DNA from: Vibrio breoganii
GTDB taxonomy: Bacteria > Pseudomonadota > Gammaproteobacteria > Enterobacterales > Vibrionaceae
Reading direction: 5' to 3'
Assembly (NCBI RefSeq): GCF_001677275.1
Contig: NZ_CP016177.1
Location: forward strand, 1,674,001 to 1,738,000
Length of the DNA: 64,000 bases
Shown here: one piece after another, positions 1-64,000 of the stretch
Numbering within the stretch: the stretch's first letter is position 1
How the letters are laid out: each line of letters opens with the position of its first letter
Made by a program: the position numbers and the translations under genes
Notes under the pieces: generated by a model
Database searches by the model: none
Told to the model about the DNA's origin: nothing
The model's input: only the letters and a program-made list of their open reading frames with translations

Positions 1-620
1 AACTTGATTCCGTGTTGATAGATTGGGAGACAAACAGTGTGGCAGTGGTCACCAAAGAAAATACAGACTTCCTAGAAAAAGCCTTAAAAAAGAAAACCGT
101 CACCTCGGGCTGTGGACAGGGCACCATGTACGGCAACGTCATGAAGAGCCTAGAGAACTATCAAGTGCCACAAACAAAAATCAAACAAAGTGCCCTTTAT
201 TCTACGCTGATGGCGCTGACCCATTACAACGATACCTACAAAAAGGCCGGTGCCGTTCATGGCTGCGCCGTGTGCAGAGAAGGAGAAGTGGTTTCCTTTG
301 TGGAAGATGTCGGCCGCCACAATGCGGTGGATACGCTAGCGGGTGAGATGTGGCTTAACCAAGATACGGGTGACGATAAGATTTTCTACACCACAGGTCG
401 ACTCACCTCAGAAATGGTGATCAAAGTCGCTCAGATGGGTATCCCTACCCTGCTTTCTCGCTCAGGCGTTACCCAAATGGGTCTGGAATTGGCAGAGCGA
501 TTTGGCATCACTATCATCGCCAGAGCCAAGGGACTGCGCTTTCAGGTCTACCACGGGGTAGAAAAAATCGAATTCGACGGCAAGCATGCCGATAACGAAG
601 ACATCAACAAGGATCGATAA
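1..620 (+). CDS. fdhD: FdhD, formate dehydrogenase accessory sulfurtransferase (5' partial)
   Basis: FdhD carries sulfur from IscS to the molybdopterin cofactor of formate dehydrogenases in the cytoplasm. The reading frame is open to the left window edge, so the N-terminus is missing; about 205 residues remain of a family that is usually about 270. The visible region has the family loop TSGCGQGTMYG and the block GAVHGCAVC followed by EDVGRHNAVDTLAG, which is diagnostic of FdhD. The first site keeps only one cysteine (CGQG) where the E. coli protein has a CxxC pair. The GTG at 12 is probably an internal codon rather than the start. The tungstate transporter begins 5 bases downstream, so the genes are probably co-transcribed and serve the same Mo/W enzymes. 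Confidence 0.9.
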   Translation, partial: LDSVLIDWETNSVAVVTKENTDFLEKALKKKTVTSGCGQGTMYGNVMKSLENYQVPQTKIKQSALYSTLMALTHYNDTYKKAGAVHGCAVCREGEVVSFVEDVGRHNAVDTLAGEMWLNQDTGDDKIFYTTGRLTSEMVIKVAQMGIPTLLSRSGVTQMGLELAERFGITIIARAKGLRFQVYHGVEKIEFDGKHADNEDINKDR

Positions 621-625
621 GACTC

Positions 626-1489
626 ATGTTTCTCAAACCTTTATTTCAACGCATTCGAAAGCTGCAACACACTCAAAAAAGGGCAGCGTTACTGGCTGCG
701 CTATCTTCATTAATCCTTGTTACTGCTCCAGCACATGCTGACTCACAATCGCTGCGCATGGCAACCACCACCAGCACCTATCACTCAGGTCTGCTGGATT
801 ATCTGCTGCCTACCTTTACCAAGGACACTGGGTACGAGGTTCAATTATTGGTGACGGGATCAGGTAAAGCATTAAAAATGGGAGAGATGGGGGATGTCGA
901 TATCGTTCTTACCCACTCACCAAAGGCAGAAAAAGCCTTCTTGGATGCAGAGTTTGGCGTCGATGCTCGCTCGGTCATGTACAACGATTTTATCTTGGTC
1001 GGCCCTAAAGATAACCCAGCTAAGCTTAGCGAAACGGATACAGCAGCCAGCGGCTTAACTAAGATTGCCGACAGCAAGTCGGTCTTTATTTCTCGTGGCG
1101 ATGACTCTGGCACGCACAAAAAAGAGCTGTCACTGTGGGAAGCGGGCAACGGTACGCACGAGTGGGATAACTACCGCTCTATCGGTCAAGGCATGGGGCC
1201 GACATTGAACATGAGTTCGGAATTACAAGGCTATACTTTGACTGACAGAGGCACTTGGCTTGCTTATCAAGAAGCGCTCGATCTTGCGATTTGGGTGCAA
1301 GGCGACCCTGCCCTATTCAATCAATACCAAATTATTCGCGTTAACCCGAAGCGCTATCCTGACCTAAACATTGACGGTGCTAAAGCGCTCAGTGATTGGA
1401 TCGTTAGCGACAAGGCTCAAGACTTGATTGACCAATTTCAGGTCAAGGGGGAGAAACTGTTTACTGCTGATGCGAAAACGTCCAACTAA
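626..1489 (+). CDS. tupA: Tungstate ABC transporter substrate-binding protein TupA
   Basis: This is the periplasmic receptor of a tungstate importer. The first 38 residues are a basic then hydrophobic signal peptide ending in APAHA. The mature start MATTTSTYHSGLLDYLLPTF and the segment with VTGSGKALKMGEMGDVDIVL are characteristic of the TupA branch, in which the TTTS motif binds the oxyanion. The length of 287 residues is normal. The stop overlaps the start of the permease by one base (TAATG). Placement between fdhD and mobA/moeA supports tungstate or molybdate as the substrate. TupA is preferred over ModA on the motif, but the oxyanion preference is inferred. Confidence 0.9.
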   Translation: MFLKPLFQRIRKLQHTQKRAALLAALSSLILVTAPAHADSQSLRMATTTSTYHSGLLDYLLPTFTKDTGYEVQLLVTGSGKALKMGEMGDVDIVLTHSPKAEKAFLDAEFGVDARSVMYNDFILVGPKDNPAKLSETDTAASGLTKIADSKSVFISRGDDSGTHKKELSLWEAGNGTHEWDNYRSIGQGMGPTLNMSSELQGYTLTDRGTWLAYQEALDLAIWVQGDPALFNQYQIIRVNPKRYPDLNIDGAKALSDWIVSDKAQDLIDQFQVKGEKLFTADAKTSN

Positions 1490-2187
1490 TGAATATTGGT
1501 GACACTACAATAGAAGCCATTAAGCTGCTTCTTAGCCTCGACCCCGCGCTGTGGAAGGTAGTTTCTATCTCCTTCAGTGTGTCGTTGTTCGCCCTCAGTT
1601 TATCCTTACTGCCTGCCATCGCTATTGCACTACTACTGGCCTATGCCCCTTTTCCTGGGCGAAATATTGTCACTTCAATAGTTAACACACTGCAGGCGGT
1701 GCCGACCGTGGTCATCGGCTTATTGCTGTATATGACACTGTCTCGCTCCGGCCCCATGGGCGACTGGCAATGGCTGTTCACACAAAAAGCGATGATACTT
1801 GGACAGATACTCATCGCAATGCCTATTCTTATCTCTATGCTCCAAGCAGGGTTTCAAAGCGTCGATATGCGCAACGTCGAAACCTCCATTACCTTAGGGA
1901 AGTCCTATCCTCAGGTATTTAGAGCACTGTTATGGGAAACACGGTTTGCGTTAATTGCTGCCATTGTGACCGCATTTTCACGAATAGTCACAGAGGTCGG
2001 ATGTTCCATGATGGTCGGGGGTAATATCCTAGGTCATACACGTAACATACCCACAGCAATTGCCTTAGAGAGTTCAAGAGGTGCATTTTCACAGGGTGTG
2101 GCGTTGGGTATAGTGTTGCTACTGCTAGCACTGATACTCAATTTTGTCTTAACGTCTTTGCGCGGGCAAAGTCATCTTCGAGTCTAG
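1489..2187 (+). CDS. tupB: Tungstate ABC transporter permease TupB
   Basis: This 232-residue integral membrane protein forms the channel of the tungstate importer. It has five to six hydrophobic segments and the binding-protein-dependent permease signature near residues 125-165, including the EAA-like loop that runs through ETSITLGKSYPQVFRALLWE and contacts the ATPase. Its start codon overlaps the tupA stop, indicating translational coupling. Such permeases work as homodimers. Nothing is truncated. Confidence 0.9.
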   Translation: MNIGDTTIEAIKLLLSLDPALWKVVSISFSVSLFALSLSLLPAIAIALLLAYAPFPGRNIVTSIVNTLQAVPTVVIGLLLYMTLSRSGPMGDWQWLFTQKAMILGQILIAMPILISMLQAGFQSVDMRNVETSITLGKSYPQVFRALLWETRFALIAAIVTAFSRIVTEVGCSMMVGGNILGHTRNIPTAIALESSRGAFSQGVALGIVLLLLALILNFVLTSLRGQSHLRV

Positions 2188-2199
2188 AGGCGAGAATCA

Positions 2200-2922
2200 A
2201 TGTCAATACAACTAAGAGCCCAAGATTTGTCTAAGCGCTATGATGATCGGGTTCTGTTTCACATCCCTAGTCTAACTCTGGGCCCTAGCGATGCCATCTA
2301 TTTAAAAGGCCACAATGGCGTTGGTAAAACAACCTTGCTAAAGATTCTTGCCGGTTTGACAACCCCAAGCAGTGGCACGATAAATGGCAATGAGATTTCG
2401 ACATTCCACCGATTATTCAAACGAAAACTGTTCAGAGATGTGGTGTATCTGCATCAGTCGCCTTATATGTTTGATGCAAGCTTGGTGGATAACATTCGCT
2501 ACGCCCTGCCCCTTACGTCGCAACAAGGTTTAAACAGTCGAACTCGAGCGATTCACGCCTTGAGGCAAGTAGGCTTAGAGTCCTTGGCAGACGAACACTG
2601 CTCTGTGCTTTCTGGGGGTGAAAAACAACGCCTTGCCATGGCGAGAGCTTGGATTGTCAACCCGTCTATATTGTTGATGGACGAGCCCAGTGCATCATTG
2701 GATTTGGAGTCGACGCAAGGCATAGTTTCTCTTGCCAAAGACCTGCTAGACCGAGGCTCAAGTATTGTTATCACCAGTCATCAGCAAAACGGGCTAACCA
2801 ATCTCTGTGATACTCAATGGAGCATAGAGAATCAGGGCCTCACAGTGACTCCTCATCTTCGAATTATCGATGAAGACATCAAACACATCGAACCCATTTC
2901 CCACAATATTTCAGGAAACTAA
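2200..2922 (+). CDS. tupC: Tungstate ABC transporter ATP-binding protein TupC
   Basis: This cytoplasmic ATPase energises the importer. Walker A is GHNGVGKTTLL near residue 40, the ABC signature is LSGGEKQRLAMARAW near residue 140, and Walker B is ILLMDEPSASLD near residue 160, followed by the switch histidine in ITSHQQ. The length of 240 residues fits the family. It begins 12 bases after tupB and ends immediately before mobA, so the transporter and cofactor genes look like one transcription unit. Confidence 0.9.
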   Translation: MSIQLRAQDLSKRYDDRVLFHIPSLTLGPSDAIYLKGHNGVGKTTLLKILAGLTTPSSGTINGNEISTFHRLFKRKLFRDVVYLHQSPYMFDASLVDNIRYALPLTSQQGLNSRTRAIHALRQVGLESLADEHCSVLSGGEKQRLAMARAWIVNPSILLMDEPSASLDLESTQGIVSLAKDLLDRGSSIVITSHQQNGLTNLCDTQWSIENQGLTVTPHLRIIDEDIKHIEPISHNISGN

Positions 2923-2923
2923 T

Positions 2924-3493
2924 ATGAATTCAATAAGCTGGGTCGTCCTAGCCGGAGGCCAAGCCACTCGTATGCAAGGTCAAGACAAAGGGTTAGTGGA
3001 ACTCAATAATAAACCACTGATCGAATACGTTCTTGAGGTTCTCAAATCCCATAGCGACTCTGTTTACATCAATGCCAACCGCAGCCAAGAGCGTTATCAA
3101 GAATATGCGCCGGTTTTTGCCGATCAATACCAAGGGTTTGTTGGCCCAATGGGCGGAATTCACGCTGGGTTAACCCATGTAGACAGTGAATGGGTGGGTT
3201 TTGTACCATGCGATTGCCCGCAAATTTCTCCCACTTTGATTCAGCGTATGCAGCAAGAAATAAACGAGGAAGACGAGATATTAGTGGCCCATGATGGTGA
3301 CTTTATACAGCCCGTCTTCACTGTGTTCCGTCGTAGCGTATTAGAGCGACTGCAGCAGTTCCTTGATGATGGTGAGCGTAAGATCATCCTCTTCTACGAT
3401 CGCTGCAACACAAGACAGATCGACTTTAGCGACATCAAAGAAAGCTTTGTGAATCTTAACTCGAAGCAAGAATTACTTAAATTTAAGCAGTAA
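2924..3493 (+). CDS. mobA: Molybdenum cofactor guanylyltransferase MobA
   Basis: MobA joins GMP to molybdopterin to make the MGD cofactor used by DMSO-reductase-type enzymes such as formate dehydrogenase. The nucleotidyltransferase motif VVLAGGQATRMQGQDKGL lies at residues 6-23, and the metal-binding region FVPCDCPQI follows near residue 95. I chose the ATG at 2924, preceded by AGGAA, because the longer open frame from 2870 would add 18 residues overlapping tupC that do not belong to the family. The protein is 189 residues, a normal length. Confidence 0.92.
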   Translation: MNSISWVVLAGGQATRMQGQDKGLVELNNKPLIEYVLEVLKSHSDSVYINANRSQERYQEYAPVFADQYQGFVGPMGGIHAGLTHVDSEWVGFVPCDCPQISPTLIQRMQQEINEEDEILVAHDGDFIQPVFTVFRRSVLERLQQFLDDGERKIILFYDRCNTRQIDFSDIKESFVNLNSKQELLKFKQ

Positions 3494-3496
3494 CCC

Positions 3497-5287
3497 ATGA
3501 AAATGATTCGTAACACGCCAATTATTGGCTTTGCCGCGTTTAGCGATACGGGGAAAACTACCCTACTTGAGCAGCTTATTCCTTTGCTCACTAGCGCAGG
3601 CCTTAAGCTTGGTGTTCTTAAGCATGCCCATCACAACTTCGATATCGATCAAGAAGGTAAAGACAGTTATCGCTTGCGAAAGGCTGGCGCGACGCAGATG
3701 TACATCAGCTCTCGCTATCGCAACGCCATGATCACTGAAACTCCTGACGAAGAGGCAAGCTTCGAACACCTTTTAATGCAGTTTAAACATGATGAACTCG
3801 ACTTGATCCTCATTGAAGGATTTAAGAGTCAATCGTTTCCAAAGATTGAATTGCGCCGTGAGGCTTTGCAGAACCCTTGGATGTATCCAAGTGATGACAA
3901 CATTATCGCGGTTGCCACCGATATCGCTTTAGATTGCCCACTGCCGAAGTTTGACATCAACGACCTGGAAGCTATCGCAGAGTTTATCGCCGCTAGAGTG
4001 AAATCTGGCGACAAAATAGACAAAAAACAAAGCGAAGAGAGTGTTGCTGCGTGTTGCGATACCCTTTCCCCCGCTTTTCTTTCTGTGGAGCAAGGGATAG
4101 AGCGTATATTGGATGCCGTCTCTGAGATAGAGGGACATACCCGCGTAGAAGTGGATCACGCCCTACAGCATATCTTGGCCGAAGATGTAGTATCGAGTAC
4201 CAACGTTCCGCAACACACTAATTCAGCAATGGATGGCTTTGCGATTCGCGATGAAGATGTGTCTGTTGAGCGCTTTAAGCTCGTTGCCGAAGTGATGGCA
4301 GGTCAAAGCTATCCGCATCCATTGCAAGCAGGCGAAGCGGTTAAGATCATGACCGGCGCGCCAGTGCCCAGAAATGGCACCACCGTTGTTATGCGTGAGC
4401 AATCCGACACATTCACTGAACAAGGTACTGATTTTGTCACCTTCAATGGCGCAACAATCAAGCCAGGGCAAAATGTTCGCTCTGCTGGAGAAGACCTTGC
4501 CGAAGGACAAAGTGTGTTTGAGAAGGGTTGCAAAATAGGCGCAGCCGAAATGGGCATGATTGCCTCGCTAGGCATCAACCAATGTTTGGTTAAGCGTAAA
4601 CTCAAGGTGGCCATATTCTCCACCGGTGATGAGGTGCAACACCCAAGTCAGCCGCAAAGAGAAAACTGCATCTACGATTCAAACCGTTATGCCCTGATTG
4701 GCCTGCTCACACAACTGAACTGTGAAATCTTAGACCTTGGGATCCTTGAAGATGACCATCATCAAATCGAAAAGGCCGTCTCAGAGGCGGCGCAGAGTGC
4801 CGATCTAGTGCTGACCACAGGTGGCGTCTCTGTAGGTGATGCTGATTACATCAAGGACGTGCTGGAGCAAAACGGTAATATCGACTTTTGGCGCATCAAT
4901 ATGCGACCAGGCAGACCGCTCGCCTTTGGTAAGATTGGTGAGACGCCATTCTTTGGTCTTCCGGGTAATCCTGTTGCGACTATGGTTTCGTTTATTAACT
5001 TTGTCGAGCCGGCTATTCGCAAGATGCAAGGCGATCAGAAATGGGCACCCACTAAACTTCGCGCATTAGCGAGTGAGTCATTGCGCTCTCGTCATGGGCG
5101 TACTGAGTTTACGCGAGGTGTTTACAGCCTAAATGAGCAAGGCCAACTGGTGGTTCGCTCCACCGGTAAACAAGGTTCAGGAATACTGCGCTCAATGAGT
5201 GAAGCTAACTGCTTGATTGAGATTGAGCCTTTGTATGCCAAAGTTGAACAAGGTGAATTGGTTACCATCATTCCTCTGTCTGTCTAA
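3497..5287 (+). CDS. moeA: MobB-MoeA fusion (GTP-binding adaptor plus molybdopterin molybdenumtransferase)
   Basis: One 596-residue chain carries two Mo-cofactor proteins. Residues 1 to about 170 are MobB, with a P-loop in FSDTGKTTLLEQL and the block KHAHHNFDIDQEGKDS. After a linker of about 20 residues, MoeA runs to the C-terminus: the NSAMDGFAIR motif, IMTGAPVPRNGTTVVM, the TTGGVSVGDADYIKDVL region that binds MPT, and FGLPGNPVATMVSF. MoeA inserts molybdate into adenylylated molybdopterin, and MobB is thought to assist MobA. The gene starts 3 bases after mobA. In E. coli these two proteins are separate, so the fusion links metal insertion physically to the nucleotide-attachment step. Confidence 0.93.
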   Translation: MKMIRNTPIIGFAAFSDTGKTTLLEQLIPLLTSAGLKLGVLKHAHHNFDIDQEGKDSYRLRKAGATQMYISSRYRNAMITETPDEEASFEHLLMQFKHDELDLILIEGFKSQSFPKIELRREALQNPWMYPSDDNIIAVATDIALDCPLPKFDINDLEAIAEFIAARVKSGDKIDKKQSEESVAACCDTLSPAFLSVEQGIERILDAVSEIEGHTRVEVDHALQHILAEDVVSSTNVPQHTNSAMDGFAIRDEDVSVERFKLVAEVMAGQSYPHPLQAGEAVKIMTGAPVPRNGTTVVMREQSDTFTEQGTDFVTFNGATIKPGQNVRSAGEDLAEGQSVFEKGCKIGAAEMGMIASLGINQCLVKRKLKVAIFSTGDEVQHPSQPQRENCIYDSNRYALIGLLTQLNCEILDLGILEDDHHQIEKAVSEAAQSADLVLTTGGVSVGDADYIKDVLEQNGNIDFWRINMRPGRPLAFGKIGETPFFGLPGNPVATMVSFINFVEPAIRKMQGDQKWAPTKLRALASESLRSRHGRTEFTRGVYSLNEQGQLVVRSTGKQGSGILRSMSEANCLIEIEPLYAKVEQGELVTIIPLSV

Positions 5288-5311
5288 TTCTCTTCCTTCA
5301 AAGGATTACAT

Positions 5312-5340
5312 AAGGGTTTCGATTTATCGAAACCCTTTTT
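5312..5340 (+). terminator. Rho-independent terminator after the Mo/W cofactor operon
   Basis: An 11-bp perfect stem (AAGGGTTTCGA with TCGAAACCCTT) has a four-base loop and a T-rich tail. It lies 24 bases after the moeA stop and closes the fdhD-tup-mob-moe unit. Confidence 0.85.
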
Positions 5341-5473
5341 ATTATAATTTTTCATTATAGTTTGGATAATCAATGATAATTTCTTATCTTTAATTCCCTT
5401 AGGTATAGTGAGCTTAATCGAATTCCACTCATGCCAAGCATTGGTCAAATGCCGATGCCAACGAGGATAAGTC

Positions 5474-5857
5474 ATGAAATTTCTACACACTATGCTTCGA
5501 GTTGCCGACCTAGATAAATCCATCGAGTTCTACACTAAGGTTCTAGGCATGAAGGAGCTTGAGCGTCACGAAAACACTGAGTATCGCTACACGCTAGTGT
5601 TTGTTGGCTTTGATGACAAATCAAGCTCAACCACTATTGAGCTTACCTATAACTGGGATACTGACGCGTACGACCACGGCAATGCATTCGGTCATATCGC
5701 TCTTGGTGCTGACGATATCTACGCAGCATGCGATAAAATCAAAGCGCTAGGTGGCAATGTCTCTCGTGAACCAGGTCCAGTAAAAGGCGGCGAAACTCAC
5801 ATAGCTTTCGTTAAAGACCCTGATGGCTACGCCATCGAACTGATCCAACTAGGCTAA
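5474..5857 (+). CDS. gloA: Lactoylglutathione lyase (glyoxalase I)
   Basis: GloA converts the hemithioacetal of methylglyoxal and glutathione to S-lactoylglutathione in the cytoplasm. The 127-residue protein has the family start [20 protein letters not shown], with a metal-binding His at residue 5, then [15 protein letters not shown], the [10 protein letters not shown] metal-binding His, and the C-terminal [11 protein letters not shown] with its catalytic Glu. A GAGG ribosome site precedes the start. NemA follows after 18 bases, an electrophile-defence pairing also known in E. coli. The upstream gap (5341-5473) contains a weak imperfect inverted repeat near 5430-5463 that could be a repressor site, but no regulator gene lies beside it. 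Confidence 0.93.
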
Positions 5858-5875
5858 TTTGAGAGGAAAATCATT

Positions 5876-6973
5876 ATGACTAACGCACTATTTCAACCGA
5901 TTCAACTGGGTCCTCTTTCTCTTAAGAACCGCATTGTAATGCCACCAATGACTCGCTCTCGCGCAAGTCAGCCAGGTAACATTGCTAACGACATGATGGC
6001 TCAATACTACGCACAGCGTGCAGAAGCGGGTCTTATCGTTGCTGAAGGCACGCAAATCTCAGCATTGGGACAAGGCTATGCTTGGACTCCTGGTATCTAC
6101 ACTGAAACGCAAATTGCTGGCTGGAAAAAAGTGACTGACGCTGTACATGCGAAAGATGGCAAAATCTTCGCTCAGCTATGGCACGTAGGTCGCGTAACGC
6201 ACCCTGACAACATTGGCGGCGAGCAACCTATCTCATCTTCTGCGCTGAAAGCGGAAAATGTAAAGGTGTTCATCGACAACGGTACTGATGCACCGGGTTT
6301 TGTTGACGTTGTCGAACCACGTGAGATGACAAAAGCGGATATCGAAATGGTGGTTGAGCAATACCGCCAAGCAGCCCTTAACGCTATCGAAGCGGGCTTT
6401 GATGGTATCGAACTGCACGCAGCAAACGGCTACTTGATTAACCAGTTCATTGACTCAGAAGCGAATAACCGCACTGACGAGTACGGCGGCTCAATTGAAA
6501 ACCGTCTGCGCTTCCTTGGTGAAGTGGTTACGGCAATGTCTGAAGCGATTGGCTGTGATCGCGTTGGTGTACGTCTAGCTCCATTTACTTCATTAAATGG
6601 CACTGTTGATGCAACCCCAGTGGAGACTTACGTTGAAGCAGCAGCGCTTCTAGACAAGCTAAACGTCGTTTACGTGCACATTGCCGAAGTCGATTGGGAA
6701 GATGCACCAGAAACACCAAAAGAGTTCAAGACTGCCGTTCGTGAAGCGTACAAAGGCGTACTTATTTACGCAGGTCGCTACGATGCAGAAAAAGGTGCTG
6801 AAGCTATCGAAGAAAACACTACTGACATGGTTGGTTTTGGTCGTCCGTTTATTTCAAACCCAGACCTTCCTAACCGCATCAAGAAGGGTTATCCTCTAGC
6901 ACCTCATAACCCAGAAACGTTATTTGGTGGTGCAGAGCAAGGCTTAACCGACTACCCAGTCTACCAAGCTTAA
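5876..6973 (+). CDS. nemA: N-ethylmaleimide reductase, Old Yellow Enzyme family
   Basis: This FMN-dependent oxidoreductase reduces activated alkenes and other electrophiles with NAD(P)H. The 365-residue chain is full length. It starts with LFQPIQLGPLSLKNRIVM and MPPMTRSRA, contains the active-site HAANGYLINQF segment near residue 180 with its His/Asn pair, and ends in the FMN phosphate-binding GFGRPFISNPDLP. It is preceded by GAGAGG and lies directly after gloA, so both genes probably respond to the same toxic aldehydes. The similar substrates of related OYE proteins leave the exact physiological substrate open. Confidence 0.92.
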   Translation: MTNALFQPIQLGPLSLKNRIVMPPMTRSRASQPGNIANDMMAQYYAQRAEAGLIVAEGTQISALGQGYAWTPGIYTETQIAGWKKVTDAVHAKDGKIFAQLWHVGRVTHPDNIGGEQPISSSALKAENVKVFIDNGTDAPGFVDVVEPREMTKADIEMVVEQYRQAALNAIEAGFDGIELHAANGYLINQFIDSEANNRTDEYGGSIENRLRFLGEVVTAMSEAIGCDRVGVRLAPFTSLNGTVDATPVETYVEAAALLDKLNVVYVHIAEVDWEDAPETPKEFKTAVREAYKGVLIYAGRYDAEKGAEAIEENTTDMVGFGRPFISNPDLPNRIKKGYPLAPHNPETLFGGAEQGLTDYPVYQA

Positions 6974-6992
6974 TCATCGCTCAACACAATCA

Positions 6993-7019
6993 AAAACCCT
7001 GCGCTCTCGCAGGGTTTTA
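6993..7019 (+). terminator. Rho-independent terminator after gloA-nemA
   Basis: An 11-bp perfect stem AAAACCCTGCG / CGCAGGGTTTT with a CTCT loop lies 20 bases after the nemA stop. Confidence 0.85.
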
Positions 7020-7049
7020 TCGTTTTTACACGTCACAATTAGGATAATC

Positions 7050-7913
7050 ATGAATCTTAAGGCATTCAAAGGTGAGTTGTTTCTTGTTTTAGCCACTGTT
7101 CTGGCAGCGATTGGCTGGATTGCTTCCAAGCTCGTTATCCTCGAGGTGCCTGGCGAAGTCTTCATTACTAGCCGTTTTCTGCTCGCAAGCCTAATCCTGC
7201 TTCCCTTTTGCTATAAGAAAGTCCTCGCGCTTAAGGTTAAACAGGTTATCTCCTTGCTTGGTGTAGGCTTTATCCTAGCGCTATCTATACAGGTTTGGGT
7301 GTACGCGGTCTCTATCTCAAACACGCTCGCTGAAGGAGCCTTCATCATGAGCCTTGCCATGATAATCGCACCATTCGTGTCACTGGTTTTGTTTCAAGTT
7401 AAGCCCAACCGCGCCTTTTGGGTCGCCCTGCCTATTGCTATCTTGGGCATGGCCCTTCTAACCCTTGCCAATGGCTGGCAAGTAGATAAAAGCCAGTGGT
7501 ATTTCCTATTAGCTTCAGGACTGCTCTCTTTGCACTTTGTTTTAAACAAGCGTGTGATCACCAACCTCAACCCATTAACCTCTATCTGTGTGCAACTGTT
7601 TGCAGTTGGATTAATTGGTGCCATCTCAGTGGGCATTACTCAGCCAGAGGCTTTCGAACTGAATCGACATGTCTTATTTTGGTTTGCGGTATCGACACTC
7701 ATTGCCACCTCGATTCGTTATCTAGCACAAACGGTCGGCCAGTTCTCAGTCAAGATGGAAACCGCATCACTGATCATGATTTTAGAGCCCGTTTGGACAC
7801 TGATGCTAAGTATCAGCATGCTAGGAGAAGTCGTAGGTACGCAAAAGATGATTGGTGGAGGCGTTATCTTCTTGTCGCTTCTGGTGTATATCAAGCTGTC
7901 GAAGAAGGGATGA
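7050..7913 (+). CDS. DMT-superfamily (EamA) transporter
   Basis: This 287-residue inner membrane protein has about ten hydrophobic helices in two repeats of the EamA fold. The first repeat holds GWIASKLVILEVPGEVFITSRFLLASL and the second has the matching SIRYLAQTVGQFSVKMETASLIMILEPVWTLML block (both described by position, residues 22-48 and 215-247). Such proteins export metabolites or drugs, but the substrate cannot be read from sequence. It stands alone after the nemA terminator, on the same strand. Confidence 0.85.
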   Translation: MNLKAFKGELFLVLATVLAAIGWIASKLVILEVPGEVFITSRFLLASLILLPFCYKKVLALKVKQVISLLGVGFILALSIQVWVYAVSISNTLAEGAFIMSLAMIIAPFVSLVLFQVKPNRAFWVALPIAILGMALLTLANGWQVDKSQWYFLLASGLLSLHFVLNKRVITNLNPLTSICVQLFAVGLIGAISVGITQPEAFELNRHVLFWFAVSTLIATSIRYLAQTVGQFSVKMETASLIMILEPVWTLMLSISMLGEVVGTQKMIGGGVIFLSLLVYIKLSKKG

Positions 7914-8039
7914 GAAATTAGCTGCCAGCTACTAGCCTGGCTTTCACGCACAAGTATTGGTAGTTCATCTAAATGTGTTCTAACTGAGTGTTTGCCATAT
8001 TAGATCGCTACTTTGATGTTCGTGCGATAAATAACCGTC

Positions 8040-8235
8040 GTCCCCGAGGGCTTTTATCGGGGACCTTTATAGAAACAGATGCCCGATAAAAGCACTCGGG
8101 CATGACGTTTACCAAAAATTCCGGCATGTGATCAAGAGGCAAGCTACTAGCTCTAAGAAGTGTCATTCCCGCATGTTGTTAGCGGGAATCTGGGGATGCA
8201 CTCCTTCAAGATTGCCGATAAGAGACCTCGGCAAT
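8040..8235. repeat. Cluster of REP-like hairpins in the 7914-8281 gap
   Basis: The 368-base gap between the DMT transporter and the crotonase holds no gene. It contains four short hairpins: 8040-8064, 8079-8103, 8165-8189 and 8211-8235. The first (read on the minus strand), second and fourth share an eight-base stem ending CCGA, a nine-base loop of the form TAARAGNCC or close to it, and TCGG on the other arm, while outer stem pairs differ in a compensated way. This resembles the dispersed repeats common between Vibrio genes. No function is assigned. Confidence 0.6.
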
Positions 8236-8281
8236 GACTCATCTTAATCTGATGGCTTAAAGCTAACAGCTTTTGACTGCT

Positions 8282-9085
8282 TTACTTGAACTTCCTCGGC
8301 AAGTAATCCGGCTTATCATCAGGATTACGCTCTCGCTTACCCGCAATGACTCTGTTCTTCCCCATCCCAACCTTAATCTGATACCAAGTCTCGAGCAGTA
8401 GCGCCTTGCCTTGACTCGACCACCAGGTGTTATGGTAGAGCTTCTTATTCGCGGCTAATACATCTGGAGAGCGGTTAATGCACTCCAAGGCTAGCTGATA
8501 AGCGCACGCATAGGGATCGTCTGCAATCTTAGTGACTAGCCCGTACTCTTTAGCCGTTTGGCTGTCGATCTCTTTGGCGGTCATCGCCATCTCTAATGTG
8601 TGGTCTTTGCGCATTAACTCTCGAAAGGCGATAGCTCCTCCCATATCAGGAATGAGTCCCCACTTGGCTTCCATGATAGAAAAGGTAGCATCGGGACTCG
8701 CTATACGAAAATCCCCTCCACTAGCTAACTGCAATCCGCCCCCCCAGCAGCGACCATGGATGGAAAATATCACCGGACACGGAATATCGCGCCAACCCAA
8801 GGAAAAGCGCTGAGCATCATTGGCACGAGTTGGCCACCACTTGAAGAGCAAAGAAAGCGCACCGCTTTTACTGGTTAATAAAGACTTCACATCAAGCCCA
8901 GAGCAAAAATCACTACCTTCGCCTCTAACGATCACTGCCCTCACCCGTTTATCGTTTTTCAACTCGCGCGTTATGGCATTCACCGCTTTGAACATCTCCA
9001 TATCAATGGCGTTGAGTTTATCAGGACGATTAAGGCTGACTATTGCAATCTGATTATCATCAATAGTGCAGGTCACTCGAGACAT
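8282..9085 (-). CDS. Crotonase-family protein (enoyl-CoA hydratase/isomerase-like)
   Basis: The 267-residue protein has the crotonase fold, which binds acyl-CoA and stabilises an enolate in an oxyanion hole. Visible family segments are the start of the core IVSLNRPDKLNAIDMEMF, the first oxyanion loop GSDFCSGLDVKSLL near residue 60, and the second at HGRCWGGGLQLASGGDFRIA near residue 105, followed by EAKWGLIPDMGG. The region after about 200 is variable as usual. It is a monocistronic gene on the minus strand with a long leader. Substrate is unknown; an enoyl-CoA hydratase or a side-chain isomerase are both possible. Confidence 0.85.
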   Translation of the reverse strand: MSRVTCTIDDNQIAIVSLNRPDKLNAIDMEMFKAVNAITRELKNDKRVRAVIVRGEGSDFCSGLDVKSLLTSKSGALSLLFKWWPTRANDAQRFSLGWRDIPCPVIFSIHGRCWGGGLQLASGGDFRIASPDATFSIMEAKWGLIPDMGGAIAFRELMRKDHTLEMAMTAKEIDSQTAKEYGLVTKIADDPYACAYQLALECINRSPDVLAANKKLYHNTWWSSQGKALLLETWYQIKVGMGKNRVIAGKRERNPDDKPDYLPRKFK

Positions 9086-9452
9086 ATCGCTTCACCTTGC
9101 ATAGTGGTCAAACCACTAAGTTATACAAATTATTAACATTTTGAAAGGCGTGTATATTAATTTTCATACATAAGCCATTAGTTTTATATGCTTTTTCCTT
9201 TCAAAAGCACCGCCCCTACAACCCTACTCACTCTCAAATAATACACAGCATTTACAATACGATTACTTTTTCAGCATGTAGCGTGATCCACTCTAAAGAT
9301 AAAGAATTCCGCCCTATTCATCATGATGTTATGTGATGAGAAAAACACATAAACCCGATGAATAAAGAGATAATCCCTACCAAAGTTTTCCAAAAAACCA
9401 CACAACACCATGGTCCTTTTGATTGTGCTCTAGATTAGCAGAGGTAATTAAA

Positions 9453-9692
9453 ATGAAGATTTTCTACGAAACAAAACGGGGCAAACACAAAGGGCTTATA
9501 CAACAGCCCCATCGACATAAAAATGGCAAGTTTGCGGTCAGCAAGGCAAGGTTTGATGAAGGTTATACCTATGTCGAAAGCACTGAAGATATCTATAAAT
9601 ACTTGAGACAGGGCTATAAGGTAAAAGTGAGCAGTGCTGAGCCCCTCACTGCACCAAGTCTGGTTGGCTTAGCCTCCCTTACTATCGAATAG
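9453..9692 (+). CDS. Small protein of unknown function
   Basis: A 79-residue basic protein starts at ATG 9453 with GAGGTAATT as a good ribosome site; the in-frame GTG upstream at 9423 has none. The chain begins MKIFYETKRGKHKGLIQQPH, is rich in Lys and aromatic residues, and has no signal peptide or membrane segment. I do not recognise the family. The real-gene case rests on the ribosome site and on the strong terminator 25 bases after its stop. The preceding gap 9086-9452 (367 bases) appears to be promoter sequence for this gene and the divergent crotonase, with no other feature I can support. Confidence 0.6.
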   Translation: MKIFYETKRGKHKGLIQQPHRHKNGKFAVSKARFDEGYTYVESTEDIYKYLRQGYKVKVSSAEPLTAPSLVGLASLTIE

Positions 9693-9716
9693 ATCATCTT
9701 TATTGCTCCGTAAACA

Positions 9717-9758
9717 AAGCCGCCCCTAGCCGTCATCCTATCTAGGGGCGGCTTGTTT
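9717..9758. terminator. Bidirectional terminator
   Basis: A 13-bp perfect stem AAGCCGCCCCTAG / CTAGGGGCGGCTT with a loop of about 12 bases sits between convergent genes (stops at 9692 and 9770). T-rich sequence on both sides lets it end both transcripts. Confidence 0.8.
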
Positions 9759-9769
9759 TCTACTGCCTA

Positions 9770-12511
9770 TCACTCCGGCTCTATTAACTTATGGTCAATT
9801 TGGCTTTGGTACTCTTGCGGCTTAAACTGATTAAACCTTGGCAAGAACTTGTCCCAATCAATAATGTGACTGTCGATTTCAGGGCCATCAATACACGCAT
9901 GCTTACGCACTAATTTTCCATCGAGCATCACCGGCACCATACAAGCGCCGCACATGCCAGTAGCGTCAACCATAATTGAATTAAGACTCGCCACACAGGG
10001 CACCGAAAAATCCTTAGTGAGGTCACTTACCGCGCGCATCATCATAGGCGGGCCAATGGTAATCACCTCTGAAACCTTAGCTTCCGTGGTGCTTTTATGG
10101 GCAAGCATCATCTGCTCAAGCGGTGTGGTGACAAAGCCCTTGATGCCAAGGCTACCGTCATTGCTGGCATAGACAATTTTTAGGTGCTCGGGATAGCGCT
10201 CACGCAATCTCTCTAATCGACCACCAGGCTCTGTCCAAAAGCTGTGCGACTTGCCCCTAAATCCAGAAATCAGCGTCACCTGATTGCCTATTTCTAGATG
10301 AGCTCTCAAGATAGGAAATACCGCAGGTAAACCTACGCCACCCGCGGTGAAAACCACTCTTCCGCTGTGCTCTGTGACCTTACTGGCTTGGCCTAGAGGG
10401 CCCGCCACTGCGCAGAAGCTGTCGCCAACCTGCATCTTATTAATCAGTTTAGAACTGCTTCCTAGCCCCTGAATAACAAGGTCAATAGTTCCTTGGGCCG
10501 CGTCCCAGTCAGCTAATGTTAGCGGTATCAACTCACCCTTTTCATCACTTAATACCCGTACAAACTGCCCCGCCCTAGCGGACTGTGCAATTAACGGCGC
10601 TTTAATGGTGAACTCGACAATCTCATCGGTTAGCTGTTTCCGCTTCACGATCTTGGCTGGCGTCTGACCCAGCTCGGTATAACGGCTGGCACTCTCAACG
10701 AGACCTTGCAACTCTTGGGTATTGAAGTCCAAATTTGCCATTATCTCGCGAGCAGCGGCCTGCCCATCACCTGCCGCCTTGATGGCCGTTGAACCACCCC
10801 TTGTAGCATCACCGCCGCTATACACCCCCTCAATGGAGGTTTGCTGCGAGTCTTTGTCCAGCAGCAAGGTTCCCCATTTTGAGGTGTTGAGATCAGGGTT
10901 GGCGTCTTTCACAATAGGGTTAGAGCTATTGCCTAAGGCCATGATGGTAAAGTCCACCTTGATCAACTCTTGCTTGCCTGTCACTTGAGGGCGACGACGA
11001 CCTGACGCATCAGGCTCACCTAACTCCATAACATCTAACGTGGTACTGCTGAGTACATGATTTTTGTCACCATGAAACTCACACGGCGCTCGCAACTCTT
11101 TAAGTTGTATCCCCTCTTCTAGGGCGTGATGAAGCTCCTCAACTCTTGCGGGCATCTCTTGCTCAGTTCGGCGGTAGACGATGGTGACATTAGCCCCTAA
11201 TCGACATGCCGTGCGTGCGGCATCCATTGCGGTATTGCCCCCACCGAGAATCATCACCTCTTTATTTTTCATCTCAGGTAGCGGTGTTTCGTAGTCCGCT
11301 AGGTTGGCATGCATAAGGTTGACGCGGGTCAGAAACTCATTGGCTGACATAATATTGAGCAGGTGTTCGCCGGGGACATTCATAAACTTGGGCAAACCGG
11401 CGCCGGTTCCCACAAAGATCCGCACAAATCCCGCTTTTTTTAGATCGCTTAAAGCCGCGGTTTTACCCACGATATAGTTTGTGACAAATCGCCCGCCAAG
11501 GGCCTTGATCTTATCAACCACATCGTCAATCAATTGGTTGGGCAATCGAAACTCGGGAATGCCATATCGAAGTACCCCGCCCAAGGCATGGAAGGCCTCA
11601 AACACAGTGACAGGATGACCTTCCTTAGCCAGCAAGTAGGCATTAATAAGGCCCGATGGCCCAGAGCCCACAATAGCGATGGGCGGCTTGGTGGCCATGA
11701 CCCAAGGGTTGTTGGTTATTTCCCCTGTGCCGCCTGCATCTTTGAGCTCGCGTTCACGCTGAGGCAAGAACCACTCTAGTTGACCGATCTCAATGGGCTT
11801 ATCGTTGTGTGTACAAACCCCTTGGCATTGCAATTCTTGTGGGCACACTCGCCCTGTGACGTTAGGTAGAGGATTCGCATCTCGAATCAGCTCAAAGGCT
11901 TCTTTCAACCGGCCCTCTCCCATCAAATTGAGTACCTGCGGAATATGGATCTTAACAGGACAGCCGCCTTCGACTTCCGCTTTAGGAGCGCCTTGCTGGT
12001 CGCATTGAGGCACGCCGATTTCACATGGGCGGTCTTCACATTGCTTGTCTCTCAGTACCTCAAGCCAAACAAACAGCTCAACCTCACGCAGGCTATAACC
12101 CAGCCCCATATAGCCAAGGTAACCCTGACTGACTAAGTCAAAATCCTTACGTCTTTCTTCGGCAGGACGCACATAAGGGGGAATATTATTACTGCCCGGC
12201 CACCCTTTTGATAAGCCCTCAAACATGGGATATCGAGCACTAAGGTGTCGGTCGATGCCTCGCACAAAAGCGCGTTTTTGTTTAAGAGGCACTCGCCATA
12301 AATAGCGCTGCAATGTGACACTGAGTTCGTCATCAACGAGTAGCAGCTCCCACAGCTTTTCTACAAATGAAGCCGAGATTTCTCCATACTTCAACGCCGC
12401 TTGAATTGCCTGCATGCTCTCATCAATCACCATTTGCTGAAAGCGTTTGGGGTCTTTGCGCATTCGTTGCTCTAGCAGCGCTTGTTGCGCCTTACTGATT
12501 GTCGAAACCAT
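9770..12511 (-). CDS. Fused NfnB/GltD-like and NfnA-like flavin oxidoreductase
   Basis: This 913-residue chain combines two flavoenzymes. A helical N-terminal region (1 to about 130) is followed by a GltD-like part with Cys-rich Fe-S binding loops (NVTGRVCPQELQCQGVCTH), an FAD site IAIVGSGPSGL near residue 277 and an NADPH site VMILGGGNTAMDAA near 420. From about 640 it is a ferredoxin-NADP reductase/sulfide dehydrogenase beta-like domain with a 2Fe-2S site around DATGMCGACMVPV near 854. In clostridia and archaea these are the two subunits of NADPH:ferredoxin bifurcating oxidoreductase. I start it at ATG 12511, just behind GGAGGTG; the longer frame overlaps nifJ. It is translationally coupled to the upstream pyruvate:ferredoxin oxidoreductase, so it probably passes that enzyme's electrons to NADP or NAD. 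Confidence 0.85.
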   Translation of the reverse strand: MVSTISKAQQALLEQRMRKDPKRFQQMVIDESMQAIQAALKYGEISASFVEKLWELLLVDDELSVTLQRYLWRVPLKQKRAFVRGIDRHLSARYPMFEGLSKGWPGSNNIPPYVRPAEERRKDFDLVSQGYLGYMGLGYSLREVELFVWLEVLRDKQCEDRPCEIGVPQCDQQGAPKAEVEGGCPVKIHIPQVLNLMGEGRLKEAFELIRDANPLPNVTGRVCPQELQCQGVCTHNDKPIEIGQLEWFLPQRERELKDAGGTGEITNNPWVMATKPPIAIVGSGPSGLINAYLLAKEGHPVTVFEAFHALGGVLRYGIPEFRLPNQLIDDVVDKIKALGGRFVTNYIVGKTAALSDLKKAGFVRIFVGTGAGLPKFMNVPGEHLLNIMSANEFLTRVNLMHANLADYETPLPEMKNKEVMILGGGNTAMDAARTACRLGANVTIVYRRTEQEMPARVEELHHALEEGIQLKELRAPCEFHGDKNHVLSSTTLDVMELGEPDASGRRRPQVTGKQELIKVDFTIMALGNSSNPIVKDANPDLNTSKWGTLLLDKDSQQTSIEGVYSGGDATRGGSTAIKAAGDGQAAAREIMANLDFNTQELQGLVESASRYTELGQTPAKIVKRKQLTDEIVEFTIKAPLIAQSARAGQFVRVLSDEKGELIPLTLADWDAAQGTIDLVIQGLGSSSKLINKMQVGDSFCAVAGPLGQASKVTEHSGRVVFTAGGVGLPAVFPILRAHLEIGNQVTLISGFRGKSHSFWTEPGGRLERLRERYPEHLKIVYASNDGSLGIKGFVTTPLEQMMLAHKSTTEAKVSEVITIGPPMMMRAVSDLTKDFSVPCVASLNSIMVDATGMCGACMVPVMLDGKLVRKHACIDGPEIDSHIIDWDKFLPRFNQFKPQEYQSQIDHKLIEPE

Positions 12512-12512
12512 G

Positions 12513-15500
12513 CTACACCTCCGAAGTCTGCGAGACATTAACGTGAATGATCTCGGCGTCACACTCATCAGCAATGCGCGAGGCTCGCTCAATAAGCTCG
12601 TTGGTAATCACCAGGCTATCAAAGACGTTAGGGATCACCCGGCTGACTATCTTTGCCTTGCCCTCTTCGATGATAGTGGTCTTTTCAAACAACTCCGGAA
12701 GCTGTTGATAGCAAGTTTTACAGTCCGTACAACTTGCCATATCGGATTCAGCAATACTCACTAATCTATCCACTGCCCCTCTTACCGCAGGCGTTGTATC
12801 AGTGGACTCGATTTGCGTCACCGGAATTTGCACCTCGCTATCTACGGTAAGTGCCAGCTCTGCCAATCCGTTAGCTATGGTGTCTATGGTTTGCTCATTG
12901 CGCTCAACCGCTTGTTCATAGCGCGCTTTCCACTGGGCAATCTCTGTTTGATGCTCTGCCTGCACCTTAGCTATTTGCTGTCCGCTCAGATACTGCAGCA
13001 TGTGCCAGTTGTTTAACCGCTCTTCGGTGAGCGCGACAATAGAGCTTGATACCGTGAGTTGGATTAGATGCTGCGAGCTATCTACAGACCAGATAAACGG
13101 CGTTTTATCTGCGCGCTCACTCACGCTCATGCCAACATAATCCGCCAGTTCAATGAGGTTGCGCTCACTGGTTGCAAGAGAGAAATGCTTCTTAAAGCGC
13201 CCCTCACACAAGGCAAAATCAGCAGGGGTGAGCGCCGTTTCTAGAAGCTGACTCATTCCATCATCATCCAGATAGGTGATCATCTGCTGAGTCCAGTCTT
13301 TCTGGATATCGGGATTACCCTCTAGCGAGAGCCGCTCAGCCAATGTTTCTCCCTTGCGTGGATCGTGCACAAATAGTGGGTTCATACGGCTCTCAACGGC
13401 AAAGCGTGAATGCCTAGTGCTGGCGTCATCGGCAATTCCATGCTCGCCCATGCATGGGGTATACACATCAAACAAAGCAGGGGCATCTTGATAATTGAGA
13501 TACTCCACTAAGTTAGACATAAAGTGCCCTTGTATGGCTGTCGAGGTTTGCACTACCAAGACCTCAGGATGGAACATCGCGATGATACCTAGCTCTTTTC
13601 GCGCCTCTTGCTTACCACTATGTGCGCTGCCCACTCGGCTCAAATCTGAGTCTTGAGCAGTAAAGCTTGCGGTTGAGGCTTGTCCTCCCGTATTGGAGTA
13701 ACTCCCCGTATTGAGCACTAACACCTTAATTGGCGTAGAGGTTGTCAGCAGTCGAGATAGCGCGCCAAAACCAATGTCGTAGGTGGCACCGTCCCCGCCG
13801 ATGCTGAACACTGTGGGCAGTAGATTGAGCTCATCACTAGAGAGTTGTTGCCATTCTAGATAGGTAAGCTGCTTATCGTGGACGCTAGGATCATACAGGT
13901 CTTCCACTTCCAACTTGGCACAGCGCAGCGCCTTAATCTGCTCTAGCTGATTGGCGACTTCACCCTCAAACAGCCCCTTAGCCAGTGCTGGCGTATCTTG
14001 GAATAAGCTGTTTACCCACGGCACTTTATAAGGGTTGGATGGGAAGGTGGAGGCATACACACTGCTACAACCTGTGGCATTGGCAATCAGCGCATCGGCC
14101 GGCCCGTCACCTGTGGGTCCATGCTCAAACTCATACAGGCGTCGCTCCAATACCTTAACCGTCTCTTCAATGCGTTGAACACGCTCAGGCTGTTGCTCTG
14201 TTTCAAACAACTGACGATGTTTACTCTCAAGCCTGTCCAATAAGGTCTCTAGTTGAGCTCTGTGAGTCTTATTGCGGCGCTCTGCCATGGCACGGTTGAT
14301 TGAGGTCACCAAGCGAAGGGCTGTGACTTCCCCGCAGCCGCGGCACGCGCCGTGACCTGCGCTCATTGCATAGTAATTGTCTCTATCCAGTAATAAGCGC
14401 TTAGGCTCTTGGCCATCGATAAATCGAATCGGCGTGTTTGGAAGCAACGCTAGCGTTTCGAAGCTGTGATGGAGTTGCTCATTGAGCTCAGTGGTTTGAC
14501 GCACCTTTTGCAGCGCGTTAGGGCCGCACACATCCACACACTCCATACAACCACTGCACTTACTCGAATCTATAGCGACCGAATACAATCCTCCGCTACC
14601 GGGCATGGCTTTTTCCATAGCATCAAAGAAGGGCTTAGTACGCGCCACTGGCATAGATTCTAATGCGATACACACACTCGCAAATTGCTGTTGAACCTTG
14701 CCATCATTGAAGGTCATGCTATCAAGCATCGATGCAATGGCTTTATGCAGAGGAAGTGATTCCTCTTTAGAGTGAGTGCGATAATAATGTCTTACTGCAT
14801 CACTCAGTTTCGGCACCTCGGCTTTCAGGGCTGAGATTTTCGCTGGAGGCACAGCAAGGGTCCCTATCGCATTATTGATAAGGTCATGCACCTCATGCAC
14901 CGCATTGGGTATCGCGCTATCTGGACAGGCGATGGTGCACTCCATACAACCCGTACACTTATCAGGATCAAACAAAGGCACATTCAAACGGAACAATCCC
15001 TTGTTCTTGGTTTTTGCGCTAGAAGGCGGCATAAACATGCCCGAGCCCGGGATAACCGGCGCTTCAGCAATGCTGCCATCGGCATAGTGTTTGCCTGCAA
15101 TGCTATCAAAGTAATCTTGGTCAAACAGACAGCTGCTGGCACGAGTTGTTTTATCATCTAGAGTGACTTGGGCGCTGTTTTCGCGACTAGGAACGAACTC
15201 CTCGTAATCTTGATAACGGACCTGTTTAGTGGCATGCATGCCCTCGCGAATCACGGCCATATTACTGTTCACCACTGCTTGGCCTTTGCTGGTAAACTTC
15301 TTGGCTATTTGCTGCTCGATTCGGTTTAGCATTGCCTCTTCATCAGCACTGCCTATCACTTGGCGAGCATGCCCACACAGAGCGCCAATGAAGGCGATGC
15401 CCATCATACGGATCTCTAGATCTCGACTAGGGGCTTGCTCTTTGGCTACCTTAAAGGCATCCACAATAAAGAAGTCGATATTGTTCTGGCGAATGTACTG

Positions 15501-17489
15501 TCTGGCGGCTTCTGGGATCTCTTTCCATACTTGCTCTGGAGTATGGTGTGTTTGCAGAATAAAGGTGCCGTTTTGGGTCAAACCCGCTAACGGGTTGGTA
15601 TGCATAAAGACCTTGTGATCAGGGGATAGAACCACCTCTACCTCTTGCAGTTCCGCATTAGTGATCTTTATCGGCTCTGGTGACAAGGTAATGAAGAAGT
15701 TGGTAGGCGCGCCGCTCTTTTCTGAACCGTATTTAGGCATGGACTTAGAGTGCAGCTCTAATGCGCCAGCAAGGATATCGGTTAATAACTTGCCCGTAGC
15801 AATGGTTCCGTAGCCACCCACTGAGTGAAAACGCGTACGTATCGCCTCAAATGGAAGCAATTGGGGATTCTCGTCGGTGGACAATGCCATCAACTCAGTC
15901 TCTGGATAGGCGTCCTTGAGTCTTCTTTGTATGACCTGTAATTGCTCAGAGGCTTGGTTATCAAAAAACTGACTGCCGAGGTAGAAGAAAGGCTTACTTT
16001 GCACCGCTTGCATATTTGCAAATGCCGCAACGAGGTGACGAGGCTGCAGATCGTGGCCACCTAGCCCAAAAACGCCAGTGCTGATTTGCGGTAGCTCACG
16101 AAGAAACGGAATGTTCTCATGGCGATGACTGTCAGCGTTTTCTCTTGCTTTAAATAAGGCTCGAGTGACGCGCTCAGTTAATTTGGTTTCATCACAACGC
16201 TCTAATATGGTCACGGCTTTCTTGCCAGTTAATACCTCGATGAGCTGCGCTTCAGGGAAAGGTTGCAGCTGCTTAATACTGACCACCCCTACTTTTTCGC
16301 CCTTACCTCGAAGATACTCGGCCACCGCTTCAGCATCGTCTGTCACTGAGCCCAGACCTAAGATCACATAATCTGCATCTTCACATTGGTATTGCATGAC
16401 AGGGGAATATTGTCTGCCGGTAAGCTGGGCAAACTCGCGCATCGCTTGCTTGATAAACTTAGGCACATCCGATTGAAAGTGGACCCTATGATCAACAATC
16501 CCGGCTTGATAATCGGGCTGATTTTGCACACCACCAGTCAGACCGGGATTATGAGTATCCATTAGCGCCGGCACTCGTTGACGACTGCCCTTTTCATAGC
16601 TGTTAACCCACACTCGTCGCCATTTTTTGTGCAGCTCTGCTGGGATAAAGTCCAATGTATGGGCGATTAACCGGCCTTCTTTATCTTGCTCTAGCTGCGC
16701 TTCATTGGCCTTTAGGTAATCTTTAATATCCCGTAATTTATCAGGCCAGAAGTCATCTTGATGCTTGTCTAAAAAGACATTGAGTTGCCAAATACGCCCC
16801 TTAGCACCATACAGCATCTGCTGTGCTACGGTTGGCGCTTGAATGCGCTCTGAAGGATCGCCTAGGTAGGTTTTTAAAAGCTCTGGCTCAGGTAGCCGTA
16901 CTTCGCTTTGAATATGACTGGTGGCAAACCCGTCCATGCAGTTAGCAACCGGTATTAGCGAGAGTGCACTGACTCGATAAGAGATAGCGGCGAAATCAGC
17001 CGCTTGTTGAGCATTACTGGCAAACAAAGTGGTGTAGCCAGCAGACAGCAACGCATATACATCATCGTGTCCTGCCATCACATTCAAAGAGTGTCTGGAG
17101 ACCGAGCGCGCTGCCACATGCAGTACAAAGCCTGCGGCCTTTTTACCTACCGTCACATAGTGGGATTCCAAGCCATATAAGATACCTTGGCTTGAAGAGG
17201 CATTGGAGATGTATTTGCCACCGGTAAGCGCAGCACCCAGTGCGCCACTTTGTGCAGAATGCTCACCCTCGGGCTCGAAGAAGAACGGATGCTGTCCCCA
17301 TACATTCATTCCGCCTTGAGCACGAAATGCTTCATACAGCTCTGAGATTTCTGTAGAGGGGGTGATGGGATAACCAATAACACCGCCGCAAACATAATCC
17401 ATAACATGAGCAACCGCTCCGTTGCCATGAATGACGGCTGGTGTACCGGGATAAGATGGGTATTCGATGGTCTTTGATAAAGAGGACAT
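12513..17489 (-). CDS. nifJ: Large pyruvate:ferredoxin (2-oxoacid) oxidoreductase
   Basis: This enzyme oxidises pyruvate or another 2-oxoacid with CoA and passes electrons to ferredoxin or flavodoxin. At 1658 residues it is about 450 longer than usual NifJ. Order: alpha/gamma-type domains up to about 790, two 4Fe-4S ferredoxin sites (CTGCMECTIACP near 843 and CSGCMECVDVCGP near 976), then the TPP domain beginning GHGACRGCGEVTAL near 1050. A coiled segment follows it and the TPP-binding GGDGATYDIGFGAL comes later. The extra C-terminus contains a CTDCKTC motif near 1585, which looks like another ferredoxin-type element. Start ATG has AGGAGA upstream. The fused Nfn-like gene follows directly. 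Substrate could be a 2-oxoacid other than pyruvate. Confidence 0.85.
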   Translation of the reverse strand: MSSLSKTIEYPSYPGTPAVIHGNGAVAHVMDYVCGGVIGYPITPSTEISELYEAFRAQGGMNVWGQHPFFFEPEGEHSAQSGALGAALTGGKYISNASSSQGILYGLESHYVTVGKKAAGFVLHVAARSVSRHSLNVMAGHDDVYALLSAGYTTLFASNAQQAADFAAISYRVSALSLIPVANCMDGFATSHIQSEVRLPEPELLKTYLGDPSERIQAPTVAQQMLYGAKGRIWQLNVFLDKHQDDFWPDKLRDIKDYLKANEAQLEQDKEGRLIAHTLDFIPAELHKKWRRVWVNSYEKGSRQRVPALMDTHNPGLTGGVQNQPDYQAGIVDHRVHFQSDVPKFIKQAMREFAQLTGRQYSPVMQYQCEDADYVILGLGSVTDDAEAVAEYLRGKGEKVGVVSIKQLQPFPEAQLIEVLTGKKAVTILERCDETKLTERVTRALFKARENADSHRHENIPFLRELPQISTGVFGLGGHDLQPRHLVAAFANMQAVQSKPFFYLGSQFFDNQASEQLQVIQRRLKDAYPETELMALSTDENPQLLPFEAIRTRFHSVGGYGTIATGKLLTDILAGALELHSKSMPKYGSEKSGAPTNFFITLSPEPIKITNAELQEVEVVLSPDHKVFMHTNPLAGLTQNGTFILQTHHTPEQVWKEIPEAARQYIRQNNIDFFIVDAFKVAKEQAPSRDLEIRMMGIAFIGALCGHARQVIGSADEEAMLNRIEQQIAKKFTSKGQAVVNSNMAVIREGMHATKQVRYQDYEEFVPSRENSAQVTLDDKTTRASSCLFDQDYFDSIAGKHYADGSIAEAPVIPGSGMFMPPSSAKTKNKGLFRLNVPLFDPDKCTGCMECTIACPDSAIPNAVHEVHDLINNAIGTLAVPPAKISALKAEVPKLSDAVRHYYRTHSKEESLPLHKAIASMLDSMTFNDGKVQQQFASVCIALESMPVARTKPFFDAMEKAMPGSGGLYSVAIDSSKCSGCMECVDVCGPNALQKVRQTTELNEQLHHSFETLALLPNTPIRFIDGQEPKRLLLDRDNYYAMSAGHGACRGCGEVTALRLVTSINRAMAERRNKTHRAQLETLLDRLESKHRQLFETEQQPERVQRIEETVKVLERRLYEFEHGPTGDGPADALIANATGCSSVYASTFPSNPYKVPWVNSLFQDTPALAKGLFEGEVANQLEQIKALRCAKLEVEDLYDPSVHDKQLTYLEWQQLSSDELNLLPTVFSIGGDGATYDIGFGALSRLLTTSTPIKVLVLNTGSYSNTGGQASTASFTAQDSDLSRVGSAHSGKQEARKELGIIAMFHPEVLVVQTSTAIQGHFMSNLVEYLNYQDAPALFDVYTPCMGEHGIADDASTRHSRFAVESRMNPLFVHDPRKGETLAERLSLEGNPDIQKDWTQQMITYLDDDGMSQLLETALTPADFALCEGRFKKHFSLATSERNLIELADYVGMSVSERADKTPFIWSVDSSQHLIQLTVSSSIVALTEERLNNWHMLQYLSGQQIAKVQAEHQTEIAQWKARYEQAVERNEQTIDTIANGLAELALTVDSEVQIPVTQIESTDTTPAVRGAVDRLVSIAESDMASCTDCKTCYQQLPELFEKTTIIEEGKAKIVSRVIPNVFDSLVITNELIERASRIADECDAEIIHVNVSQTSEV

Positions 17490-17737
17490 GCGCTGTTTCT
17501 CCTAAACAGGTGGACAAACAGACCGCACGCAATTGCAGTGTTATTTACCCACAAACTAAGTCAAGATCACGCATTTCGCCTCAAATTTTCTTCCACATAC
17601 GACAAAGGCACATTTGCGTGCTGTTTAAATTCTACACCGCAAATATGCCTTATGCTGTCTATTCACTCACAAATTGTAGGGTTTTATTTGATGCTCAACA
17701 AAAACTCTCTATTTACTGAATGAATACTCGGCTTTTA

Positions 17738-18769
17738 CTATAGAGCGCTAAGGTAAGCCTTCAATGATTTCAGCCTAACTGTTGCCCCGCCAATGATATC
17801 CATGAACCCTAAAATTGGGTGTGGTTTAGTAGCAGAAATCCACGCTGAACCCGTTGCACCGATTGGGATGTTGTAGCCTTTTGGTTCTTCAAATTCAATA
17901 ATTACCGTTCGGCCATGTGTACCGGCGTTGCTTGCAACATGTTGAGTGACATTTTGAGCACCATTTTTCACCGATACCGTTGCCTCACCAGTTCCACTAG
18001 TAATACTGTGAACCTTACCGCGGAATACTTCACCCGGGTGAGAGTTAACATAGAACTCAGCAAACTGACCCTCTTTGATGTAACGATAAGTTTGATCGCT
18101 CACACGCATCTCCATGAACTTTTTGCTGGTATCGTAGATGTGCATGTTACCAGTGCGAGTACCCTTCGAGATATTCACTACACCAATCTGACCATCAAAT
18201 GGTGCAACCACTTGGTTCATTTCATTAAGCCATTGGTTCTCTTTAATTTGAGCGTTAATGGTTGCAATCTCAGCACGCAACTCTGACAGGCGTGAATAAC
18301 CTTGCATGATGGCGTTTCTTACGTCATCACGCTCTGCTTGGCTGCTGTACTCTTCAAGCTTCATTAGACGTGCCATTGTGGTTTCGTCTGTTTTGATCTG
18401 GGTTTCGGTTGCTGATATTTGGTGCTTTATCGCTTCAATTTGAGCTTCAAGACCTTTGATTTCTTCAACAGAATCTGTGGCTTCAAGGGTATAAAGCAAA
18501 TCGCCCTTCTCAACAACTTGGTTATGGTTAACCATAACGTTTTCAACCTTTTGTCCAACCAAGGGACTCAATACCGCATGCGGAGCCTTGACTGTACTAC
18601 TATCCGTTAAATCAACAGGTGCCCAAAAGCGACTGACAGTAAACAATGTCATGGCTAGGAACACCCCAAAACTGGTGATGTAGGTAGCGTTACGCAGATT
18701 CCACTTTATGACTCCAGCTTTAACCAGAATCCACATAATGAATACATAGGGAAGCATGATCTCTTTCAT
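17738..18769 (-). CDS. HlyD/EmrA-type membrane fusion protein
   Basis: A 343-residue protein is anchored in the inner membrane by hydrophobic segments within residues 1-50. It then shows the half-lipoyl block PHAVLSPLVGQKVENVMVNH, a coiled-coil hairpin (about 85-165) and the second half-lipoyl block QVVAPFDGQIGVVNISKG, then a beta-barrel region. Such proteins bridge inner-membrane pumps to the outer membrane. The start at 18769 was chosen because it overlaps the stop of the upstream membrane gene by one base; the longer frame runs into that gene. It resembles the YiaV/YibH group, which lacks an adjacent MFS or ABC pump, as here. Confidence 0.8.
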   Translation of the reverse strand: MKEIMLPYVFIMWILVKAGVIKWNLRNATYITSFGVFLAMTLFTVSRFWAPVDLTDSSTVKAPHAVLSPLVGQKVENVMVNHNQVVEKGDLLYTLEATDSVEEIKGLEAQIEAIKHQISATETQIKTDETTMARLMKLEEYSSQAERDDVRNAIMQGYSRLSELRAEIATINAQIKENQWLNEMNQVVAPFDGQIGVVNISKGTRTGNMHIYDTSKKFMEMRVSDQTYRYIKEGQFAEFYVNSHPGEVFRGKVHSITSGTGEATVSVKNGAQNVTQHVASNAGTHGRTVIIEFEEPKGYNIPIGATGSAWISATKPHPILGFMDIIGGATVRLKSLKAYLSAL

Positions 18770-19230
18770 TATTTCGTCTCCTGCGCTGACGCGTTGCCCT
18801 GCGCGATACCACGACGGATTACGCCACTTAACGAATTGCCAATGATGTCCCAGCGAGTGAATGCAATCACAATTGCTAATACCCACCAAGTTTTGCTAAT
18901 AAACAAACCACACAAAGATAAAGCGAATACCACATTGGTATGGGCGCTGTTGCGATGCTCACTCTCGTGAACCGCAACCTCGTGCAATTGCCATAGCAAA
19001 TAAGCGACGTAAGCAAAGATAGAGATGGTCACCACGAAGATGAGACCCATGAAGATTTCAGAATTGAGGAGTTTAATGATGGAAGGATTACCATCGACAA
19101 ACTCGCTAGCCGGCATCGATTTGCCGTGAATATTGGATAAGGTAGAGAAAAATAGGGAGGTTGCAGCTGCAGCGCTGAGGACTCCAATCGCTTTTATTAG
19201 CCACTTTAAAACACCGAACAATCTTTTCAT
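18769..19230 (-). CDS. Small inner membrane protein paired with the HlyD-type protein
   Basis: This 153-residue protein has four hydrophobic segments, approximately residues 8-30, 56-82, 99-115 and 115-128. The first could be a signal anchor. I do not recognise a family with certainty. Its position in front of the HlyD-like gene with TAATG overlap resembles YiaW/YibI-type partners of YiaV/YibH, so it may be a membrane partner of the fusion protein. The gap to the divergent pseudouridine synthase (19231-19515) presumably carries both promoters. Confidence 0.65.
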   Translation of the reverse strand: MKRLFGVLKWLIKAIGVLSAAAATSLFFSTLSNIHGKSMPASEFVDGNPSIIKLLNSEIFMGLIFVVTISIFAYVAYLLWQLHEVAVHESEHRNSAHTNVVFALSLCGLFISKTWWVLAIVIAFTRWDIIGNSLSGVIRRGIAQGNASAQETK

Positions 19231-19515
19231 TACTCACTCTCACTTTAGTTGGGCTCTAAAAATACGTATGGTAGTGACTACGTATGGCGCCCTAACTTCA
19301 AAGAGTGTTGGCCATCTCCCTATTCCGTAATCTCCATAACACAGTCACAATAAATAACCTTGAGGATTACCTCCAATTATTCATTTCTATACCTGATATG
19401 CATGAAAAGTATATTGAATAGAAAAACGCGCTATGCTGGTAGATGAGACTGGTATTCAATACAATCTGCCCATCGGCTCTATATCCAGCCTCCGTTTCGT
19501 ATTAAGGTACCGTCC

Positions 19516-21216
19516 ATGAGCATCGACCCGCTTTTCACCCAATTTGAACAAGCCTCCTCTTCACTACCGATGCCGGAGCGGTTCACCTTCCCTTTTTATT
19601 ATGATCCGAGCCCGCTAACGGTCATCGCCTGCGAACGGCTACAAAAGAGCCTGAGTTCAAACGCTCGATTTAATGAGCTTTTTTGCCTGCAAGACGATCA
19701 GAGCCTAAATACAGAACTAAGCCCTTCAGCTAGGGGCAAGATGTTTGGTGTGTTGGTGGTAAAAAACAGTGCCGGAGAGCTAGGGTTTCTCAGCGCTTTT
19801 TCTGGCAAGATTGATGATACTAACCATCATCAAGGGTTCGTGCCGCCAGTGTACGACATGCTGGATGATGACGGTTTTTTTAGGGGTGAATTAGAAAAGG
19901 TCAACGACGTTTCCAAAGAGCTAAAAGCCTTTGTAAGCAACTGCAATATCGAGCCGCTAAAACAGCAGCTTTCATCACTGATTGAAGAAGAGTCGTCTCA
20001 AATAAAGGAGCTGCAAGCTGATATCGCGGACAGTAGAAAGCGTCGAAAAATCGAGCGAACTCAAGCGCAAGGCACCCTATCAGAGCAAGAATACCAAGAG
20101 CTTGAGAAAAACTTAGCTAGACAAAGTGTGGCGCAAAAGAATCAGCTAAAGTGGCTCAAGCAAGAGTGGGCAGATAAGCGAACCGCACTGACTGAAAGAA
20201 TCTCTCACATTGAGCAGACCATCGCGGATCTAAAAGCCCAACGCGCAGCTTTGTCCAATCAGCTGCAGCACAAGATCTTCGCCCATTATTCTTTCTTGAA
20301 TGCCGACGGACAGCGTCAAGATCTGAACCAAATATTTGCCCAAACTGCCTATAAAGTGCCACCAGCGGGAGCCGGAGAATGCGCCGCGCCCAAGCTAATG
20401 CAATACGCCTATCTTAATGATTATACGCCAATCGCTATGGCGGAATTTTGGTGGGGTCACTCACCTAAATCTGAGATTCGTCAGCACAAACAGTTTTATC
20501 CTTCGTGCATGAGTAAGTGTCACCCGATCCTCTCGCACATGTTACAGGGCTTAGAAGTCGACCCTAATCCGCTGCTAGAAAATCCTGCACAAGATAAGCC
20601 TTTGCCTATCCTCTATGAAGATGAGCACATTGTGGTGGTGAATAAGCCTGAAGGGTTTCTTTCTGTGCCTGGTCGACACATTCAAGACTCAGCGTTTTAC
20701 CGCATACAGCAAATGTATCCCGATGCCGAAGGCCCCTTTGCCCTGCACCGCTTAGACATGGCAACCTCAGGTTTGTTGATGTTTGCCCTCACTAAGCGTG
20801 CGAACAAATCCCTGCAAAAGCAGTTCATCTCTCGTGAAGTAAAAAAACGCTACGCGGCCTTAATTGATGGGGAACTACAGGAAAAAGAAGGGGATATTAG
20901 GCTGCCTTTATGTGGTGACCCTTATGACAGGCCAAGGCAAATGGTGTCGTATGAGGAAGGCAAGCCTGCGCACACTCGCTATCAACTTCTAGAAACCATT
21001 GATGGACACAGCAAGGTCATGCTGTATCCAGAAACAGGTCGCACCCACCAGCTACGAGTTCATTGTGCTCACGCCGAGGGGCTCAACATGCCCATCATTG
21101 GCGATACCTTATATGGCCGCAAAGACAAAAGATTGTATCTGCATGCACAGCAGCTCAGCTTCACCCACCCCGTTACTAAAGAGTGGGTCACCTTTGAGGC
21201 CGATATTCCGTTCTAG
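19516..21216 (+). CDS. RluA-family RNA pseudouridine synthase with long N-terminal extension
   Basis: The C-terminal half (about 365-560) is a pseudouridine synthase: ILYEDEHIVVVNKPEGFLSV, the catalytic motif HRLDMATSGLLMFA with its Asp near residue 414, and GRTHQLRVH near 510. This enzyme isomerises uridine in rRNA or tRNA. The N-terminal 350 residues hold a coiled-coil (about 145-250) and a Cys-containing region, much longer than RluA itself (about 220 residues). The target nucleotide is not deducible. The gene ends 3 bases before recQ on the other strand. Confidence 0.85.
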   Translation: MSIDPLFTQFEQASSSLPMPERFTFPFYYDPSPLTVIACERLQKSLSSNARFNELFCLQDDQSLNTELSPSARGKMFGVLVVKNSAGELGFLSAFSGKIDDTNHHQGFVPPVYDMLDDDGFFRGELEKVNDVSKELKAFVSNCNIEPLKQQLSSLIEEESSQIKELQADIADSRKRRKIERTQAQGTLSEQEYQELEKNLARQSVAQKNQLKWLKQEWADKRTALTERISHIEQTIADLKAQRAALSNQLQHKIFAHYSFLNADGQRQDLNQIFAQTAYKVPPAGAGECAAPKLMQYAYLNDYTPIAMAEFWWGHSPKSEIRQHKQFYPSCMSKCHPILSHMLQGLEVDPNPLLENPAQDKPLPILYEDEHIVVVNKPEGFLSVPGRHIQDSAFYRIQQMYPDAEGPFALHRLDMATSGLLMFALTKRANKSLQKQFISREVKKRYAALIDGELQEKEGDIRLPLCGDPYDRPRQMVSYEEGKPAHTRYQLLETIDGHSKVMLYPETGRTHQLRVHCAHAEGLNMPIIGDTLYGRKDKRLYLHAQQLSFTHPVTKEWVTFEADIPF

Positions 21217-21219
21217 CGA

Positions 21220-23382
21220 CTAACTCGCTAGCGTAGCCAGCTGCTGCTGGTAAGCAAAGTGGCCGACGACACAGCGCAAAGTGCCGTAATCGTATTTGGC
21301 GTCAAAGTGCTCAAACAGCGGCTTTAGCTTTGCCTCAGTGAGACTATTGAGCTGCTTAATGGCAGCGTCAAACTCTTCTAGTTCGAAGGGTTCAATATCA
21401 ATCACTTGTTGCAGTTGGCAAGCCCCAAGCTCTATGGCTGATGCTAGATGACTCATCACGGTGTTGAGTGCAATTGCGCGCTCTTTAGCCACCAATTCGG
21501 CATCGTTCAACGATTGAAATAACTCAAGGGTGGTTTGCTCTGTGGCGCTTAATGTAGGGAGCTGTTTAGGCTGCTGATTCATCAGTGTGATAATCGGCTC
21601 GCCATACTTAGCGACCTTAGCTTCACCAAAACCGGATATTTCACCTAGCGTGTCTAATGTAGTGGGTCTCTTTAGGGCAATATCAGCCAAGCTGGCATCG
21701 TGACAAATCACATAGGCCGGGACGTTTTGTTCCTTGGCCAGACTTGCACGAAGCTCTCTTAGCTTCTCAAACACCTCGGCATCTTGAGCTGAAAGCGCAC
21801 TGCTTTTTTTCACACCGCTGGATTTTTTCTTCTTAGCCTTACGAAGCTCACGCAGCTCTATACTTTGCTCACCCTTAAGCACAGCGCGGCATTGCTCGGT
21901 CAGCCTTAGATTGTTATACATACCCTCAACAGTCAGGTAATTCATTGCAATGAGCTGTCTAAATACCCCCTTCCACTGCTCAGCGGTAAGCTCAGTGCCA
22001 ATACCAAAGGTAGATAGGGTGTCGTGACCAAAGCGCTGGATCTTGTCATCACTTTTACCAAGTAGCACATTCACTAGGTGCGTCACACCAAAGCGCTGGC
22101 CTGAGCGATACACAGTAGAAAGCGCCTTTTGCGCCGCCTGAGTACCGTCCCATGTTTTAGGCGGGTTTAAGCAATTGTCGCAATTGCCACACGCCTGCTC
22201 TAGTGACTCACCAAAGTAACCTAACAAGGTTTGACGGCGACAAGCACTCAGCTCGCAATATCCAAGCAATGAATTGAGCTTGCCCACCTGCACTTGCTTG
22301 TATTCTTGATTGCCATCAGAGTTTTCCACCATCTGCTTTTGCATAACAAGGTCTTGTAAACCGTAAGCCATCCACGCATTTGCCGGCAATCCATCACGCC
22401 CTGCACGCCCAGTTTCTTGGTAGTAAGACTCGATACTTTTTGGCAGGCTAAGGTGCGCGACAAATCGTACATCGGGCTTATCTATACCCATACCAAATGC
22501 AATGGTCGCCACAATGATGACGCCGTCTTCTCGTAAGAAGCGCTGTTGGTTTTGATTCTTTTGCTCGACAGACATGCCCGCATGATAAGGCAAAGCCACT
22601 CGCCCCTGATCAGCAAGCCAGGCTGCAGTTTCCTCGACCTTTTTGCGTGATAGGCAGTAAATGACTCCCGCATCTTGGGCATGGTTGTTCTCAATAAAGT
22701 CCCATAGCTCATGCTTCGCATTGGCTTTTTCGCTGACATGATAACGGATATTAGGACGGTCAAAACTATGCACGAATACCTTGGCATCAGAGAGATGCAG
22801 CTGTGCGATAATTTCTTGTTTTGTACGCTCATCGGCCGTTGCGGTTAAGGCGATACGAGGCACATTGGGAAAGCGCTGCGGTAAGATGGACAGCTTTTGG
22901 TATTCAGGTCGAAAATCGTGTCCCCACTGGCTTACACAGTGTGCTTCATCAATGGCAAATAACGACAGGCTCGATTGCTCAAGAAGGTTAAGAGTGCGCT
23001 CCATAAGCAGGCGCTCTGGAGAAACATAAAGCAGTTGTATCTCGCCGCGCATTACCGAAGCTTCGACTTCAAGCTGCTCATATTGATCTTGAGTGGAGTT
23101 TAAAAAGGCACACGCCACGCCCACTTGTCTTAGGGCGTCCACTTGATCTTTCATCAAGGCAATCAGTGGCGATACCACCACACCGACACCCGAACGCACC
23201 ATTGCTGGGATCTGGTAACAGATAGATTTACCGCCACCAGTAGGCATCAGGGTCAGAACATCTTGTCCGTGCACCACGCTCTCGACTATGGCTTGTTGTT
23301 GGTGACGAAAGCTGTCGTAACCAAAAACAGAATTTAGTACATCTATAGGCTGGGGTTTAGTGGCGTGCTCGAACTGACTCAA
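21220..23382 (-). CDS. recQ: ATP-dependent DNA helicase RecQ
   Basis: RecQ unwinds DNA 3'-5' in recombination and fork repair. The 720-residue protein has Walker [16 protein letters not shown] near residue 49, [17 protein letters not shown] near 144, helicase C with [19 protein letters not shown] and [11 protein letters not shown], the zinc site CGNCDNC near 400, winged helix, and an HRDC domain (about 550-620). It is about 100 residues longer than the E. coli enzyme, with an extra C-terminal segment. It converges on the pseudouridine synthase without a visible terminator. Confidence 0.95.
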
Positions 23383-23467
23383 TGCTGAAGATCCTGAGGG
23401 TTAAATGAATAAAAAGGATAGCGAAGAGTCAGCCAAAAAGCTGTGGGTAATAGTATTAAATCACCTT

Positions 23468-23839
23468 CTATTCAGAAGACGATTCTTGCTTCACTGACAA
23501 CATCATTTGCAATCCGCCGCCATTATGCACGTGTTTATACCCTTTCGTCAGTAGTATTTGTTTCGCATTACCTGAGCGGTTGCCACTGCGGCAATACACC
23601 ACAATATGATCGTCCTTATCCACAAAGGACAGATCGGCATTAGACAGTTCTGAAACAGGAATATTCATCGCATTGTCGAGATGCCCGCCGTTGAACTCTT
23701 GCGGCGTTCTCACATCAATCACGGCTGCGCCAGAGTCAATCCACTCCCACGCCTGCTCTGCACGCTCTGTGGCGAAAGCCCCTGTGGCAAAGATCATGCT
23801 AGGGATAAGTAGCGACAGCGCCATTAATCTCTTGATCAT
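23468..23839 (-). CDS. Periplasmic rhodanese-like protein
   Basis: A 123-residue protein has a signal peptide (MIKRLMALSLLIPSMIFATG, cleavage near residue 22) and one rhodanese domain: IDVRTPQEFNGGHLDNAMNIP and the active-site loop VVYCRSGNRSGNA with Cys near residue 82. It is similar in size to PspE. The reaction is sulfur transfer from thiosulfate or a persulfide; the true acceptor is unknown. It stands alone between recQ and a small unknown gene. Confidence 0.85.
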   Translation of the reverse strand: MIKRLMALSLLIPSMIFATGAFATERAEQAWEWIDSGAAVIDVRTPQEFNGGHLDNAMNIPVSELSNADLSFVDKDDHIVVYCRSGNRSGNAKQILLTKGYKHVHNGGGLQMMLSVKQESSSE

Positions 23840-23909
23840 AAAGCTCTCCTGCTTCGCTTTAGGAAAATAAGCTCCAATCTACTCTAGATTCCACCCATTC
23901 CGATGAAAT

Positions 23910-24203
23910 CTAGTAGATCTCCATCACCCAAGAGCCCAGTTTTTTCTCCTGCCAAAGCTCGATAATCATAGGTTCTAGTGCCGCAATCACGCGTTTCAGG
24001 TCTTCAGGCGTTTTGCTGTCGTTAAACCACCCATTGATTGAATCTAAATTGAAGGCAAGCTGCTTCAAATTACCAGAATTGGTGAGCAGTTCTTCACCAT
24101 TAGTAGCTTGTTCTTGTTCGGATAACTGTATACGAGATTCAAAATACTGATCCCCTGCCCTGTACAGGTTCCAACCGTCTTCTCGTGTGGCTAAAAGTCG
24201 CAT
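23910..24203 (-). CDS. Conserved-looking small protein of unknown function
   Basis: A 97-residue acidic soluble protein begins MRLLATREDGWNLYRAGDQYF. It has no signal peptide or membrane segment, and its composition and length look like a real gene. I do not recognise the family. It is divergent from fadD and 70 bases upstream of the rhodanese gene on the same strand. Confidence 0.6.
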   Translation of the reverse strand: MRLLATREDGWNLYRAGDQYFESRIQLSEQEQATNGEELLTNSGNLKQLAFNLDSINGWFNDSKTPEDLKRVIAALEPMIIELWQEKKLGSWVMEIY

Positions 24204-24406
24204 ATTTGATTCCCTATTTTTTACTCATAATAAGCATAATCACAACACACCTATCTTGCTAATCAAAGGATGCACTTCACACACTGGTGGTTTGAGAGAT
24301 GAAAATTATCGATGTCTTTACCGAGCGCAAGTTTATGAGGTAAAACAACAAAAAAGAGCAAGAAGTTAGGTAAAATAGAGGCTTATCAACATCAGTAAAT
24401 TGCACT

Positions 24407-26071
24407 ATGACCACATCGAACAAACCTTGGTTAAACACCTACCCTCAAGACGTACCAGAATTCATCAATATCGACCAATATGCCAATATCAACGAAATGT
24501 TCAAAAAGCCATTTGAACAATTTGCGGATAACACCGCATTCGTCAATATGGGACACTCTCTTACCTACCAGCAGCTGAATGACAAAAGTGATGCATTTGC
24601 GGCCTACCTGCAATCAGAACTGAAGGCAAAAAAAGGCGATAGAATCGCGCTAATGATGCCCAACCTACTGCAATACCCTATTTGTATTTTGGGTGCACTC
24701 AAAGCAGGACTGGTCGTGGTAAACGTCAACCCCCTCTACACGCCTCGTGAGCTTGAACATCAACTGCGAGATTCTGGCGCCACCATAATAGTGGCGGTGA
24801 CGAACTTTGGTGACAGCTTGCAGCAAGTCATCAGTCGCACTAGCTTAAAGCATGTCATTCTTACCAGCATTGGTGATGAATTAGCGCCTCATAAGCGAAC
24901 TTTGGTTAATTTTGTAGTGAAATACGTAAAGAAGATGGTACCTAAGTACCACCTTCCAAGCGCTATTTCACTGAGACGAGCACTAACCCATGGCAAACGC
25001 CTAGACTTTAATCCGCCAAAGATTGAGCAAAGCGACCTTGCTTATTTGCAATATACTGGTGGAACCACAGGCCTTGCCAAAGGCGCAATGCTCACACACA
25101 AGAACGTGATGGCCAATGTGCTGCAGGTGTTCGGACACTTCGGGCCACGCACAGCAAAAGACAAAGAACACGCCGTCACACCCCTGCCGCTTTACCATAT
25201 CTTCGCAAACTCAGTGAGCATGATGCTGATGATGTATATGGGGGGCAGCAATCTGTTGATCACTAACCCTAGGGATTTAAACACCTTTGTTAATGATCTC
25301 AGTAAGTACCCGTTTACCATGATATTTGGCCTGAATACCCTCTTCGCAGCCCTAATTAATCATGCAAAATTTAAAGAGCTCGACTTCTCTAACGCTGAGT
25401 TCACTATTGCTGGCGGCATGGCGACACAAAAACACATCGCCGATGAATGGCAAGCCATCACTGGGATGCCAATTATTGAGGGCTACGGCTTGACCGAGTG
25501 TTCGCCAGTAGTTGCCGGTGGCGTCCATACTCAGCAGCAATTTGTACCGGCCATCGGAGTCCCTCTACCTAGCACAGAAATGAGAATCGTAGATGATGGC
25601 GGAAATCCTTTACCCACCACCCAAGTAGGTGAGATTCAAATCCGCGGTGACCAAGTCATGGCTGGGTATTGGAAACAAGACGCGGAAACCAAGGCTGTGC
25701 TCACAGAGGATGGCTGGCTAAACTCCGGCGATATCGGTCGCATGGATGAAGACGGCGTTTTCTATATTGAGGATCGTAAGAAAGACATGATTCTAGTGTC
25801 GGGCTTCAACGTATTCCCAACAGAAGTTGAAGAAGTTGCCACACTGCACCCGAAGATCATTGAAGCGGCTGCCGTTGGCGTGCCTGATGACGTTGCCGGA
25901 GAACGCGTTAAGCTTATCTTGGTCACTAACGGCTCGGTTTCTGTAGACGATATTAAGAAACACTGTCGCCAGCATCTAACCGGTTACAAGATCCCGAAGG
26001 TCATCGAGTTTAGAGAAGAGTTACCAAAAACCAATGTAGGCAAGATTTTGCGCCGAGAGCTGCGCGACTGA
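24407..26071 (+). CDS. fadD: Long-chain-fatty-acid-CoA ligase FadD
   Basis: FadD activates long-chain fatty acids to acyl-CoA at the inner membrane. The 554-residue chain is full length. It has the ATP-binding motif YTGGTTGLAKGAML near residue 217, EGYGLTECSPVV near 358, the TGDI-like LNSGDIGRMDEDGVFYIEDRKKD hinge (residues about 441-463), and the C-terminal PKTNVGKILRREL with the catalytic lysine. It is transcribed alone and ends at a bidirectional terminator shared with gltS. Confidence 0.93.
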   Translation: MTTSNKPWLNTYPQDVPEFINIDQYANINEMFKKPFEQFADNTAFVNMGHSLTYQQLNDKSDAFAAYLQSELKAKKGDRIALMMPNLLQYPICILGALKAGLVVVNVNPLYTPRELEHQLRDSGATIIVAVTNFGDSLQQVISRTSLKHVILTSIGDELAPHKRTLVNFVVKYVKKMVPKYHLPSAISLRRALTHGKRLDFNPPKIEQSDLAYLQYTGGTTGLAKGAMLTHKNVMANVLQVFGHFGPRTAKDKEHAVTPLPLYHIFANSVSMMLMMYMGGSNLLITNPRDLNTFVNDLSKYPFTMIFGLNTLFAALINHAKFKELDFSNAEFTIAGGMATQKHIADEWQAITGMPIIEGYGLTECSPVVAGGVHTQQQFVPAIGVPLPSTEMRIVDDGGNPLPTTQVGEIQIRGDQVMAGYWKQDAETKAVLTEDGWLNSGDIGRMDEDGVFYIEDRKKDMILVSGFNVFPTEVEEVATLHPKIIEAAAVGVPDDVAGERVKLILVTNGSVSVDDIKKHCRQHLTGYKIPKVIEFREELPKTNVGKILRRELRD

Positions 26072-26102
26072 TAGCCAATGAAATGGCATTAACAGCTAGA
26101 AC

Positions 26103-26130
26103 GCAGGCCTAGCTCTCTAGGCCTGCATTT
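26103..26130. terminator. Bidirectional terminator between fadD and gltS
   Basis: A 10-bp perfect stem GCAGGCCTAG / CTAGGCCTGC with a CTCT loop and a short T run lies between the convergent stops at 26071 and 26137. Confidence 0.8.
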
Positions 26131-26136
26131 GACTGT

Positions 26137-27351
26137 TTACAAACCTACGAAGAAGCTGATCACTAGCGCATTCACAATATCGATAAAGAAACCACACACC
26201 AATGGCACCACGATAAAGGCCTGCGGACTCGCACCATAACGACTGGTTACCGCGGTCATATTCACAATCGCAGTCGCGGTAGAGCCAAGGGTAATACCCC
26301 CAAAGCCTGAACAGATAACCACCGAGTCGTAGTTTCTGCCCATCAAGTAGTAAACCACTAGGATAGTGAATAGTAGAGATAGCAGAATTTGAGCTGACAT
26401 AATCACGGAAATGTAGCCAAACATGCCGTCTAGATCCCAGATATGAAGCCCCATCAACGCCATAGTTAAGAACATACCAAGACAGATATCAGAGATCATA
26501 GCGAGCCCTTTACGACCATCTTCGATCTTCTCTTTAGTTTGACGTTTCTGGAAAAGAGCCCTTCCTATATTACCGATCAAAATACCGGCAATTAGGCAAC
26601 TCACAAATAACGGTAATTTATAGCCAGCCGCTTCAATAGACTCACCGATAGTGTAACCTAACATCAAAGTGACATTTAAAAATAACCAAGCCCGTAGCAC
26701 ACCGTAGTGACTCAGTTCTATAGTTGCTTGTTTGTCTTGAAACGCACCCACAGCAACGTCTTCTGAATTTGACGGGCTCACCTTGTGCTTATTCAGCAGA
26801 TAGTTAGCGATAGGGCCACCTATAACACAGGCTGCGATTAGGCCAACGGTGTTTGAAGCTACGCCTAACTCCATTGCATTACTGATGCCGTACTCTTCAA
26901 CAAATGTTGGCGCCCAAGCGAGAGTCGTACCAACGCCACCAATCAGGCTGACCGAGCCAGATAACAAGCCTGCTTTAGGATCTAAGCCAAACGCTGTGGC
27001 TACCGACATGCCAACAACGTTCTGCAGTACGATAAAGGTGCCAGCAAGCACCAACAAGATGAACAGCGGTCGTCCACCCTTGATAAGGGTTTTCAGGTCC
27101 GCTTGTAGGCCAATGCCTGCAAAGAAGTACAACAACAAAAAGTCTCGAACTTCTAAGGTAAACGTGACTTGAATGTCAAAGACATAATAAAGAACAGCAA
27201 CGGTTGCCGCACACACAAACCCGCCGATAACCGGTTCAGGTAGGGAATATTTCTTCAATACCTCTGAGCGCTCAATAATCGCTTTACCAATAAACAGCAA
27301 TGCAATGGCGATGGTAAAGGAGACGAGCGGTGGTACTAATACTTCTGACAT
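26137..27351 (-). CDS. gltS: Sodium/glutamate symporter GltS
   Basis: GltS imports glutamate with sodium across the inner membrane. The 404-residue length matches the E. coli protein (401). About ten membrane segments are visible. Family signatures include the start of the second helix FAGIGLQADLKTLIKGG, the first re-entrant loop SGSVSLIGGVGTTLAWAP, and the inverted-repeat counterpart CSGFGGITLGSTATAIVNM. The gap upstream (27352-27645) contains no gene I can support. Confidence 0.93.
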   Translation of the reverse strand: MSEVLVPPLVSFTIAIALLFIGKAIIERSEVLKKYSLPEPVIGGFVCAATVAVLYYVFDIQVTFTLEVRDFLLLYFFAGIGLQADLKTLIKGGRPLFILLVLAGTFIVLQNVVGMSVATAFGLDPKAGLLSGSVSLIGGVGTTLAWAPTFVEEYGISNAMELGVASNTVGLIAACVIGGPIANYLLNKHKVSPSNSEDVAVGAFQDKQATIELSHYGVLRAWLFLNVTLMLGYTIGESIEAAGYKLPLFVSCLIAGILIGNIGRALFQKRQTKEKIEDGRKGLAMISDICLGMFLTMALMGLHIWDLDGMFGYISVIMSAQILLSLLFTILVVYYLMGRNYDSVVICSGFGGITLGSTATAIVNMTAVTSRYGASPQAFIVVPLVCGFFIDIVNALVISFFVGL

Positions 27352-27645
27352 AAATTAATCTGTTCCTTGGCAATGAATGCAATGACGTATGAAATACAAC
27401 GATAAGCTACAAGTGTAATGTAAATCTCAAGAAAATCCTTAACTTATCTATATCAATTGCTCAAAAGAGAAACTAAAGAAGAATATATAACTGAGATTTC
27501 TCTAGGGTTAGTCGCGCGAAGTTTAAGCAAATATCAATGCTTCATATATAAAAGGAAATTGCGTTCACATATAAACGTGGATGATGTGTTTGACAGCAAA
27601 GTAGCTAGGCTATTTGTAACTGAGTAAACAGCAGTTGCCAACAGC

Positions 27646-28563
27646 CTACCGTTTAAGCAAAGTGCCAGTATAAATACCAACGATGATAGACAGTACGGCT
27701 ACGACTCCCGCTGGAGATAGCGCAGGGAGAGCGACAAGCAGTTGTGTATCATTACCGCCTCCCGCCAATACCGCCCCAAAACCCATTAAACAGCCTGAGC
27801 CCAAATGCCATAAGTAACGCTTCATCTTCGCGGTTTGTAAACGAAACGACTGAGTCGCGATAGCAGCGATTAACATGCCTAATACCAAGCATGCTATAAG
27901 CATAAATCGCTCTGCGCTTGGCCAAAGATGTTCTGCGTCATTCCACACGTAAAAACTCACATCTTTAAGCAGTCCACTTGGCGTCCAATGGGGTTCGAAG
28001 ACAAAAATGCAGCCAGCCATAAAACCGATAGCCAACATCGACAGCCACAGTATTTGACTCGCTTTATTCAATCGAAATATAAACAACCCAAGCAGTATCG
28101 AGCCAACAATGAGAGCGCTGTATTGTATCGCCACCGGCATCTCGTATCTATTGGGCTTGATATCAACCATCAAAGTAGAAAAAGCAATCCAAGCCACAAT
28201 CCACCCAGCGATGGTCGCAAGCATAACCAGTTGTCCACGAGCCAAACGACTGATCGTAGACACACCACACCCTTGATTAAGGGCTGCGCCCAAACCAAAT
28301 AGAATACCACCCACGGCAAAGTGCCAACTAGGGAGATAAGTAGTAAATAGGTTTTGTTCAGTAACAACGTAGATAAGGCCAATGGAAAGCCACGAGAATG
28401 TGCCACTAAAGATAATAGCAATGAGAAACATAGGATTGCCATCACGGGCTTCTTTAACACCGCGCACCATGCACAATCCAGTAGATTGAGCTAGGTATCC
28501 CAGTATTCCAATCAGTATTAAGGACAGATATAGCAAAAATGCTCCGATATCTATAGAAGGCAA
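27646..28563 (-). CDS. YeeE/YedE family sulfur-compound transporter
   Basis: A 305-residue membrane protein has about nine helices. It carries the Cys motifs of the thiosulfate importer family: STGLCMVRGVKE in the first helix hairpin and LNQGCGVSTISRLARG near residue 100. Family members relay thiosulfate or related sulfur through conserved cysteines. It is the last core-genome gene before the island. No TusA-like partner lies next to it. Substrate is inferred from the family. Confidence 0.85.
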   Translation of the reverse strand: MPSIDIGAFLLYLSLILIGILGYLAQSTGLCMVRGVKEARDGNPMFLIAIIFSGTFSWLSIGLIYVVTEQNLFTTYLPSWHFAVGGILFGLGAALNQGCGVSTISRLARGQLVMLATIAGWIVAWIAFSTLMVDIKPNRYEMPVAIQYSALIVGSILLGLFIFRLNKASQILWLSMLAIGFMAGCIFVFEPHWTPSGLLKDVSFYVWNDAEHLWPSAERFMLIACLVLGMLIAAIATQSFRLQTAKMKRYLWHLGSGCLMGFGAVLAGGGNDTQLLVALPALSPAGVVAVLSIIVGIYTGTLLKR

Positions 28564-28633
28564 TTTGAATAAGATAACTATAGTAGAGAGGAGAGGATAA
28601 AATAGAGAGGTGTTTTTTGAAGCGTCAGAAACG

Positions 28634-28662
28634 AAAAAAGGCCTGATAAATCAGACCTTTTC
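28634..28662. terminator. Terminator flanking a truncated tRNA 3' end
   Basis: The stem AAAAGGCCTGA / TCAGACCTTTT has one mismatch and a TAAA loop. Read on the minus strand it follows the tRNA-like fragment at 28668-28685 by a few bases. That is the position expected for the original terminator of a tRNA gene whose body is now elsewhere. Confidence 0.65.
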
Positions 28663-28667
28663 GAATG

Positions 28668-28685
28668 TGGCGGTGAGTGAGAGAT
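28668..28685 (-). other. Putative island attachment site (tRNA 3'-end fragment)
   Basis: On the minus strand these 18 bases read ATCTCTCACTCACCGCCA, which matches a tRNA 3' end: the end of the T-arm, an acceptor strand ACTCACC, then GCCA. A tRNA-Ser is the best fit. Immediately to the right the tRNA similarity stops. This is what remains on the far side when an integrase inserts an element into a tRNA 3' end. The intact tRNA is expected beyond the right window edge, next to the integrase seen at 63432. Confidence 0.6.
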
Positions 28686-28800
28686 ACCAAGTGAAAATTT
28701 AAACTCATGATATTATTGAATAAAATTCAAATCCTTGCCATTTTCTACCCTTTTCTCTACTCACTCATCTTTAATTTGGTTATGTGATCTAACTCAAAGT

Positions 28801-29241
28801 TTAACTGACCTTCAACGTCGTTTTACGCGAGGCAATCCAGTCTAAAACTTCACTTTCTACCCAAGCGACACGCCGCTCCGTCAACTCGATTTGTTTCGGA
28901 AAACCTTCCTTTGCCATCAATTCATAAACCGAGGATCGAGGCAGTTTGTAATCACTGGCTAACTGAATCGTTGACAGCAAACGAGGCGGCAAGGAAGCAT
29001 ACTCTTTGTTCTTGAAGTCATAAGTATAGCGATAGTTGCGATCACGTGCGCTGATCTTCCCTCTCACCCAGTCTTCGATATCACTGCGTGCCCACACTTT
29101 AGCGCGACCATATAGGGGGATACTGGTTGGGAATTCCCCCAGTTTTTCTAACATCCATAACGTGCTTTTCGACAATGTAGTATAGAGACTGACATCGTGA
29201 ACTTTCATGTGTCGAGCAAAGTGCGTGTAATGTTCTGTCAT
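28801..29241 (-). CDS. Two-domain AlpA-like DNA-binding protein
   Basis: A 146-residue protein contains two helix-turn-helix units of the AlpA/excisionase type. In the first (about 15-60) TTLSKSTLWMLEKLGEFP is followed by a WARSDIEDWV tail. The second (about 85-140) has STIQLASDYKLPRSSVYELM followed by RRVAWVESEVLDWIASR. Single AlpA proteins control excision in P4-like satellites; the doubled form could bend DNA or bind two half-sites. It is the first gene inside the left island boundary. The upstream gap to the IS element (29242-29537) holds nothing else I can support. Confidence 0.7.
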   Translation of the reverse strand: MTEHYTHFARHMKVHDVSLYTTLSKSTLWMLEKLGEFPTSIPLYGRAKVWARSDIEDWVRGKISARDRNYRYTYDFKNKEYASLPPRLLSTIQLASDYKLPRSSVYELMAKEGFPKQIELTERRVAWVESEVLDWIASRKTTLKVS

Positions 29242-29607
29242 TGTTTTCCTTAAAACTGTGACTTCAAATTAGGCAATGAGAAATCTCATCACGGTGTTTC
29301 AAAATCACGATAAAGGAAAAACGAAAAATGGAATAACTTATCGTCAAATCTTTCGTCTTCGCTCTCAAAAATAATGTTTTAAGATAGTTCGACTTTAGTA
29401 GTTCCTTTCCAGTGAGGCATGAAGCATAACTATGATTCGCTATGAAGGTCGAAAAACTACACAAGCATGCTTTCATCTTGAACCAAACTGGACAAACAGA
29501 TACGACAGAATTGCTTGGTAATGACAGTTACGAATTGTAGTGGCATAGTTAATTTGGCCACCTGATTAGAGGTGCTAGAATGCACCTCGTACACAACAGG
29601 TGAAACT

Positions 29608-30775
<1,168 letters not shown>

Positions 30776-30960
30776 CCACTACACCACTACCTCCAAGCCA
30801 TGGTTAACCTCTTTAATGAGTTGCTTACTACCTTTATACGTCTCTTTTACTAAACCCCAAAATCCCACAATAACTCCTCGACTAAAAAACTGTGAATCAT
30901 AATCTTAAGTAGCTCTCAGCTACTTATTTGATGCTTAGAGACTGTACACCAGCAACTCAA

Positions 30961-30994
30961 ACAGAGAGCTTTATAAGCTTATAAAGCTCTCTGT
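30961..30994. repeat. Perfect 34-bp palindrome after the druE-like gene
   Basis: The palindrome runs from ACAGAGAGCT to AGCTCTCTGT around a TTATAAGCTTATAA centre, with no mismatch and no spacer. It lies 37 bases after the stop of the helicase gene on the minus strand. It could act as a terminator hairpin, though the T run that normally follows is absent, or as a protein-binding site. The same core recurs at three other places in the island. Confidence 0.75.
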
Positions 30995-31030
30995 CCCAAT
31001 AACAGTAGAATCTTCGCCAAGACTTTTTGA

Positions 31031-34000
31031 CTAATCTAACGAAAAAAATACTGGCGTTGACGCTCTACCAGAATGTACTTGCCACTTTCCATCCACAATA
31101 GCTTGAACTTGTTCAGCTTCATCTTTGTGATGTGGAAAGTCATTCTTGTAGTCTCGAGTATCAACCCACCAATAGCCAAAGCCTTGATCTAGCCAGATTG
31201 AAACCTGGCTACCATCGCTAAGTACAAGTTTAAGTGTTCTGGCGTGCGGCATTTTGTTTTTTGGAATCGAGAGAAACTCAATATCTAATTTAGTATGCTT
31301 AATACAAGCGTCTACAAGCGAGGCTCTGTCACTTTCATATTGCCAGTTATCTTGCACACTTACTGGCTCATATCGACTATCTTGCAGAATAGAGGTGACT
31401 ATTTTGGCTTTACTACCTTTGTAATGCCCTATTAAAGCTCCTACTGTGTTGAGACACAGGGAAAAAGGCAAAGGTGAGCTCAAATACCTGTCACTGTAAA
31501 TGACCTCTACTACCTTATTATTCTGCATTTTGTCGAGCAACAGCCCTGACGCTTTAAAGACATGTGTCCAGAAAAGGCTACCAAAAGTATTCACCTCAAC
31601 ATTCAATTCATCATTAATAAAAGCTTTTCCTATATCCTTTCTGCTAGAGTCAATTTCAACATTCAACTCTTGATATTGTTGAGAGCTATTTATGCCAGTA
31701 ATTAACTGTTTAGTGTCATCTGTAGGGCAACCCCAACATGTAGAAAACTCACCACCATCATCAACCTCAGCAAGCAGTGTGAACTTTTTATCACTTGGAT
31801 CTTTACGCTTTAAACTGATGTTCGGATGATTTGCCAGCCAAGACAGTGTCACTAACGCAGAAGTCGTAAATTGATGACTAACATCACATTCAACGACCAG
31901 CGATACCGACGTTTCTCGAGCCCAATCGTACAAAGGCGTTAACAGAGACCAGTCATCGATACTATCGATTTGATTTAGGGAGAGGTGAAGATATAGGCTT
32001 CCAGTTTCTTTATGGGCAGAAACTTGCTCTATCGCAGTAGTAAGCGGCCTAAGCTCTCGACGGTTTTGCCATTCAAATAAATGAAGCCCATCGGGTAGAG
32101 CCATGCGATTGAAGAAGTCTATGCTCAGAAACTCCACGACTTTATGGCGATTCAATTGGTCCAATGCATGTTGGGATGAATAGTCCACTAAGCATCGATG
32201 ACATGCTTTATCGCAACTACAACCAATAGCCTTGGATTTTACTTTTTGTAGTAGTTCTACTAAAAACTCTGAAGCCTTTATTGAAAATCCGGCACCTCCA
32301 GACGCTGAGTCATAAATCACGATAGCTTGAGCAGGATTCTCTTTGTAATTAATAGGCTTGGTCAAACAGCCCATCTCATCATTCTTTATTCCCAATTTAT
32401 CTGCTAGTTCATTTCGAAGTAGTACAGCAATAGAACGAGCCGTGCGTCTGTCATTTAGGGGACTGCCATCAGCATTAAACAGTACTAATTCGAATACATC
32501 AGAATGGGTGCTATGCCCTAAGAATATTGGTCCCTTTATCGCAAAGTCCTTTAGATTTCCCTCGCAAGTACGTTCACTTTCTCGATTCAATTGGCCTTTA
32601 CCGCCTCGCAATCGAGTATGATTTGCCAAGACATCATGAGGAGTTTGGCCGTCTTTACCAGACATAGACTCCATACGGCCACACTCTAGGCAAAGCGCAT
32701 ACCCCTCTTCAGACAAACCGGCGCTATGGTAATATATGTGGCCATCATGACTATCCCTAAACACTGCACTAGGGTTCGAGCTTACCTCATTCCATTCACT
32801 TCCCTCTACCGTAATCCATGGGTCATTCACTGGAACATGTACTAGCTTCGAAATATCGTTGTGAGGCTTGTTTCGAATATCGATAGCAAAACTGCCAGGC
32901 TCTATGAAGCGATGAAAATGTTTAGGATCAAGTTCTTCACTGCAGTGCTTGCAGTTTTCAGGCATAGCTCTTGAAATACCACTCGCGCCGCAATGCCCGC
33001 AACGCCAAGCCCATAATAAAGCCTGGATCTCTTTAACTTGATCTGCTGATGCTGGGCTGTGCCAGTTTAAGAGTACCCCACTTGATTTATAGACCTGTCC
33101 ATCAAGCACAACCTCCGCACCTGGAGCATAATCTCTAATCGCAACAGACAGATCCCTTGATGGGTAGTCTCGAGCACTGTGAAGATTATCGATACGATGT
33201 TCAAATTGTTGATTAGCCGATGCTTTGCTTTCTTTTAGGGCCTGGATAGCTCGTTTTCTTCGATTTATCGATTCAATATTATCGTTATTAAGAGCGACGA
33301 CATCAGTTGGGAATCCATAACCAGGTAAAAAGCCCTTTCTTGCCAATTCAGAAAGCAAAAATTCACCCTCTAGTCTCTGAATTTGGGTTTCTACTGCGGC
33401 TTGAGCAATAGATATTCCACCGCTGCCGTCTTTGACTGCTTCACTTTGTTTCTTAAGTAGATTGTGCTCACTCAACCAGTCGGTCGAGATCTCTTTTAGC
33501 TGCAAAGCGGACTGCGATACAAGTTGATGCATTGGTATCGAATTTAAAATCGTTCTCGCTACTAACATTTTTAGGCCACCCTCAACTTCTGCCAAGGCTT
33601 CGGTTTTACACCAATCAATAAAACGATCAGCCTGCGATGCCGTGCTTTCATGAAGAGACAAAAAGAAGTTACCAGAGCTCAAACGCAAAGAGTTTTCACT
33701 ATCGGTGTGACGCAAAAATACTGACATCAAAAGTGCATTGATGTGGCGTCGCACGATATATTCACTAGAAAGCGACACATTCGGAACTAATATCGGTGTA
33801 TCAAAAGCCCATCGTGTTTGTTCGAAGATGTATTCTCCATGAGGCGTATTTTTGCAAAGAGTTAAGGCTACAGATTTTGTCTCTCCACGACGTCCAGCAC
33901 GACCAGCACGCTGAAGATAATTCGCTGGGTTAGGTGGGGCGTTGTTCATAGCAACAACGGAGATACCACCGATATCTACACCCATTTCCATTGTGGTAGA

Positions 34001-37000
34001 ACAACTCAAAACGTTGATCTGGCCTTTCTTAAATTTGTCCTCGTAGTCCCTTAACAAACGAGCTGGTAATTGCGCTGAGTGCTCAGCAACCCTGAAATAG
34101 GGCGTACGTTCTACAATTCGATCTGAGATGTCTGACCAAGCATTCTCTCTCCGCAGTTCAAGTATCGATTCTTGCTCTTGCCACGCTCTAACCTCCGACA
34201 GGGAAACATCGGTACCATCTTCAACGCGCCTTCCATAAGGGAACTCATAAGTAGGTGTTTCTAGCTCTCTACAAATTTGCTCTTCTCTAACTCCTCGGGC
34301 ACTCAAGAAGGGAGTAATTTTTTGAAGGGGCGTGTCGATCATCTTTTGCGTATGAGGGCACTGCCACTTTTTATCATAAAGGCTAAAGCTAACTTGTTGT
34401 TCCAACTCTAGCCTGACACCATCACCACTAGCTGTCAGCACATGACGCTGAAGAACCTTCCAAGCCTCAGTAAGGATTGCATTAATGCGGTTTTTGGTTG
34501 CAACATCTGAAATATCTAATTGGAATGCTGTTGCCAACAGTCTTACCAACCTAGGTTGCACTGCACCTTTTCTTACTTGTGGCCACGACATTACATTTCG
34601 ATGCGGATTATCGCTATTTGGTGCTATCAATAGGCCGGCGCTGAACTTAGCTCCAATCCAGCGCTGCTGCTCTTCACTCAGTGAAATAGCTTTAACCGCT
34701 CTTACATGAAAATTCAGGCATAAGGTAAGAAAGTCCACCCATTTTGCCTGCCCTTCATCAACAGAATTGAATAAGCTTGTCCAATCAACAGGAGCTGTGT
34801 TCCCTTTGTCTTTGATATTTGGGTATTCCATTCTTATCAAACCAAGAGTCTCTAGGGTGTTTTGTCTTTTTGGTCGACTATTAAACTCTCGAAGTAATAA
34901 AAGGCGTGCGAGCAACAAAGGGTCTTGCACCATGATCATTTTGTCGTCGAATCGGCTGTAGGAATCTTTAATCCAGTAAAGCAGCTCTTTTTCCTTAACA
35001 AGCTCTTGCTCAACCTCTTTCCAAGGAATGGAGATATCACCAACTTGGCTAAGTTCTGCGATCTTATCTTCCATGATCTCAACCATGTCGTCATCGCCGT
35101 CTTCTTGAAACATGGCTAAGCGTGCACGGTATTTTTTTAGATTGGCTTCTTGCTCAGGTGAGAGCGTTCCACTTTTCAAGGTTCGATCCACCACAAGATG
35201 AAACAACGCAGAACGTAAAAACTGCCTCTCTGCATCCTGCTGAGATTTTGCGGAAAACCTTGCTGTACCCTGTCGACTGTCGGTAAACGTAATCATGCGT
35301 CGACCATTCCATGGTCCTTTTGCCTGCTCTTTTTTACCATCCTCACAAAATTCAAGAAGTGTAGGCAGCACTGTTGAGAGCATAAATGGTGCACCATTAC
35401 GGAAGTGGCGATAAAACTCAAAATTTTGAATCTTAGTGTGCTGACAACACGGGCATCTCAGTGCCAATCCACTACCGCCTGACTTTGCGTAGCCTTCAAC
35501 GCGATGCACAACGAACCCTTTATCACTTCTTTTTGTCGACAAAACGCCGTCATTCTGTAACCAATGCTCTCCTGTTTCCTCAAAGTTACTCTCTGCGAGT
35601 AAACAGCGGCTAGTATGTTCATCCTCAGTATCTTCATCTTCCTCATGAATCTCAGCTTCTGTAGGCTCTAAATCCAGAGTAAAATCATCGACATTGGACT
35701 CAGGCTTAGCAAGATACAAACGGCTATCACCCGTCTCCAAGTTGGTCGCTTCATCAGCAAGTAACAAACTGGTTCCACATCCATTACAGCTCACCATATC
35801 AAAGACAGGTGAACCACAATCACACGTTTCTCGCCTAGACATATAAACCATGCCGAAACGCCAATCGAGAGCTTCCAATGGCGTACCCTGCTTGGCCTTA
35901 CATTCAGAGTTTGAACATGCCCAAAGGCCACCAGCAACTCGATGAAATAGGTGTAAACGAAACGGAATGAAGGCTTGCCCATCTGGGCCAATCGTTGAAG
36001 CACAAACATCCATCCATTGAAGAGCTAAGCGTGCCTCAATTGGCTCCTCGGTTGCCGAGAGCACTTTACAAATCTCGCTCAAGGTTAGACGGTTGTCTTC
36101 AGAACAAAGATGTTGTCTCAGCACTCGCAACGGCGTCATGGCTTCAAGCATTTCATATCGCTTCGCCATATCGCTTTCTCGTTTTACTGTTTCAATATCC
36201 ATCGGAAGATTTTGATCAGCTTCAACCAATTCTTTGATTTCTCTCTCACCCTTCACTAGATGAACTTGAGAAATATCAACACCTGCAACGTCCGCCAGAA
36301 AGGCCCTAAGCTCATTGTCCGAGTCTTTACCACCGATTGTTGCTGAGGTTGCAACAAAGCGAACCTGCTCAGACTTAACACCAAATCCATGCATCACACG
36401 TCTAAGTAACAAAGAAAGCTCAGCTGCTTGAGAGCCGATGTAAGTATGGGCCTCATCGAGAACTATCCATCTCAATTTACCCTTCGACTTATTCAGAATC
36501 GGCTCATCTTTTTGACGCACAAGCATATATTCCAGCATGGTCGAGTTGGTCACCAAGATCTGTGCAGGACTCTCCCTCAGACCTTTACGAGAAAGTTGTT
36601 GATTCGGCTGTTCTTTTTGCAGCTGCGCTGGTACCTGCTCTTTGGTTTCACCGTTATAAAGACAAAACTTAACATCAGAGCCTAATTGGTGAGTCCAAGC
36701 TGCAAGTCGGTCTCTCTGGCTATTAATCAAAGCATTAAGTGGATACAGAAACAGTGCTTCCACCCCTTCTGCTCCGCTTCTTCGACGAGTAATGTCATTT
36801 AAGATTGGAACAAGGAAACACTCTGTTTTACCCGAACCTGTGCCACTACTCACTATGACCGAGCAAGGCTTTTCATCTGTTAAATGAGCCCAAGCTTTAT
36901 GCTGATGCTCATAAGGAAACCAGCTGGAATCAAATCGATAATCTTCCTCTAGTTCTTTCGGGGGATTCGCCATAGCATGCACAACCTTTTCTTCCAAAAG

Positions 37001-37219
37001 GCCACCTGCCAGAGAGTTCATTGACTGTTCAAAAGGTTTCCAGCCAAACGTTGCTTCAAAAACAGGGTCTCCGAGAAAAGAGCCATCAATTCCTGGCGAT
37101 GTAGAATATTTCTGCCAAAGGAAATCCCTTAAAGGTTTAGAGCGAAGGCCAAACTGTCCAAGTGTCGCGCGAGATGCTCGCTTAGTTAGCTGATCAATTA
37201 TCGATTCAAAATATTCCAT
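31031..37219 (-). CDS. druE: Giant DUF1998-type helicase, DruE-like
   Basis: This 2062-residue superfamily 2 helicase has Walker A SSGTGSGKTECF near residue 126, DEAHTYIGSQAAELSLLLRR near 256, the TSATIG motif near 290, and helicase C motif VI in LQRAGRAGRRGE near 1110. Cys clusters suggest zinc sites near 435-490, 590 and 1405-1430. The C-terminal cluster GCSCDKACHRCLVDYSS near 1670 is typical of the DUF1998 domain. Size and domain order fit Druantia DruE (about 2000 residues). The DruH-like gene precedes it by 45 bases, making a type III pair. DISARM DrmA-like helicases are the main alternative but are shorter. Confidence 0.75.
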   Translation of the reverse strand: MEYFESIIDQLTKRASRATLGQFGLRSKPLRDFLWQKYSTSPGIDGSFLGDPVFEATFGWKPFEQSMNSLAGGLLEEKVVHAMANPPKELEEDYRFDSSWFPYEHQHKAWAHLTDEKPCSVIVSSGTGSGKTECFLVPILNDITRRRSGAEGVEALFLYPLNALINSQRDRLAAWTHQLGSDVKFCLYNGETKEQVPAQLQKEQPNQQLSRKGLRESPAQILVTNSTMLEYMLVRQKDEPILNKSKGKLRWIVLDEAHTYIGSQAAELSLLLRRVMHGFGVKSEQVRFVATSATIGGKDSDNELRAFLADVAGVDISQVHLVKGEREIKELVEADQNLPMDIETVKRESDMAKRYEMLEAMTPLRVLRQHLCSEDNRLTLSEICKVLSATEEPIEARLALQWMDVCASTIGPDGQAFIPFRLHLFHRVAGGLWACSNSECKAKQGTPLEALDWRFGMVYMSRRETCDCGSPVFDMVSCNGCGTSLLLADEATNLETGDSRLYLAKPESNVDDFTLDLEPTEAEIHEEDEDTEDEHTSRCLLAESNFEETGEHWLQNDGVLSTKRSDKGFVVHRVEGYAKSGGSGLALRCPCCQHTKIQNFEFYRHFRNGAPFMLSTVLPTLLEFCEDGKKEQAKGPWNGRRMITFTDSRQGTARFSAKSQQDAERQFLRSALFHLVVDRTLKSGTLSPEQEANLKKYRARLAMFQEDGDDDMVEIMEDKIAELSQVGDISIPWKEVEQELVKEKELLYWIKDSYSRFDDKMIMVQDPLLLARLLLLREFNSRPKRQNTLETLGLIRMEYPNIKDKGNTAPVDWTSLFNSVDEGQAKWVDFLTLCLNFHVRAVKAISLSEEQQRWIGAKFSAGLLIAPNSDNPHRNVMSWPQVRKGAVQPRLVRLLATAFQLDISDVATKNRINAILTEAWKVLQRHVLTASGDGVRLELEQQVSFSLYDKKWQCPHTQKMIDTPLQKITPFLSARGVREEQICRELETPTYEFPYGRRVEDGTDVSLSEVRAWQEQESILELRRENAWSDISDRIVERTPYFRVAEHSAQLPARLLRDYEDKFKKGQINVLSCSTTMEMGVDIGGISVVAMNNAPPNPANYLQRAGRAGRRGETKSVALTLCKNTPHGEYIFEQTRWAFDTPILVPNVSLSSEYIVRRHINALLMSVFLRHTDSENSLRLSSGNFFLSLHESTASQADRFIDWCKTEALAEVEGGLKMLVARTILNSIPMHQLVSQSALQLKEISTDWLSEHNLLKKQSEAVKDGSGGISIAQAAVETQIQRLEGEFLLSELARKGFLPGYGFPTDVVALNNDNIESINRRKRAIQALKESKASANQQFEHRIDNLHSARDYPSRDLSVAIRDYAPGAEVVLDGQVYKSSGVLLNWHSPASADQVKEIQALLWAWRCGHCGASGISRAMPENCKHCSEELDPKHFHRFIEPGSFAIDIRNKPHNDISKLVHVPVNDPWITVEGSEWNEVSSNPSAVFRDSHDGHIYYHSAGLSEEGYALCLECGRMESMSGKDGQTPHDVLANHTRLRGGKGQLNRESERTCEGNLKDFAIKGPIFLGHSTHSDVFELVLFNADGSPLNDRRTARSIAVLLRNELADKLGIKNDEMGCLTKPINYKENPAQAIVIYDSASGGAGFSIKASEFLVELLQKVKSKAIGCSCDKACHRCLVDYSSQHALDQLNRHKVVEFLSIDFFNRMALPDGLHLFEWQNRRELRPLTTAIEQVSAHKETGSLYLHLSLNQIDSIDDWSLLTPLYDWARETSVSLVVECDVSHQFTTSALVTLSWLANHPNISLKRKDPSDKKFTLLAEVDDGGEFSTCWGCPTDDTKQLITGINSSQQYQELNVEIDSSRKDIGKAFINDELNVEVNTFGSLFWTHVFKASGLLLDKMQNNKVVEVIYSDRYLSSPLPFSLCLNTVGALIGHYKGSKAKIVTSILQDSRYEPVSVQDNWQYESDRASLVDACIKHTKLDIEFLSIPKNKMPHARTLKLVLSDGSQVSIWLDQGFGYWWVDTRDYKNDFPHHKDEAEQVQAIVDGKWQVHSGRASTPVFFSLD

Positions 37220-37264
37220 TGTTTTCTCTGTCTTTTTATTCGGCTATTTCGGTTTTGATTCAAG

Positions 37265-40200
37265 TTAGGCGTTGATCAAACCGATAATCATTTTCTGCGT
37301 CAGGGCAAATGCTTGGTCAAAGTAGATTTCGTCGAATCTTCTATACTCGCGAAGTGCGTGTACTATCTCGGGGTTCATTCTTAGCTGGGCCTGCCCGCAG
37401 GTAGACAATGCAAGTAATACAGGAGCGTTCATTATTGTGTTCTTAAAGCTGTGCTTATCTGTGAAGCAAACTTTCTTCCACTCTGGGTTAACTTTATGAA
37501 TGACACTCGCCAGGATGCCTTCAGCAGAGAATTTAGGCCATTGAGAATCCACTTGACGTTGCGAAAGCTCATTTCTCAAATCAAAAATATGCTGGCTATA
37601 AGCTGCAGGCGCTAACGACGGCTTGTTTTGCTTGTCATCAAATTTTGACAGTAGCAAATCACTCAAAGGCGCAAACCCAGGAAAGTAAGACACCAGCTCT
37701 CTTAGCTTCTTGAATAACCTAGTTTGTGCAACATCGGCCATGTCATCTCCGAGCTTATCAAGCAGATTTTGGTGGTATGCAGAACAAACTTTAACGGCAT
37801 CAGAAATACTCAAGGCATACCAAACAAATGGGAATTGCCTATCAATCTGCCAGACACGATCAATTTCATTTTTGTTCGCATTTAGCAACATAGCAAATAC
37901 AAACTCATTCTGCTTGATAGCACCACGCCATAAATCAAAAGTGGTTAGAGGAACCGCATCAAAGGCAAGCAAGGTGCGAACGTATTTCCATTCTTTACGC
38001 GTAAAGTCGTATGCAATATCACTGGCCACTTTTGAAAATGCGCTCAAACGATCCCAGCGCTTTCCATATCCAGATGCTTCTTCAAATCCATTCTGAGCCT
38101 CCGGCAATAATTCTAGGTCTTTACTCCACATAACAGGCCTGATGCCTTGACTTAAGTCCTTATTGAATACGAGCCAAGCCCCGGGTTGCAATTCTTCATC
38201 TGGCATCTTCCACACTCGTAAACTAGATGATGCAGAATCACTGATTTCTACAAGCTCCAATGGTGTTTGATCCGGCTTATCAAGAGGAACTGTAAGAAGC
38301 TCAACAGATTGATGAGAGGAAGTCTCAGTGCCAAATTCAATAGTTGCTTCTTCTCGATTAGGTAATAACGAGTCAGTGTAGGCAGCCAAATTACAGGTGA
38401 AGAGCTCTGTACCATGATGAAGCACACTAAACTTCACCTTAGCATCCAACTTCTCGGATAGTGCGAACAGTGCCTGAATATTGTCTCGATAAGAAGCTAG
38501 GGCTAATCCACTTGCTAGCGCATCGATAGATGGCAACACCGAAGAGAAAAAAGCACTGTTTGCAAACTTGCCACGAATATCACTAGCTTGCAGCACAAAC
38601 ATCATCTCAATTTCACCCTCTAAGCCAAAACCGTAGAGTTCATAGCTATTTAATCTATCTATCAATAAATCACTATGCGCATCAACAAACTGATCCTGGC
38701 CCTCTAATAGGCATACTCCGCGGCTTGGGAAAGGCACTACCATAGAAATAGACCTAGCCCTATCGACCCACCACAGTTCAATCGTGATGAATGCAGGTGG
38801 TTGCTCTGGACAAAACAGTTCTAAAGTAATGGCATTGCTAGAAGGGGACGCTTGAGAATGTATGGTAGCTGAATGCTCGCTACTTACAGCAACAACTGGC
38901 AAGCGCGAACTCGAAATCACTATATCTCCCTTGTGGATATTGCTTCCTGGCTTTATCTCAATATCAAAATCTTCAGGTAAAGCAGACAACCTAAAACGCT
39001 TTTTAGGTTTGCCATTCACTACATAAGCGGTTTCGCTTTGCCCATAAGGCATAGTGGCCAGTGGCATCCACTGTTGCTTACTTTTGTCATGCCACCTTAG
39101 CTGCGCATCGGAAACCCGAGTTTTGTGCCCTTCTGAGGTTAAACACACAAGTTCAGGTTTACCAACAAAGCACTTCGCTGGGCTAGTTTGATAAGGCAAT
39201 GCCTCACCACTCCAAACATATTCTATTTTCTGAGAACCCACACCGCCAAGCTCTACACAATAGCTTCCAAATGTATGTTGCCCAACACTGTTTAAAGAAA
39301 CGACGACCAGACTACTTCGAGCGATCTCTCCCAATATATCGCTTTCAAGCGGCAGCTGCGCTGTTGCATCGAGAATAACCAAGGCTGAACGCTCTTCCAA
39401 GGTAACATCACCGCTGCCTTGAAGCTGGTAGCTATTGTCTTTGTCAGTAAAGACCCATGGCTCGTGTATATCCAGCTCACTGCCACCAACAAGCGGCGCA
39501 AACCATGTATTGCCTTGATCGTCTTTTGCCATCAGCTGAACTTCTTCGTTGAACCAGTCGTCCGGCAACACTGTATCTATGATATCGACCAAGAAACGCT
39601 CTTTACGGTTCTGCGGTAGGAAGGCTTTGGCAATTAATAATGGCTTTTTACCCACAGCAAACAGACTGAAGCGATCTGGCATTGAATGCATAGCGAATAG
39701 CTGTTGAATGTACTCAGCGTTTACTCGCGGGCGTAAGGTGAGCTCAGAGCGCAATGCCCATTGATACTGAGACTCGGCAGAATCGTCACGATTATAAGCA
39801 TGATGATCGAATACTTTATTGAGACTTCTAACTAAACGTATGGTATTAGGCAGACGACGTTGAATAGTAATTGCTTTGCCTAGGGCTCTTTCAAGCAATC
39901 CCCTTGCGATCTTTTGATCGATATTTATTGGCAAAGTATCAAGCCAGTTGGGAGCAACTGCATCGAGATAGCGGACAGGATCTTTTTGCTCATCTAAACC
40001 ATAGCGCTCGGCTAATTCAACCAATGCCTCAGAGATTTTCCCGACTATGGTATAAACGGTGTCGTTTCGAAATGACGCCGCAATATTGTGGTCGTGCGCG
40101 CGAGCTATCTCCACCGAATTTGGCTTAGACAGTGAGTACTTGCCAAAATCTTGAATAACCTGCTCAAAGTAATGAGCGAGTTTGTTATCTGGGTTAGAGA

Positions 40201-40630
40201 CCAGCTTCAAAGGCAATCCACCCTCTACTGCGACAGTACCGAGATACATATTGCCCTGCGCATTAGTGAGTATCGGGCGACGCCAAAATCGAAAACCACC
40301 AGCAATCAAGCGGTTTCGCTGACCAGCCGTGATTTCCTGCCCCGTTAACCCCAATGATTCAAATATTGGGTCCCAACTCCAAATCCCACCTGAAAACTCT
40401 TTACGCCACCACTCCGAAGCATAAAGTACAAACGCACCAGCCCAATCAGAACTCATACTGCTTGGCACATAGCCACTCAAATTTTTGCTCTTGAGACTAT
40501 CAATCAGGCTCTTTTGCAGGGATGTTAACTCATCATCACTTAGCTTGTAACTGTACAAAGGTGAACCATCAGGAGCTTTAAGTCCACGAGAACTCCAAAC
40601 GCTAAAAATTACTTGTCTAAACGTAGCCAT
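37265..40630 (-). CDS. druH: Large DruH-like defence protein of unknown activity
   Basis: The 1121-residue soluble protein begins MATFRQVIFSVWSSRGLKAP. It has no signal peptide, membrane helix, P-loop or nuclease motif that I can see. Length, order and adjacency to the DUF1998 helicase match DruH of Druantia type III, whose biochemical role is not established. That name is given by context and size, not by a motif. The gene begins 64 bases after the mcrC stop on the same strand. Confidence 0.5.
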   Translation of the reverse strand: MATFRQVIFSVWSSRGLKAPDGSPLYSYKLSDDELTSLQKSLIDSLKSKNLSGYVPSSMSSDWAGAFVLYASEWWRKEFSGGIWSWDPIFESLGLTGQEITAGQRNRLIAGGFRFWRRPILTNAQGNMYLGTVAVEGGLPLKLVSNPDNKLAHYFEQVIQDFGKYSLSKPNSVEIARAHDHNIAASFRNDTVYTIVGKISEALVELAERYGLDEQKDPVRYLDAVAPNWLDTLPINIDQKIARGLLERALGKAITIQRRLPNTIRLVRSLNKVFDHHAYNRDDSAESQYQWALRSELTLRPRVNAEYIQQLFAMHSMPDRFSLFAVGKKPLLIAKAFLPQNRKERFLVDIIDTVLPDDWFNEEVQLMAKDDQGNTWFAPLVGGSELDIHEPWVFTDKDNSYQLQGSGDVTLEERSALVILDATAQLPLESDILGEIARSSLVVVSLNSVGQHTFGSYCVELGGVGSQKIEYVWSGEALPYQTSPAKCFVGKPELVCLTSEGHKTRVSDAQLRWHDKSKQQWMPLATMPYGQSETAYVVNGKPKKRFRLSALPEDFDIEIKPGSNIHKGDIVISSSRLPVVAVSSEHSATIHSQASPSSNAITLELFCPEQPPAFITIELWWVDRARSISMVVPFPSRGVCLLEGQDQFVDAHSDLLIDRLNSYELYGFGLEGEIEMMFVLQASDIRGKFANSAFFSSVLPSIDALASGLALASYRDNIQALFALSEKLDAKVKFSVLHHGTELFTCNLAAYTDSLLPNREEATIEFGTETSSHQSVELLTVPLDKPDQTPLELVEISDSASSSLRVWKMPDEELQPGAWLVFNKDLSQGIRPVMWSKDLELLPEAQNGFEEASGYGKRWDRLSAFSKVASDIAYDFTRKEWKYVRTLLAFDAVPLTTFDLWRGAIKQNEFVFAMLLNANKNEIDRVWQIDRQFPFVWYALSISDAVKVCSAYHQNLLDKLGDDMADVAQTRLFKKLRELVSYFPGFAPLSDLLLSKFDDKQNKPSLAPAAYSQHIFDLRNELSQRQVDSQWPKFSAEGILASVIHKVNPEWKKVCFTDKHSFKNTIMNAPVLLALSTCGQAQLRMNPEIVHALREYRRFDEIYFDQAFALTQKMIIGLINA

Positions 40631-40693
40631 ACTAAACCTTGTTATTTTTAATTATTTTTTAATCACAAACATACAACTAACCTTTCAGCCGTA

Positions 40694-41995
40694 TTAATTT
40701 ATAAGCTTATAAAGGCCGTGTTTGTGATTAAGAACCAGCCGACTTTTTTCTGTTAGTGACGTATCAAAAGGTACAACCCAAAGCCTAAGTTCATTCTTAA
40801 AATCAAAGTGATGCACTATCGGCTCCCGGAACCCGTCATGGCTTGGGTAGATCAAGTAGAGATCTCCCTTACCCCCGAGATACTTATGTCCGTAGGCGAA
40901 CATCTGATACATATCAGATTGTGAGATACCGTAATTGTGCTCTGACGTATCCAGTAGCTTCCACTTGGTATCTAGCACTATGGCATCACCTCCAGACTGC
41001 CTTATGAGTAAGTCTGGTTTGAGTTGGAATTTGTTTTGGTCATTATGGGTCACCAGGTACTTTGACCTAGCCTGTGTTAATAGTTCCGCTTTACCTTCGA
41101 GCTGTTTGCGCAGAATTGAAGCAACATAACTTTCAAACACGGCCTCCATAGGAAACAGCAAAGAGAGTGCACTGGATTCGCCTTTCATGCTTAAGGGGGA
41201 AAAGCCCGCAAGGATGAGCTTTGCCCAATCTAACGGCGCGTGATAGTCGCTCATGCTCCTGTCTAATCGAACCGCATTAATATCCTGCGCTACGGACTTT
41301 GAAGAAGGTACGTCCATAAAGGCAAACTGCATTTCTCGCAGTAGCTTTTGATTAGAGGGTAATCGGGTGTATTTGGCGACTTTTTGCAGTGCTGTTGCAA
41401 TAAGTCTGTTGGCAGGGCGATTAATTAAATACTCATCGTATTCAACATAAAACTTATGCTTGTTAACCAAGTTGTGTTTGAGCTGTTTACCGACCAGTAA
41501 TTTGCCTTTTTGAAAGTTCAGATTATCTTGCTCAGCAACATAGTCACTTTTAAGACCGCGTTTAATCAGTTGATTTACCGATTGTAAAAACTGATGGATA
41601 AACACCTCTAGCAGAGGCATCTTTTTATTGGCAACACTGGCTTGGTTTGCACTGACGTATCGAAAAGAGCCAAGATGAAGCAACATCATGAGAAGCATTT
41701 GCCTTGAGTTCTCTATCGCTTGGTTCTCATCTTCGGCTTTACGTCCTACTTTAGGCAATACTTCAATATGCTCACCTGTGGGAGTAAACAATACACCTAC
41801 ATAGTTTTTTACCTGTATCAGCTCAACACCAAGGCGTTTGGTCAGGCTAAGGCATTTACACAAATCACTTTCATCTGCGCTTAGACTCACCTCTTTTAGG
41901 TAGTCAAAAGCTCGGGTAGAGATTCGTGAAGCTCCTATACTGGTAGCTTCTTTCGAATGTGTTAAATACCCATACTCAAAAACCGTGGTGTGCAT
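40694..41995 (-). CDS. mcrC: McrC-like PD-(D/E)XK nuclease subunit
   Basis: McrC is the nuclease partner of the McrB GTPase motor and cuts modified DNA. The 433-residue chain has the expected PD-(D/E)XK site LKPDLLIRQSGGDAIVLDTKW at residues about 325-347. An N-terminal DUF2357-like domain is not obvious. The start lies 2 bases after the mcrB stop. The last codons overlap a 16-bp palindrome (40698-40713) with the TTATAAGCTTATAA core. Confidence 0.85.
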   Translation of the reverse strand: MHTTVFEYGYLTHSKEATSIGASRISTRAFDYLKEVSLSADESDLCKCLSLTKRLGVELIQVKNYVGVLFTPTGEHIEVLPKVGRKAEDENQAIENSRQMLLMMLLHLGSFRYVSANQASVANKKMPLLEVFIHQFLQSVNQLIKRGLKSDYVAEQDNLNFQKGKLLVGKQLKHNLVNKHKFYVEYDEYLINRPANRLIATALQKVAKYTRLPSNQKLLREMQFAFMDVPSSKSVAQDINAVRLDRSMSDYHAPLDWAKLILAGFSPLSMKGESSALSLLFPMEAVFESYVASILRKQLEGKAELLTQARSKYLVTHNDQNKFQLKPDLLIRQSGGDAIVLDTKWKLLDTSEHNYGISQSDMYQMFAYGHKYLGGKGDLYLIYPSHDGFREPIVHHFDFKNELRLWVVPFDTSLTEKSRLVLNHKHGLYKLIN

Positions 41996-41997
41996 AC

Positions 41998-44283
41998 CTA
42001 TGAATCAACTCCTGCTGATTCCGCCTCAGATTCTTGCTTATCATCAGTTGCAGTTTTCGCGCCTTTATAGATGCCAATATAAGCTTGAGGGTTTGTCCAA
42101 ACGCCTTCACCTTCTCCCGCTAGGGTATATTTAGTGATGGCCTCACCAAATCGGTCAAGCTGATGGTTATTACCAAATAGGTTCTTCAACTGTTCATTTG
42201 ACTGCTCTTGCTTGCTGACAAACTGCAAGCCAGCTTCTTTCTGGTTATCAGCTAGAACTAGACGAATCTTGTCCCAGTCTTCAAAGAAGTATTCTTCTAG
42301 CAGTGGAATAATCTTGTTTTGGAAAACTGAAACAAGCTGTTCAAAGGTTTTAATATTGATAAAGAAGGCATGACCTAAGGTATGCTCACGGTCATACAAG
42401 ATTTCGATACGTTGATTTAGTGCATTTAACAGCGCCTCAAGGTCTACATCACCAGCGTATTTACCACTCAGTAGCTTCGTATTAGGCATCATCTCTTTGA
42501 AATCGAAACGACGACGTAACGCTGTATCCATCATAGCGAGAGAGCGATCTGCGGTGTTCATAGTTCCGATGATGTGAAGGTTATTAGGAACCGAAAAGGG
42601 TTTACCAGAATACGGCAATATCAGCTCTAGACTCTCATCATTACCTGCTCTCTTAGATGGCTCAATTAAGGTAATAAGCTCGCCAAATACCTTAGAAATA
42701 TTACCTCGGTTAATCTCATCAATAATAAGAACAAAGTTATGCTTCGTATCTTCTGCACTCTGGTTGTGCGTAGAGACTTCAACATCCTGACGAGCCAAAT
42801 GTTTAAATAATTCTGAAGAGTTGAACCTAGTAAGCTCATAACACGTTTTCAACGTTAATCGTGTATTGTTATTGAGCGAATATAACTCCGCATCTAACCC
42901 AGTGCGTAACCATTTCACTGGGATTGTATGACAGAAATCCTCTTTATCTAAAATGCCGCCCTCTCGATATTCATATTCACCGTCAACCACACCGATTGCT
43001 TGTATCGACCATTGTCCTTTGACACAAACGACTATGTCACCCTTGGCCATGCGACTTGAAAATTCAGTTATTGAGGATTTCGCATTAGTTCCTAGCCCCT
43101 CAAAATATGCCTCTTGCTCTGGCTCTCTCTCTTCAAGTGACATATCTCCCGTATATCCCCAACCAATTGCCCCTAGCTGGTTCTTGAAACAATATTCTCG
43201 AGTTTTACTTGGGCCTGTCCCATCGATAGACAGCTTCCAAATTCTAGGGTTTGTATTCAGTAAAGAGGAAGGGGTCTTACCAGTAGTAGATGCATCATCA
43301 CAGATTTGCTTAAAGATACCTGGGCGGACATGGTATTCAACTTGGTCATTTTCATTAATTTCCGCCTTCAAGCCTTCCACAAACTCTTCATAGCCATAGT
43401 TTTGATGGAAGGTAACGAAACGAACCCTTCTATTGGAAGTGAGCTTAGAAAATGTATCCTTGAGCTGTATATACTGTTCTGGTGTGGGCCCTGTTGTCTC
43501 ACTAACTCCAAGGCTTTGGTAAAGCTCTGGCTCAGCAATAGCAACTGCTTCGCATATTGTGTTGTAGGTCTTGCCTGTACCAGGTGGGCCATACAGGATT
43601 TTATTTGAACCTAAAGTAGGTGAACCAACACTTCTGCTCTCACGAATAGCAAAGGAGGCGTCTCCTTTTTCCTTAGATTCTTCCTCTAGTTCCCCTTTTA
43701 GCTGTTCATATCGCTCTATACAAGCATCCCCATACGCCAGTAAGCTTTGCTGCGCGGGTTTCTGTGCGATCAACTTGTTATACATGCCTGGGTATGACGC
43801 ACTTTTGGGGCTGTCGGTAAGGAGCTCAAGCATGGGTCCTGAGAATGTATTTATTATCTTGGGGTCGTCTTGGTTTTGATAAAGAAACGCTATTTTCCAT
43901 TTCACTAAAGGTGAAAAGTCAAAATCGTAGATGGTTTGCAGATCGCCCTCATAAGCAGCCTTGGCAATCCGAACAATTAAATTCTTAACATAAGCAAAAA
44001 CACTCTCCTCATCATTGCCATAACGAGAACGCCATGTATAAATCTCACCGTGCTCAATGCCACTCTGTTGCTTACCTTCTCCTTGGCGCTTATAGATACC
44101 AAACTTTGCCGATGTATTTCCCTTGATAGAACCTAACGATCGTGTCTTGGTCTCGATCCAATATGTAAACGTATCGATATCGTTGACGGAAATGTATTGC
44201 TCTAGAGACATTTCGTCCAAGCTTTCTCTGGGCCAACGCTCTAAAAAGCTATCCCACAACAATTGTTTATCATTAACATCCAT
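41998..44283 (-). CDS. mcrB: McrB-like AAA+ GTPase with inserted EVE-like domain
   Basis: McrB rings use GTP to drive McrC cleavage. In this 761-residue protein, residues 1-220 form an uncharacterised N-terminal domain. The AAA+ core has Walker A GPPGTGKTYNTI near 232, Walker B FVLIIDEINRGNISKVFGEL near 516, and sensor/Arg region GTMNTADRSLAMMDTALRRR near 580. Residues about 344-500, between Walker A and B, contain a domain starting RIWKLSIDGTGPSKTREY, with GAIGWGYTGDMS and GDIVVCVKGQWSIQAIGVVD. These segments look like an EVE/PUA reader of modified bases. I chose ATG 44283 for its GGGGAC ribosome site, five codons inside the longest frame. Confidence 0.85.
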   Translation of the reverse strand: MDVNDKQLLWDSFLERWPRESLDEMSLEQYISVNDIDTFTYWIETKTRSLGSIKGNTSAKFGIYKRQGEGKQQSGIEHGEIYTWRSRYGNDEESVFAYVKNLIVRIAKAAYEGDLQTIYDFDFSPLVKWKIAFLYQNQDDPKIINTFSGPMLELLTDSPKSASYPGMYNKLIAQKPAQQSLLAYGDACIERYEQLKGELEEESKEKGDASFAIRESRSVGSPTLGSNKILYGPPGTGKTYNTICEAVAIAEPELYQSLGVSETTGPTPEQYIQLKDTFSKLTSNRRVRFVTFHQNYGYEEFVEGLKAEINENDQVEYHVRPGIFKQICDDASTTGKTPSSLLNTNPRIWKLSIDGTGPSKTREYCFKNQLGAIGWGYTGDMSLEEREPEQEAYFEGLGTNAKSSITEFSSRMAKGDIVVCVKGQWSIQAIGVVDGEYEYREGGILDKEDFCHTIPVKWLRTGLDAELYSLNNNTRLTLKTCYELTRFNSSELFKHLARQDVEVSTHNQSAEDTKHNFVLIIDEINRGNISKVFGELITLIEPSKRAGNDESLELILPYSGKPFSVPNNLHIIGTMNTADRSLAMMDTALRRRFDFKEMMPNTKLLSGKYAGDVDLEALLNALNQRIEILYDREHTLGHAFFINIKTFEQLVSVFQNKIIPLLEEYFFEDWDKIRLVLADNQKEAGLQFVSKQEQSNEQLKNLFGNNHQLDRFGEAITKYTLAGEGEGVWTNPQAYIGIYKGAKTATDDKQESEAESAGVDS

Positions 44284-44296
44284 TGTCTGTCCCCAC

Positions 44297-44323
44297 AAAA
44301 AAGCACGCCATAAAAGCGTGCTT
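44297..44323 (-). terminator. Hairpin terminator or attenuator before mcrB
   Basis: On the minus strand the stem AAGCACGC / GCGTGCTT with a TTTTATG loop is followed by six Ts. It lies 13 bases after the small HsdR-like gene and 14 bases before the mcrB start, so it would dampen transcription entering mcrBC-druHE. Confidence 0.75.
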
Positions 44324-44335
44324 GATAATTAGTAA

Positions 44336-44581
44336 TTAAGAGTTCTCGGCAGCTTTCTTAGCGGCGCGTTTTTTGGCTGCTTCAGCTTTCTTGGCAGCTT
44401 TTGCCAAGGCTTCTTCAATATCGAGCAATTTAGCTAAATGCTTAGCCGTTGCTTCACCAAACTGACGCAATTTCACCAGCGTCGTATTTGGGTCATCTGG
44501 GTAGTTCTTTTCAGCCGCCCGCGCTATGGCAAACAGAAAATCATTCACACCCTTTAAAAACTCAAAGTTGGATTTCGACAT
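44336..44581 (-). CDS. HsdR N-terminal fragment with Lys/Ala-rich tail
   Basis: An 81-residue protein starts MSKSNFEFLKGVNDFLFAIA and continues NYPDDPNTTLVKLRQFGEATAKHLAKLL. This closely follows the N-terminus of E. coli HsdR (KSNFEFLKGVNDF... PDDPNTTLIK), a DUF4145-type region of type I restriction subunits, as I recall that protein. After about residue 55 the similarity ends and a low-complexity, positively charged run KAAKKAEAAKKRAAKKAA follows. I start at ATG 44581 with GGAGAG upstream. It may be a remnant of a lost RM system or a small accessory domain in use. The gap 44585-44781 holds a hairpin. Confidence 0.6.
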   Translation of the reverse strand: MSKSNFEFLKGVNDFLFAIARAAEKNYPDDPNTTLVKLRQFGEATAKHLAKLLDIEEALAKAAKKAEAAKKRAAKKAAENS

Positions 44582-44726
44582 CAAGCTCTCCGATTGCTAT
44601 GCGACTTAGTGAAATACAGCTAACTTACTGATTATTGATTAATTGAATAACAATTAGAATGATGGGTTTCAAGTTTTATCTATTTTCAATAGATAAGTTA
44701 ATTAAAGCTGTGATCAATTATCTGCT

Positions 44727-44770
44727 AACTCTCACGATCCTATTCGAAAAGAACGGCTATCGTGAGAGTT
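44727..44770 (-). other. Long-stem hairpin after the small acidic paralogue
   Basis: A 12-bp perfect stem AACTCTCACGAT / ATCGTGAGAGTT has a loop of 20 bases. It lies 12 bases beyond the stop of the 114-residue gene on the minus strand. It lacks a T run on either side, so it may be a weak terminator, an RNA-stabilising element or a processing site between operon segments. Confidence 0.55.
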
Positions 44771-44781
44771 TCGAGGGTTAT

Positions 44782-45126
44782 TTAGAGTTTGCCAAATCCC
44801 CACCAAGTCTCGCCAGACCAACCTGCATCATGTTGAAGTGCAAGAGCCGACTCTGCGTTAATCGCATTACATAACTCACGTGGATCCATATCATCATCCA
44901 AAGAGAGATTAAATATTTCACGCAACTTTGGGTGTAAATAGGAATACATACTAATATCAGACACATAACAAAATAGTAATGTGGGATCTTCTTCGATTTC
45001 CCTGCCATCTGCTTTATCAAATATATCTACTATTTGCTCTGAATTCTCACCGTACAAAATTAGACCAGAATATGGAGCATAGAGATCTTGTCTGTCATCT
45101 TTAATAGTTATTACTGGAATAGCCAT
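44782..45126 (-). CDS. Small acidic protein, paralogue of the next upstream gene
   Basis: A 114-residue acidic soluble protein starts MAIPVITIKDDRQDLYAPYSG. Its first 80 residues parallel those of the neighbour upstream: PVI(E/T)I, (Y/F)(A/S)PF or PYSG, LYG, DPT/SLLF, and YSY. I do not recognise the family. The ORF starts 10 bases after the neighbour's stop. Its position inside the defence cluster suggests an accessory or regulator role, but nothing seen proves this. Confidence 0.55.
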   Translation of the reverse strand: MAIPVITIKDDRQDLYAPYSGLILYGENSEQIVDIFDKADGREIEEDPTLLFCYVSDISMYSYLHPKLREIFNLSLDDDMDPRELCNAINAESALALQHDAGWSGETWWGFGKL

Positions 45127-45135
45127 TTAGTACCT

Positions 45136-45495
45136 CTAAATTGTTTCAATAGGGGCAAATGCCACCCAAAAATCGCCAAGTGTAGAGCTATTGCATTGTC
45201 TCATTACAACAACCCCCTCAAGCTCCAGTTGACCAAGCATCACTAGTGGTTCTAGTTCATCTTCGTCTGGATCAGAGCCAAGAACTTCTATTAGTTTTGA
45301 TGAAGTGTATGAGTACTCTCCATTCTCACCGTCATACATAAATAAAATACTTGGATCTAGTGAAGGCTCGCCAAGTAATTCTTGAACCTGCTCTAATTGG
45401 TCATCACTTAAGTCTTGGCCGTAAAGCATACGACCAGTGAAAGGGGAAAAGATTTTTTGCTCATCATCAGAAATTTCAATGACTGGAACTGGCAT
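45136..45495 (-). CDS. Small acidic protein (paralogue of 44782-45126)
   Basis: A 119-residue acidic protein starts at ATG 45495 (MPVPVIEISDDEQKIFSPFT), chosen because it aligns with the paralogue and has GGAG upstream; the track start at 45534 is 13 codons longer. There is no membrane segment or signal. The family is not recognised. The upstream gap (45535-45715) contains a large hairpin and a TTATAAGCTTATAA-type palindrome, so this gene may have its own promoter. Confidence 0.55.
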   Translation of the reverse strand: MPVPVIEISDDEQKIFSPFTGRMLYGQDLSDDQLEQVQELLGEPSLDPSILFMYDGENGEYSYTSSKLIEVLGSDPDEDELEPLVMLGQLELEGVVVMRQCNSSTLGDFWVAFAPIETI

Positions 45496-45549
45496 AGATA
45501 GACTCCGAAATGTTTGAAATTGCATATTATCCAATATCTAAAAATGTTT

Positions 45550-45571
45550 GCTTTCATAAGCTTATAAAAGC
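45550..45571. repeat. Near-perfect 22-bp palindrome, CATAAGCTTATA core
   Basis: The sequence GCTTTCATAAGCTTATAAAAGC is a palindrome apart from one pair. It lies 55 bases upstream of the 45495 start codon, in the position of an operator. Its core resembles three other palindromes in the island at 30961, 40698 and 57693. Confidence 0.5.
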
Positions 45572-45623
45572 AACTAGACAAAACAGAGTGTACAAGAGGA
45601 TTAATGCCACTGACTTATCAAAA

Positions 45624-45668
45624 TGCGCCAGGTAAAATAAATTACGCTATTTACATTACCCTGGCGCA
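45624..45668 (-). other. Hairpin between the Zorya-like operon and the small acidic genes
   Basis: Arms TGCGCCAGGTAA and TTACCCTGGCGCA pair over 12 bases with one bulge, and further short pairs form inside. It lies 48 bases after the stop of the 322-residue MotB-like gene. No T run follows, so I call it a structured intercistronic element, possibly a weak terminator. Confidence 0.5.
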
Positions 45669-45715
45669 TATCATATATTAGAAAGAGGAATACTAGATAA
45701 CACGCTTTAGATATC

Positions 45716-46684
45716 TCAGCTTAAATTGCCATCCAATGCTTTCTCTACATCTGTAGTTGATGGAGGAGACATAATAAACCTGAAATCAATACGCCTATTC
45801 TTAGGGTCGTTAGTAGGTTGAATATGTTCATGGCCTTCAACAGGCCTATCGTCGCCATAACCACTAACACTAAACACGGGCTGCATTTGGTCGTTTTGCA
45901 TACCTTTAAGAAGATAAGTACCGTTAACCAATTTGTTGAAGGTATAGTTTGCTCTAGCCGTTGATAAATCTCGGTTGTCAGCAAATTGACTTAGTAGAGC
46001 TCCGCGAATGGGAACGTTGTCAGTATGCCCTTCGATGAAAACTGAGTTTAACTTGCCTTTGGTTTCCGGAAGACATTGAAGATCATCTGGCTGTACAGCC
46101 GCATAACAAGGCAGTATCAGCGCTAACACGTTCGATACTGTTTCTAGCTTCTGTATATACTCATGATCCAGCTCAGCTTTGCCTGTAGGGAATAGGATTG
46201 CGTCCTCACCCAAACGCATCACGCCATGCTCCATGTCCATATCGACATTCAATCCCTGCTCTTGCAATGAGTGTTCTATGTTTTCAAGAAGCTCAACTCG
46301 AGCGCGGGAGTTTTCAACTATATTGGTGAGATAGCCTCGGGCAATATTACGCTCTGAAACTAACTTTGAGTTCTGTTCTTCTAGTAACTGTTGTAGCTCT
46401 CGAGACAGTTTTTCTTGACGAGTTAGCTCTAAATTTTTAGTTTCCAAAGTTGCTCTTAGTTTGTCTGCTTCGCTTTGTTTCCGGCGAAGAGCAGATTCTT
46501 GTTTTTTAAGATGAGCTATTCGAGCCTGATATTCATTCTCTTTACGCAAGCTATCTCTGTTAGCTTCCATTAGAGAAATCATGAAAACAGCAAGCAAGAT
46601 AATAAAAACGAAGATTAGACCCGACATAATGTCGGAGACAGATAGTATATAGCTACCGTCATCAGAATATTTTTTACTTGTCAC
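45716..46684 (-). CDS. MotB/ZorB-like OmpA-domain protein 3 with coiled coil
   Basis: This 322-residue protein has one N-terminal membrane helix with the motor aspartate (SVSDIMSGLIFVFIILLAVF, Asp at residue 18), a coiled coil (about 45-125), and an OmpA/MotB peptidoglycan-binding domain with VFIEGHTDNVPI and, near the end, NRRIDFRF. It matches the 258-residue paralogue closely beyond the coiled coil, down to the same HTDN box. It overlaps nothing and lies 2 bases from the gene before it. It is one of two MotB-like proteins encoded beside a single MotA-like gene. Confidence 0.85.
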   Translation of the reverse strand: MTSKKYSDDGSYILSVSDIMSGLIFVFIILLAVFMISLMEANRDSLRKENEYQARIAHLKKQESALRRKQSEADKLRATLETKNLELTRQEKLSRELQQLLEEQNSKLVSERNIARGYLTNIVENSRARVELLENIEHSLQEQGLNVDMDMEHGVMRLGEDAILFPTGKAELDHEYIQKLETVSNVLALILPCYAAVQPDDLQCLPETKGKLNSVFIEGHTDNVPIRGALLSQFADNRDLSTARANYTFNKLVNGTYLLKGMQNDQMQPVFSVSGYGDDRPVEGHEHIQPTNDPKNRRIDFRFIMSPPSTTDVEKALDGNLS

Positions 46685-46686
46685 TG

Positions 46687-47652
46687 TTACTTAACCATAT
46701 AGTCAATTCGTCTAGGGGAAAACTTGGTGCCATTTTTTAGCATATAGGAAGCACGGTACTGCCAGAATCCTGTTTTGCTTAACATAAAACTCAAGTTGTA
46801 TTTTAAGTTGGGTAGATCAACAACTACCTGGTCATGCGAGTCAACTAGTTTACCTAGTTCACTAATGACCCCCTCATCAGCCGATGTGTTGTAAACAACA
46901 ACCGCATTGGACAACTGCATAACCACGTACACTGTCTGATCACTAATACCATGGTGTACCTTGCAATCAGGCACATGATCTTTAACTTGGTTAACGTGAC
47001 TCTTAGAAGTATAAAAATCTAACTTCCAAACTAGGCCTCTCTGAACGTAACTGTTAAAAAACTTGTTCACCCATATCAAGTTGCCGTGCTCTGGTAACGA
47101 AACTGAATACTCCTGAAATTTCTCAAACTTGTCGCTAAGCCAACTATTTCGGGTAATTTCGAGGTCACTCAACCATTCATTGTAATTACCTGAAAACTCC
47201 GCAACATGTTCATTATAACAGCGCTTCCCTCGAAGCTTAGTCTTATCAATCTCCTGAGTTAGCTGCAAAATATCACTAGTAATATCAGCCAAGTTGTCAG
47301 ATAAGTTGGCTTTAGCTAATTGTTCAATATCAGACAATAGAATTTGGCACGTTATTGTATCGTTGCGATCAACAAACATGGTTTTAGCTTGTGGCCAAAA
47401 ACCCTCGACCTCAAGAACATTACCCGTAAAGCGTCTTGTATCTGGGCTCAAAACACATAAGTGAGCCAAGATATGCTGGCCATACAAAGATACTGTCGAG
47501 GTATTGAGGTTTCCTTGATTCACCAATCGCCGTGTATGCTGGTAACCAATTTTGAGCTCTTCATTACTTGGCTTTTTGATTGTACTGAACAGCTTCTTGA
47601 AAGAGTCATTCGACACTTTCGCCAACGCACCTGTGGACTTTAAATCAATCAT
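46687..47652 (-). CDS. Unknown protein between two MotB-like genes
   Basis: A 321-residue soluble protein begins MIDLKSTGALAKVSNDSFKK. It lacks a signal peptide, membrane helix, P-loop or nuclease motif that I recognise. Its C-terminal half is rich in beta-type segments such as QTVYVVMQLSNAVVVYN. The start codon overlaps the stop of the upstream MotB-like gene by one base, so it is coupled to the motor genes and probably works with them. I do not recognise the family. Confidence 0.7.
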   Translation of the reverse strand: MIDLKSTGALAKVSNDSFKKLFSTIKKPSNEELKIGYQHTRRLVNQGNLNTSTVSLYGQHILAHLCVLSPDTRRFTGNVLEVEGFWPQAKTMFVDRNDTITCQILLSDIEQLAKANLSDNLADITSDILQLTQEIDKTKLRGKRCYNEHVAEFSGNYNEWLSDLEITRNSWLSDKFEKFQEYSVSLPEHGNLIWVNKFFNSYVQRGLVWKLDFYTSKSHVNQVKDHVPDCKVHHGISDQTVYVVMQLSNAVVVYNTSADEGVISELGKLVDSHDQVVVDLPNLKYNLSFMLSKTGFWQYRASYMLKNGTKFSPRRIDYMVK

Positions 47653-48428
47653 TACAAATTCCCCTCAAGCGCATGCTCAACATCGGTTGCTGTTGGTGGG
47701 GTCATAATAAATCTAAAGTCAATTCGACGATTTATTGGGTCACTCTTTGGATAAGCATACTCATGCCCAGGTACAGGACGGCCTTCCCCATAGCCACTAA
47801 CGCTGATTACAGGTTGCGCGTTAACATTTTGCATACTGATCAGAATGGGCTGACTCTTAGCAATTTCACGATAAGTGAACATTGCCCTGTCAGCTGATAA
47901 CTCCCAGTTATCCTTATATCGATTGGCCAGCCGCCCGCCGATAGGGACGTTATCGGTATGCCCTTCAATGAATACCGAGTCGATCTTACCTCGGGTTTCT
48001 TCTAGACACTTGCCGTTGTCTGGTTGATTACTACCGTAGCATGGCAATATCTCTGAAAGGACTTCGGCAACCACCTCCAGACGCTCCAATTGCTCACCTC
48101 GCAAATCAGCAGATCCCGTAGTAAACCTGATTGCATTTTCATTCAAACGAAGTACACCGTGTTCAATATCAATATCGACTTCAATACTTCGCTTTGCTAG
48201 CGCTTCTTGCATATCAGTCAACATTGCACCACGCATTTGGTTGTTTTCATCGAGCTTTTCTAAAATCTGCGTTAGCTCTTGCATCTTCTCCTCATGCTCT
48301 CTCGATGCAATTAGGAAATCGATGACAAAAATTGCCAGTGTAATGATAAAAATAAACATTAAACCTGACATGATGTCCGAGACAGACATCATGTAACTAG
48401 ATTCTTCGCTTTGCTTCTTCCAACTCAC
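47652..48428 (-). CDS. MotB/ZorB-like OmpA-domain protein 2
   Basis: A 258-residue protein has an N-terminal helix SVSDIMSGLMFIFIITLAIFV with Asp at residue 18, a short coiled coil, and a C-terminal OmpA/MotB domain (VFIEGHTDNVPIGGRLANRY and NRRIDFRF). This fold anchors stators to peptidoglycan while the Asp carries protons. It overlaps the upstream MotA-like gene by 4 bases (ATGA). It is a close paralogue of the 322-residue protein two genes downstream. Confidence 0.85.
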   Translation of the reverse strand: MSWKKQSEESSYMMSVSDIMSGLMFIFIITLAIFVIDFLIASREHEEKMQELTQILEKLDENNQMRGAMLTDMQEALAKRSIEVDIDIEHGVLRLNENAIRFTTGSADLRGEQLERLEVVAEVLSEILPCYGSNQPDNGKCLEETRGKIDSVFIEGHTDNVPIGGRLANRYKDNWELSADRAMFTYREIAKSQPILISMQNVNAQPVISVSGYGEGRPVPGHEYAYPKSDPINRRIDFRFIMTPPTATDVEHALEGNL

Positions 48429-50317
48429 GCTTGAGCAACCCTTTTATACTCTGCACTCGAAAGATCTCTAACTAGGGCACCAATTTCACTAGTTGCGTCA
48501 ACTATGTTGCCTGCTACTTCTGCGAACTGAGAGTCCATCTGCTGAATCTCATTATTAGTGTGAGCCACGTATTGCACTAATCCCTGTTGCAGTTTCTCAA
48601 GTACATTTGCTAGCGATGATTCCATTTCACTTGCAAAACCTGATTGAGATTCAATAAGTGATTTCAATTGAACTGTTGCAGATGCAATGGCTTGATTTGA
48701 CTCGCCAGACTCAACAGCGCTCGACTTTACTTGCTCAATTAAGTCTCGGAACTGTTCGATTGTTGCGTTTGTTTGTTGATTCGCTTCTACAAACTGACCT
48801 GATGCAGCTTCTAGGCTACTGATTACCTGTGTGAAGCTCATTAAGCTGTTTTTAGATGCTTCGTTAAGCTGGTTTACAACTTGAATATTACCGATCAGCT
48901 CTGAATTCATTATGCCAAAGCCATCAACTACAGCTGGAAGCTGTGCTAAAGAATCTGCAACCGCAGACTCGGCGCCTCTCATTTGTTCTGTAAGCTCTGA
49001 TACCTGCTCGCTCAGACTGGTCGCCACTTTATCAATCATCTGAGGCAACATTTCATCCGTTAGCGCTTGGTATTGCTGAAGCGACTTGTTCATGTGCTCT
49101 TCTGATAGCACAGTTAAGCTCTGTGGAATTTTTCCAAACTCTTGTGCAGTTTGGCTCATCGTAGCTTTGTAATTTTCCGATACTTCAACAACTTGTGTTT
49201 GAACTGCACTAGTCATTGCTGAGATCTTCTCTTCTACATGTGCTACTACATCTTTTTCTCTTGCTGACATTTCTTCTACAGAAGTTGCCAGTTGTTGAGT
49301 AAGGCTAGTAACTGAGCTATCTAGATTCGATGCTAACTTAGCTGTAGTTTGTAGCGTTTTATCTTGTGCACTAGAGAAGCGCTCAATGTTAGCTAGTAAG
49401 TTTGCGTTGACTTGCTCAAGAACTTCACCCATCTGTTCAATTTCTTTACCAGCTGACTCCAATAAAGTTTCTCTAAATTCTTTTGACACTCGGCGAATGG
49501 TTTCATCCGTGATTCGCTGTTGGTCCACTTGGAAGTCAGATAATGCTTTAGTCTGCGCTTGAGTTGCTTCAAGTTGCATGGCAGCCAGCTTATCTGAGTC
49601 TATAAATTCAATATGTGAAGCAAGGTAGTCACTAAACTCTTTTACTTTACCCTCTAGTTTATGGAAGCGAGCCTTCTCATAAAGAGAGAATATCATAGAA
49701 CAAACAATTCCCACGACAGAGGTTGTAAAGGCAATACTTGCACCAGAAAGAAGAGGATTTAATGATTCTTTTGCTGCATCAATATCTGATGAACTCAAAC
49801 CAACAGATGCTTCATTGATGCCTATCATCAAGCCTACAAACGTAAACAGAAGGCCTGCACCAGTGAGCATGTTAGGGATTGAAGTAAACTGCCTGATGTT
49901 TACATATGGCTCAACTACTGTCTCCATGTTAAACACAGAGTTCACTTGTAATGTGTTGCGTAGTGCCGGTGCTTGGTTGCTTTTGAGGGTGTAGTCTTTA
50001 CCAGGCAATTGCATACTTCTTTTGTATGCGCCCCATGCAGGTGCTAGATATTTAGCCCCTTTAATAACTGACTGCATTTTCCCATAGTTTTGGTACGCAA
50101 TAGTTGCGGAGTTAGACTCCCACTCTTGCTCTACTTCATTACCGTCATCATCGTATTCTACTTGAGGCTTTAAGTTGTTAAGTTCTGCATTAACACCCTC
50201 TAGTTGTTTGATCAGCTTACGAGTCACTCCTTGAAGCATTACAGCAGCAATAAGAGCACCAAACACTATCAATGCGCTAAATGTAAGCGTCAAAGGGTCT
50301 TGAAAAATTGTGGCCAT
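48425..50317 (-). CDS. MotA/ZorA-like channel protein 2
   Basis: The 630-residue protein has membrane helices near residues 5-30, 140-165 and 190-212 (the segment NMLTGAGLLFTFVGLMIG is typical of MotA/TolQ/ExbB). From about residue 240 to the end it is a long coiled coil of Gln/Ser/Glu-rich heptads, like the cytoplasmic tail of ZorA. ZorA-type proteins form a pentamer around two ZorB proteins and are proton-driven. It is clearly different from the 833-residue ZorA-like protein upstream. Its start overlaps the stop of the EH-signature gene by one base. Confidence 0.8.
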   Translation of the reverse strand: MATIFQDPLTLTFSALIVFGALIAAVMLQGVTRKLIKQLEGVNAELNNLKPQVEYDDDGNEVEQEWESNSATIAYQNYGKMQSVIKGAKYLAPAWGAYKRSMQLPGKDYTLKSNQAPALRNTLQVNSVFNMETVVEPYVNIRQFTSIPNMLTGAGLLFTFVGLMIGINEASVGLSSSDIDAAKESLNPLLSGASIAFTTSVVGIVCSMIFSLYEKARFHKLEGKVKEFSDYLASHIEFIDSDKLAAMQLEATQAQTKALSDFQVDQQRITDETIRRVSKEFRETLLESAGKEIEQMGEVLEQVNANLLANIERFSSAQDKTLQTTAKLASNLDSSVTSLTQQLATSVEEMSAREKDVVAHVEEKISAMTSAVQTQVVEVSENYKATMSQTAQEFGKIPQSLTVLSEEHMNKSLQQYQALTDEMLPQMIDKVATSLSEQVSELTEQMRGAESAVADSLAQLPAVVDGFGIMNSELIGNIQVVNQLNEASKNSLMSFTQVISSLEAASGQFVEANQQTNATIEQFRDLIEQVKSSAVESGESNQAIASATVQLKSLIESQSGFASEMESSLANVLEKLQQGLVQYVAHTNNEIQQMDSQFAEVAGNIVDATSEIGALVRDLSSAEYKRVAQA

Positions 50318-51738
50318 TAAAATCTTTTTCCTGTTTTAAAATATATAGTTCTGTCGGGAAGTCCCGTATACCTAAACTCTTGTTTTTCTTGAGCTCCACG
50401 CGCCCGTTCCAAATCGTCAGAACTCAACCATTGCTGGCCTTTATTAGCGTTATGATGAATGCCTAAGCCTTTTAACATGTGCGTTAATCTTATCTGCCAC
50501 CAATCAAAATGGTCATGAACTATTTGTGGAGTAAGCTTCATTAACGTATATGCATCGAGGTAATCGGCTTCAAATAGAATTTCAACGAGCTCATCAGTCT
50601 TTTTAAAAATACCAAGATCAAAGTTACTTACTCTAAAGCGTTCGACCAAGATATATTGGCCTATCTCTAGAATGCATATTTCACTTTTGTCATTAAAAGG
50701 CATTGACTCCATAACAGTTACACGATGCTGGGCTAAATCTATTTGTGTTTTTAGTAGCTTTTCCGACCTAGACGTAAGTAAAAAACGTACACGGCCAAAT
50801 GAATCACTAAAATCAGACCAAAAACTCGGGCGCTTTATTAAATGATTTGCTTCACGGCTACACAACGTGGGATCGGTACGAGTTTCACTCAGCTTTTCGA
50901 ACAGCAGTTGTACCGAAGCAAAATCAGTAACATTAAAAATACTCTTAAGCTTTAGCTGGGACTCTTTCGAAAGTCGATACCAGATCGTATTTTTTGAATC
51001 AGGTAGACAGTGACCTTTTATCCATTTTTCAAATGGCGAGTCAGAGGCTATGAGTGACACTTTATTCAGTAGTCTTTCTAACTGCTCAATAGTTTGGTCT
51101 TGCTCTATTAAATCTTGACAGCTTCTCCACCAAGTCAATTGAGCTGTACTAGGGTTTTGAGGCAATGCATTCTCAGCAGCACAAGCTATTTTTGATATAT
51201 GTGAACCTTTGTATTCCATGCCTAAAGAGTCAAAGAAACTAACTATCCCCTTGCCGCTAGCGAGTATGGCGCTAGCGCCTGAGTCAAACTGGTCACTAAT
51301 CAAAAATCTGGTGATTTCTATTTGCTGTTTTGTTGTTCTTGAGAAGTTTCTAGGCAATACTCTTGGGAAACTATTCAGTAAAGCTTTGGCAACTGAAATG
51401 TAGTCTCTCGAATAACCCGAAACTAGCTTTATAGTTAGCTTGGCAAACCTTTGTTCATCTTTGCTAATAGCATTCCAGACTTCACCTACAACAGCTTGTC
51501 GAACCTCGTCATCTAAGGACTCATACTGCGATTGAGAGCGCAGTAAAATAAGCCACTCTAGCTCTGAGATCTCTCCAGATTCCTTTAACTTTTCAACAAT
51601 GCTGGTGATCGCTTTATCTGCAAAGAAAGAAGACCCTACAGCTTGCTCAGACTGGTGTTCCTGGCCTTTACCAATTAATTCAGAAAGCTTGGTGAACCTA
51701 GGCAATGCAGGCTCGATAAACCATGATCTAGGCTTCAT
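50317..51738 (-). CDS. zorC: EH-signature (ZorC-like) protein
   Basis: The 473-residue soluble protein has features I associate with the EH_Signature domain of ZorC: RPSFWSDFSDSFGRVRFLL near residue 310, the Glu-containing strand CILEIGQYILVERFR near 350, and the His-containing helix VHDHFDWWQIRLTHMLKGLG near 410. ZorC is required for type I Zorya defence and is thought to act on DNA with ZorD. It follows the MotB-like gene by 1 base and overlaps the next channel gene, so it is part of the module. The assignment rests on partial motif similarity read by eye; other EH-type families remain possible. Confidence 0.55.
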   Translation of the reverse strand: MKPRSWFIEPALPRFTKLSELIGKGQEHQSEQAVGSSFFADKAITSIVEKLKESGEISELEWLILLRSQSQYESLDDEVRQAVVGEVWNAISKDEQRFAKLTIKLVSGYSRDYISVAKALLNSFPRVLPRNFSRTTKQQIEITRFLISDQFDSGASAILASGKGIVSFFDSLGMEYKGSHISKIACAAENALPQNPSTAQLTWWRSCQDLIEQDQTIEQLERLLNKVSLIASDSPFEKWIKGHCLPDSKNTIWYRLSKESQLKLKSIFNVTDFASVQLLFEKLSETRTDPTLCSREANHLIKRPSFWSDFSDSFGRVRFLLTSRSEKLLKTQIDLAQHRVTVMESMPFNDKSEICILEIGQYILVERFRVSNFDLGIFKKTDELVEILFEADYLDAYTLMKLTPQIVHDHFDWWQIRLTHMLKGLGIHHNANKGQQWLSSDDLERARGAQEKQEFRYTGLPDRTIYFKTGKRF

Positions 51739-51739
51739 A

Positions 51740-52378
51740 TTATTTGCCCATCATCTCTGTCAAATCTCGGCTCTTGAATTCGAACCTAAACACAACCTTC
51801 CTATTTTTATAAGACGATAGCTTAGGGTCTGCATCTAAATTTCCTCGAGCGGCAGGTAGAACCTTATCGATAAATCGTCCTTTATATGGGAAGGTCATTT
51901 TTTCAATATAGGTAGTTACAACCTCTGCTCTGCTCAGACTCAGAGACATAGCTTTTCCTTTGCCTTCACCTGCGTCTGCATGCCCTTCTATAACTAGGTG
52001 CAGTACCTCTTCTGAGGTGCCATCATTTAAAAATATTGCTTGGCTATATATGGGTATCAGCTTCTTCAAGAATAACTTTGATGCATCATTAATAGCATAG
52101 CTATTCTCCGAGAAATTCAAGCCCTCTGTTAATGCCAATGACCCTGTTTGTAAGTCAACTTTGGACTTAATTCCCGCTTCATCTAGGCCCTTTTGTATCT
52201 CTTCAATAATGACAATCCGGTTACTCTTAGACTGCTCTTGATACTCATAAAGACGTGCCAAAGTTACGATTAGAAACAGGGCAAAAACCATTAACAGTCC
52301 AGCCATCAAGTCACCTATTGATAGCCAAGTGCCTGTTTCATCGATTTGTTCTTCTGATTGCTCTAAAAATGTATCCAT
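51740..52378 (-). CDS. zorB: ZorB/MotB-like OmpA-domain protein 1
   Basis: A 212-residue protein has an N-terminal membrane helix SIGDLMAGLLMVFALFLIV with the proton-carrying Asp at residue 23. It has a C-terminal OmpA/MotB domain with VIEGHADAGEGKGKAMSLSLSR, in which the usual TDN is replaced by ADA. It is shorter than the second and third MotB-like proteins. Its start overlaps the stop of the ZorA-like gene by one base. It is expected to anchor the ZorA-ZorB motor to peptidoglycan. Confidence 0.82.
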   Translation of the reverse strand: MDTFLEQSEEQIDETGTWLSIGDLMAGLLMVFALFLIVTLARLYEYQEQSKSNRIVIIEEIQKGLDEAGIKSKVDLQTGSLALTEGLNFSENSYAINDASKLFLKKLIPIYSQAIFLNDGTSEEVLHLVIEGHADAGEGKGKAMSLSLSRAEVVTTYIEKMTFPYKGRFIDKVLPAARGNLDADPKLSSYKNRKVVFRFEFKSRDLTEMMGK

Positions 52379-54879
52379 TAGACAACCAATGCACTTTCTT
52401 CTTTAAGTGAAGCTTTCTCTTGTTGAGCTTCCTCTATAACTGTACTCATAAGCTCAGCTACATAACCTAATTTGTCGTAAATACTTGAAGATGCTGCATC
52501 GAATGAAGCAAAGTATTCTTCCACCGATTGATTAGCACGCTTGAAGTAGTCATCCATTTCTGGGCGCATTTGTGATGCAACCAATGCAAACTGTGTAGAA
52601 GCTTCGCTAAATGACTTACCTAGATCTGCAACCTGACGACCAATAGATTGCTGAACTAGTTGAATTTCACTCGTCCAACTTGCTTTTTCTAAGCCTAAAG
52701 CCTTAGCCATCGACTGAACTCGTTCAGCGGCCTCGGCCAGTTGTTCATGTTGCTTATCAAGCTCTAAGAACAAAGTTCTGCGCTTTTGATATTCATCTTC
52801 AAACGCTGCTTTGAAGTTATCTACAACCTCATTTAGGCCACTCTTCTGCTCATTTAGTGACGCATCCAATAGTCTGTTTTGCTCGGTGAAGTAATGAGTA
52901 AGGTTCTGCTGGTAGTCCTCTCTGAAGCGCTCTAATTCGATTTGAACAGTTGAGGACATATCTTTAACTTTCGTATCGATATCGCCCAGGCCAGTTTCTA
53001 ATTCGTGCTTTGCACTCTTCATTAGTAATGCTGACTCCATGCCCACTCTTTTCAGGATATTCGCCTGTTCATCAAACATAGATTTTGAATCAGCAATAAT
53101 GGCCGAGAATGACTTAGTTTGTTGCTCGATAGACTCGTTGCCTAGCACAACAATTCCTTTAACTTCTTCTGAAATAGCAGACAGGGCCTGTGTACTATTA
53201 TCAGCAAACTCATTCAAAGAGCGATCCATTGAATCTGCGAAATCACCAAGTTTAACTAGAGTTTGCTTTTCAAAGTTCACTACCGTTTCGGTGGCCTTAG
53301 ACATTTCCTGAACAGAGTTAACCACATTTTGGTTTAGCTCATCCGTTACATCAGCAAAGCGAGATACGACCTTATTTGTGTCACTCAGTTCATTGGTAAC
53401 AGGCTTAACAACCTCTTCACCCATTTTCTCTACAAGGTGCTCAAACTCTGCCATTCTCGACTTAGAAAGATCTTCTATACTAGCAACCGTTGACGCTGAA
53501 TGAATGTTGATTTCTTCTAGCTTAGAGAAAATTGGAGTTGAAATTACGTCGGCAAGAGCCTCGCGTAGCTGCGAGTCTGACATTTGATCCTCAAGTAATT
53601 TGTCTGTGTTTAAGACACCTTGAGCAATACTATTTTCAACTAAAGTGTCAATTCCACCCAATTTAGTAGTTATGCCTTCCGAAGTTGATTGCAAAGCTGA
53701 TAGCTTTTGAAGTAGAGGGTGTTGCAGCTCATGTTGCAATGCATCTACCAACTGAGCTTGTGTGAGAGGCTCAGCGCTTTGCTGTGTCAACGTTCCAAGC
53801 ACTTCTGACATTGCAAACATAGCGGTGTTTATCTGTTGAGATTCATGAGCTACTTGCTCTAAAGCGGAAACTGTTGGGGCGGTTACCTTCGCTTCCAAAC
53901 TCTCACCTAAAACCTCTGGAGTAATACTGTTATCAACCAAAGTATCAATTCCAGATAATTTACTTGTAATATTTGATAGGTCTTGTCGCAACGGTTCAGT
54001 CACACCACTTTCAATTGCGGAACCGACATGTTGAGCAAGAGATTTCCCAAGTACATCTTCGTCTTGTTTTAGGGATAAGAGTGTAGAGATCAGGTCTTTA
54101 TGTAGCGCAGATATCCCCTGCTCTAGCGTTCTGGTATTTTGTTCTGAAAATCGCTCATATTGTTCACCTGTGAGCGCTGAAGGCTTATTGATTAGTGATT
54201 GCAATGCGTCAACAAGCTTAGAGAAGTCAGCCAGTTCATTTTTACTATCTTTTTGATGTTCAACTAGCTGGTGTAAGAGATCACTCCCCGATACTAGTTT
54301 AGAGTTCTGTTGGATTTTAAGAAGTTTCTCATTTCGACTTTTTGCTTGCGAAGCAATCAACCACGACAGTACTCCCATAAAAACAAAGCTTGCCCCCATA
54401 CCTGCTATAGAAGTTTGAAAAGCAGTACCTAGGCCTTCAATTAGTCCCATAGCCTTTGATACTAATTGATCTGAACTAGCACCAATACCGTCAAGAGACC
54501 CTAAGCCAATAGTAATACCAAAGAAAGTACCCAAGATACCGATAGTCGTCAGGATAGCCGGTACTGATTTAAATGCCGCGCTACTAAAAGAAGGTACCAT
54601 CATGTCTGCAGGACGCAACAATAGTACCGCAGAGCCCTCAAACGACACCTTTTTACCGTTCTTGCTAGTATGTGTGGCACATGATTGACTCGCCAATGCT
54701 TGAGCTTTTTCGCTCAATTGATTGATTGGCATGTTTCTACTGGTGCTTATTTCTTCAAAAGAATCTGAAATTTGGCCAATGGTTTCCTTATATTTAGCTT
54801 GAGCACTGTAGAGCCTAGATAAGCACCAGATCAGTAATACAACGGTAACGGCGATGAAAATAATATTAATTAAAGGCAT
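52378..54879 (-). CDS. zorA: ZorA-like MotA-family channel protein 1
   Basis: This 833-residue protein begins with a membrane helix (about 3-25), then shows the MotA/TolQ/ExbB double helix: PAILTTIGILGTFFGITIGL near 108-128 and TAFQTSIAGMGASFVFMGVL near 155-175. From about 200 to 833 it is coiled coil, much longer than the 630-residue homologue in this operon. That is the ZorA plan, in which the tail is thought to relay the phage signal to cytoplasmic effectors. Its start lies inside the 3' end of the small gene upstream (10-base overlap). Confidence 0.82.
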   Translation of the reverse strand: MPLINIIFIAVTVVLLIWCLSRLYSAQAKYKETIGQISDSFEEISTSRNMPINQLSEKAQALASQSCATHTSKNGKKVSFEGSAVLLLRPADMMVPSFSSAAFKSVPAILTTIGILGTFFGITIGLGSLDGIGASSDQLVSKAMGLIEGLGTAFQTSIAGMGASFVFMGVLSWLIASQAKSRNEKLLKIQQNSKLVSGSDLLHQLVEHQKDSKNELADFSKLVDALQSLINKPSALTGEQYERFSEQNTRTLEQGISALHKDLISTLLSLKQDEDVLGKSLAQHVGSAIESGVTEPLRQDLSNITSKLSGIDTLVDNSITPEVLGESLEAKVTAPTVSALEQVAHESQQINTAMFAMSEVLGTLTQQSAEPLTQAQLVDALQHELQHPLLQKLSALQSTSEGITTKLGGIDTLVENSIAQGVLNTDKLLEDQMSDSQLREALADVISTPIFSKLEEINIHSASTVASIEDLSKSRMAEFEHLVEKMGEEVVKPVTNELSDTNKVVSRFADVTDELNQNVVNSVQEMSKATETVVNFEKQTLVKLGDFADSMDRSLNEFADNSTQALSAISEEVKGIVVLGNESIEQQTKSFSAIIADSKSMFDEQANILKRVGMESALLMKSAKHELETGLGDIDTKVKDMSSTVQIELERFREDYQQNLTHYFTEQNRLLDASLNEQKSGLNEVVDNFKAAFEDEYQKRRTLFLELDKQHEQLAEAAERVQSMAKALGLEKASWTSEIQLVQQSIGRQVADLGKSFSEASTQFALVASQMRPEMDDYFKRANQSVEEYFASFDAASSSIYDKLGYVAELMSTVIEEAQQEKASLKEESALVV

Positions 54880-55229
54880 AGTTCATTCTTTGGTTGTGTT
54901 GCGCTTCGAAACTCGGTTTCAGTCAAAAGGTTTTGTAGAAGGTATCTAGGTATGTGCTCAGCATTCCATTTAATGTCTCCATCGGAAGAGAGCACTGCTC
55001 GTTCGCCAAATCTAACGCTAAATACCTCTCCATCAGGATGGTTTTCTAAATCAGCTTTGAACCAGACTAACTTGGGGTAAGTCCGGTAAAACTCTACTTG
55101 CCAAGCTGACTTTTGTTCTTGTAACTGCTTGGCAATATGCTGATTTACATATGGATCACTATCATCCCCAGCGGTCTTCCAAGCTCGATTTATGGCTGTT
55201 ATTCGTTGTACGAAATCATCTAAAGTCAT
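54870..55229 (-). CDS. Small leading protein of the Zorya-like operon
   Basis: A 119-residue soluble protein starts at ATG 55229 (MTLDDFVQRITAINRAWKTA). The three-base-longer frame starts at TTG. It has no signal, helix bundle or motif that I recognise. It is the first gene of the operon, and its 3' end overlaps zorA by 10 bases. The IS insertion begins 60-70 bases upstream, so this gene now lies close behind foreign DNA. Function unknown; a regulator, an adaptor or an antitoxin-like accessory would fit, none of them supported by a motif. Confidence 0.6.
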   Translation of the reverse strand: MTLDDFVQRITAINRAWKTAGDDSDPYVNQHIAKQLQEQKSAWQVEFYRTYPKLVWFKADLENHPDGEVFSVRFGERAVLSSDGDIKWNAEHIPRYLLQNLLTETEFRSATQPKNELCL

Positions 55230-55285
55230 CAAGATCTCTTAAAGGTTTAGGAGCTAAATTAGTTACTTCATATGCATTGAGATAG

Positions 55286-56543
55286 CTATTCACCCCAGGG
55301 TGACCGCATGAGTGCCTAGTTTTTCACCACTCGAGTAAAACCAGCACTTAATACTGCCTCTAGCATCGATGTATTCATCATGCAGCGCTTTTGCTTACCA
55401 ACAATGCTTAGCTTGGTTGGCTCTTCTCGGAGCATGTTCAAGCTCATATGACGTAGGCATGATAGGTTCTCTGCACCGTGATCTTTGTATATCAGGCATG
55501 CATCTTCATTCATGGTGACATCAAGTACCCAGTGCATTGACTCTATGCCCCAATGTTCTCTGACAGCCATAGCAGCTTGCTCTGCACTAAGCTCTTTGGA
55601 GCTGATGTAATAACGGTACTCTAGGTCGACAGATTTATCTTTCTCAAGGCGAAAGTTTTCAACCATCACAATGCTCTTCAAGCCTTTCCAGCGAGAGAAA
55701 TTACCTTCAAGTTTTGCACTGTCAAAAACATAGCATTGACGAGACTCTATACGGCCATGTCCTTGCTCAAGAGAGATGTTATCAGCCACATTGGCTCGCT
55801 GAGAAGAGAATGCCTTTTCTATTGCTTGTCGGAGTTTTCCTTGGTTGCTCTTTACGGCAAGCAGGTAGTCTCCACCTTGATCTACAATGGCTTTAGCAAT
55901 CTTGGTTTGACAGGCCATAGCATCAATAGTTACTAGGGCCCCCTTGATATCGAGCATCTTTATCAATTCAGGGATCGCTGTAATTTCATTGCTTTTTTGT
56001 TCGGTTTTTAGCTGTCCCAGTACGAGCTTGTTGGACGACGCATAAGCACTAATCATATGAATGGTGCTCGTCCTGTCTTCACGATTATATGAGCCGCGAA
56101 GTGTTTTTCCATCAATCGCAATCACTTGACCTTCGGTGAGAGTATGAATTGATGACATCCAGTTAATGAAGCACTCATGGAACTGTTCGGGTTCAATGGT
56201 AGAGATGATACGAGCTATTGTGTCATCAGCAGGAATACCATTCAAAAACAAGTCATTACGCTTAAACCAATCATGATGACCGAGAATGTATTCACGAATA
56301 TCGAACCAACCTTTCGCGCCTGCAATCACTGCACATAGCGAGCCAAAAAGGACTTCAAACAGGCAATATGTGACCTTTGCACCTTGGCGTTGGTCGATAA
56401 TCGTTTGAAAATGTTCTTTGAAGTGGTCAATGTGCATGATGCTCTCCCTAAAAAGGGAGTATATGATCACAGCTAAATGTGATCGTCAAATCAATCGTGA
56501 TTTTGATTGAAAAACGTTCACGATCTCACCCTGCTATTCACCC
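55286..56543 (-). mobile_element. ISAs1-family insertion with 10-bp target duplication
   Basis: The element is 55296-56533 (1238 bp) with CAGGGTGA at both ends as inverted repeats. The 10-bp duplication CTATTCACCC flanks it at 55286-55295 and 56534-56543, so this insertion is recent enough to keep an exact duplication. The transposase is transcribed on the same strand as the Zorya-like operon it faces. Removing the IS restores an imperfect inverted repeat in the leader (TCATATGCATTGAG with CTCAAACTGCATATGA). Confidence 0.85.
55316..56437 (-). CDS. ISAs1-family transposase
   Basis: A 373-residue DDE transposase of the ISAs1 family includes the AKGWFDIREYILGH segment, the catalytic QVIAIDGKTLRGSYNR and the REHWGIESMHWVLDVTMNED region near 295-325. 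ATG 56437 is chosen because family members begin MHIDHF-like; the track start is 11 codons upstream. It is intact, so the element may still be active. Confidence 0.9.
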   Translation of the reverse strand: MHIDHFKEHFQTIIDQRQGAKVTYCLFEVLFGSLCAVIAGAKGWFDIREYILGHHDWFKRNDLFLNGIPADDTIARIISTIEPEQFHECFINWMSSIHTLTEGQVIAIDGKTLRGSYNREDRTSTIHMISAYASSNKLVLGQLKTEQKSNEITAIPELIKMLDIKGALVTIDAMACQTKIAKAIVDQGGDYLLAVKSNQGKLRQAIEKAFSSQRANVADNISLEQGHGRIESRQCYVFDSAKLEGNFSRWKGLKSIVMVENFRLEKDKSVDLEYRYYISSKELSAEQAAMAVREHWGIESMHWVLDVTMNEDACLIYKDHGAENLSCLRHMSLNMLREEPTKLSIVGKQKRCMMNTSMLEAVLSAGFTRVVKN

Positions 56544-56905
56544 TGAGACAGACAACTCAAACTGCATATGATTCAACACAACACCATAAAACACCGAGTG
56601 AACAAGTAGCTTAATGACAATACCGACAAATACTGTCTCTAATATAAGTGTTTAGGCAGATGCACTTTATATACATTCACTAAAATTATGGGAATAACCA
56701 AAATTACAAATCGATATCGTCCTTAACCACCAGGGTTCAAGGCTAATGAGGTAGTTATCACTATTTGCAAAGCTTCGATATTGCCTTTAGCTAAAACCAT
56801 TGGCGATTCTATATCAATGGCTATCAGTTATAATTACCAATTGGTGCCAGTGCCGTTTAAAAGTTTTAATGTTTGAATCTGGAGAAATCTTTCCAAACGC
56901 TCGAG

Positions 56906-57241
56906 TTAGAACTCGAATAAATAGCGGTTCAGCTCATCTAGCTCGTATTGGTTATTAATTTTCAAGCGCACGGCCGCCTCACCCTTTGCAAGACCCGGCG
57001 ATGCGTATGTATTACTATGTCTGCCTTTTTCAGGGGGATAGACTGCCTTTTCAATGCTAGATATTGCATCTAAATCATCGTTATAAGGTAGCCATACAAT
57101 AGCGTACTCATCATCTCTAGGCTGGTCTTGTTGAACAACAATTCCAAAGCCGGAAGTAATGTTCCAAGCAAACGCTTTCTTTGTTTCTCGCTCAGGAGCT
57201 CCTAATTTACTTGTGATAAGTTCGATCGTTCTAATTTTCAT
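56906..57241 (-). CDS. Small protein of unknown function
   Basis: A 111-residue soluble protein starts MKIRTIELITSKLGAPERET. It contains AFAWNITSGFGIVVQQDQPR and AIVWLPYNDDLD, which suggest a compact beta-sheet domain. A strong ribosome site AAAGGAG lies before the start. I do not recognise the family. It stands alone in the remnant zone; the gap on its left (56544-56905) shows nothing else I can support. Confidence 0.6.
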   Translation of the reverse strand: MKIRTIELITSKLGAPERETKKAFAWNITSGFGIVVQQDQPRDDEYAIVWLPYNDDLDAISSIEKAVYPPEKGRHSNTYASPGLAKGEAAVRLKINNQYELDELNRYLFEF

Positions 57242-57692
57242 TGAAAACTCCTTTGCATCAATTCAGACAATCAGTCTAACTCTGCCTAGGAATTATGGAG
57301 TTTTGTAAGTTGGTAAACTAGTAATTAAACAGATATTTATCTAAAGATACGTGGTTTATCCATCACTAACTCTCACTAAAGTGGTGCACTGTAGTGCAAA
57401 AAAAACGTCCAAAATAATCAGACGGATATTACATTCAAATTTAATGTCGTTCTTACCAAGTCACGCCAACATTGAACGAAATTCAAGCTAATTGAATCAT
57501 TATTTGCGCGCATTTTACACAAACGGTACGTAGCATGCAATGTTGATCAGGGACGAAGAATTTAAAATTTTATACTTGAGTAAGGCAAAGCTTGGAATAT
57601 CTGAAATTCGCTGAAAACCCTTCTGAAAATTTTTCCAACTCAAGAACACTTTCTGGCAAAGAACAATACTCTAAAGTTCAATCATTCTGACA

Positions 57693-57708
57693 TTTGTAAG
57701 CTTACAAA
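57693..57708. repeat. 16-bp palindrome TTTGTAAGCTTACAAA
   Basis: This perfect palindrome lies in the 639-base gap 57242-57880, in which I see no gene. It shares the TAAGCTTA centre with palindromes at 30961, 40698 and 45550. Confidence 0.45.
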
Positions 57709-57880
57709 GGCTGAATTGGTACAACCGATGTGATTATTGAGTAACTGGCACAGCAGTTAATGTTTGTGTATGAAGGAATGACTCTACGCAACAGATCTGT
57801 CTTACTGACGTGGATTCGCAGTCTTGGATGTGAAAATCTAAGATGAAGTCGCTCTGACTCTGAGGGATCTCCACATCTTT

Positions 57881-58320
57881 TCACTGGAACTTTGCCGCAC
57901 TTATCGCTTGCAGGCCTTCTACAGCTGAGGCGAGATCCTTCCCGCTAAATGAGTAAGCCTCTGTTCCTATCACCTCTTTACCAAGATAAAAGTAGGAAAG
58001 TACCGGGCGTGTTCGAATCGTATTTGCTTGAAAATCCTTGTAGTAACCTTTGATAAAAGCCAAATTACCTACTATCAACAAAGCAAATTGAGTCAACGTG
58101 CCTATCATCAATAAGATTTCAACACGCTTGGGACATTCACTACCACTGAAGTGAAGAGCCAACCCATATCGTTCATTTTTAGTATCTCGAAAGCCCTCTT
58201 CAATCGACATCCGTTGGGTATATAGGGCTACGACACGCTCTGCTAACCAAGTTTCTTCCGGTATATTAGAGACGAGGAACCATGGCTCTCTTTCACCTTT
58301 GGTATGGGATAAATGGTAAT
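57881..58320 (-). pseudogene. IS4-family transposase remnant
   Basis: The frame reads LSHTKGEREPWFLVSNIPEE, continues through WLAERVVALYTQRMSIEEGFRDTKNERYGL, and ends GLQAISAAKFQ. IEEGFRDTKN is the C-terminal catalytic Glu region (YREK-like) of IS4-family DDE transposases. Only the C-terminal part of the gene remains; the N-terminal catalytic Asp motifs are absent. Confidence 0.7.
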
Positions 58321-58379
58321 ATAAAAGTAAGCGCCAATACGCTGAGTTATTGCTTACAGTAGAACTACACTATTATCTT

Positions 58380-58620
58380 GTAAGCGTTCATGCTTACGAC
58401 ATTACAAACAAAATCAAAATTCTCATCTACACCGCCTATAGCCTCAGATATCAACGAAGCGAATGCTTTGATCGTCGAGCTTTGGAAGCAATTGCGCCAT
58501 TATGAAGACAAGCTAAAAACCAACAGCGCTAATTCTTCCAAATCTCCCCCATCCGATGGACCTAAAGAGCAAGCAGAACGAAAAAAGCTCAAAGCCCTAA
58601 TGTTCGCAATCCGATAGGAG
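58380..58620 (+). pseudogene. IS66-family transposase remnant
   Basis: The sequence begins GTAAGCGTTCATGCTTACG, typical of an IS66 terminal repeat. The frame then encodes LIVELWKQLRHYEDKLKTNS and ANSSKSPPSDG, the N-terminal signature of IS66 TnpC. It ends at a stop after about 75 residues; a complete protein would be about 500. The following bases to 58796 hold no gene I can support. Confidence 0.7.
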
Positions 58621-58796
58621 CTAAACAAGGTCACAAATGGCATTAACCTCACCCCCGATGAGACCTACTTCGGCAGGCAGAAATACGTAGTATGGGCTGC
58701 TGTAGCAACCACTTAAGGGATTAGCTTATGTGTCCACCCATTGGGGGCCACTTCTCCTTGTTATTCGAGCTCTGACCGCTTGCGATACTATTACTA

Positions 58797-59321
58797 GTGT
58801 CACAGACCATCTCTATTCAAAGCACACCTTCCAAAAAATGTTACAGGTCTAGAACTAAACTTAAGAACGGAGAGTATCGACGGTGGTTTCTACCACTATT
58901 CACATGGATTGAAAAACACGATGGGAATTGTCAGCGCATCGCACACGGGCACCGCTCACCGATTGAATTGATAGTGAATGGAGAACGCGACAGATATCGA
59001 GAAGCTGAGTTCGCATCTCGCTGGGAAGACATCTATCTGGGTTCGCAGGAAGATCAGGTGCCTGTTGCTGAATTATCGTTAAGTACTCGCTCTGATGAAA
59101 TCAGTGATCAAAGCCACTATGCCTTTAAATACAATGCCCCGCAGGGTGAATTTGAGCTAGCTATTCCTAAAGTTGAGACTGAGGTACTTCAGTCAGACAC
59201 CACCATAGAACTTTTGGTGAACTTTTTTGCTGATGAGGTAAATAAGGATTTGTCTACGGCGCAAACTCTTAAAGTTGTTGCCTATGAAGGTGTTGGTAAA
59301 GGAGCAGTTGCATTTCGCTGA
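58797..59321 (+). pseudogene. Truncated QueD-like (6-pyruvoyl-tetrahydropterin synthase-type) gene
   Basis: The frame begins at GTG without a good ribosome site and continues RRWFLPLFTWIEKHDGNCQR, then IAHGHRSPIELIVNGERDRY, ending EGVGKGAVAFR. The AHGHRSP box and the W(E/Q)DIYLGS(Q/R)ED pattern resemble the C-terminal half of a 280-residue 6-pyruvoyl-tetrahydropterin synthase-like protein of vibrios. The N-terminal half is missing, so I call it a broken copy. Its start could be a different upstream fusion. Confidence 0.55.
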
Positions 59322-59435
59322 TTCTTAGTCTGTGTTAGCGCAGATATGTCCTCAACGCTGAACCGTTCATTAAGATTATCGCCTTACAATACGACGGCCG
59401 ACTAGAGTAACTTCAATCACACCCCCTACCTGCTA

Positions 59436-60125
59436 TTCCGGCATTTACGTTTTAATGCGATATGCATTTCGTCATCGCCGGAATTCGGTCTCTCTTAAAA
59501 TCTCCTCGCCCATACACACTAGCGTGTGCATGGGCTCAAAAATTTTCTCGGCCTATCGGCCTCGCTGTGTCGAACAGTTCCGACACAGCGAGGCCTTAAT
59601 TGAGCTTACGCATCACAGCGCCTGCGCGCACAAAACCTCAGTGACAATAGCGCGCACACTAAATACTCCACTTCTGAAACATAACCCTGCCTCACTCCCC
59701 GTCTACTGGGCATACCTAAAGTGACAGTGCAAAGCACTTGAAAGTCCGGATTCCCGAACCGGAGCCTGCATTGGTAGGTATTGGGGCTCTTAATCGAGCA
59801 CGAAGAGATATTGCTCATCACAGTGTGAATTACATATCGCCAGTCGATGAGACCCACTGACCTCGAACAGATGAAATCGAGTCTAGCCACAGAGCAGTGC
59901 CGGAACCCTGCCGATATAGGGCGCTAAAAAGCATGTATTCCTGAGTTGAACAGATAAAACAAGGGCGCTTGACCCCATCAAGACGAGAAGAAACCGCTCG
60001 CATAAAGGTTAAAAGTGGTCAAACACGCTGAAGTCATTCGCAGACCGAAAGGCGGTAAGTCGAAGGCTCAGGCCGGTACCTAAAGAGGTATTACTGACGA
60101 GGCCCAGCAATCAATAAGTGAGTAA
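59436..60125 (+). ncRNA. Hairpin-dense region, possible structured RNA before a recombinase module
   Basis: The roughly 800-base gap 59322-60128 has no convincing gene. Strong stems include 59558-59595 (15-bp perfect stem, 8-base loop), 59508-59535, 59623-59656 and 59436-59483. From 59727 onward there are many small hairpins, e.g. GTGC/GCAC at 59727, TCCGG/CCGGA at 59745-59763, CTTGA/TCAAG at 59968, ACCG/CGGT at 60044 and TACC/GGTA at 60077. The part from about 59700 to 60125 leads without a break into the HTH gene. No domain V of a group II intron is recognisable. The RNA nature is an inference from base-pairing seen by eye. Confidence 0.4.
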
Positions 60126-60128
60126 ACA

Positions 60129-60365
60129 ATGGAAGAATTTAATGCCGAGAAAGAGCTACAAAGTCTGCGAGAAAAACGAAAAATTCAACGCAAAGCCAAG
60201 CCATACCTGGCATCAAAACTTGATAGAGTGGGCTTTGAAATTTTGTCACTCTATTGCAATGGGGCCAACCCCACAGAGATTCATGCTTGGCTGTTGTCAA
60301 ACACCAACATCAAAGTGGCTCGTACCACAGTCTATCGATGGATTCAAAAACATGGCCAAGAATAA
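60129..60365 (+). CDS. Small helix-turn-helix protein coupled to a recombinase
   Basis: A 78-residue basic protein starts MEEFNAEKELQSLREKRKIQ with a weak ribosome site (GTGAG). Its C-terminal half EILSLYCNGANPTEIHAWLL, then TTVYRWIQKHGQE, looks like a helix-turn-helix. The recombinase start codon lies 14 bases inside its end, so both are translated together. It may be a DNA-binding accessory or directionality factor; that role is inferred. Confidence 0.7.
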   Translation: MEEFNAEKELQSLREKRKIQRKAKPYLASKLDRVGFEILSLYCNGANPTEIHAWLLSNTNIKVARTTVYRWIQKHGQE

Positions 60366-61236
60366 AGATCCACTTAAAGTAGCGAAAAAACAAACCTCGA
60401 ATGTCATGAAAAAACTGAATGTTCGCAGTCTTGGTACTCAGCGAAATTACGCCCGCTCGCTTACCCTATTCACTCAACACCTCAATCTGGAAAAGAGCAC
60501 CAGTTTACGCAATGCCACCCAGTCTCAAGCGCTGCAGTTTCTGACTGACCGCGCAGCCAGTGTGGGACAAAAGCAACTCGACATGGACAGGCAAGCAATA
60601 CAGGCGCTGCTTCAACACAATGGTGAGCTTGAGGCTAGCCAAACCTTAGAGGTAATAAAAACCGAGAAGGATGAGATATTGCAGTCCCGTGCCTATACTC
60701 GCAATCAGGTTGAACTGATCCAAGAAAGCCAAAGTGACAAGCACTCTCTCGCCACTCGCTTGGCCGAAACGGCAGGTTTGAGAGCACATGAAATGGGTAC
60801 CTTGCTGCCCATTGAAGAGCGGGCTCCTGACTTTCGAGAAGAGCACTCTCCATTTCGATTCCGTGAACAGGAAAAGTGGATTGCTTATACAGTGGTAGGC
60901 AAAGGCGGATTGTGCCGAGAGGTCAGATTCCCTCAAGCACTGGCCGATGAACTAGAAGAGCGAAGACTCGAGACACCTCTGTGGCAAACCGACCGAGACA
61001 TCCCCTATAAAACCCGTTACGACATCGGTTTTGGCAAGCAATGGTCTGACTCTTTTTCAAAAGCCTCAAATCGAGCTCTTGGTTGGAGCAATGGAGGGCA
61101 CGGACTGCGGCATACTTACGCCCAACAACGTATCGACGTCCTCATGCATCATTGTCCCTATAAAGAAGCATTGAAAGCAGCCTCTCAAGAACTTGGCCAT
61201 CTTAGGCCTGAGATCACCCTGGTCTATTTACGGTAG
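60352..61236 (+). CDS. Tyrosine recombinase
   Basis: A 294-residue recombinase has the catalytic Arg in AETAGLRAHEMGTLL near residue 140, HGLRHTYAQQRI near 245 (His-x-x-Arg), and the C-terminal QELGHLRPEITLVYLR in which the nucleophile Tyr lies three residues from the end. ATG 60352 is chosen because it begins the SAM-like N-domain and follows the HTH gene by overlap; the track start at 60118 is in the same frame but far upstream. It is not closely P4-like. The long gap 61237-61596 holds nothing I can support. Confidence 0.8.
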   Translation: MAKNKDPLKVAKKQTSNVMKKLNVRSLGTQRNYARSLTLFTQHLNLEKSTSLRNATQSQALQFLTDRAASVGQKQLDMDRQAIQALLQHNGELEASQTLEVIKTEKDEILQSRAYTRNQVELIQESQSDKHSLATRLAETAGLRAHEMGTLLPIEERAPDFREEHSPFRFREQEKWIAYTVVGKGGLCREVRFPQALADELEERRLETPLWQTDRDIPYKTRYDIGFGKQWSDSFSKASNRALGWSNGGHGLRHTYAQQRIDVLMHHCPYKEALKAASQELGHLRPEITLVYLR

Positions 61237-61596
61237 CGATGTTCTATATTTTTGCCTTGTTCATAACGTGTATGAGATTGATAAGCAAAAAAGAAACGCA
61301 ACTCAAAAATTGATTGGTGACCCTTACTCCAATTTGGTGATGTAAAGGAATAATGAATTTTGCCACGCTAATTGGACAAAGAAGTAATATGCGTGCGCCC
61401 TCTCAGACGCACACTCCTGAGTGCCAACATTTCTCTACGCTCAGTTTCTTTCTAACACCTAGGTTTAAGCCATGTCGTTTCTAGCATAGTGTTATCCTAA
61501 GGTCTCGTTTGAGTCTCGTCGTATAGTGCTGTGCAATGACAGTCACAAATGTGTTTCACTTTTTTGTATCAACAACGCCTCTCATGGCTGCAACCC

Positions 61597-62028
61597 TTAA
61601 AATTCACGCGTTACCTTTATTTCTTTCTTTGCTTCGCCCAGCAGCGAATCTAATTGGGATTGCGTTGTCTCTAAACGAACTTTCAACGCTTTATAATCAT
61701 TCTGATGCTTGATTCCAGTGTACAAAATATAAAGTAACCAGAGGAGCGACAATACTGTATACCACCGAAACTCCCAAAAACGATGACCATACGCTTTTCG
61801 CTCTAGTAACTCGGCCTTTATGTGTTTCTTAGAGTCAAAATCAACAAACCAATCTCCGACCGATGTGCCAATATACTCCTCTTGCGCCGTTTCAATAGAG
61901 CTTGGGCAGTGGATATTCGAACACTCAAATACCTCCAACTCATGATGTGAAATAGGTGTGTAAACGCCAAACATAAGCACTATATGCAATAGCACCACCA
62001 GAATAAATGCGCCATATAATCTTAACAT
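61597..62028 (-). CDS. Membrane protein of unknown function
   Basis: A 143-residue protein has an N-terminal helix (LRLYGAFILVVLLHIVLMFG) and a second near residues 80-98 (WYTVLSLLWLLYILYTG), then a coiled-coil tail. Between them lies a loop with two cysteines (FECSNIHCPSS) that could be periplasmic and disulfide-bonded. A good AAGGAGA ribosome site precedes the start. I do not recognise the family. The following gap 62029-62583 shows only a minor hairpin (ACTTGCC/GGCAAGT at 62324) and no gene. Confidence 0.6.
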   Translation of the reverse strand: MLRLYGAFILVVLLHIVLMFGVYTPISHHELEVFECSNIHCPSSIETAQEEYIGTSVGDWFVDFDSKKHIKAELLERKAYGHRFWEFRWYTVLSLLWLLYILYTGIKHQNDYKALKVRLETTQSQLDSLLGEAKKEIKVTREF

Positions 62029-62583
62029 GCTGCTCTCCTTTACTCATTAGTTTTAACACACCTCTAAGCTAGCATGGTGCTTATCCAGCGAAAGTCCCCT
62101 ATCCATGGATGTAAAAAAGCCCCAGCGAACTCTCATTCAAAGGGGCTAAATCGGTATCCTTTACTGTGTTTCCACTCACTCCTAATCGATTTTTTAAATC
62201 TTGATATTTCTGACTTCTCTTTATTCGCTGCACGCTTTTGTGCTGTTCGCACGACAAATTACTCCTTATTCACTTTACTCACTCACGTTAAAAAGGGTGC
62301 CGACGAGAAGGGGGCTTGAATACACTTGCCTAGGGCAAGTTGTGAGTGACCCTCGTCTCCTCCTCATCGGCATTGATACTCAATACTCCAAACCTGTAAC
62401 GAGTATTATCAAGTTGTGCTTCATTTTTGATGCTTCTCCCCTATTGTTTACCTAAGCCCCGCTATGCTTGCGTTCATAAGCAAAATTTATTTTAAAATCT
62501 TTTTATTTTGTCTCTCTCAGCACCACTTTTGCTGGATTTGACACTTGATATTCTGGGAAAAATTCCACAACAAGGACTACGCC

Positions 62584-63336
62584 ATGCGTGTACTGATATC
62601 CATCCTTTTTTTTGTTTCAGGCTGTCAAACGGAGTCTACCACCACAGTGCCTTCTGATTTTATTTGCGACAACGCTGAGAATCGTTTAATTGATGGAAGT
62701 GAGGGTTTTCGGGAGGTGATATCTACCGAATATGGAGGCGCGATTTACATTGGATACAGCCACCAGGGCGAGTTGGTACCTCACTCGGAATGCGTGCCAG
62801 CAGTCACCATCATTAGTGGCACAGAGACTCACTTTCAATGGTTCGAATACGGGCAACCGGCGGCAAAAGATGGTGTTGTGAGCTTAGCGTTTTCAATCAA
62901 GAATGAACGCCAACGTATAGTCGCAACCCGTATTCATCAAAAAGGTGTCGCCAATGAAGAGTATGTAGAAAGCGATATCCACACACCAGACATCGCACGC
63001 ATCACCAAACGGGTATGGACTGAAGAATTCAACAACCTTGTTATCACAGCAGAAGACCGATTTGATGGCAGTTCAAAACGCTCCTCTGAGGCAACATTAG
63101 GATTTACCAGTAAAACCAGGTATTGGAACGAAAATACACTTCAGTGGAATTGCTATTATGTCAGTAACATCGGCAATATTTTTTCATTGAATTGTGCGAG
63201 TGAAACCGAATTGGATATCGAGTATTTTGGTTTCACTATCCCTCTATCCATATATTTTGAATCGCTGACTGAGGAAGTACACTACGAGACTAATCCCGAT
63301 GTGATAAATAGAGATTTAGAACGGCACACACAATAA
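62584..63336 (+). CDS. Lipoprotein of unknown function
   Basis: The 250-residue protein starts at ATG 62584 with AAGGA upstream (the longer frame from 62545 adds 13 residues before the signal). The signal MRVLISILFFVSGCQTEST has a lipobox FVSGC, so Cys14 would be lipidated and the protein exported. After that it has no recognised domain. The cysteines spaced through the sequence suggest disulfides. Located in the island's right part; function unknown. Confidence 0.65.
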   Translation: MRVLISILFFVSGCQTESTTTVPSDFICDNAENRLIDGSEGFREVISTEYGGAIYIGYSHQGELVPHSECVPAVTIISGTETHFQWFEYGQPAAKDGVVSLAFSIKNERQRIVATRIHQKGVANEEYVESDIHTPDIARITKRVWTEEFNNLVITAEDRFDGSSKRSSEATLGFTSKTRYWNENTLQWNCYYVSNIGNIFSLNCASETELDIEYFGFTIPLSIYFESLTEEVHYETNPDVINRDLERHTQ

Positions 63337-63431
63337 TTGCTTGTTTTAAATGTATGGGTAACCCACACCCACTTTGCTAGCTTAGAAAGGAGCACTTCTG
63401 AGGTACGAAGTGCCCTGTTATTACAAGTAAA

Positions 63432-64000
63432 CTAAACAAATATTTCAATCTCTTGAGACAAAATCTCATTAACTATTTCAAGGAGAGGTAATTCACGCCC
63501 CGCTAGCTCTTTCACAGCAGCACGCAACTCATCATCGATGAAATCACTCCAAAGTTGCATAACAGCTACACGCTGACTAAGAAATCTTTCTCGATAATAA
63601 GCTGAACGGATTAGGTTCTTATCAATATGTGATAAGCAAGCTTCGACGACTTCAGATGAAATCAATTCATCGTATAGCTTTGTACTACCAACACTTCGGG
63701 TCCCGTGAGAAGTCATTACTCCTTTGTAACCCAAGGATCGAATGGCATTACCGACAGAGCCTGGGCTAGCGTGATCTGCACCTGTTTGACTAGGAAATAT
63801 ATACTGATCATTGAGCTTATATTGACTCAAATACGATAACAGTTTCATCACGCTAGTGCTTAATGGAATCGCAAAATTTTCATCTGTTTTTACTTTAGGA
63901 AAAACAATCACTCTCGCTTCGAGATCAATATATCTCCACTGACTGGTTGCCGCATTTTTCGGTCTTAGCAGTAGATGAAGTTGCCAGAGGAACAAACAGA
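63432..64000 (-). CDS. Tyrosine integrase, C-terminal part (partial)
   Basis: The frame is open to the right window edge, so only the last 190 or so residues are seen. They include the catalytic Arg box LLLRPKNAATSQWRYIDLEA, the HGTRSVG box and the Tyr region SAYYRERFLSQRVAVMQLWS, in the pattern of P4-like island integrases. Such integrases sit next to the tRNA in which they inserted, which fits the left attachment fragment at 28668. The N-terminus and the tRNA would be to the right of the window. Confidence 0.8.
   Translation of the reverse strand, partial: CLFLWQLHLLLRPKNAATSQWRYIDLEARVIVFPKVKTDENFAIPLSTSVMKLLSYLSQYKLNDQYIFPSQTGADHASPGSVGNAIRSLGYKGVMTSHGTRSVGSTKLYDELISSEVVEACLSHIDKNLIRSAYYRERFLSQRVAVMQLWSDFIDDELRAAVKELAGRELPLLEIVNEILSQEIEIFV

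Follow-up and report, generated by a model that had tools for sequence, protein, structure and literature searches.

Does an operon that carries two motor sets, and neither ZorD nor ZorE, belong to Zorya, and what might it do for its host? The question is raised by eight minus-strand genes of Vibrio breoganii, at positions 45716-55229 of a 64,000-nucleotide stretch of DNA that we refer to as the window (Table 1). The initial annotation had suggested that the two motor sets may mark a new branch of Zorya, a reading supported by matches to the PADLOC ZorA, ZorB, and ZorC models and by the recurrence of the gene order across species. It had also raised a tandem sensor, in which one of the motor complexes would govern its partner. 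Judged from sequence, the operon is a putative new Zorya variant with a predicted role in phage defence.

Table 1. Features of the operon and its surroundings; positions are counted from the first base of the window.
Feature	Position	Strand	Basis or remark
Small protein, 119 aa	54870..55229	-	First gene of ZorABC module
ZorA1, 833 aa, set 1 motor protein	52378..54879	-	PADLOC ZorA1 PDLC00597, E 2e-86
ZorB1, 212 aa, set 1 peptidoglycan-binding partner	51740..52378	-	PADLOC ZorB1 PDLC00609, E 1.8e-48; OmpA domain
ZorC1, 473 aa, EH_Signature	50317..51738	-	PDLC00618 ZorC, E 2.8e-38; PF15611
ZorA2, 630 aa, set 2 motor protein	48425..50317	-	PDLC00598 ZorA, E 1.8e-28
ZorB2, 258 aa	47652..48428	-	PDLC00610 ZorB, E 1.3e-83
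ZorC2, 321 aa, putative short ZorC, degenerate EH signature	46687..47652	-	AlphaFold model; PADLOC match of a relative
ZorB3, 322 aa, ZorB2 paralog	45716..46684	-	PDLC00610 ZorB, E 1e-74
Terminator-like hairpin soon after ZorB3	45622..45670 (approximate ends)	-	Predicted fold -23 kcal/mol
Pair of small paralogs (114 and 132 aa) following operon	44782..45534	-	Pair also in carriers
hsdR 5'-end remnant, 82 aa	44336..44584	-	100% identity over 57 aa to L011 1182-aa protein
McrB-like AAA protein, neighbouring system	41998..44298	-	NF008457 McrB, E 4.8e-32, under its cut-off; AAA_5
McrC, neighbouring system	40694..41995	-	PF10117 McrBC, E 6e-105
DruH, Druantia III	37265..40630	-	PDLC00047 DruH3, E 0, 1598 bits
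DruE, Druantia III helicase	31031..37219	-	PDLC00037 DruE3, E 0, 2306 bits
ISAs1-type insertion	55294..56532 (approximate ends)	-	Transposase 55316-56470; NF033564 ISAs1 transposase, 426 bits

All eight reading frames first annotated are present, in the order small-ZorA1-ZorB1-ZorC1 / ZorA2-ZorB2-ZorC2-ZorB3, and every junction is an overlap or a gap of at most 2 bases: overlaps of 10 bases at small/A1, 4 at A2/B2, and 1 each at A1/B1, C1/A2, and B2/C2, and gaps of 1 base at B1/C1 and 2 bases at C2/B3. The small gene starts with an ATG at 55229 (119 aa); the first listed start of this frame is a TTG at 55232 (120 aa). Its product has no Pfam, PADLOC, or NCBIfam match at E ≤ 0.1; a protein search found 234 homologues at E ≤ 0.001 (best 120 of 234 listed), and the gene heads small-ZorABC modules of Vibrionaceae as well as one carried by a plasmid of Nostoc.

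Both ZorA families can be aligned to solved ZorA. T118 and S157 of ZorA1 align with the Thr and Ser of the solved ZorA 8qyk and are invariant in five rows, as are T159 and S200 of ZorA2 (all positions counted by hand), and the distal tail of ZorA1 (residues 501-800) is at least as conserved as the channel domain. D23 of ZorB1 is invariant in all 15 ZorB rows, and D18 of ZorB2 aligns with it. The OmpA domain scores above cut-off in ZorB1 and ZorB3 and slightly under it in ZorB2 (25.9 of 27.2 bits), whose best PDB sequence match is 8vvn_B, deposited as “chemotaxis protein MotB-related protein” (E 9.6e-25). The hallmark of a Zorya ZorA, a MotA-like protein with a long cytoplasmic tail, is found twice, and that of ZorB, the aspartate together with an OmpA domain, three times. 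The 322-aa protein had been described as a third MotB-like protein; it also matches the ZorB model and is, more exactly, a paralog of ZorB2, the 258-aa protein; its 64 extra residues fall mainly in the linker, and a long insert separates the membrane helix from the OmpA domain. In the tree, it forms a group (support 99/97) with ZorB2 and canonical type I ZorB, and the two motors represent two ZorAB lineages plus the ZorB2/ZorB3 duplication. An unrelated transport system, named in advance as the outcome that would count against Zorya, was rejected for the 630- and 258-aa proteins, whose best profile matches are the ZorA and ZorB models, in keeping with their original ZorA-like and ZorB-like labels.

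The 473-aa protein was correctly noted as having an EH signature (28.6 bits against PF15611, cut-off 27.5) and is ZorC1, so that a ZorC with an EH signature is present as in type I. Its predicted model (pLDDT 72.7) has ZorC 8r68 as top PDB match (E 7.6e-5), and E366 and H410 are invariant in six rows. The 321-aa protein, previously an unknown, is by structure prediction and sequence comparison a short, degenerate ZorC relative: compared with 350,542 PDB chains, a blind AlphaFold model has ZorC 8r68 as its first match, and a PADLOC ZorC model is matched by a protein that shares 95% identity with the ZorC2 ortholog in genome G150. The Pfam EH_Signature model matches none of 10 ZorC2 family members. 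In the window, ZorC2 has Y in the E column and F in the H column, and the G150 ortholog keeps both residues; across four aligned ZorC2 rows E is lost in three, with both E and H lost in the window, and ZorC2 of the other two carriers likewise has Y in the E column. ZorC2 is also the least identical gene between the window and carrier locus L013 (43%).

Pfam, PADLOC, and NCBIfam scans found no recognised nuclease or helicase domain in the eight genes, and the PADLOC library, which we take to include ZorF and ZorG models, gave no ZorF or ZorG match among the eight proteins at E ≤ 0.1. The reported absence of the SNF2 helicase/nuclease ZorD and the HNH nuclease ZorE holds for the operon and for the window genome (G000), searched with one model each at E ≤ 1e-20 (PDLC00629 and PDLC00645). 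By the same searches, ZorD is absent from five of the six genomes that carry the operon, the sixth (G207) having a match that is unlinked to the operon and contains 2 stops, with a ZorD model that is permissive (positive in 7 of 14 control genomes). ZorE is likewise absent from five of the six; V. inusitatus has one in an extra type II set.

As far as types I-III are set out in the published descriptions consulted, a two-motor arrangement lacking ZorD and ZorE matches none of them. Like type I (ZorA-ZorB-ZorC-ZorD), both sets of the window carry ZorA, ZorB, and a ZorC-like gene in the same order, and a canonical type I locus in genome G314 is close to set 2 (ZorB 47%), its ZorC model also matching a ZorC2 relative; ZorA2 itself was found at E ≤ 1e-30 in the six carriers and G314 among 329 genomes. 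The operon differs from type I in having two motors and an additional, third ZorB, in opening with a small gene, in its short degenerate ZorC2, and in lacking ZorD. A type II set (ZorA-ZorB-ZorE) is the second motor beside the set 1 module in 17 of 329 Vibrionaceae genomes, but the window has no ZorE, and ZorB1 and ZorB2/ZorB3 fall in other clades of the tree. With type III, described as ZorA-ZorB-ZorF-ZorG (PMC8565338), the operon has ZorA and ZorB in common. Outside Vibrionaceae, a plasmid of Nostoc sp. HK-01 has the gene order of set 1 (small protein, ZorA, ZorB, ZorC), at 24-38% identity. In the stretch read, what comes next on this plasmid is a gene for a DpdE/DrmD-like helicase and one for a DrmMI/type IIG-like methyltransferase, with no second motor.

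The eight-gene order is identical in all six carriers, each a different Vibrio species, among 227 genomes of the genus. Restriction of this order to a single strain, which had also been named beforehand as counting against the proposal, is therefore rejected. Protein identity between the window and the other carriers ranges from 24% (ZorC2, L015) to 89% (ZorB3, L011), and all eight frames are open in every carrier species. Of 24 gene-pair comparisons, 19 yielded a dN/dS value, and all of these lie at 0.00-0.28, so the eight reading frames are maintained genes under purifying selection. In the window and in L011-L014, no gap between adjoining genes of the operon exceeds 2 bases; in L015, two of the seven junctions have gaps of 21 and 11 bases.

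Set 1 is more widespread than the complete operon. Of 329 Vibrionaceae genomes, 22 have a small-ZorABC module without ZorD, and in every one it adjoins a second ZorAB motor, a count that includes G250 (unit across two contig ends) and G014 (type II ZorA in two frames). The second motor is type II ZorABE in 16 genomes, set 2 of the window type in five, and both in one, which makes small-ZorABC with type II ZorABE the commoner double-motor layout of the family. Downstream of the module lies type I restriction (18) or Druantia III (3) in all 21 testable genomes, compared with 2 of 23 ZorABE-only loci (Fisher p 1.3e-10). Counting G005, where an HsdR (77%) is encoded 9.2 kb downstream and on the strand of the Zorya genes, raises the latter figure to 3 of 23 (p 1.0e-9); both p values overstate independence because the sampled genomes are related. 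McrBC lies downstream of 4 of the 23 ZorABE-only loci. Of 40 genomes lacking the module, two have an HsdR of the close kind (at least 77%) and eight have any HsdR at E ≤ 1e-100. The last Zorya gene and hsdR are separated by about 70 bases to 2.2 kb, that is, they are neighbours without translational coupling.

The conserved eight-gene order has three kinds of surroundings: hsdR, Druantia III, and McrBC with Druantia III. The last is that of the window, where DruH and DruE, which together define Druantia III, are both present; at most, Druantia III and McrBC take the place there of the hsdR usually found. The L011 protein to which the hsdR remnant is identical is read as HsdR from its sequence and an adjoining HsdM gene. 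Druantia III also adjoins a Zorya-type operon in two other small-ZorABC genomes. Synergy between Zorya II and Druantia III has been reported (PMC13192584), in an account where the Zorya partner, as far as described, is type II with ZorE, which the window lacks. The pair of small paralogs occurs in four of the six carriers (window, L011, L013, L014). The operon may end at the hairpin, which was computed on the 181 bases after ZorB3 and was not listed by a consensus scan; the spacers of the five other carriers hold no comparable fold (-8.7 to -11.1). Both flanks of the ISAs1-type insertion, about 60 bases upstream of the operon, match the V. inusitatus (L011) upstream sequence (77% over 325 and 83% over 59 bases).

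We tentatively favour, at somewhat below even confidence, a double-motor Zorya variant in which each ZorAB is followed by its own ZorC-like gene, with no ZorD or ZorE, acting as an envelope sensor of phage injection whose killing step likely depends on its neighbours. This builds on features documented at sequence level: eight genes, two ZorAB lineages, a second ZorC, a duplicated ZorB, conserved order, conserved channel and aspartate residues, and adjacency to type I restriction or Druantia III. Each ZorAB would form a 5:2 ion-driven motor, with ZorB2 and ZorB3 either paired in one ZorA2 motor or belonging to two motors of different periplasmic reach. An injecting phage would disturb the peptidoglycan and open the channel, and the ZorA tails would collect ZorC1 and ZorC2 at the entry site, possibly with the small protein or ZorC1 docking on the conserved distal part of the ZorA1 tail. 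ZorC1 and ZorC2 would mark or hold the incoming DNA, which a neighbour might then cut (HsdR in most loci, McrBC and DruH/DruE in the window); this marking and cutting together form the least certain step. In the Zorya I work consulted, deletion of any component abolished protection (PMC11890865), and because of this a ZorD-less set should need another effector.

The alternative that survives best, possible if rather unlikely, is that the operon is self-contained, the phage being stopped by the ZorC pair clamping injected DNA at the motor tails, or else by some unrecognised activity that resides in ZorC1 or in the small protein, with the neighbours as mere island companions. It would account for the EH residues kept by ZorC1 in all six rows and for a gene order that stays constant despite differing surroundings, and ZorC might itself block DNA without a nuclease; it fits poorly with the need of canonical Zorya I for each component and with a restriction or Druantia neighbour in every testable small-ZorABC genome. 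Two independent systems, stacked by chance in a defence island and each working alone, seem improbable. Although the sets come from different lineages, and relatives of each stand alone (set 2 with ZorD in G314, set 1 without a second motor on the Nostoc plasmid), their genes overlap or abut in the window and L011-L014, both sets lack ZorD and ZorE, and in the 22 Vibrionaceae genomes set 1 never lacks a second motor and pairs with two unlike ones. We consider it quite improbable that the operon is a decaying Zorya on its way out, with ZorD gone and ZorC2 degenerating: open frames in six species, low dN/dS, and invariant channel and aspartate residues speak against decay, to which the lost EH residues and low identity of ZorC2 and the nearby insertion sequence would point. 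An ExbBD/TolQR-like transport or stress motor with no part in defence is highly improbable: MotA/TolQ (weak, under cut-off) and OmpA domains are common to such motors, but the best family matches are Zorya models, two ZorC proteins are present, the ZorA tails are long, and defence genes lie on one side of the operon.

Extended to a general design, the favoured double-motor sensor becomes doubtful: small-ZorABC would be a nuclease-free sensor always joined to a second ZorAB, and in the window, where both motors lack a nuclease, ZorB2 and ZorB3 would form a hetero-rotor of unequal reach on one ZorA2, the motors licensing the neighbouring restriction or Druantia system to destroy the phage genome at the entry site. 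In Zorya types I-III, as described in the sources consulted, one ZorAB motor recruits its own effector, whereas the window operon combines two motors that differ in ancestry and lacks any recognisable effector, and in Vibrionaceae its set 1 recurs only with a second motor and, where testable, with type I restriction or Druantia III. The operon makes it testable what a second motor contributes, be it order of sensing, amplification, or proof-reading. It likewise allows a direct test of whether restriction or Druantia enzymes can be activated by a membrane motor whose genes lie alongside theirs. As natural material, it offers a ZorA whose conserved distal tail is suited to mapping where partners dock, together with two ZorB proteins for a single ZorA.

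Family assignments for the eight genes of the double-motor operon, together with the features that flank it in the window genome (4.49 Mb in three contigs), are summarized in the table. We refer to the small-ZorA-ZorB-ZorC module as set 1 (small-ZorABC, with ZorA1, ZorB1 and ZorC1) and to ZorA2-ZorB2-ZorC2-ZorB3 as set 2. The initial annotation had called the operon Zorya-like and named, as one outcome that would refute this, membership of the second motor pair in an unrelated transport system; PADLOC profiles put the motor proteins of the window in Zorya families, and these matches rule such a system out.

Features of the operon and its flanks in the window, with PADLOC matches and E-values for the eight genes
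Feature	Position	Strand	Match or remark
Eight ORFs	55229 to 45716	minus	junctions between -10 and +2 bases
Gene 1, small protein		minus	without PADLOC match
Gene 2, ZorA (ZorA1)		minus	PDLC00597, 2e-86
Gene 3, ZorB (ZorB1)		minus	PDLC00609, 1.8e-48
Gene 4, ZorC (ZorC1)		minus	PDLC00618, 2.8e-38
Gene 5, ZorA (ZorA2)		minus	PDLC00598, 1.8e-28
Gene 6, ZorB (ZorB2)		minus	PDLC00610, 1.3e-83
Gene 7 (ZorC2)		minus	insignificant PADLOC match only
Gene 8, ZorB (ZorB3)		minus	PDLC00610, 1e-74
Pair of small paralogs (132 and 114 aa)	44782-45534		after the operon; no family; in four of six carriers
hsdR 5' end remnant, 82 aa	44336-44584		just before McrBC and Druantia III; 57 aa identical to V. inusitatus protein
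ISAs1-type element	about 55294-56532		some 60 bases before gene 1, on its upstream side; open transposase frame

The relationship of ZorC2, a short and degenerate ZorC, to ZorC1 was weak in a first profile comparison (E = 0.054) and reached E = 7.4e-6 with a probability of 84 when a wider ZorC set was used. A direct PADLOC scan of the window ZorC2 and of protein P0017 did not match ZorC, nor did a Pfam scan of ZorC2 match EH. Searching PDB sequences with ZorC1 and ZorC2 profiles gave no meaningful match; the link of ZorC to PDB came only from a fold search with these two proteins.

The ZorC2 gene was detected in six of the 227 genomes of the genus (E ≤ 0.001), with the remaining 221 unmatched at that threshold, and all eight genes follow an identical order in all six carriers. 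The gene order is thus not unique to this strain, the other outcome that the initial annotation had named as refuting, and a strain-specific curiosity is ruled out. ZorA2 (E ≤ 1e-30) occurs in the same six carriers and in one genome with a canonical type I locus, and nowhere else among 329 Vibrionaceae genomes. Ratios of dN/dS were 0.00–0.28 in 19 of 24 gene-pair comparisons; the other five gave no value. Identity between the window and the carrier locus L013 ranges by gene from 43% (ZorC2) to 87% (small protein), a spread that suggests mosaic exchange or unequal rates inside the operon.

Beyond the family, ZorA1 matched only its own genome among 369 genomes drawn from the class (E ≤ 1e-15), and the class-wide draw yielded a ZorA2 relative in three genomes, all from another family; a matching ZorB lay next to it in two of the three loci fetched. 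Homologs of the small protein occur in Shewanella, Moritella, Photobacterium, Aliivibrio, Nostoc and others, with gene context read for Nostoc sp. HK-01. ZorC2 was unmatched in 72,556 plasmids and in a pattern scan of viral contigs, as were the small protein in viral contigs and set-1 ZorB in 50,697 phage records. Among plasmids, set-1 ZorB matched the Nostoc module, four plasmids of Vibrio, three of E. coli with the annotation zorB2, and a single Nitrosospira “MotB”; on one of the Vibrio plasmids, from V. coralliilyticus, the match adjoins an HNH endonuclease gene and is therefore type II-like. The genome samples hold one genome per species, yet these are related, and the counts are valid for the sets searched.

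Judged by ZorB phylogeny, the two ZorAB motors differ in origin. A tree of 56 rows gives three groups, namely set-1 ZorB with other small-ZorABC modules and Nostoc (support 100/98), type II ZorB (100/98), and ZorB2 and ZorB3 with canonical type I ZorB (99/97), with long-branch warnings on the joins between groups. Because sets 1 and 2 form separate clades, tandem duplication of one set is ruled out. In the alignment, ZorB3 is a paralog of ZorB2 with 64 additional residues, mostly in the linker. The channel aspartate is invariant in all 15 ZorB rows, as is the Thr/Ser aligning with solved ZorA in both the ZorA1 and ZorA2 families. Certain ZorB residues are required for peptidoglycan binding in Zorya I (available parts of PMC11890865); ZorB2 and ZorB3 look to have kept them, and some carriers have another residue in place of the H or D of ZorB1 (read by eye from the alignment). 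Among seven ZorA1-type proteins, including that of Nostoc, mean pairwise identity is 0.33–0.50 in the channel part (residues 101–200), 0.00–0.19 in the variable middle (201–500) and 0.35–0.63 in the distal tail (501–800), which is conserved at least as well as the channel part. Six ZorA2-type proteins have a conserved channel part (0.63 at 151–200) and identities of 0.06–0.32 past residue 300.

Set-1 ZorA (E ≤ 1e-20) is present in 22 of the 329 Vibrionaceae genomes, and a second motor adjoins set 1 in all 22. We fetched and annotated 17 further set-1 loci, one of them a second module in V. inusitatus (locus L058); all 17 have type II ZorA-ZorB-ZorE (ZorABE) directly upstream of small-ZorABC (ZorE in L058: PDLC00645, 5.7e-153). 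Type II ZorA was confirmed in every case (L058, L133 and 15 via upstream stretches), in two frames in genome G014; the unit of G250 is divided, with its parts L071 and L133 at the ends of two contigs, and ZorB and ZorC of G216 are separated by 2.5 kb. Among the 329 genomes, 40 have ZorE; of these, 17 also carry small-ZorABC and 23 lack it. In Vibrionaceae, set 1 never stands alone, and type II sets can. V. inusitatus carries both layouts in series (ABE, small-ABC, small-ABC, A2-B2-C2-B3; loci L058 and L011), amounting to four consecutive ZorAB motors.

The ZorC proteins of loci combining type II with small-ABC (L058 12179–14227 and others) are about 580–800 aa long; in the four scanned, C-terminal extensions absent from the window ZorC1 give weak TPR/Sel1-like matches. 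On the Nostoc sp. HK-01 plasmid, the genes after small-ZorABC encode a DpdE/DrmD-like helicase and a DrmMI/type IIG-like methyltransferase, a further partner type.

Of the 21 testable genomes, 18 carry a type I restriction hsdR downstream of the double-motor unit (G284 has it in two frames) and three carry Druantia III there (the window, V. superstes and G004); G014 falls outside the 21, its stretch ending too early. At 23 comparison loci with ZorABE only, DruE or DruH sequence lies downstream in two (L112, as pieces, and L123) and McrBC in four, and no hsdR was seen in the annotated downstream stretches (2.6 to 15.9 kb). ORF calling omitted frames running off the fetched stretch, which hid an hsdR in G005 and may have hidden others. 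A genome-wide HsdR search of 40 genomes without the module (all 23 ZorABE-only genomes and 17 others picked by identifier) gave a single genome, the ZorABE-only G005, with an HsdR no more than 10 kb downstream on the contig of the locus, at 9.2 kb; G003 has one upstream. Neighbor enrichment gave a Fisher p of 1.3e-10 without G005 and 1.0e-9 with it, kinship of the genomes being ignored.

Of these 40 genomes, 2 have an HsdR at 77% or more and 8 have any HsdR at E ≤ 1e-100. Among the 18 HsdR proteins at the module, 16 are at 72% or more and two at 41%: in identity to the L011 protein of V. inusitatus, 13 of 14 genomes combining type II with small-ABC have 72–91% (G178, 41%), and among loci of the window-type layout, to which the reference L011 itself belongs, L013 and L014 have 93% and L015 41%. 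An hsdR stub is retained before the McrBC/Druantia genes in both the window and G004, where it is followed by an McrC fragment and then Druantia III. From these sequences, defense systems seem to have replaced one another repeatedly at the hsdR 5' end. In three loci (L061 8094–9308, L074 8558–9679 and L015 13632–14774), a CARF/Csx1-like gene matching Cas_NE0113 or CARF5 lies between the Zorya genes and hsdR.

At the other flank, the upstream sequence of V. inusitatus matches that of the window and lacks the ISAs1-type element, so expression in the window strain may differ. A terminator scan 3' of ZorB3 found none; a hairpin predicted there by separate folding is absent from that scan.

In the available parts of PMC11890865 and PMC12904381, ZorAB is modeled as detecting envelope disturbance, with ion flow driving motor rotation and the ZorA tail recruiting ZorCD or ZorE; the former, in the part available, also reports that deleting each component abolishes Zorya I protection. 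Since neither ZorD, the canonical type I effector, nor ZorE was found in the operon or the window genome, both motors would gather ZorC1 and ZorC2, and a neighboring enzyme would do the cutting. The main rival is a self-contained system that holds DNA. Druantia III and Zorya II have been reported to work together (PMC13192584). We found no description of a two-motor Zorya in the literature searched (titles, abstract openings, and parts of PMC11890865, PMC8565338, PMC12904381 and PMC13192584). The window operon belongs to Zorya as a new variant and does not constitute a separate kind of system.
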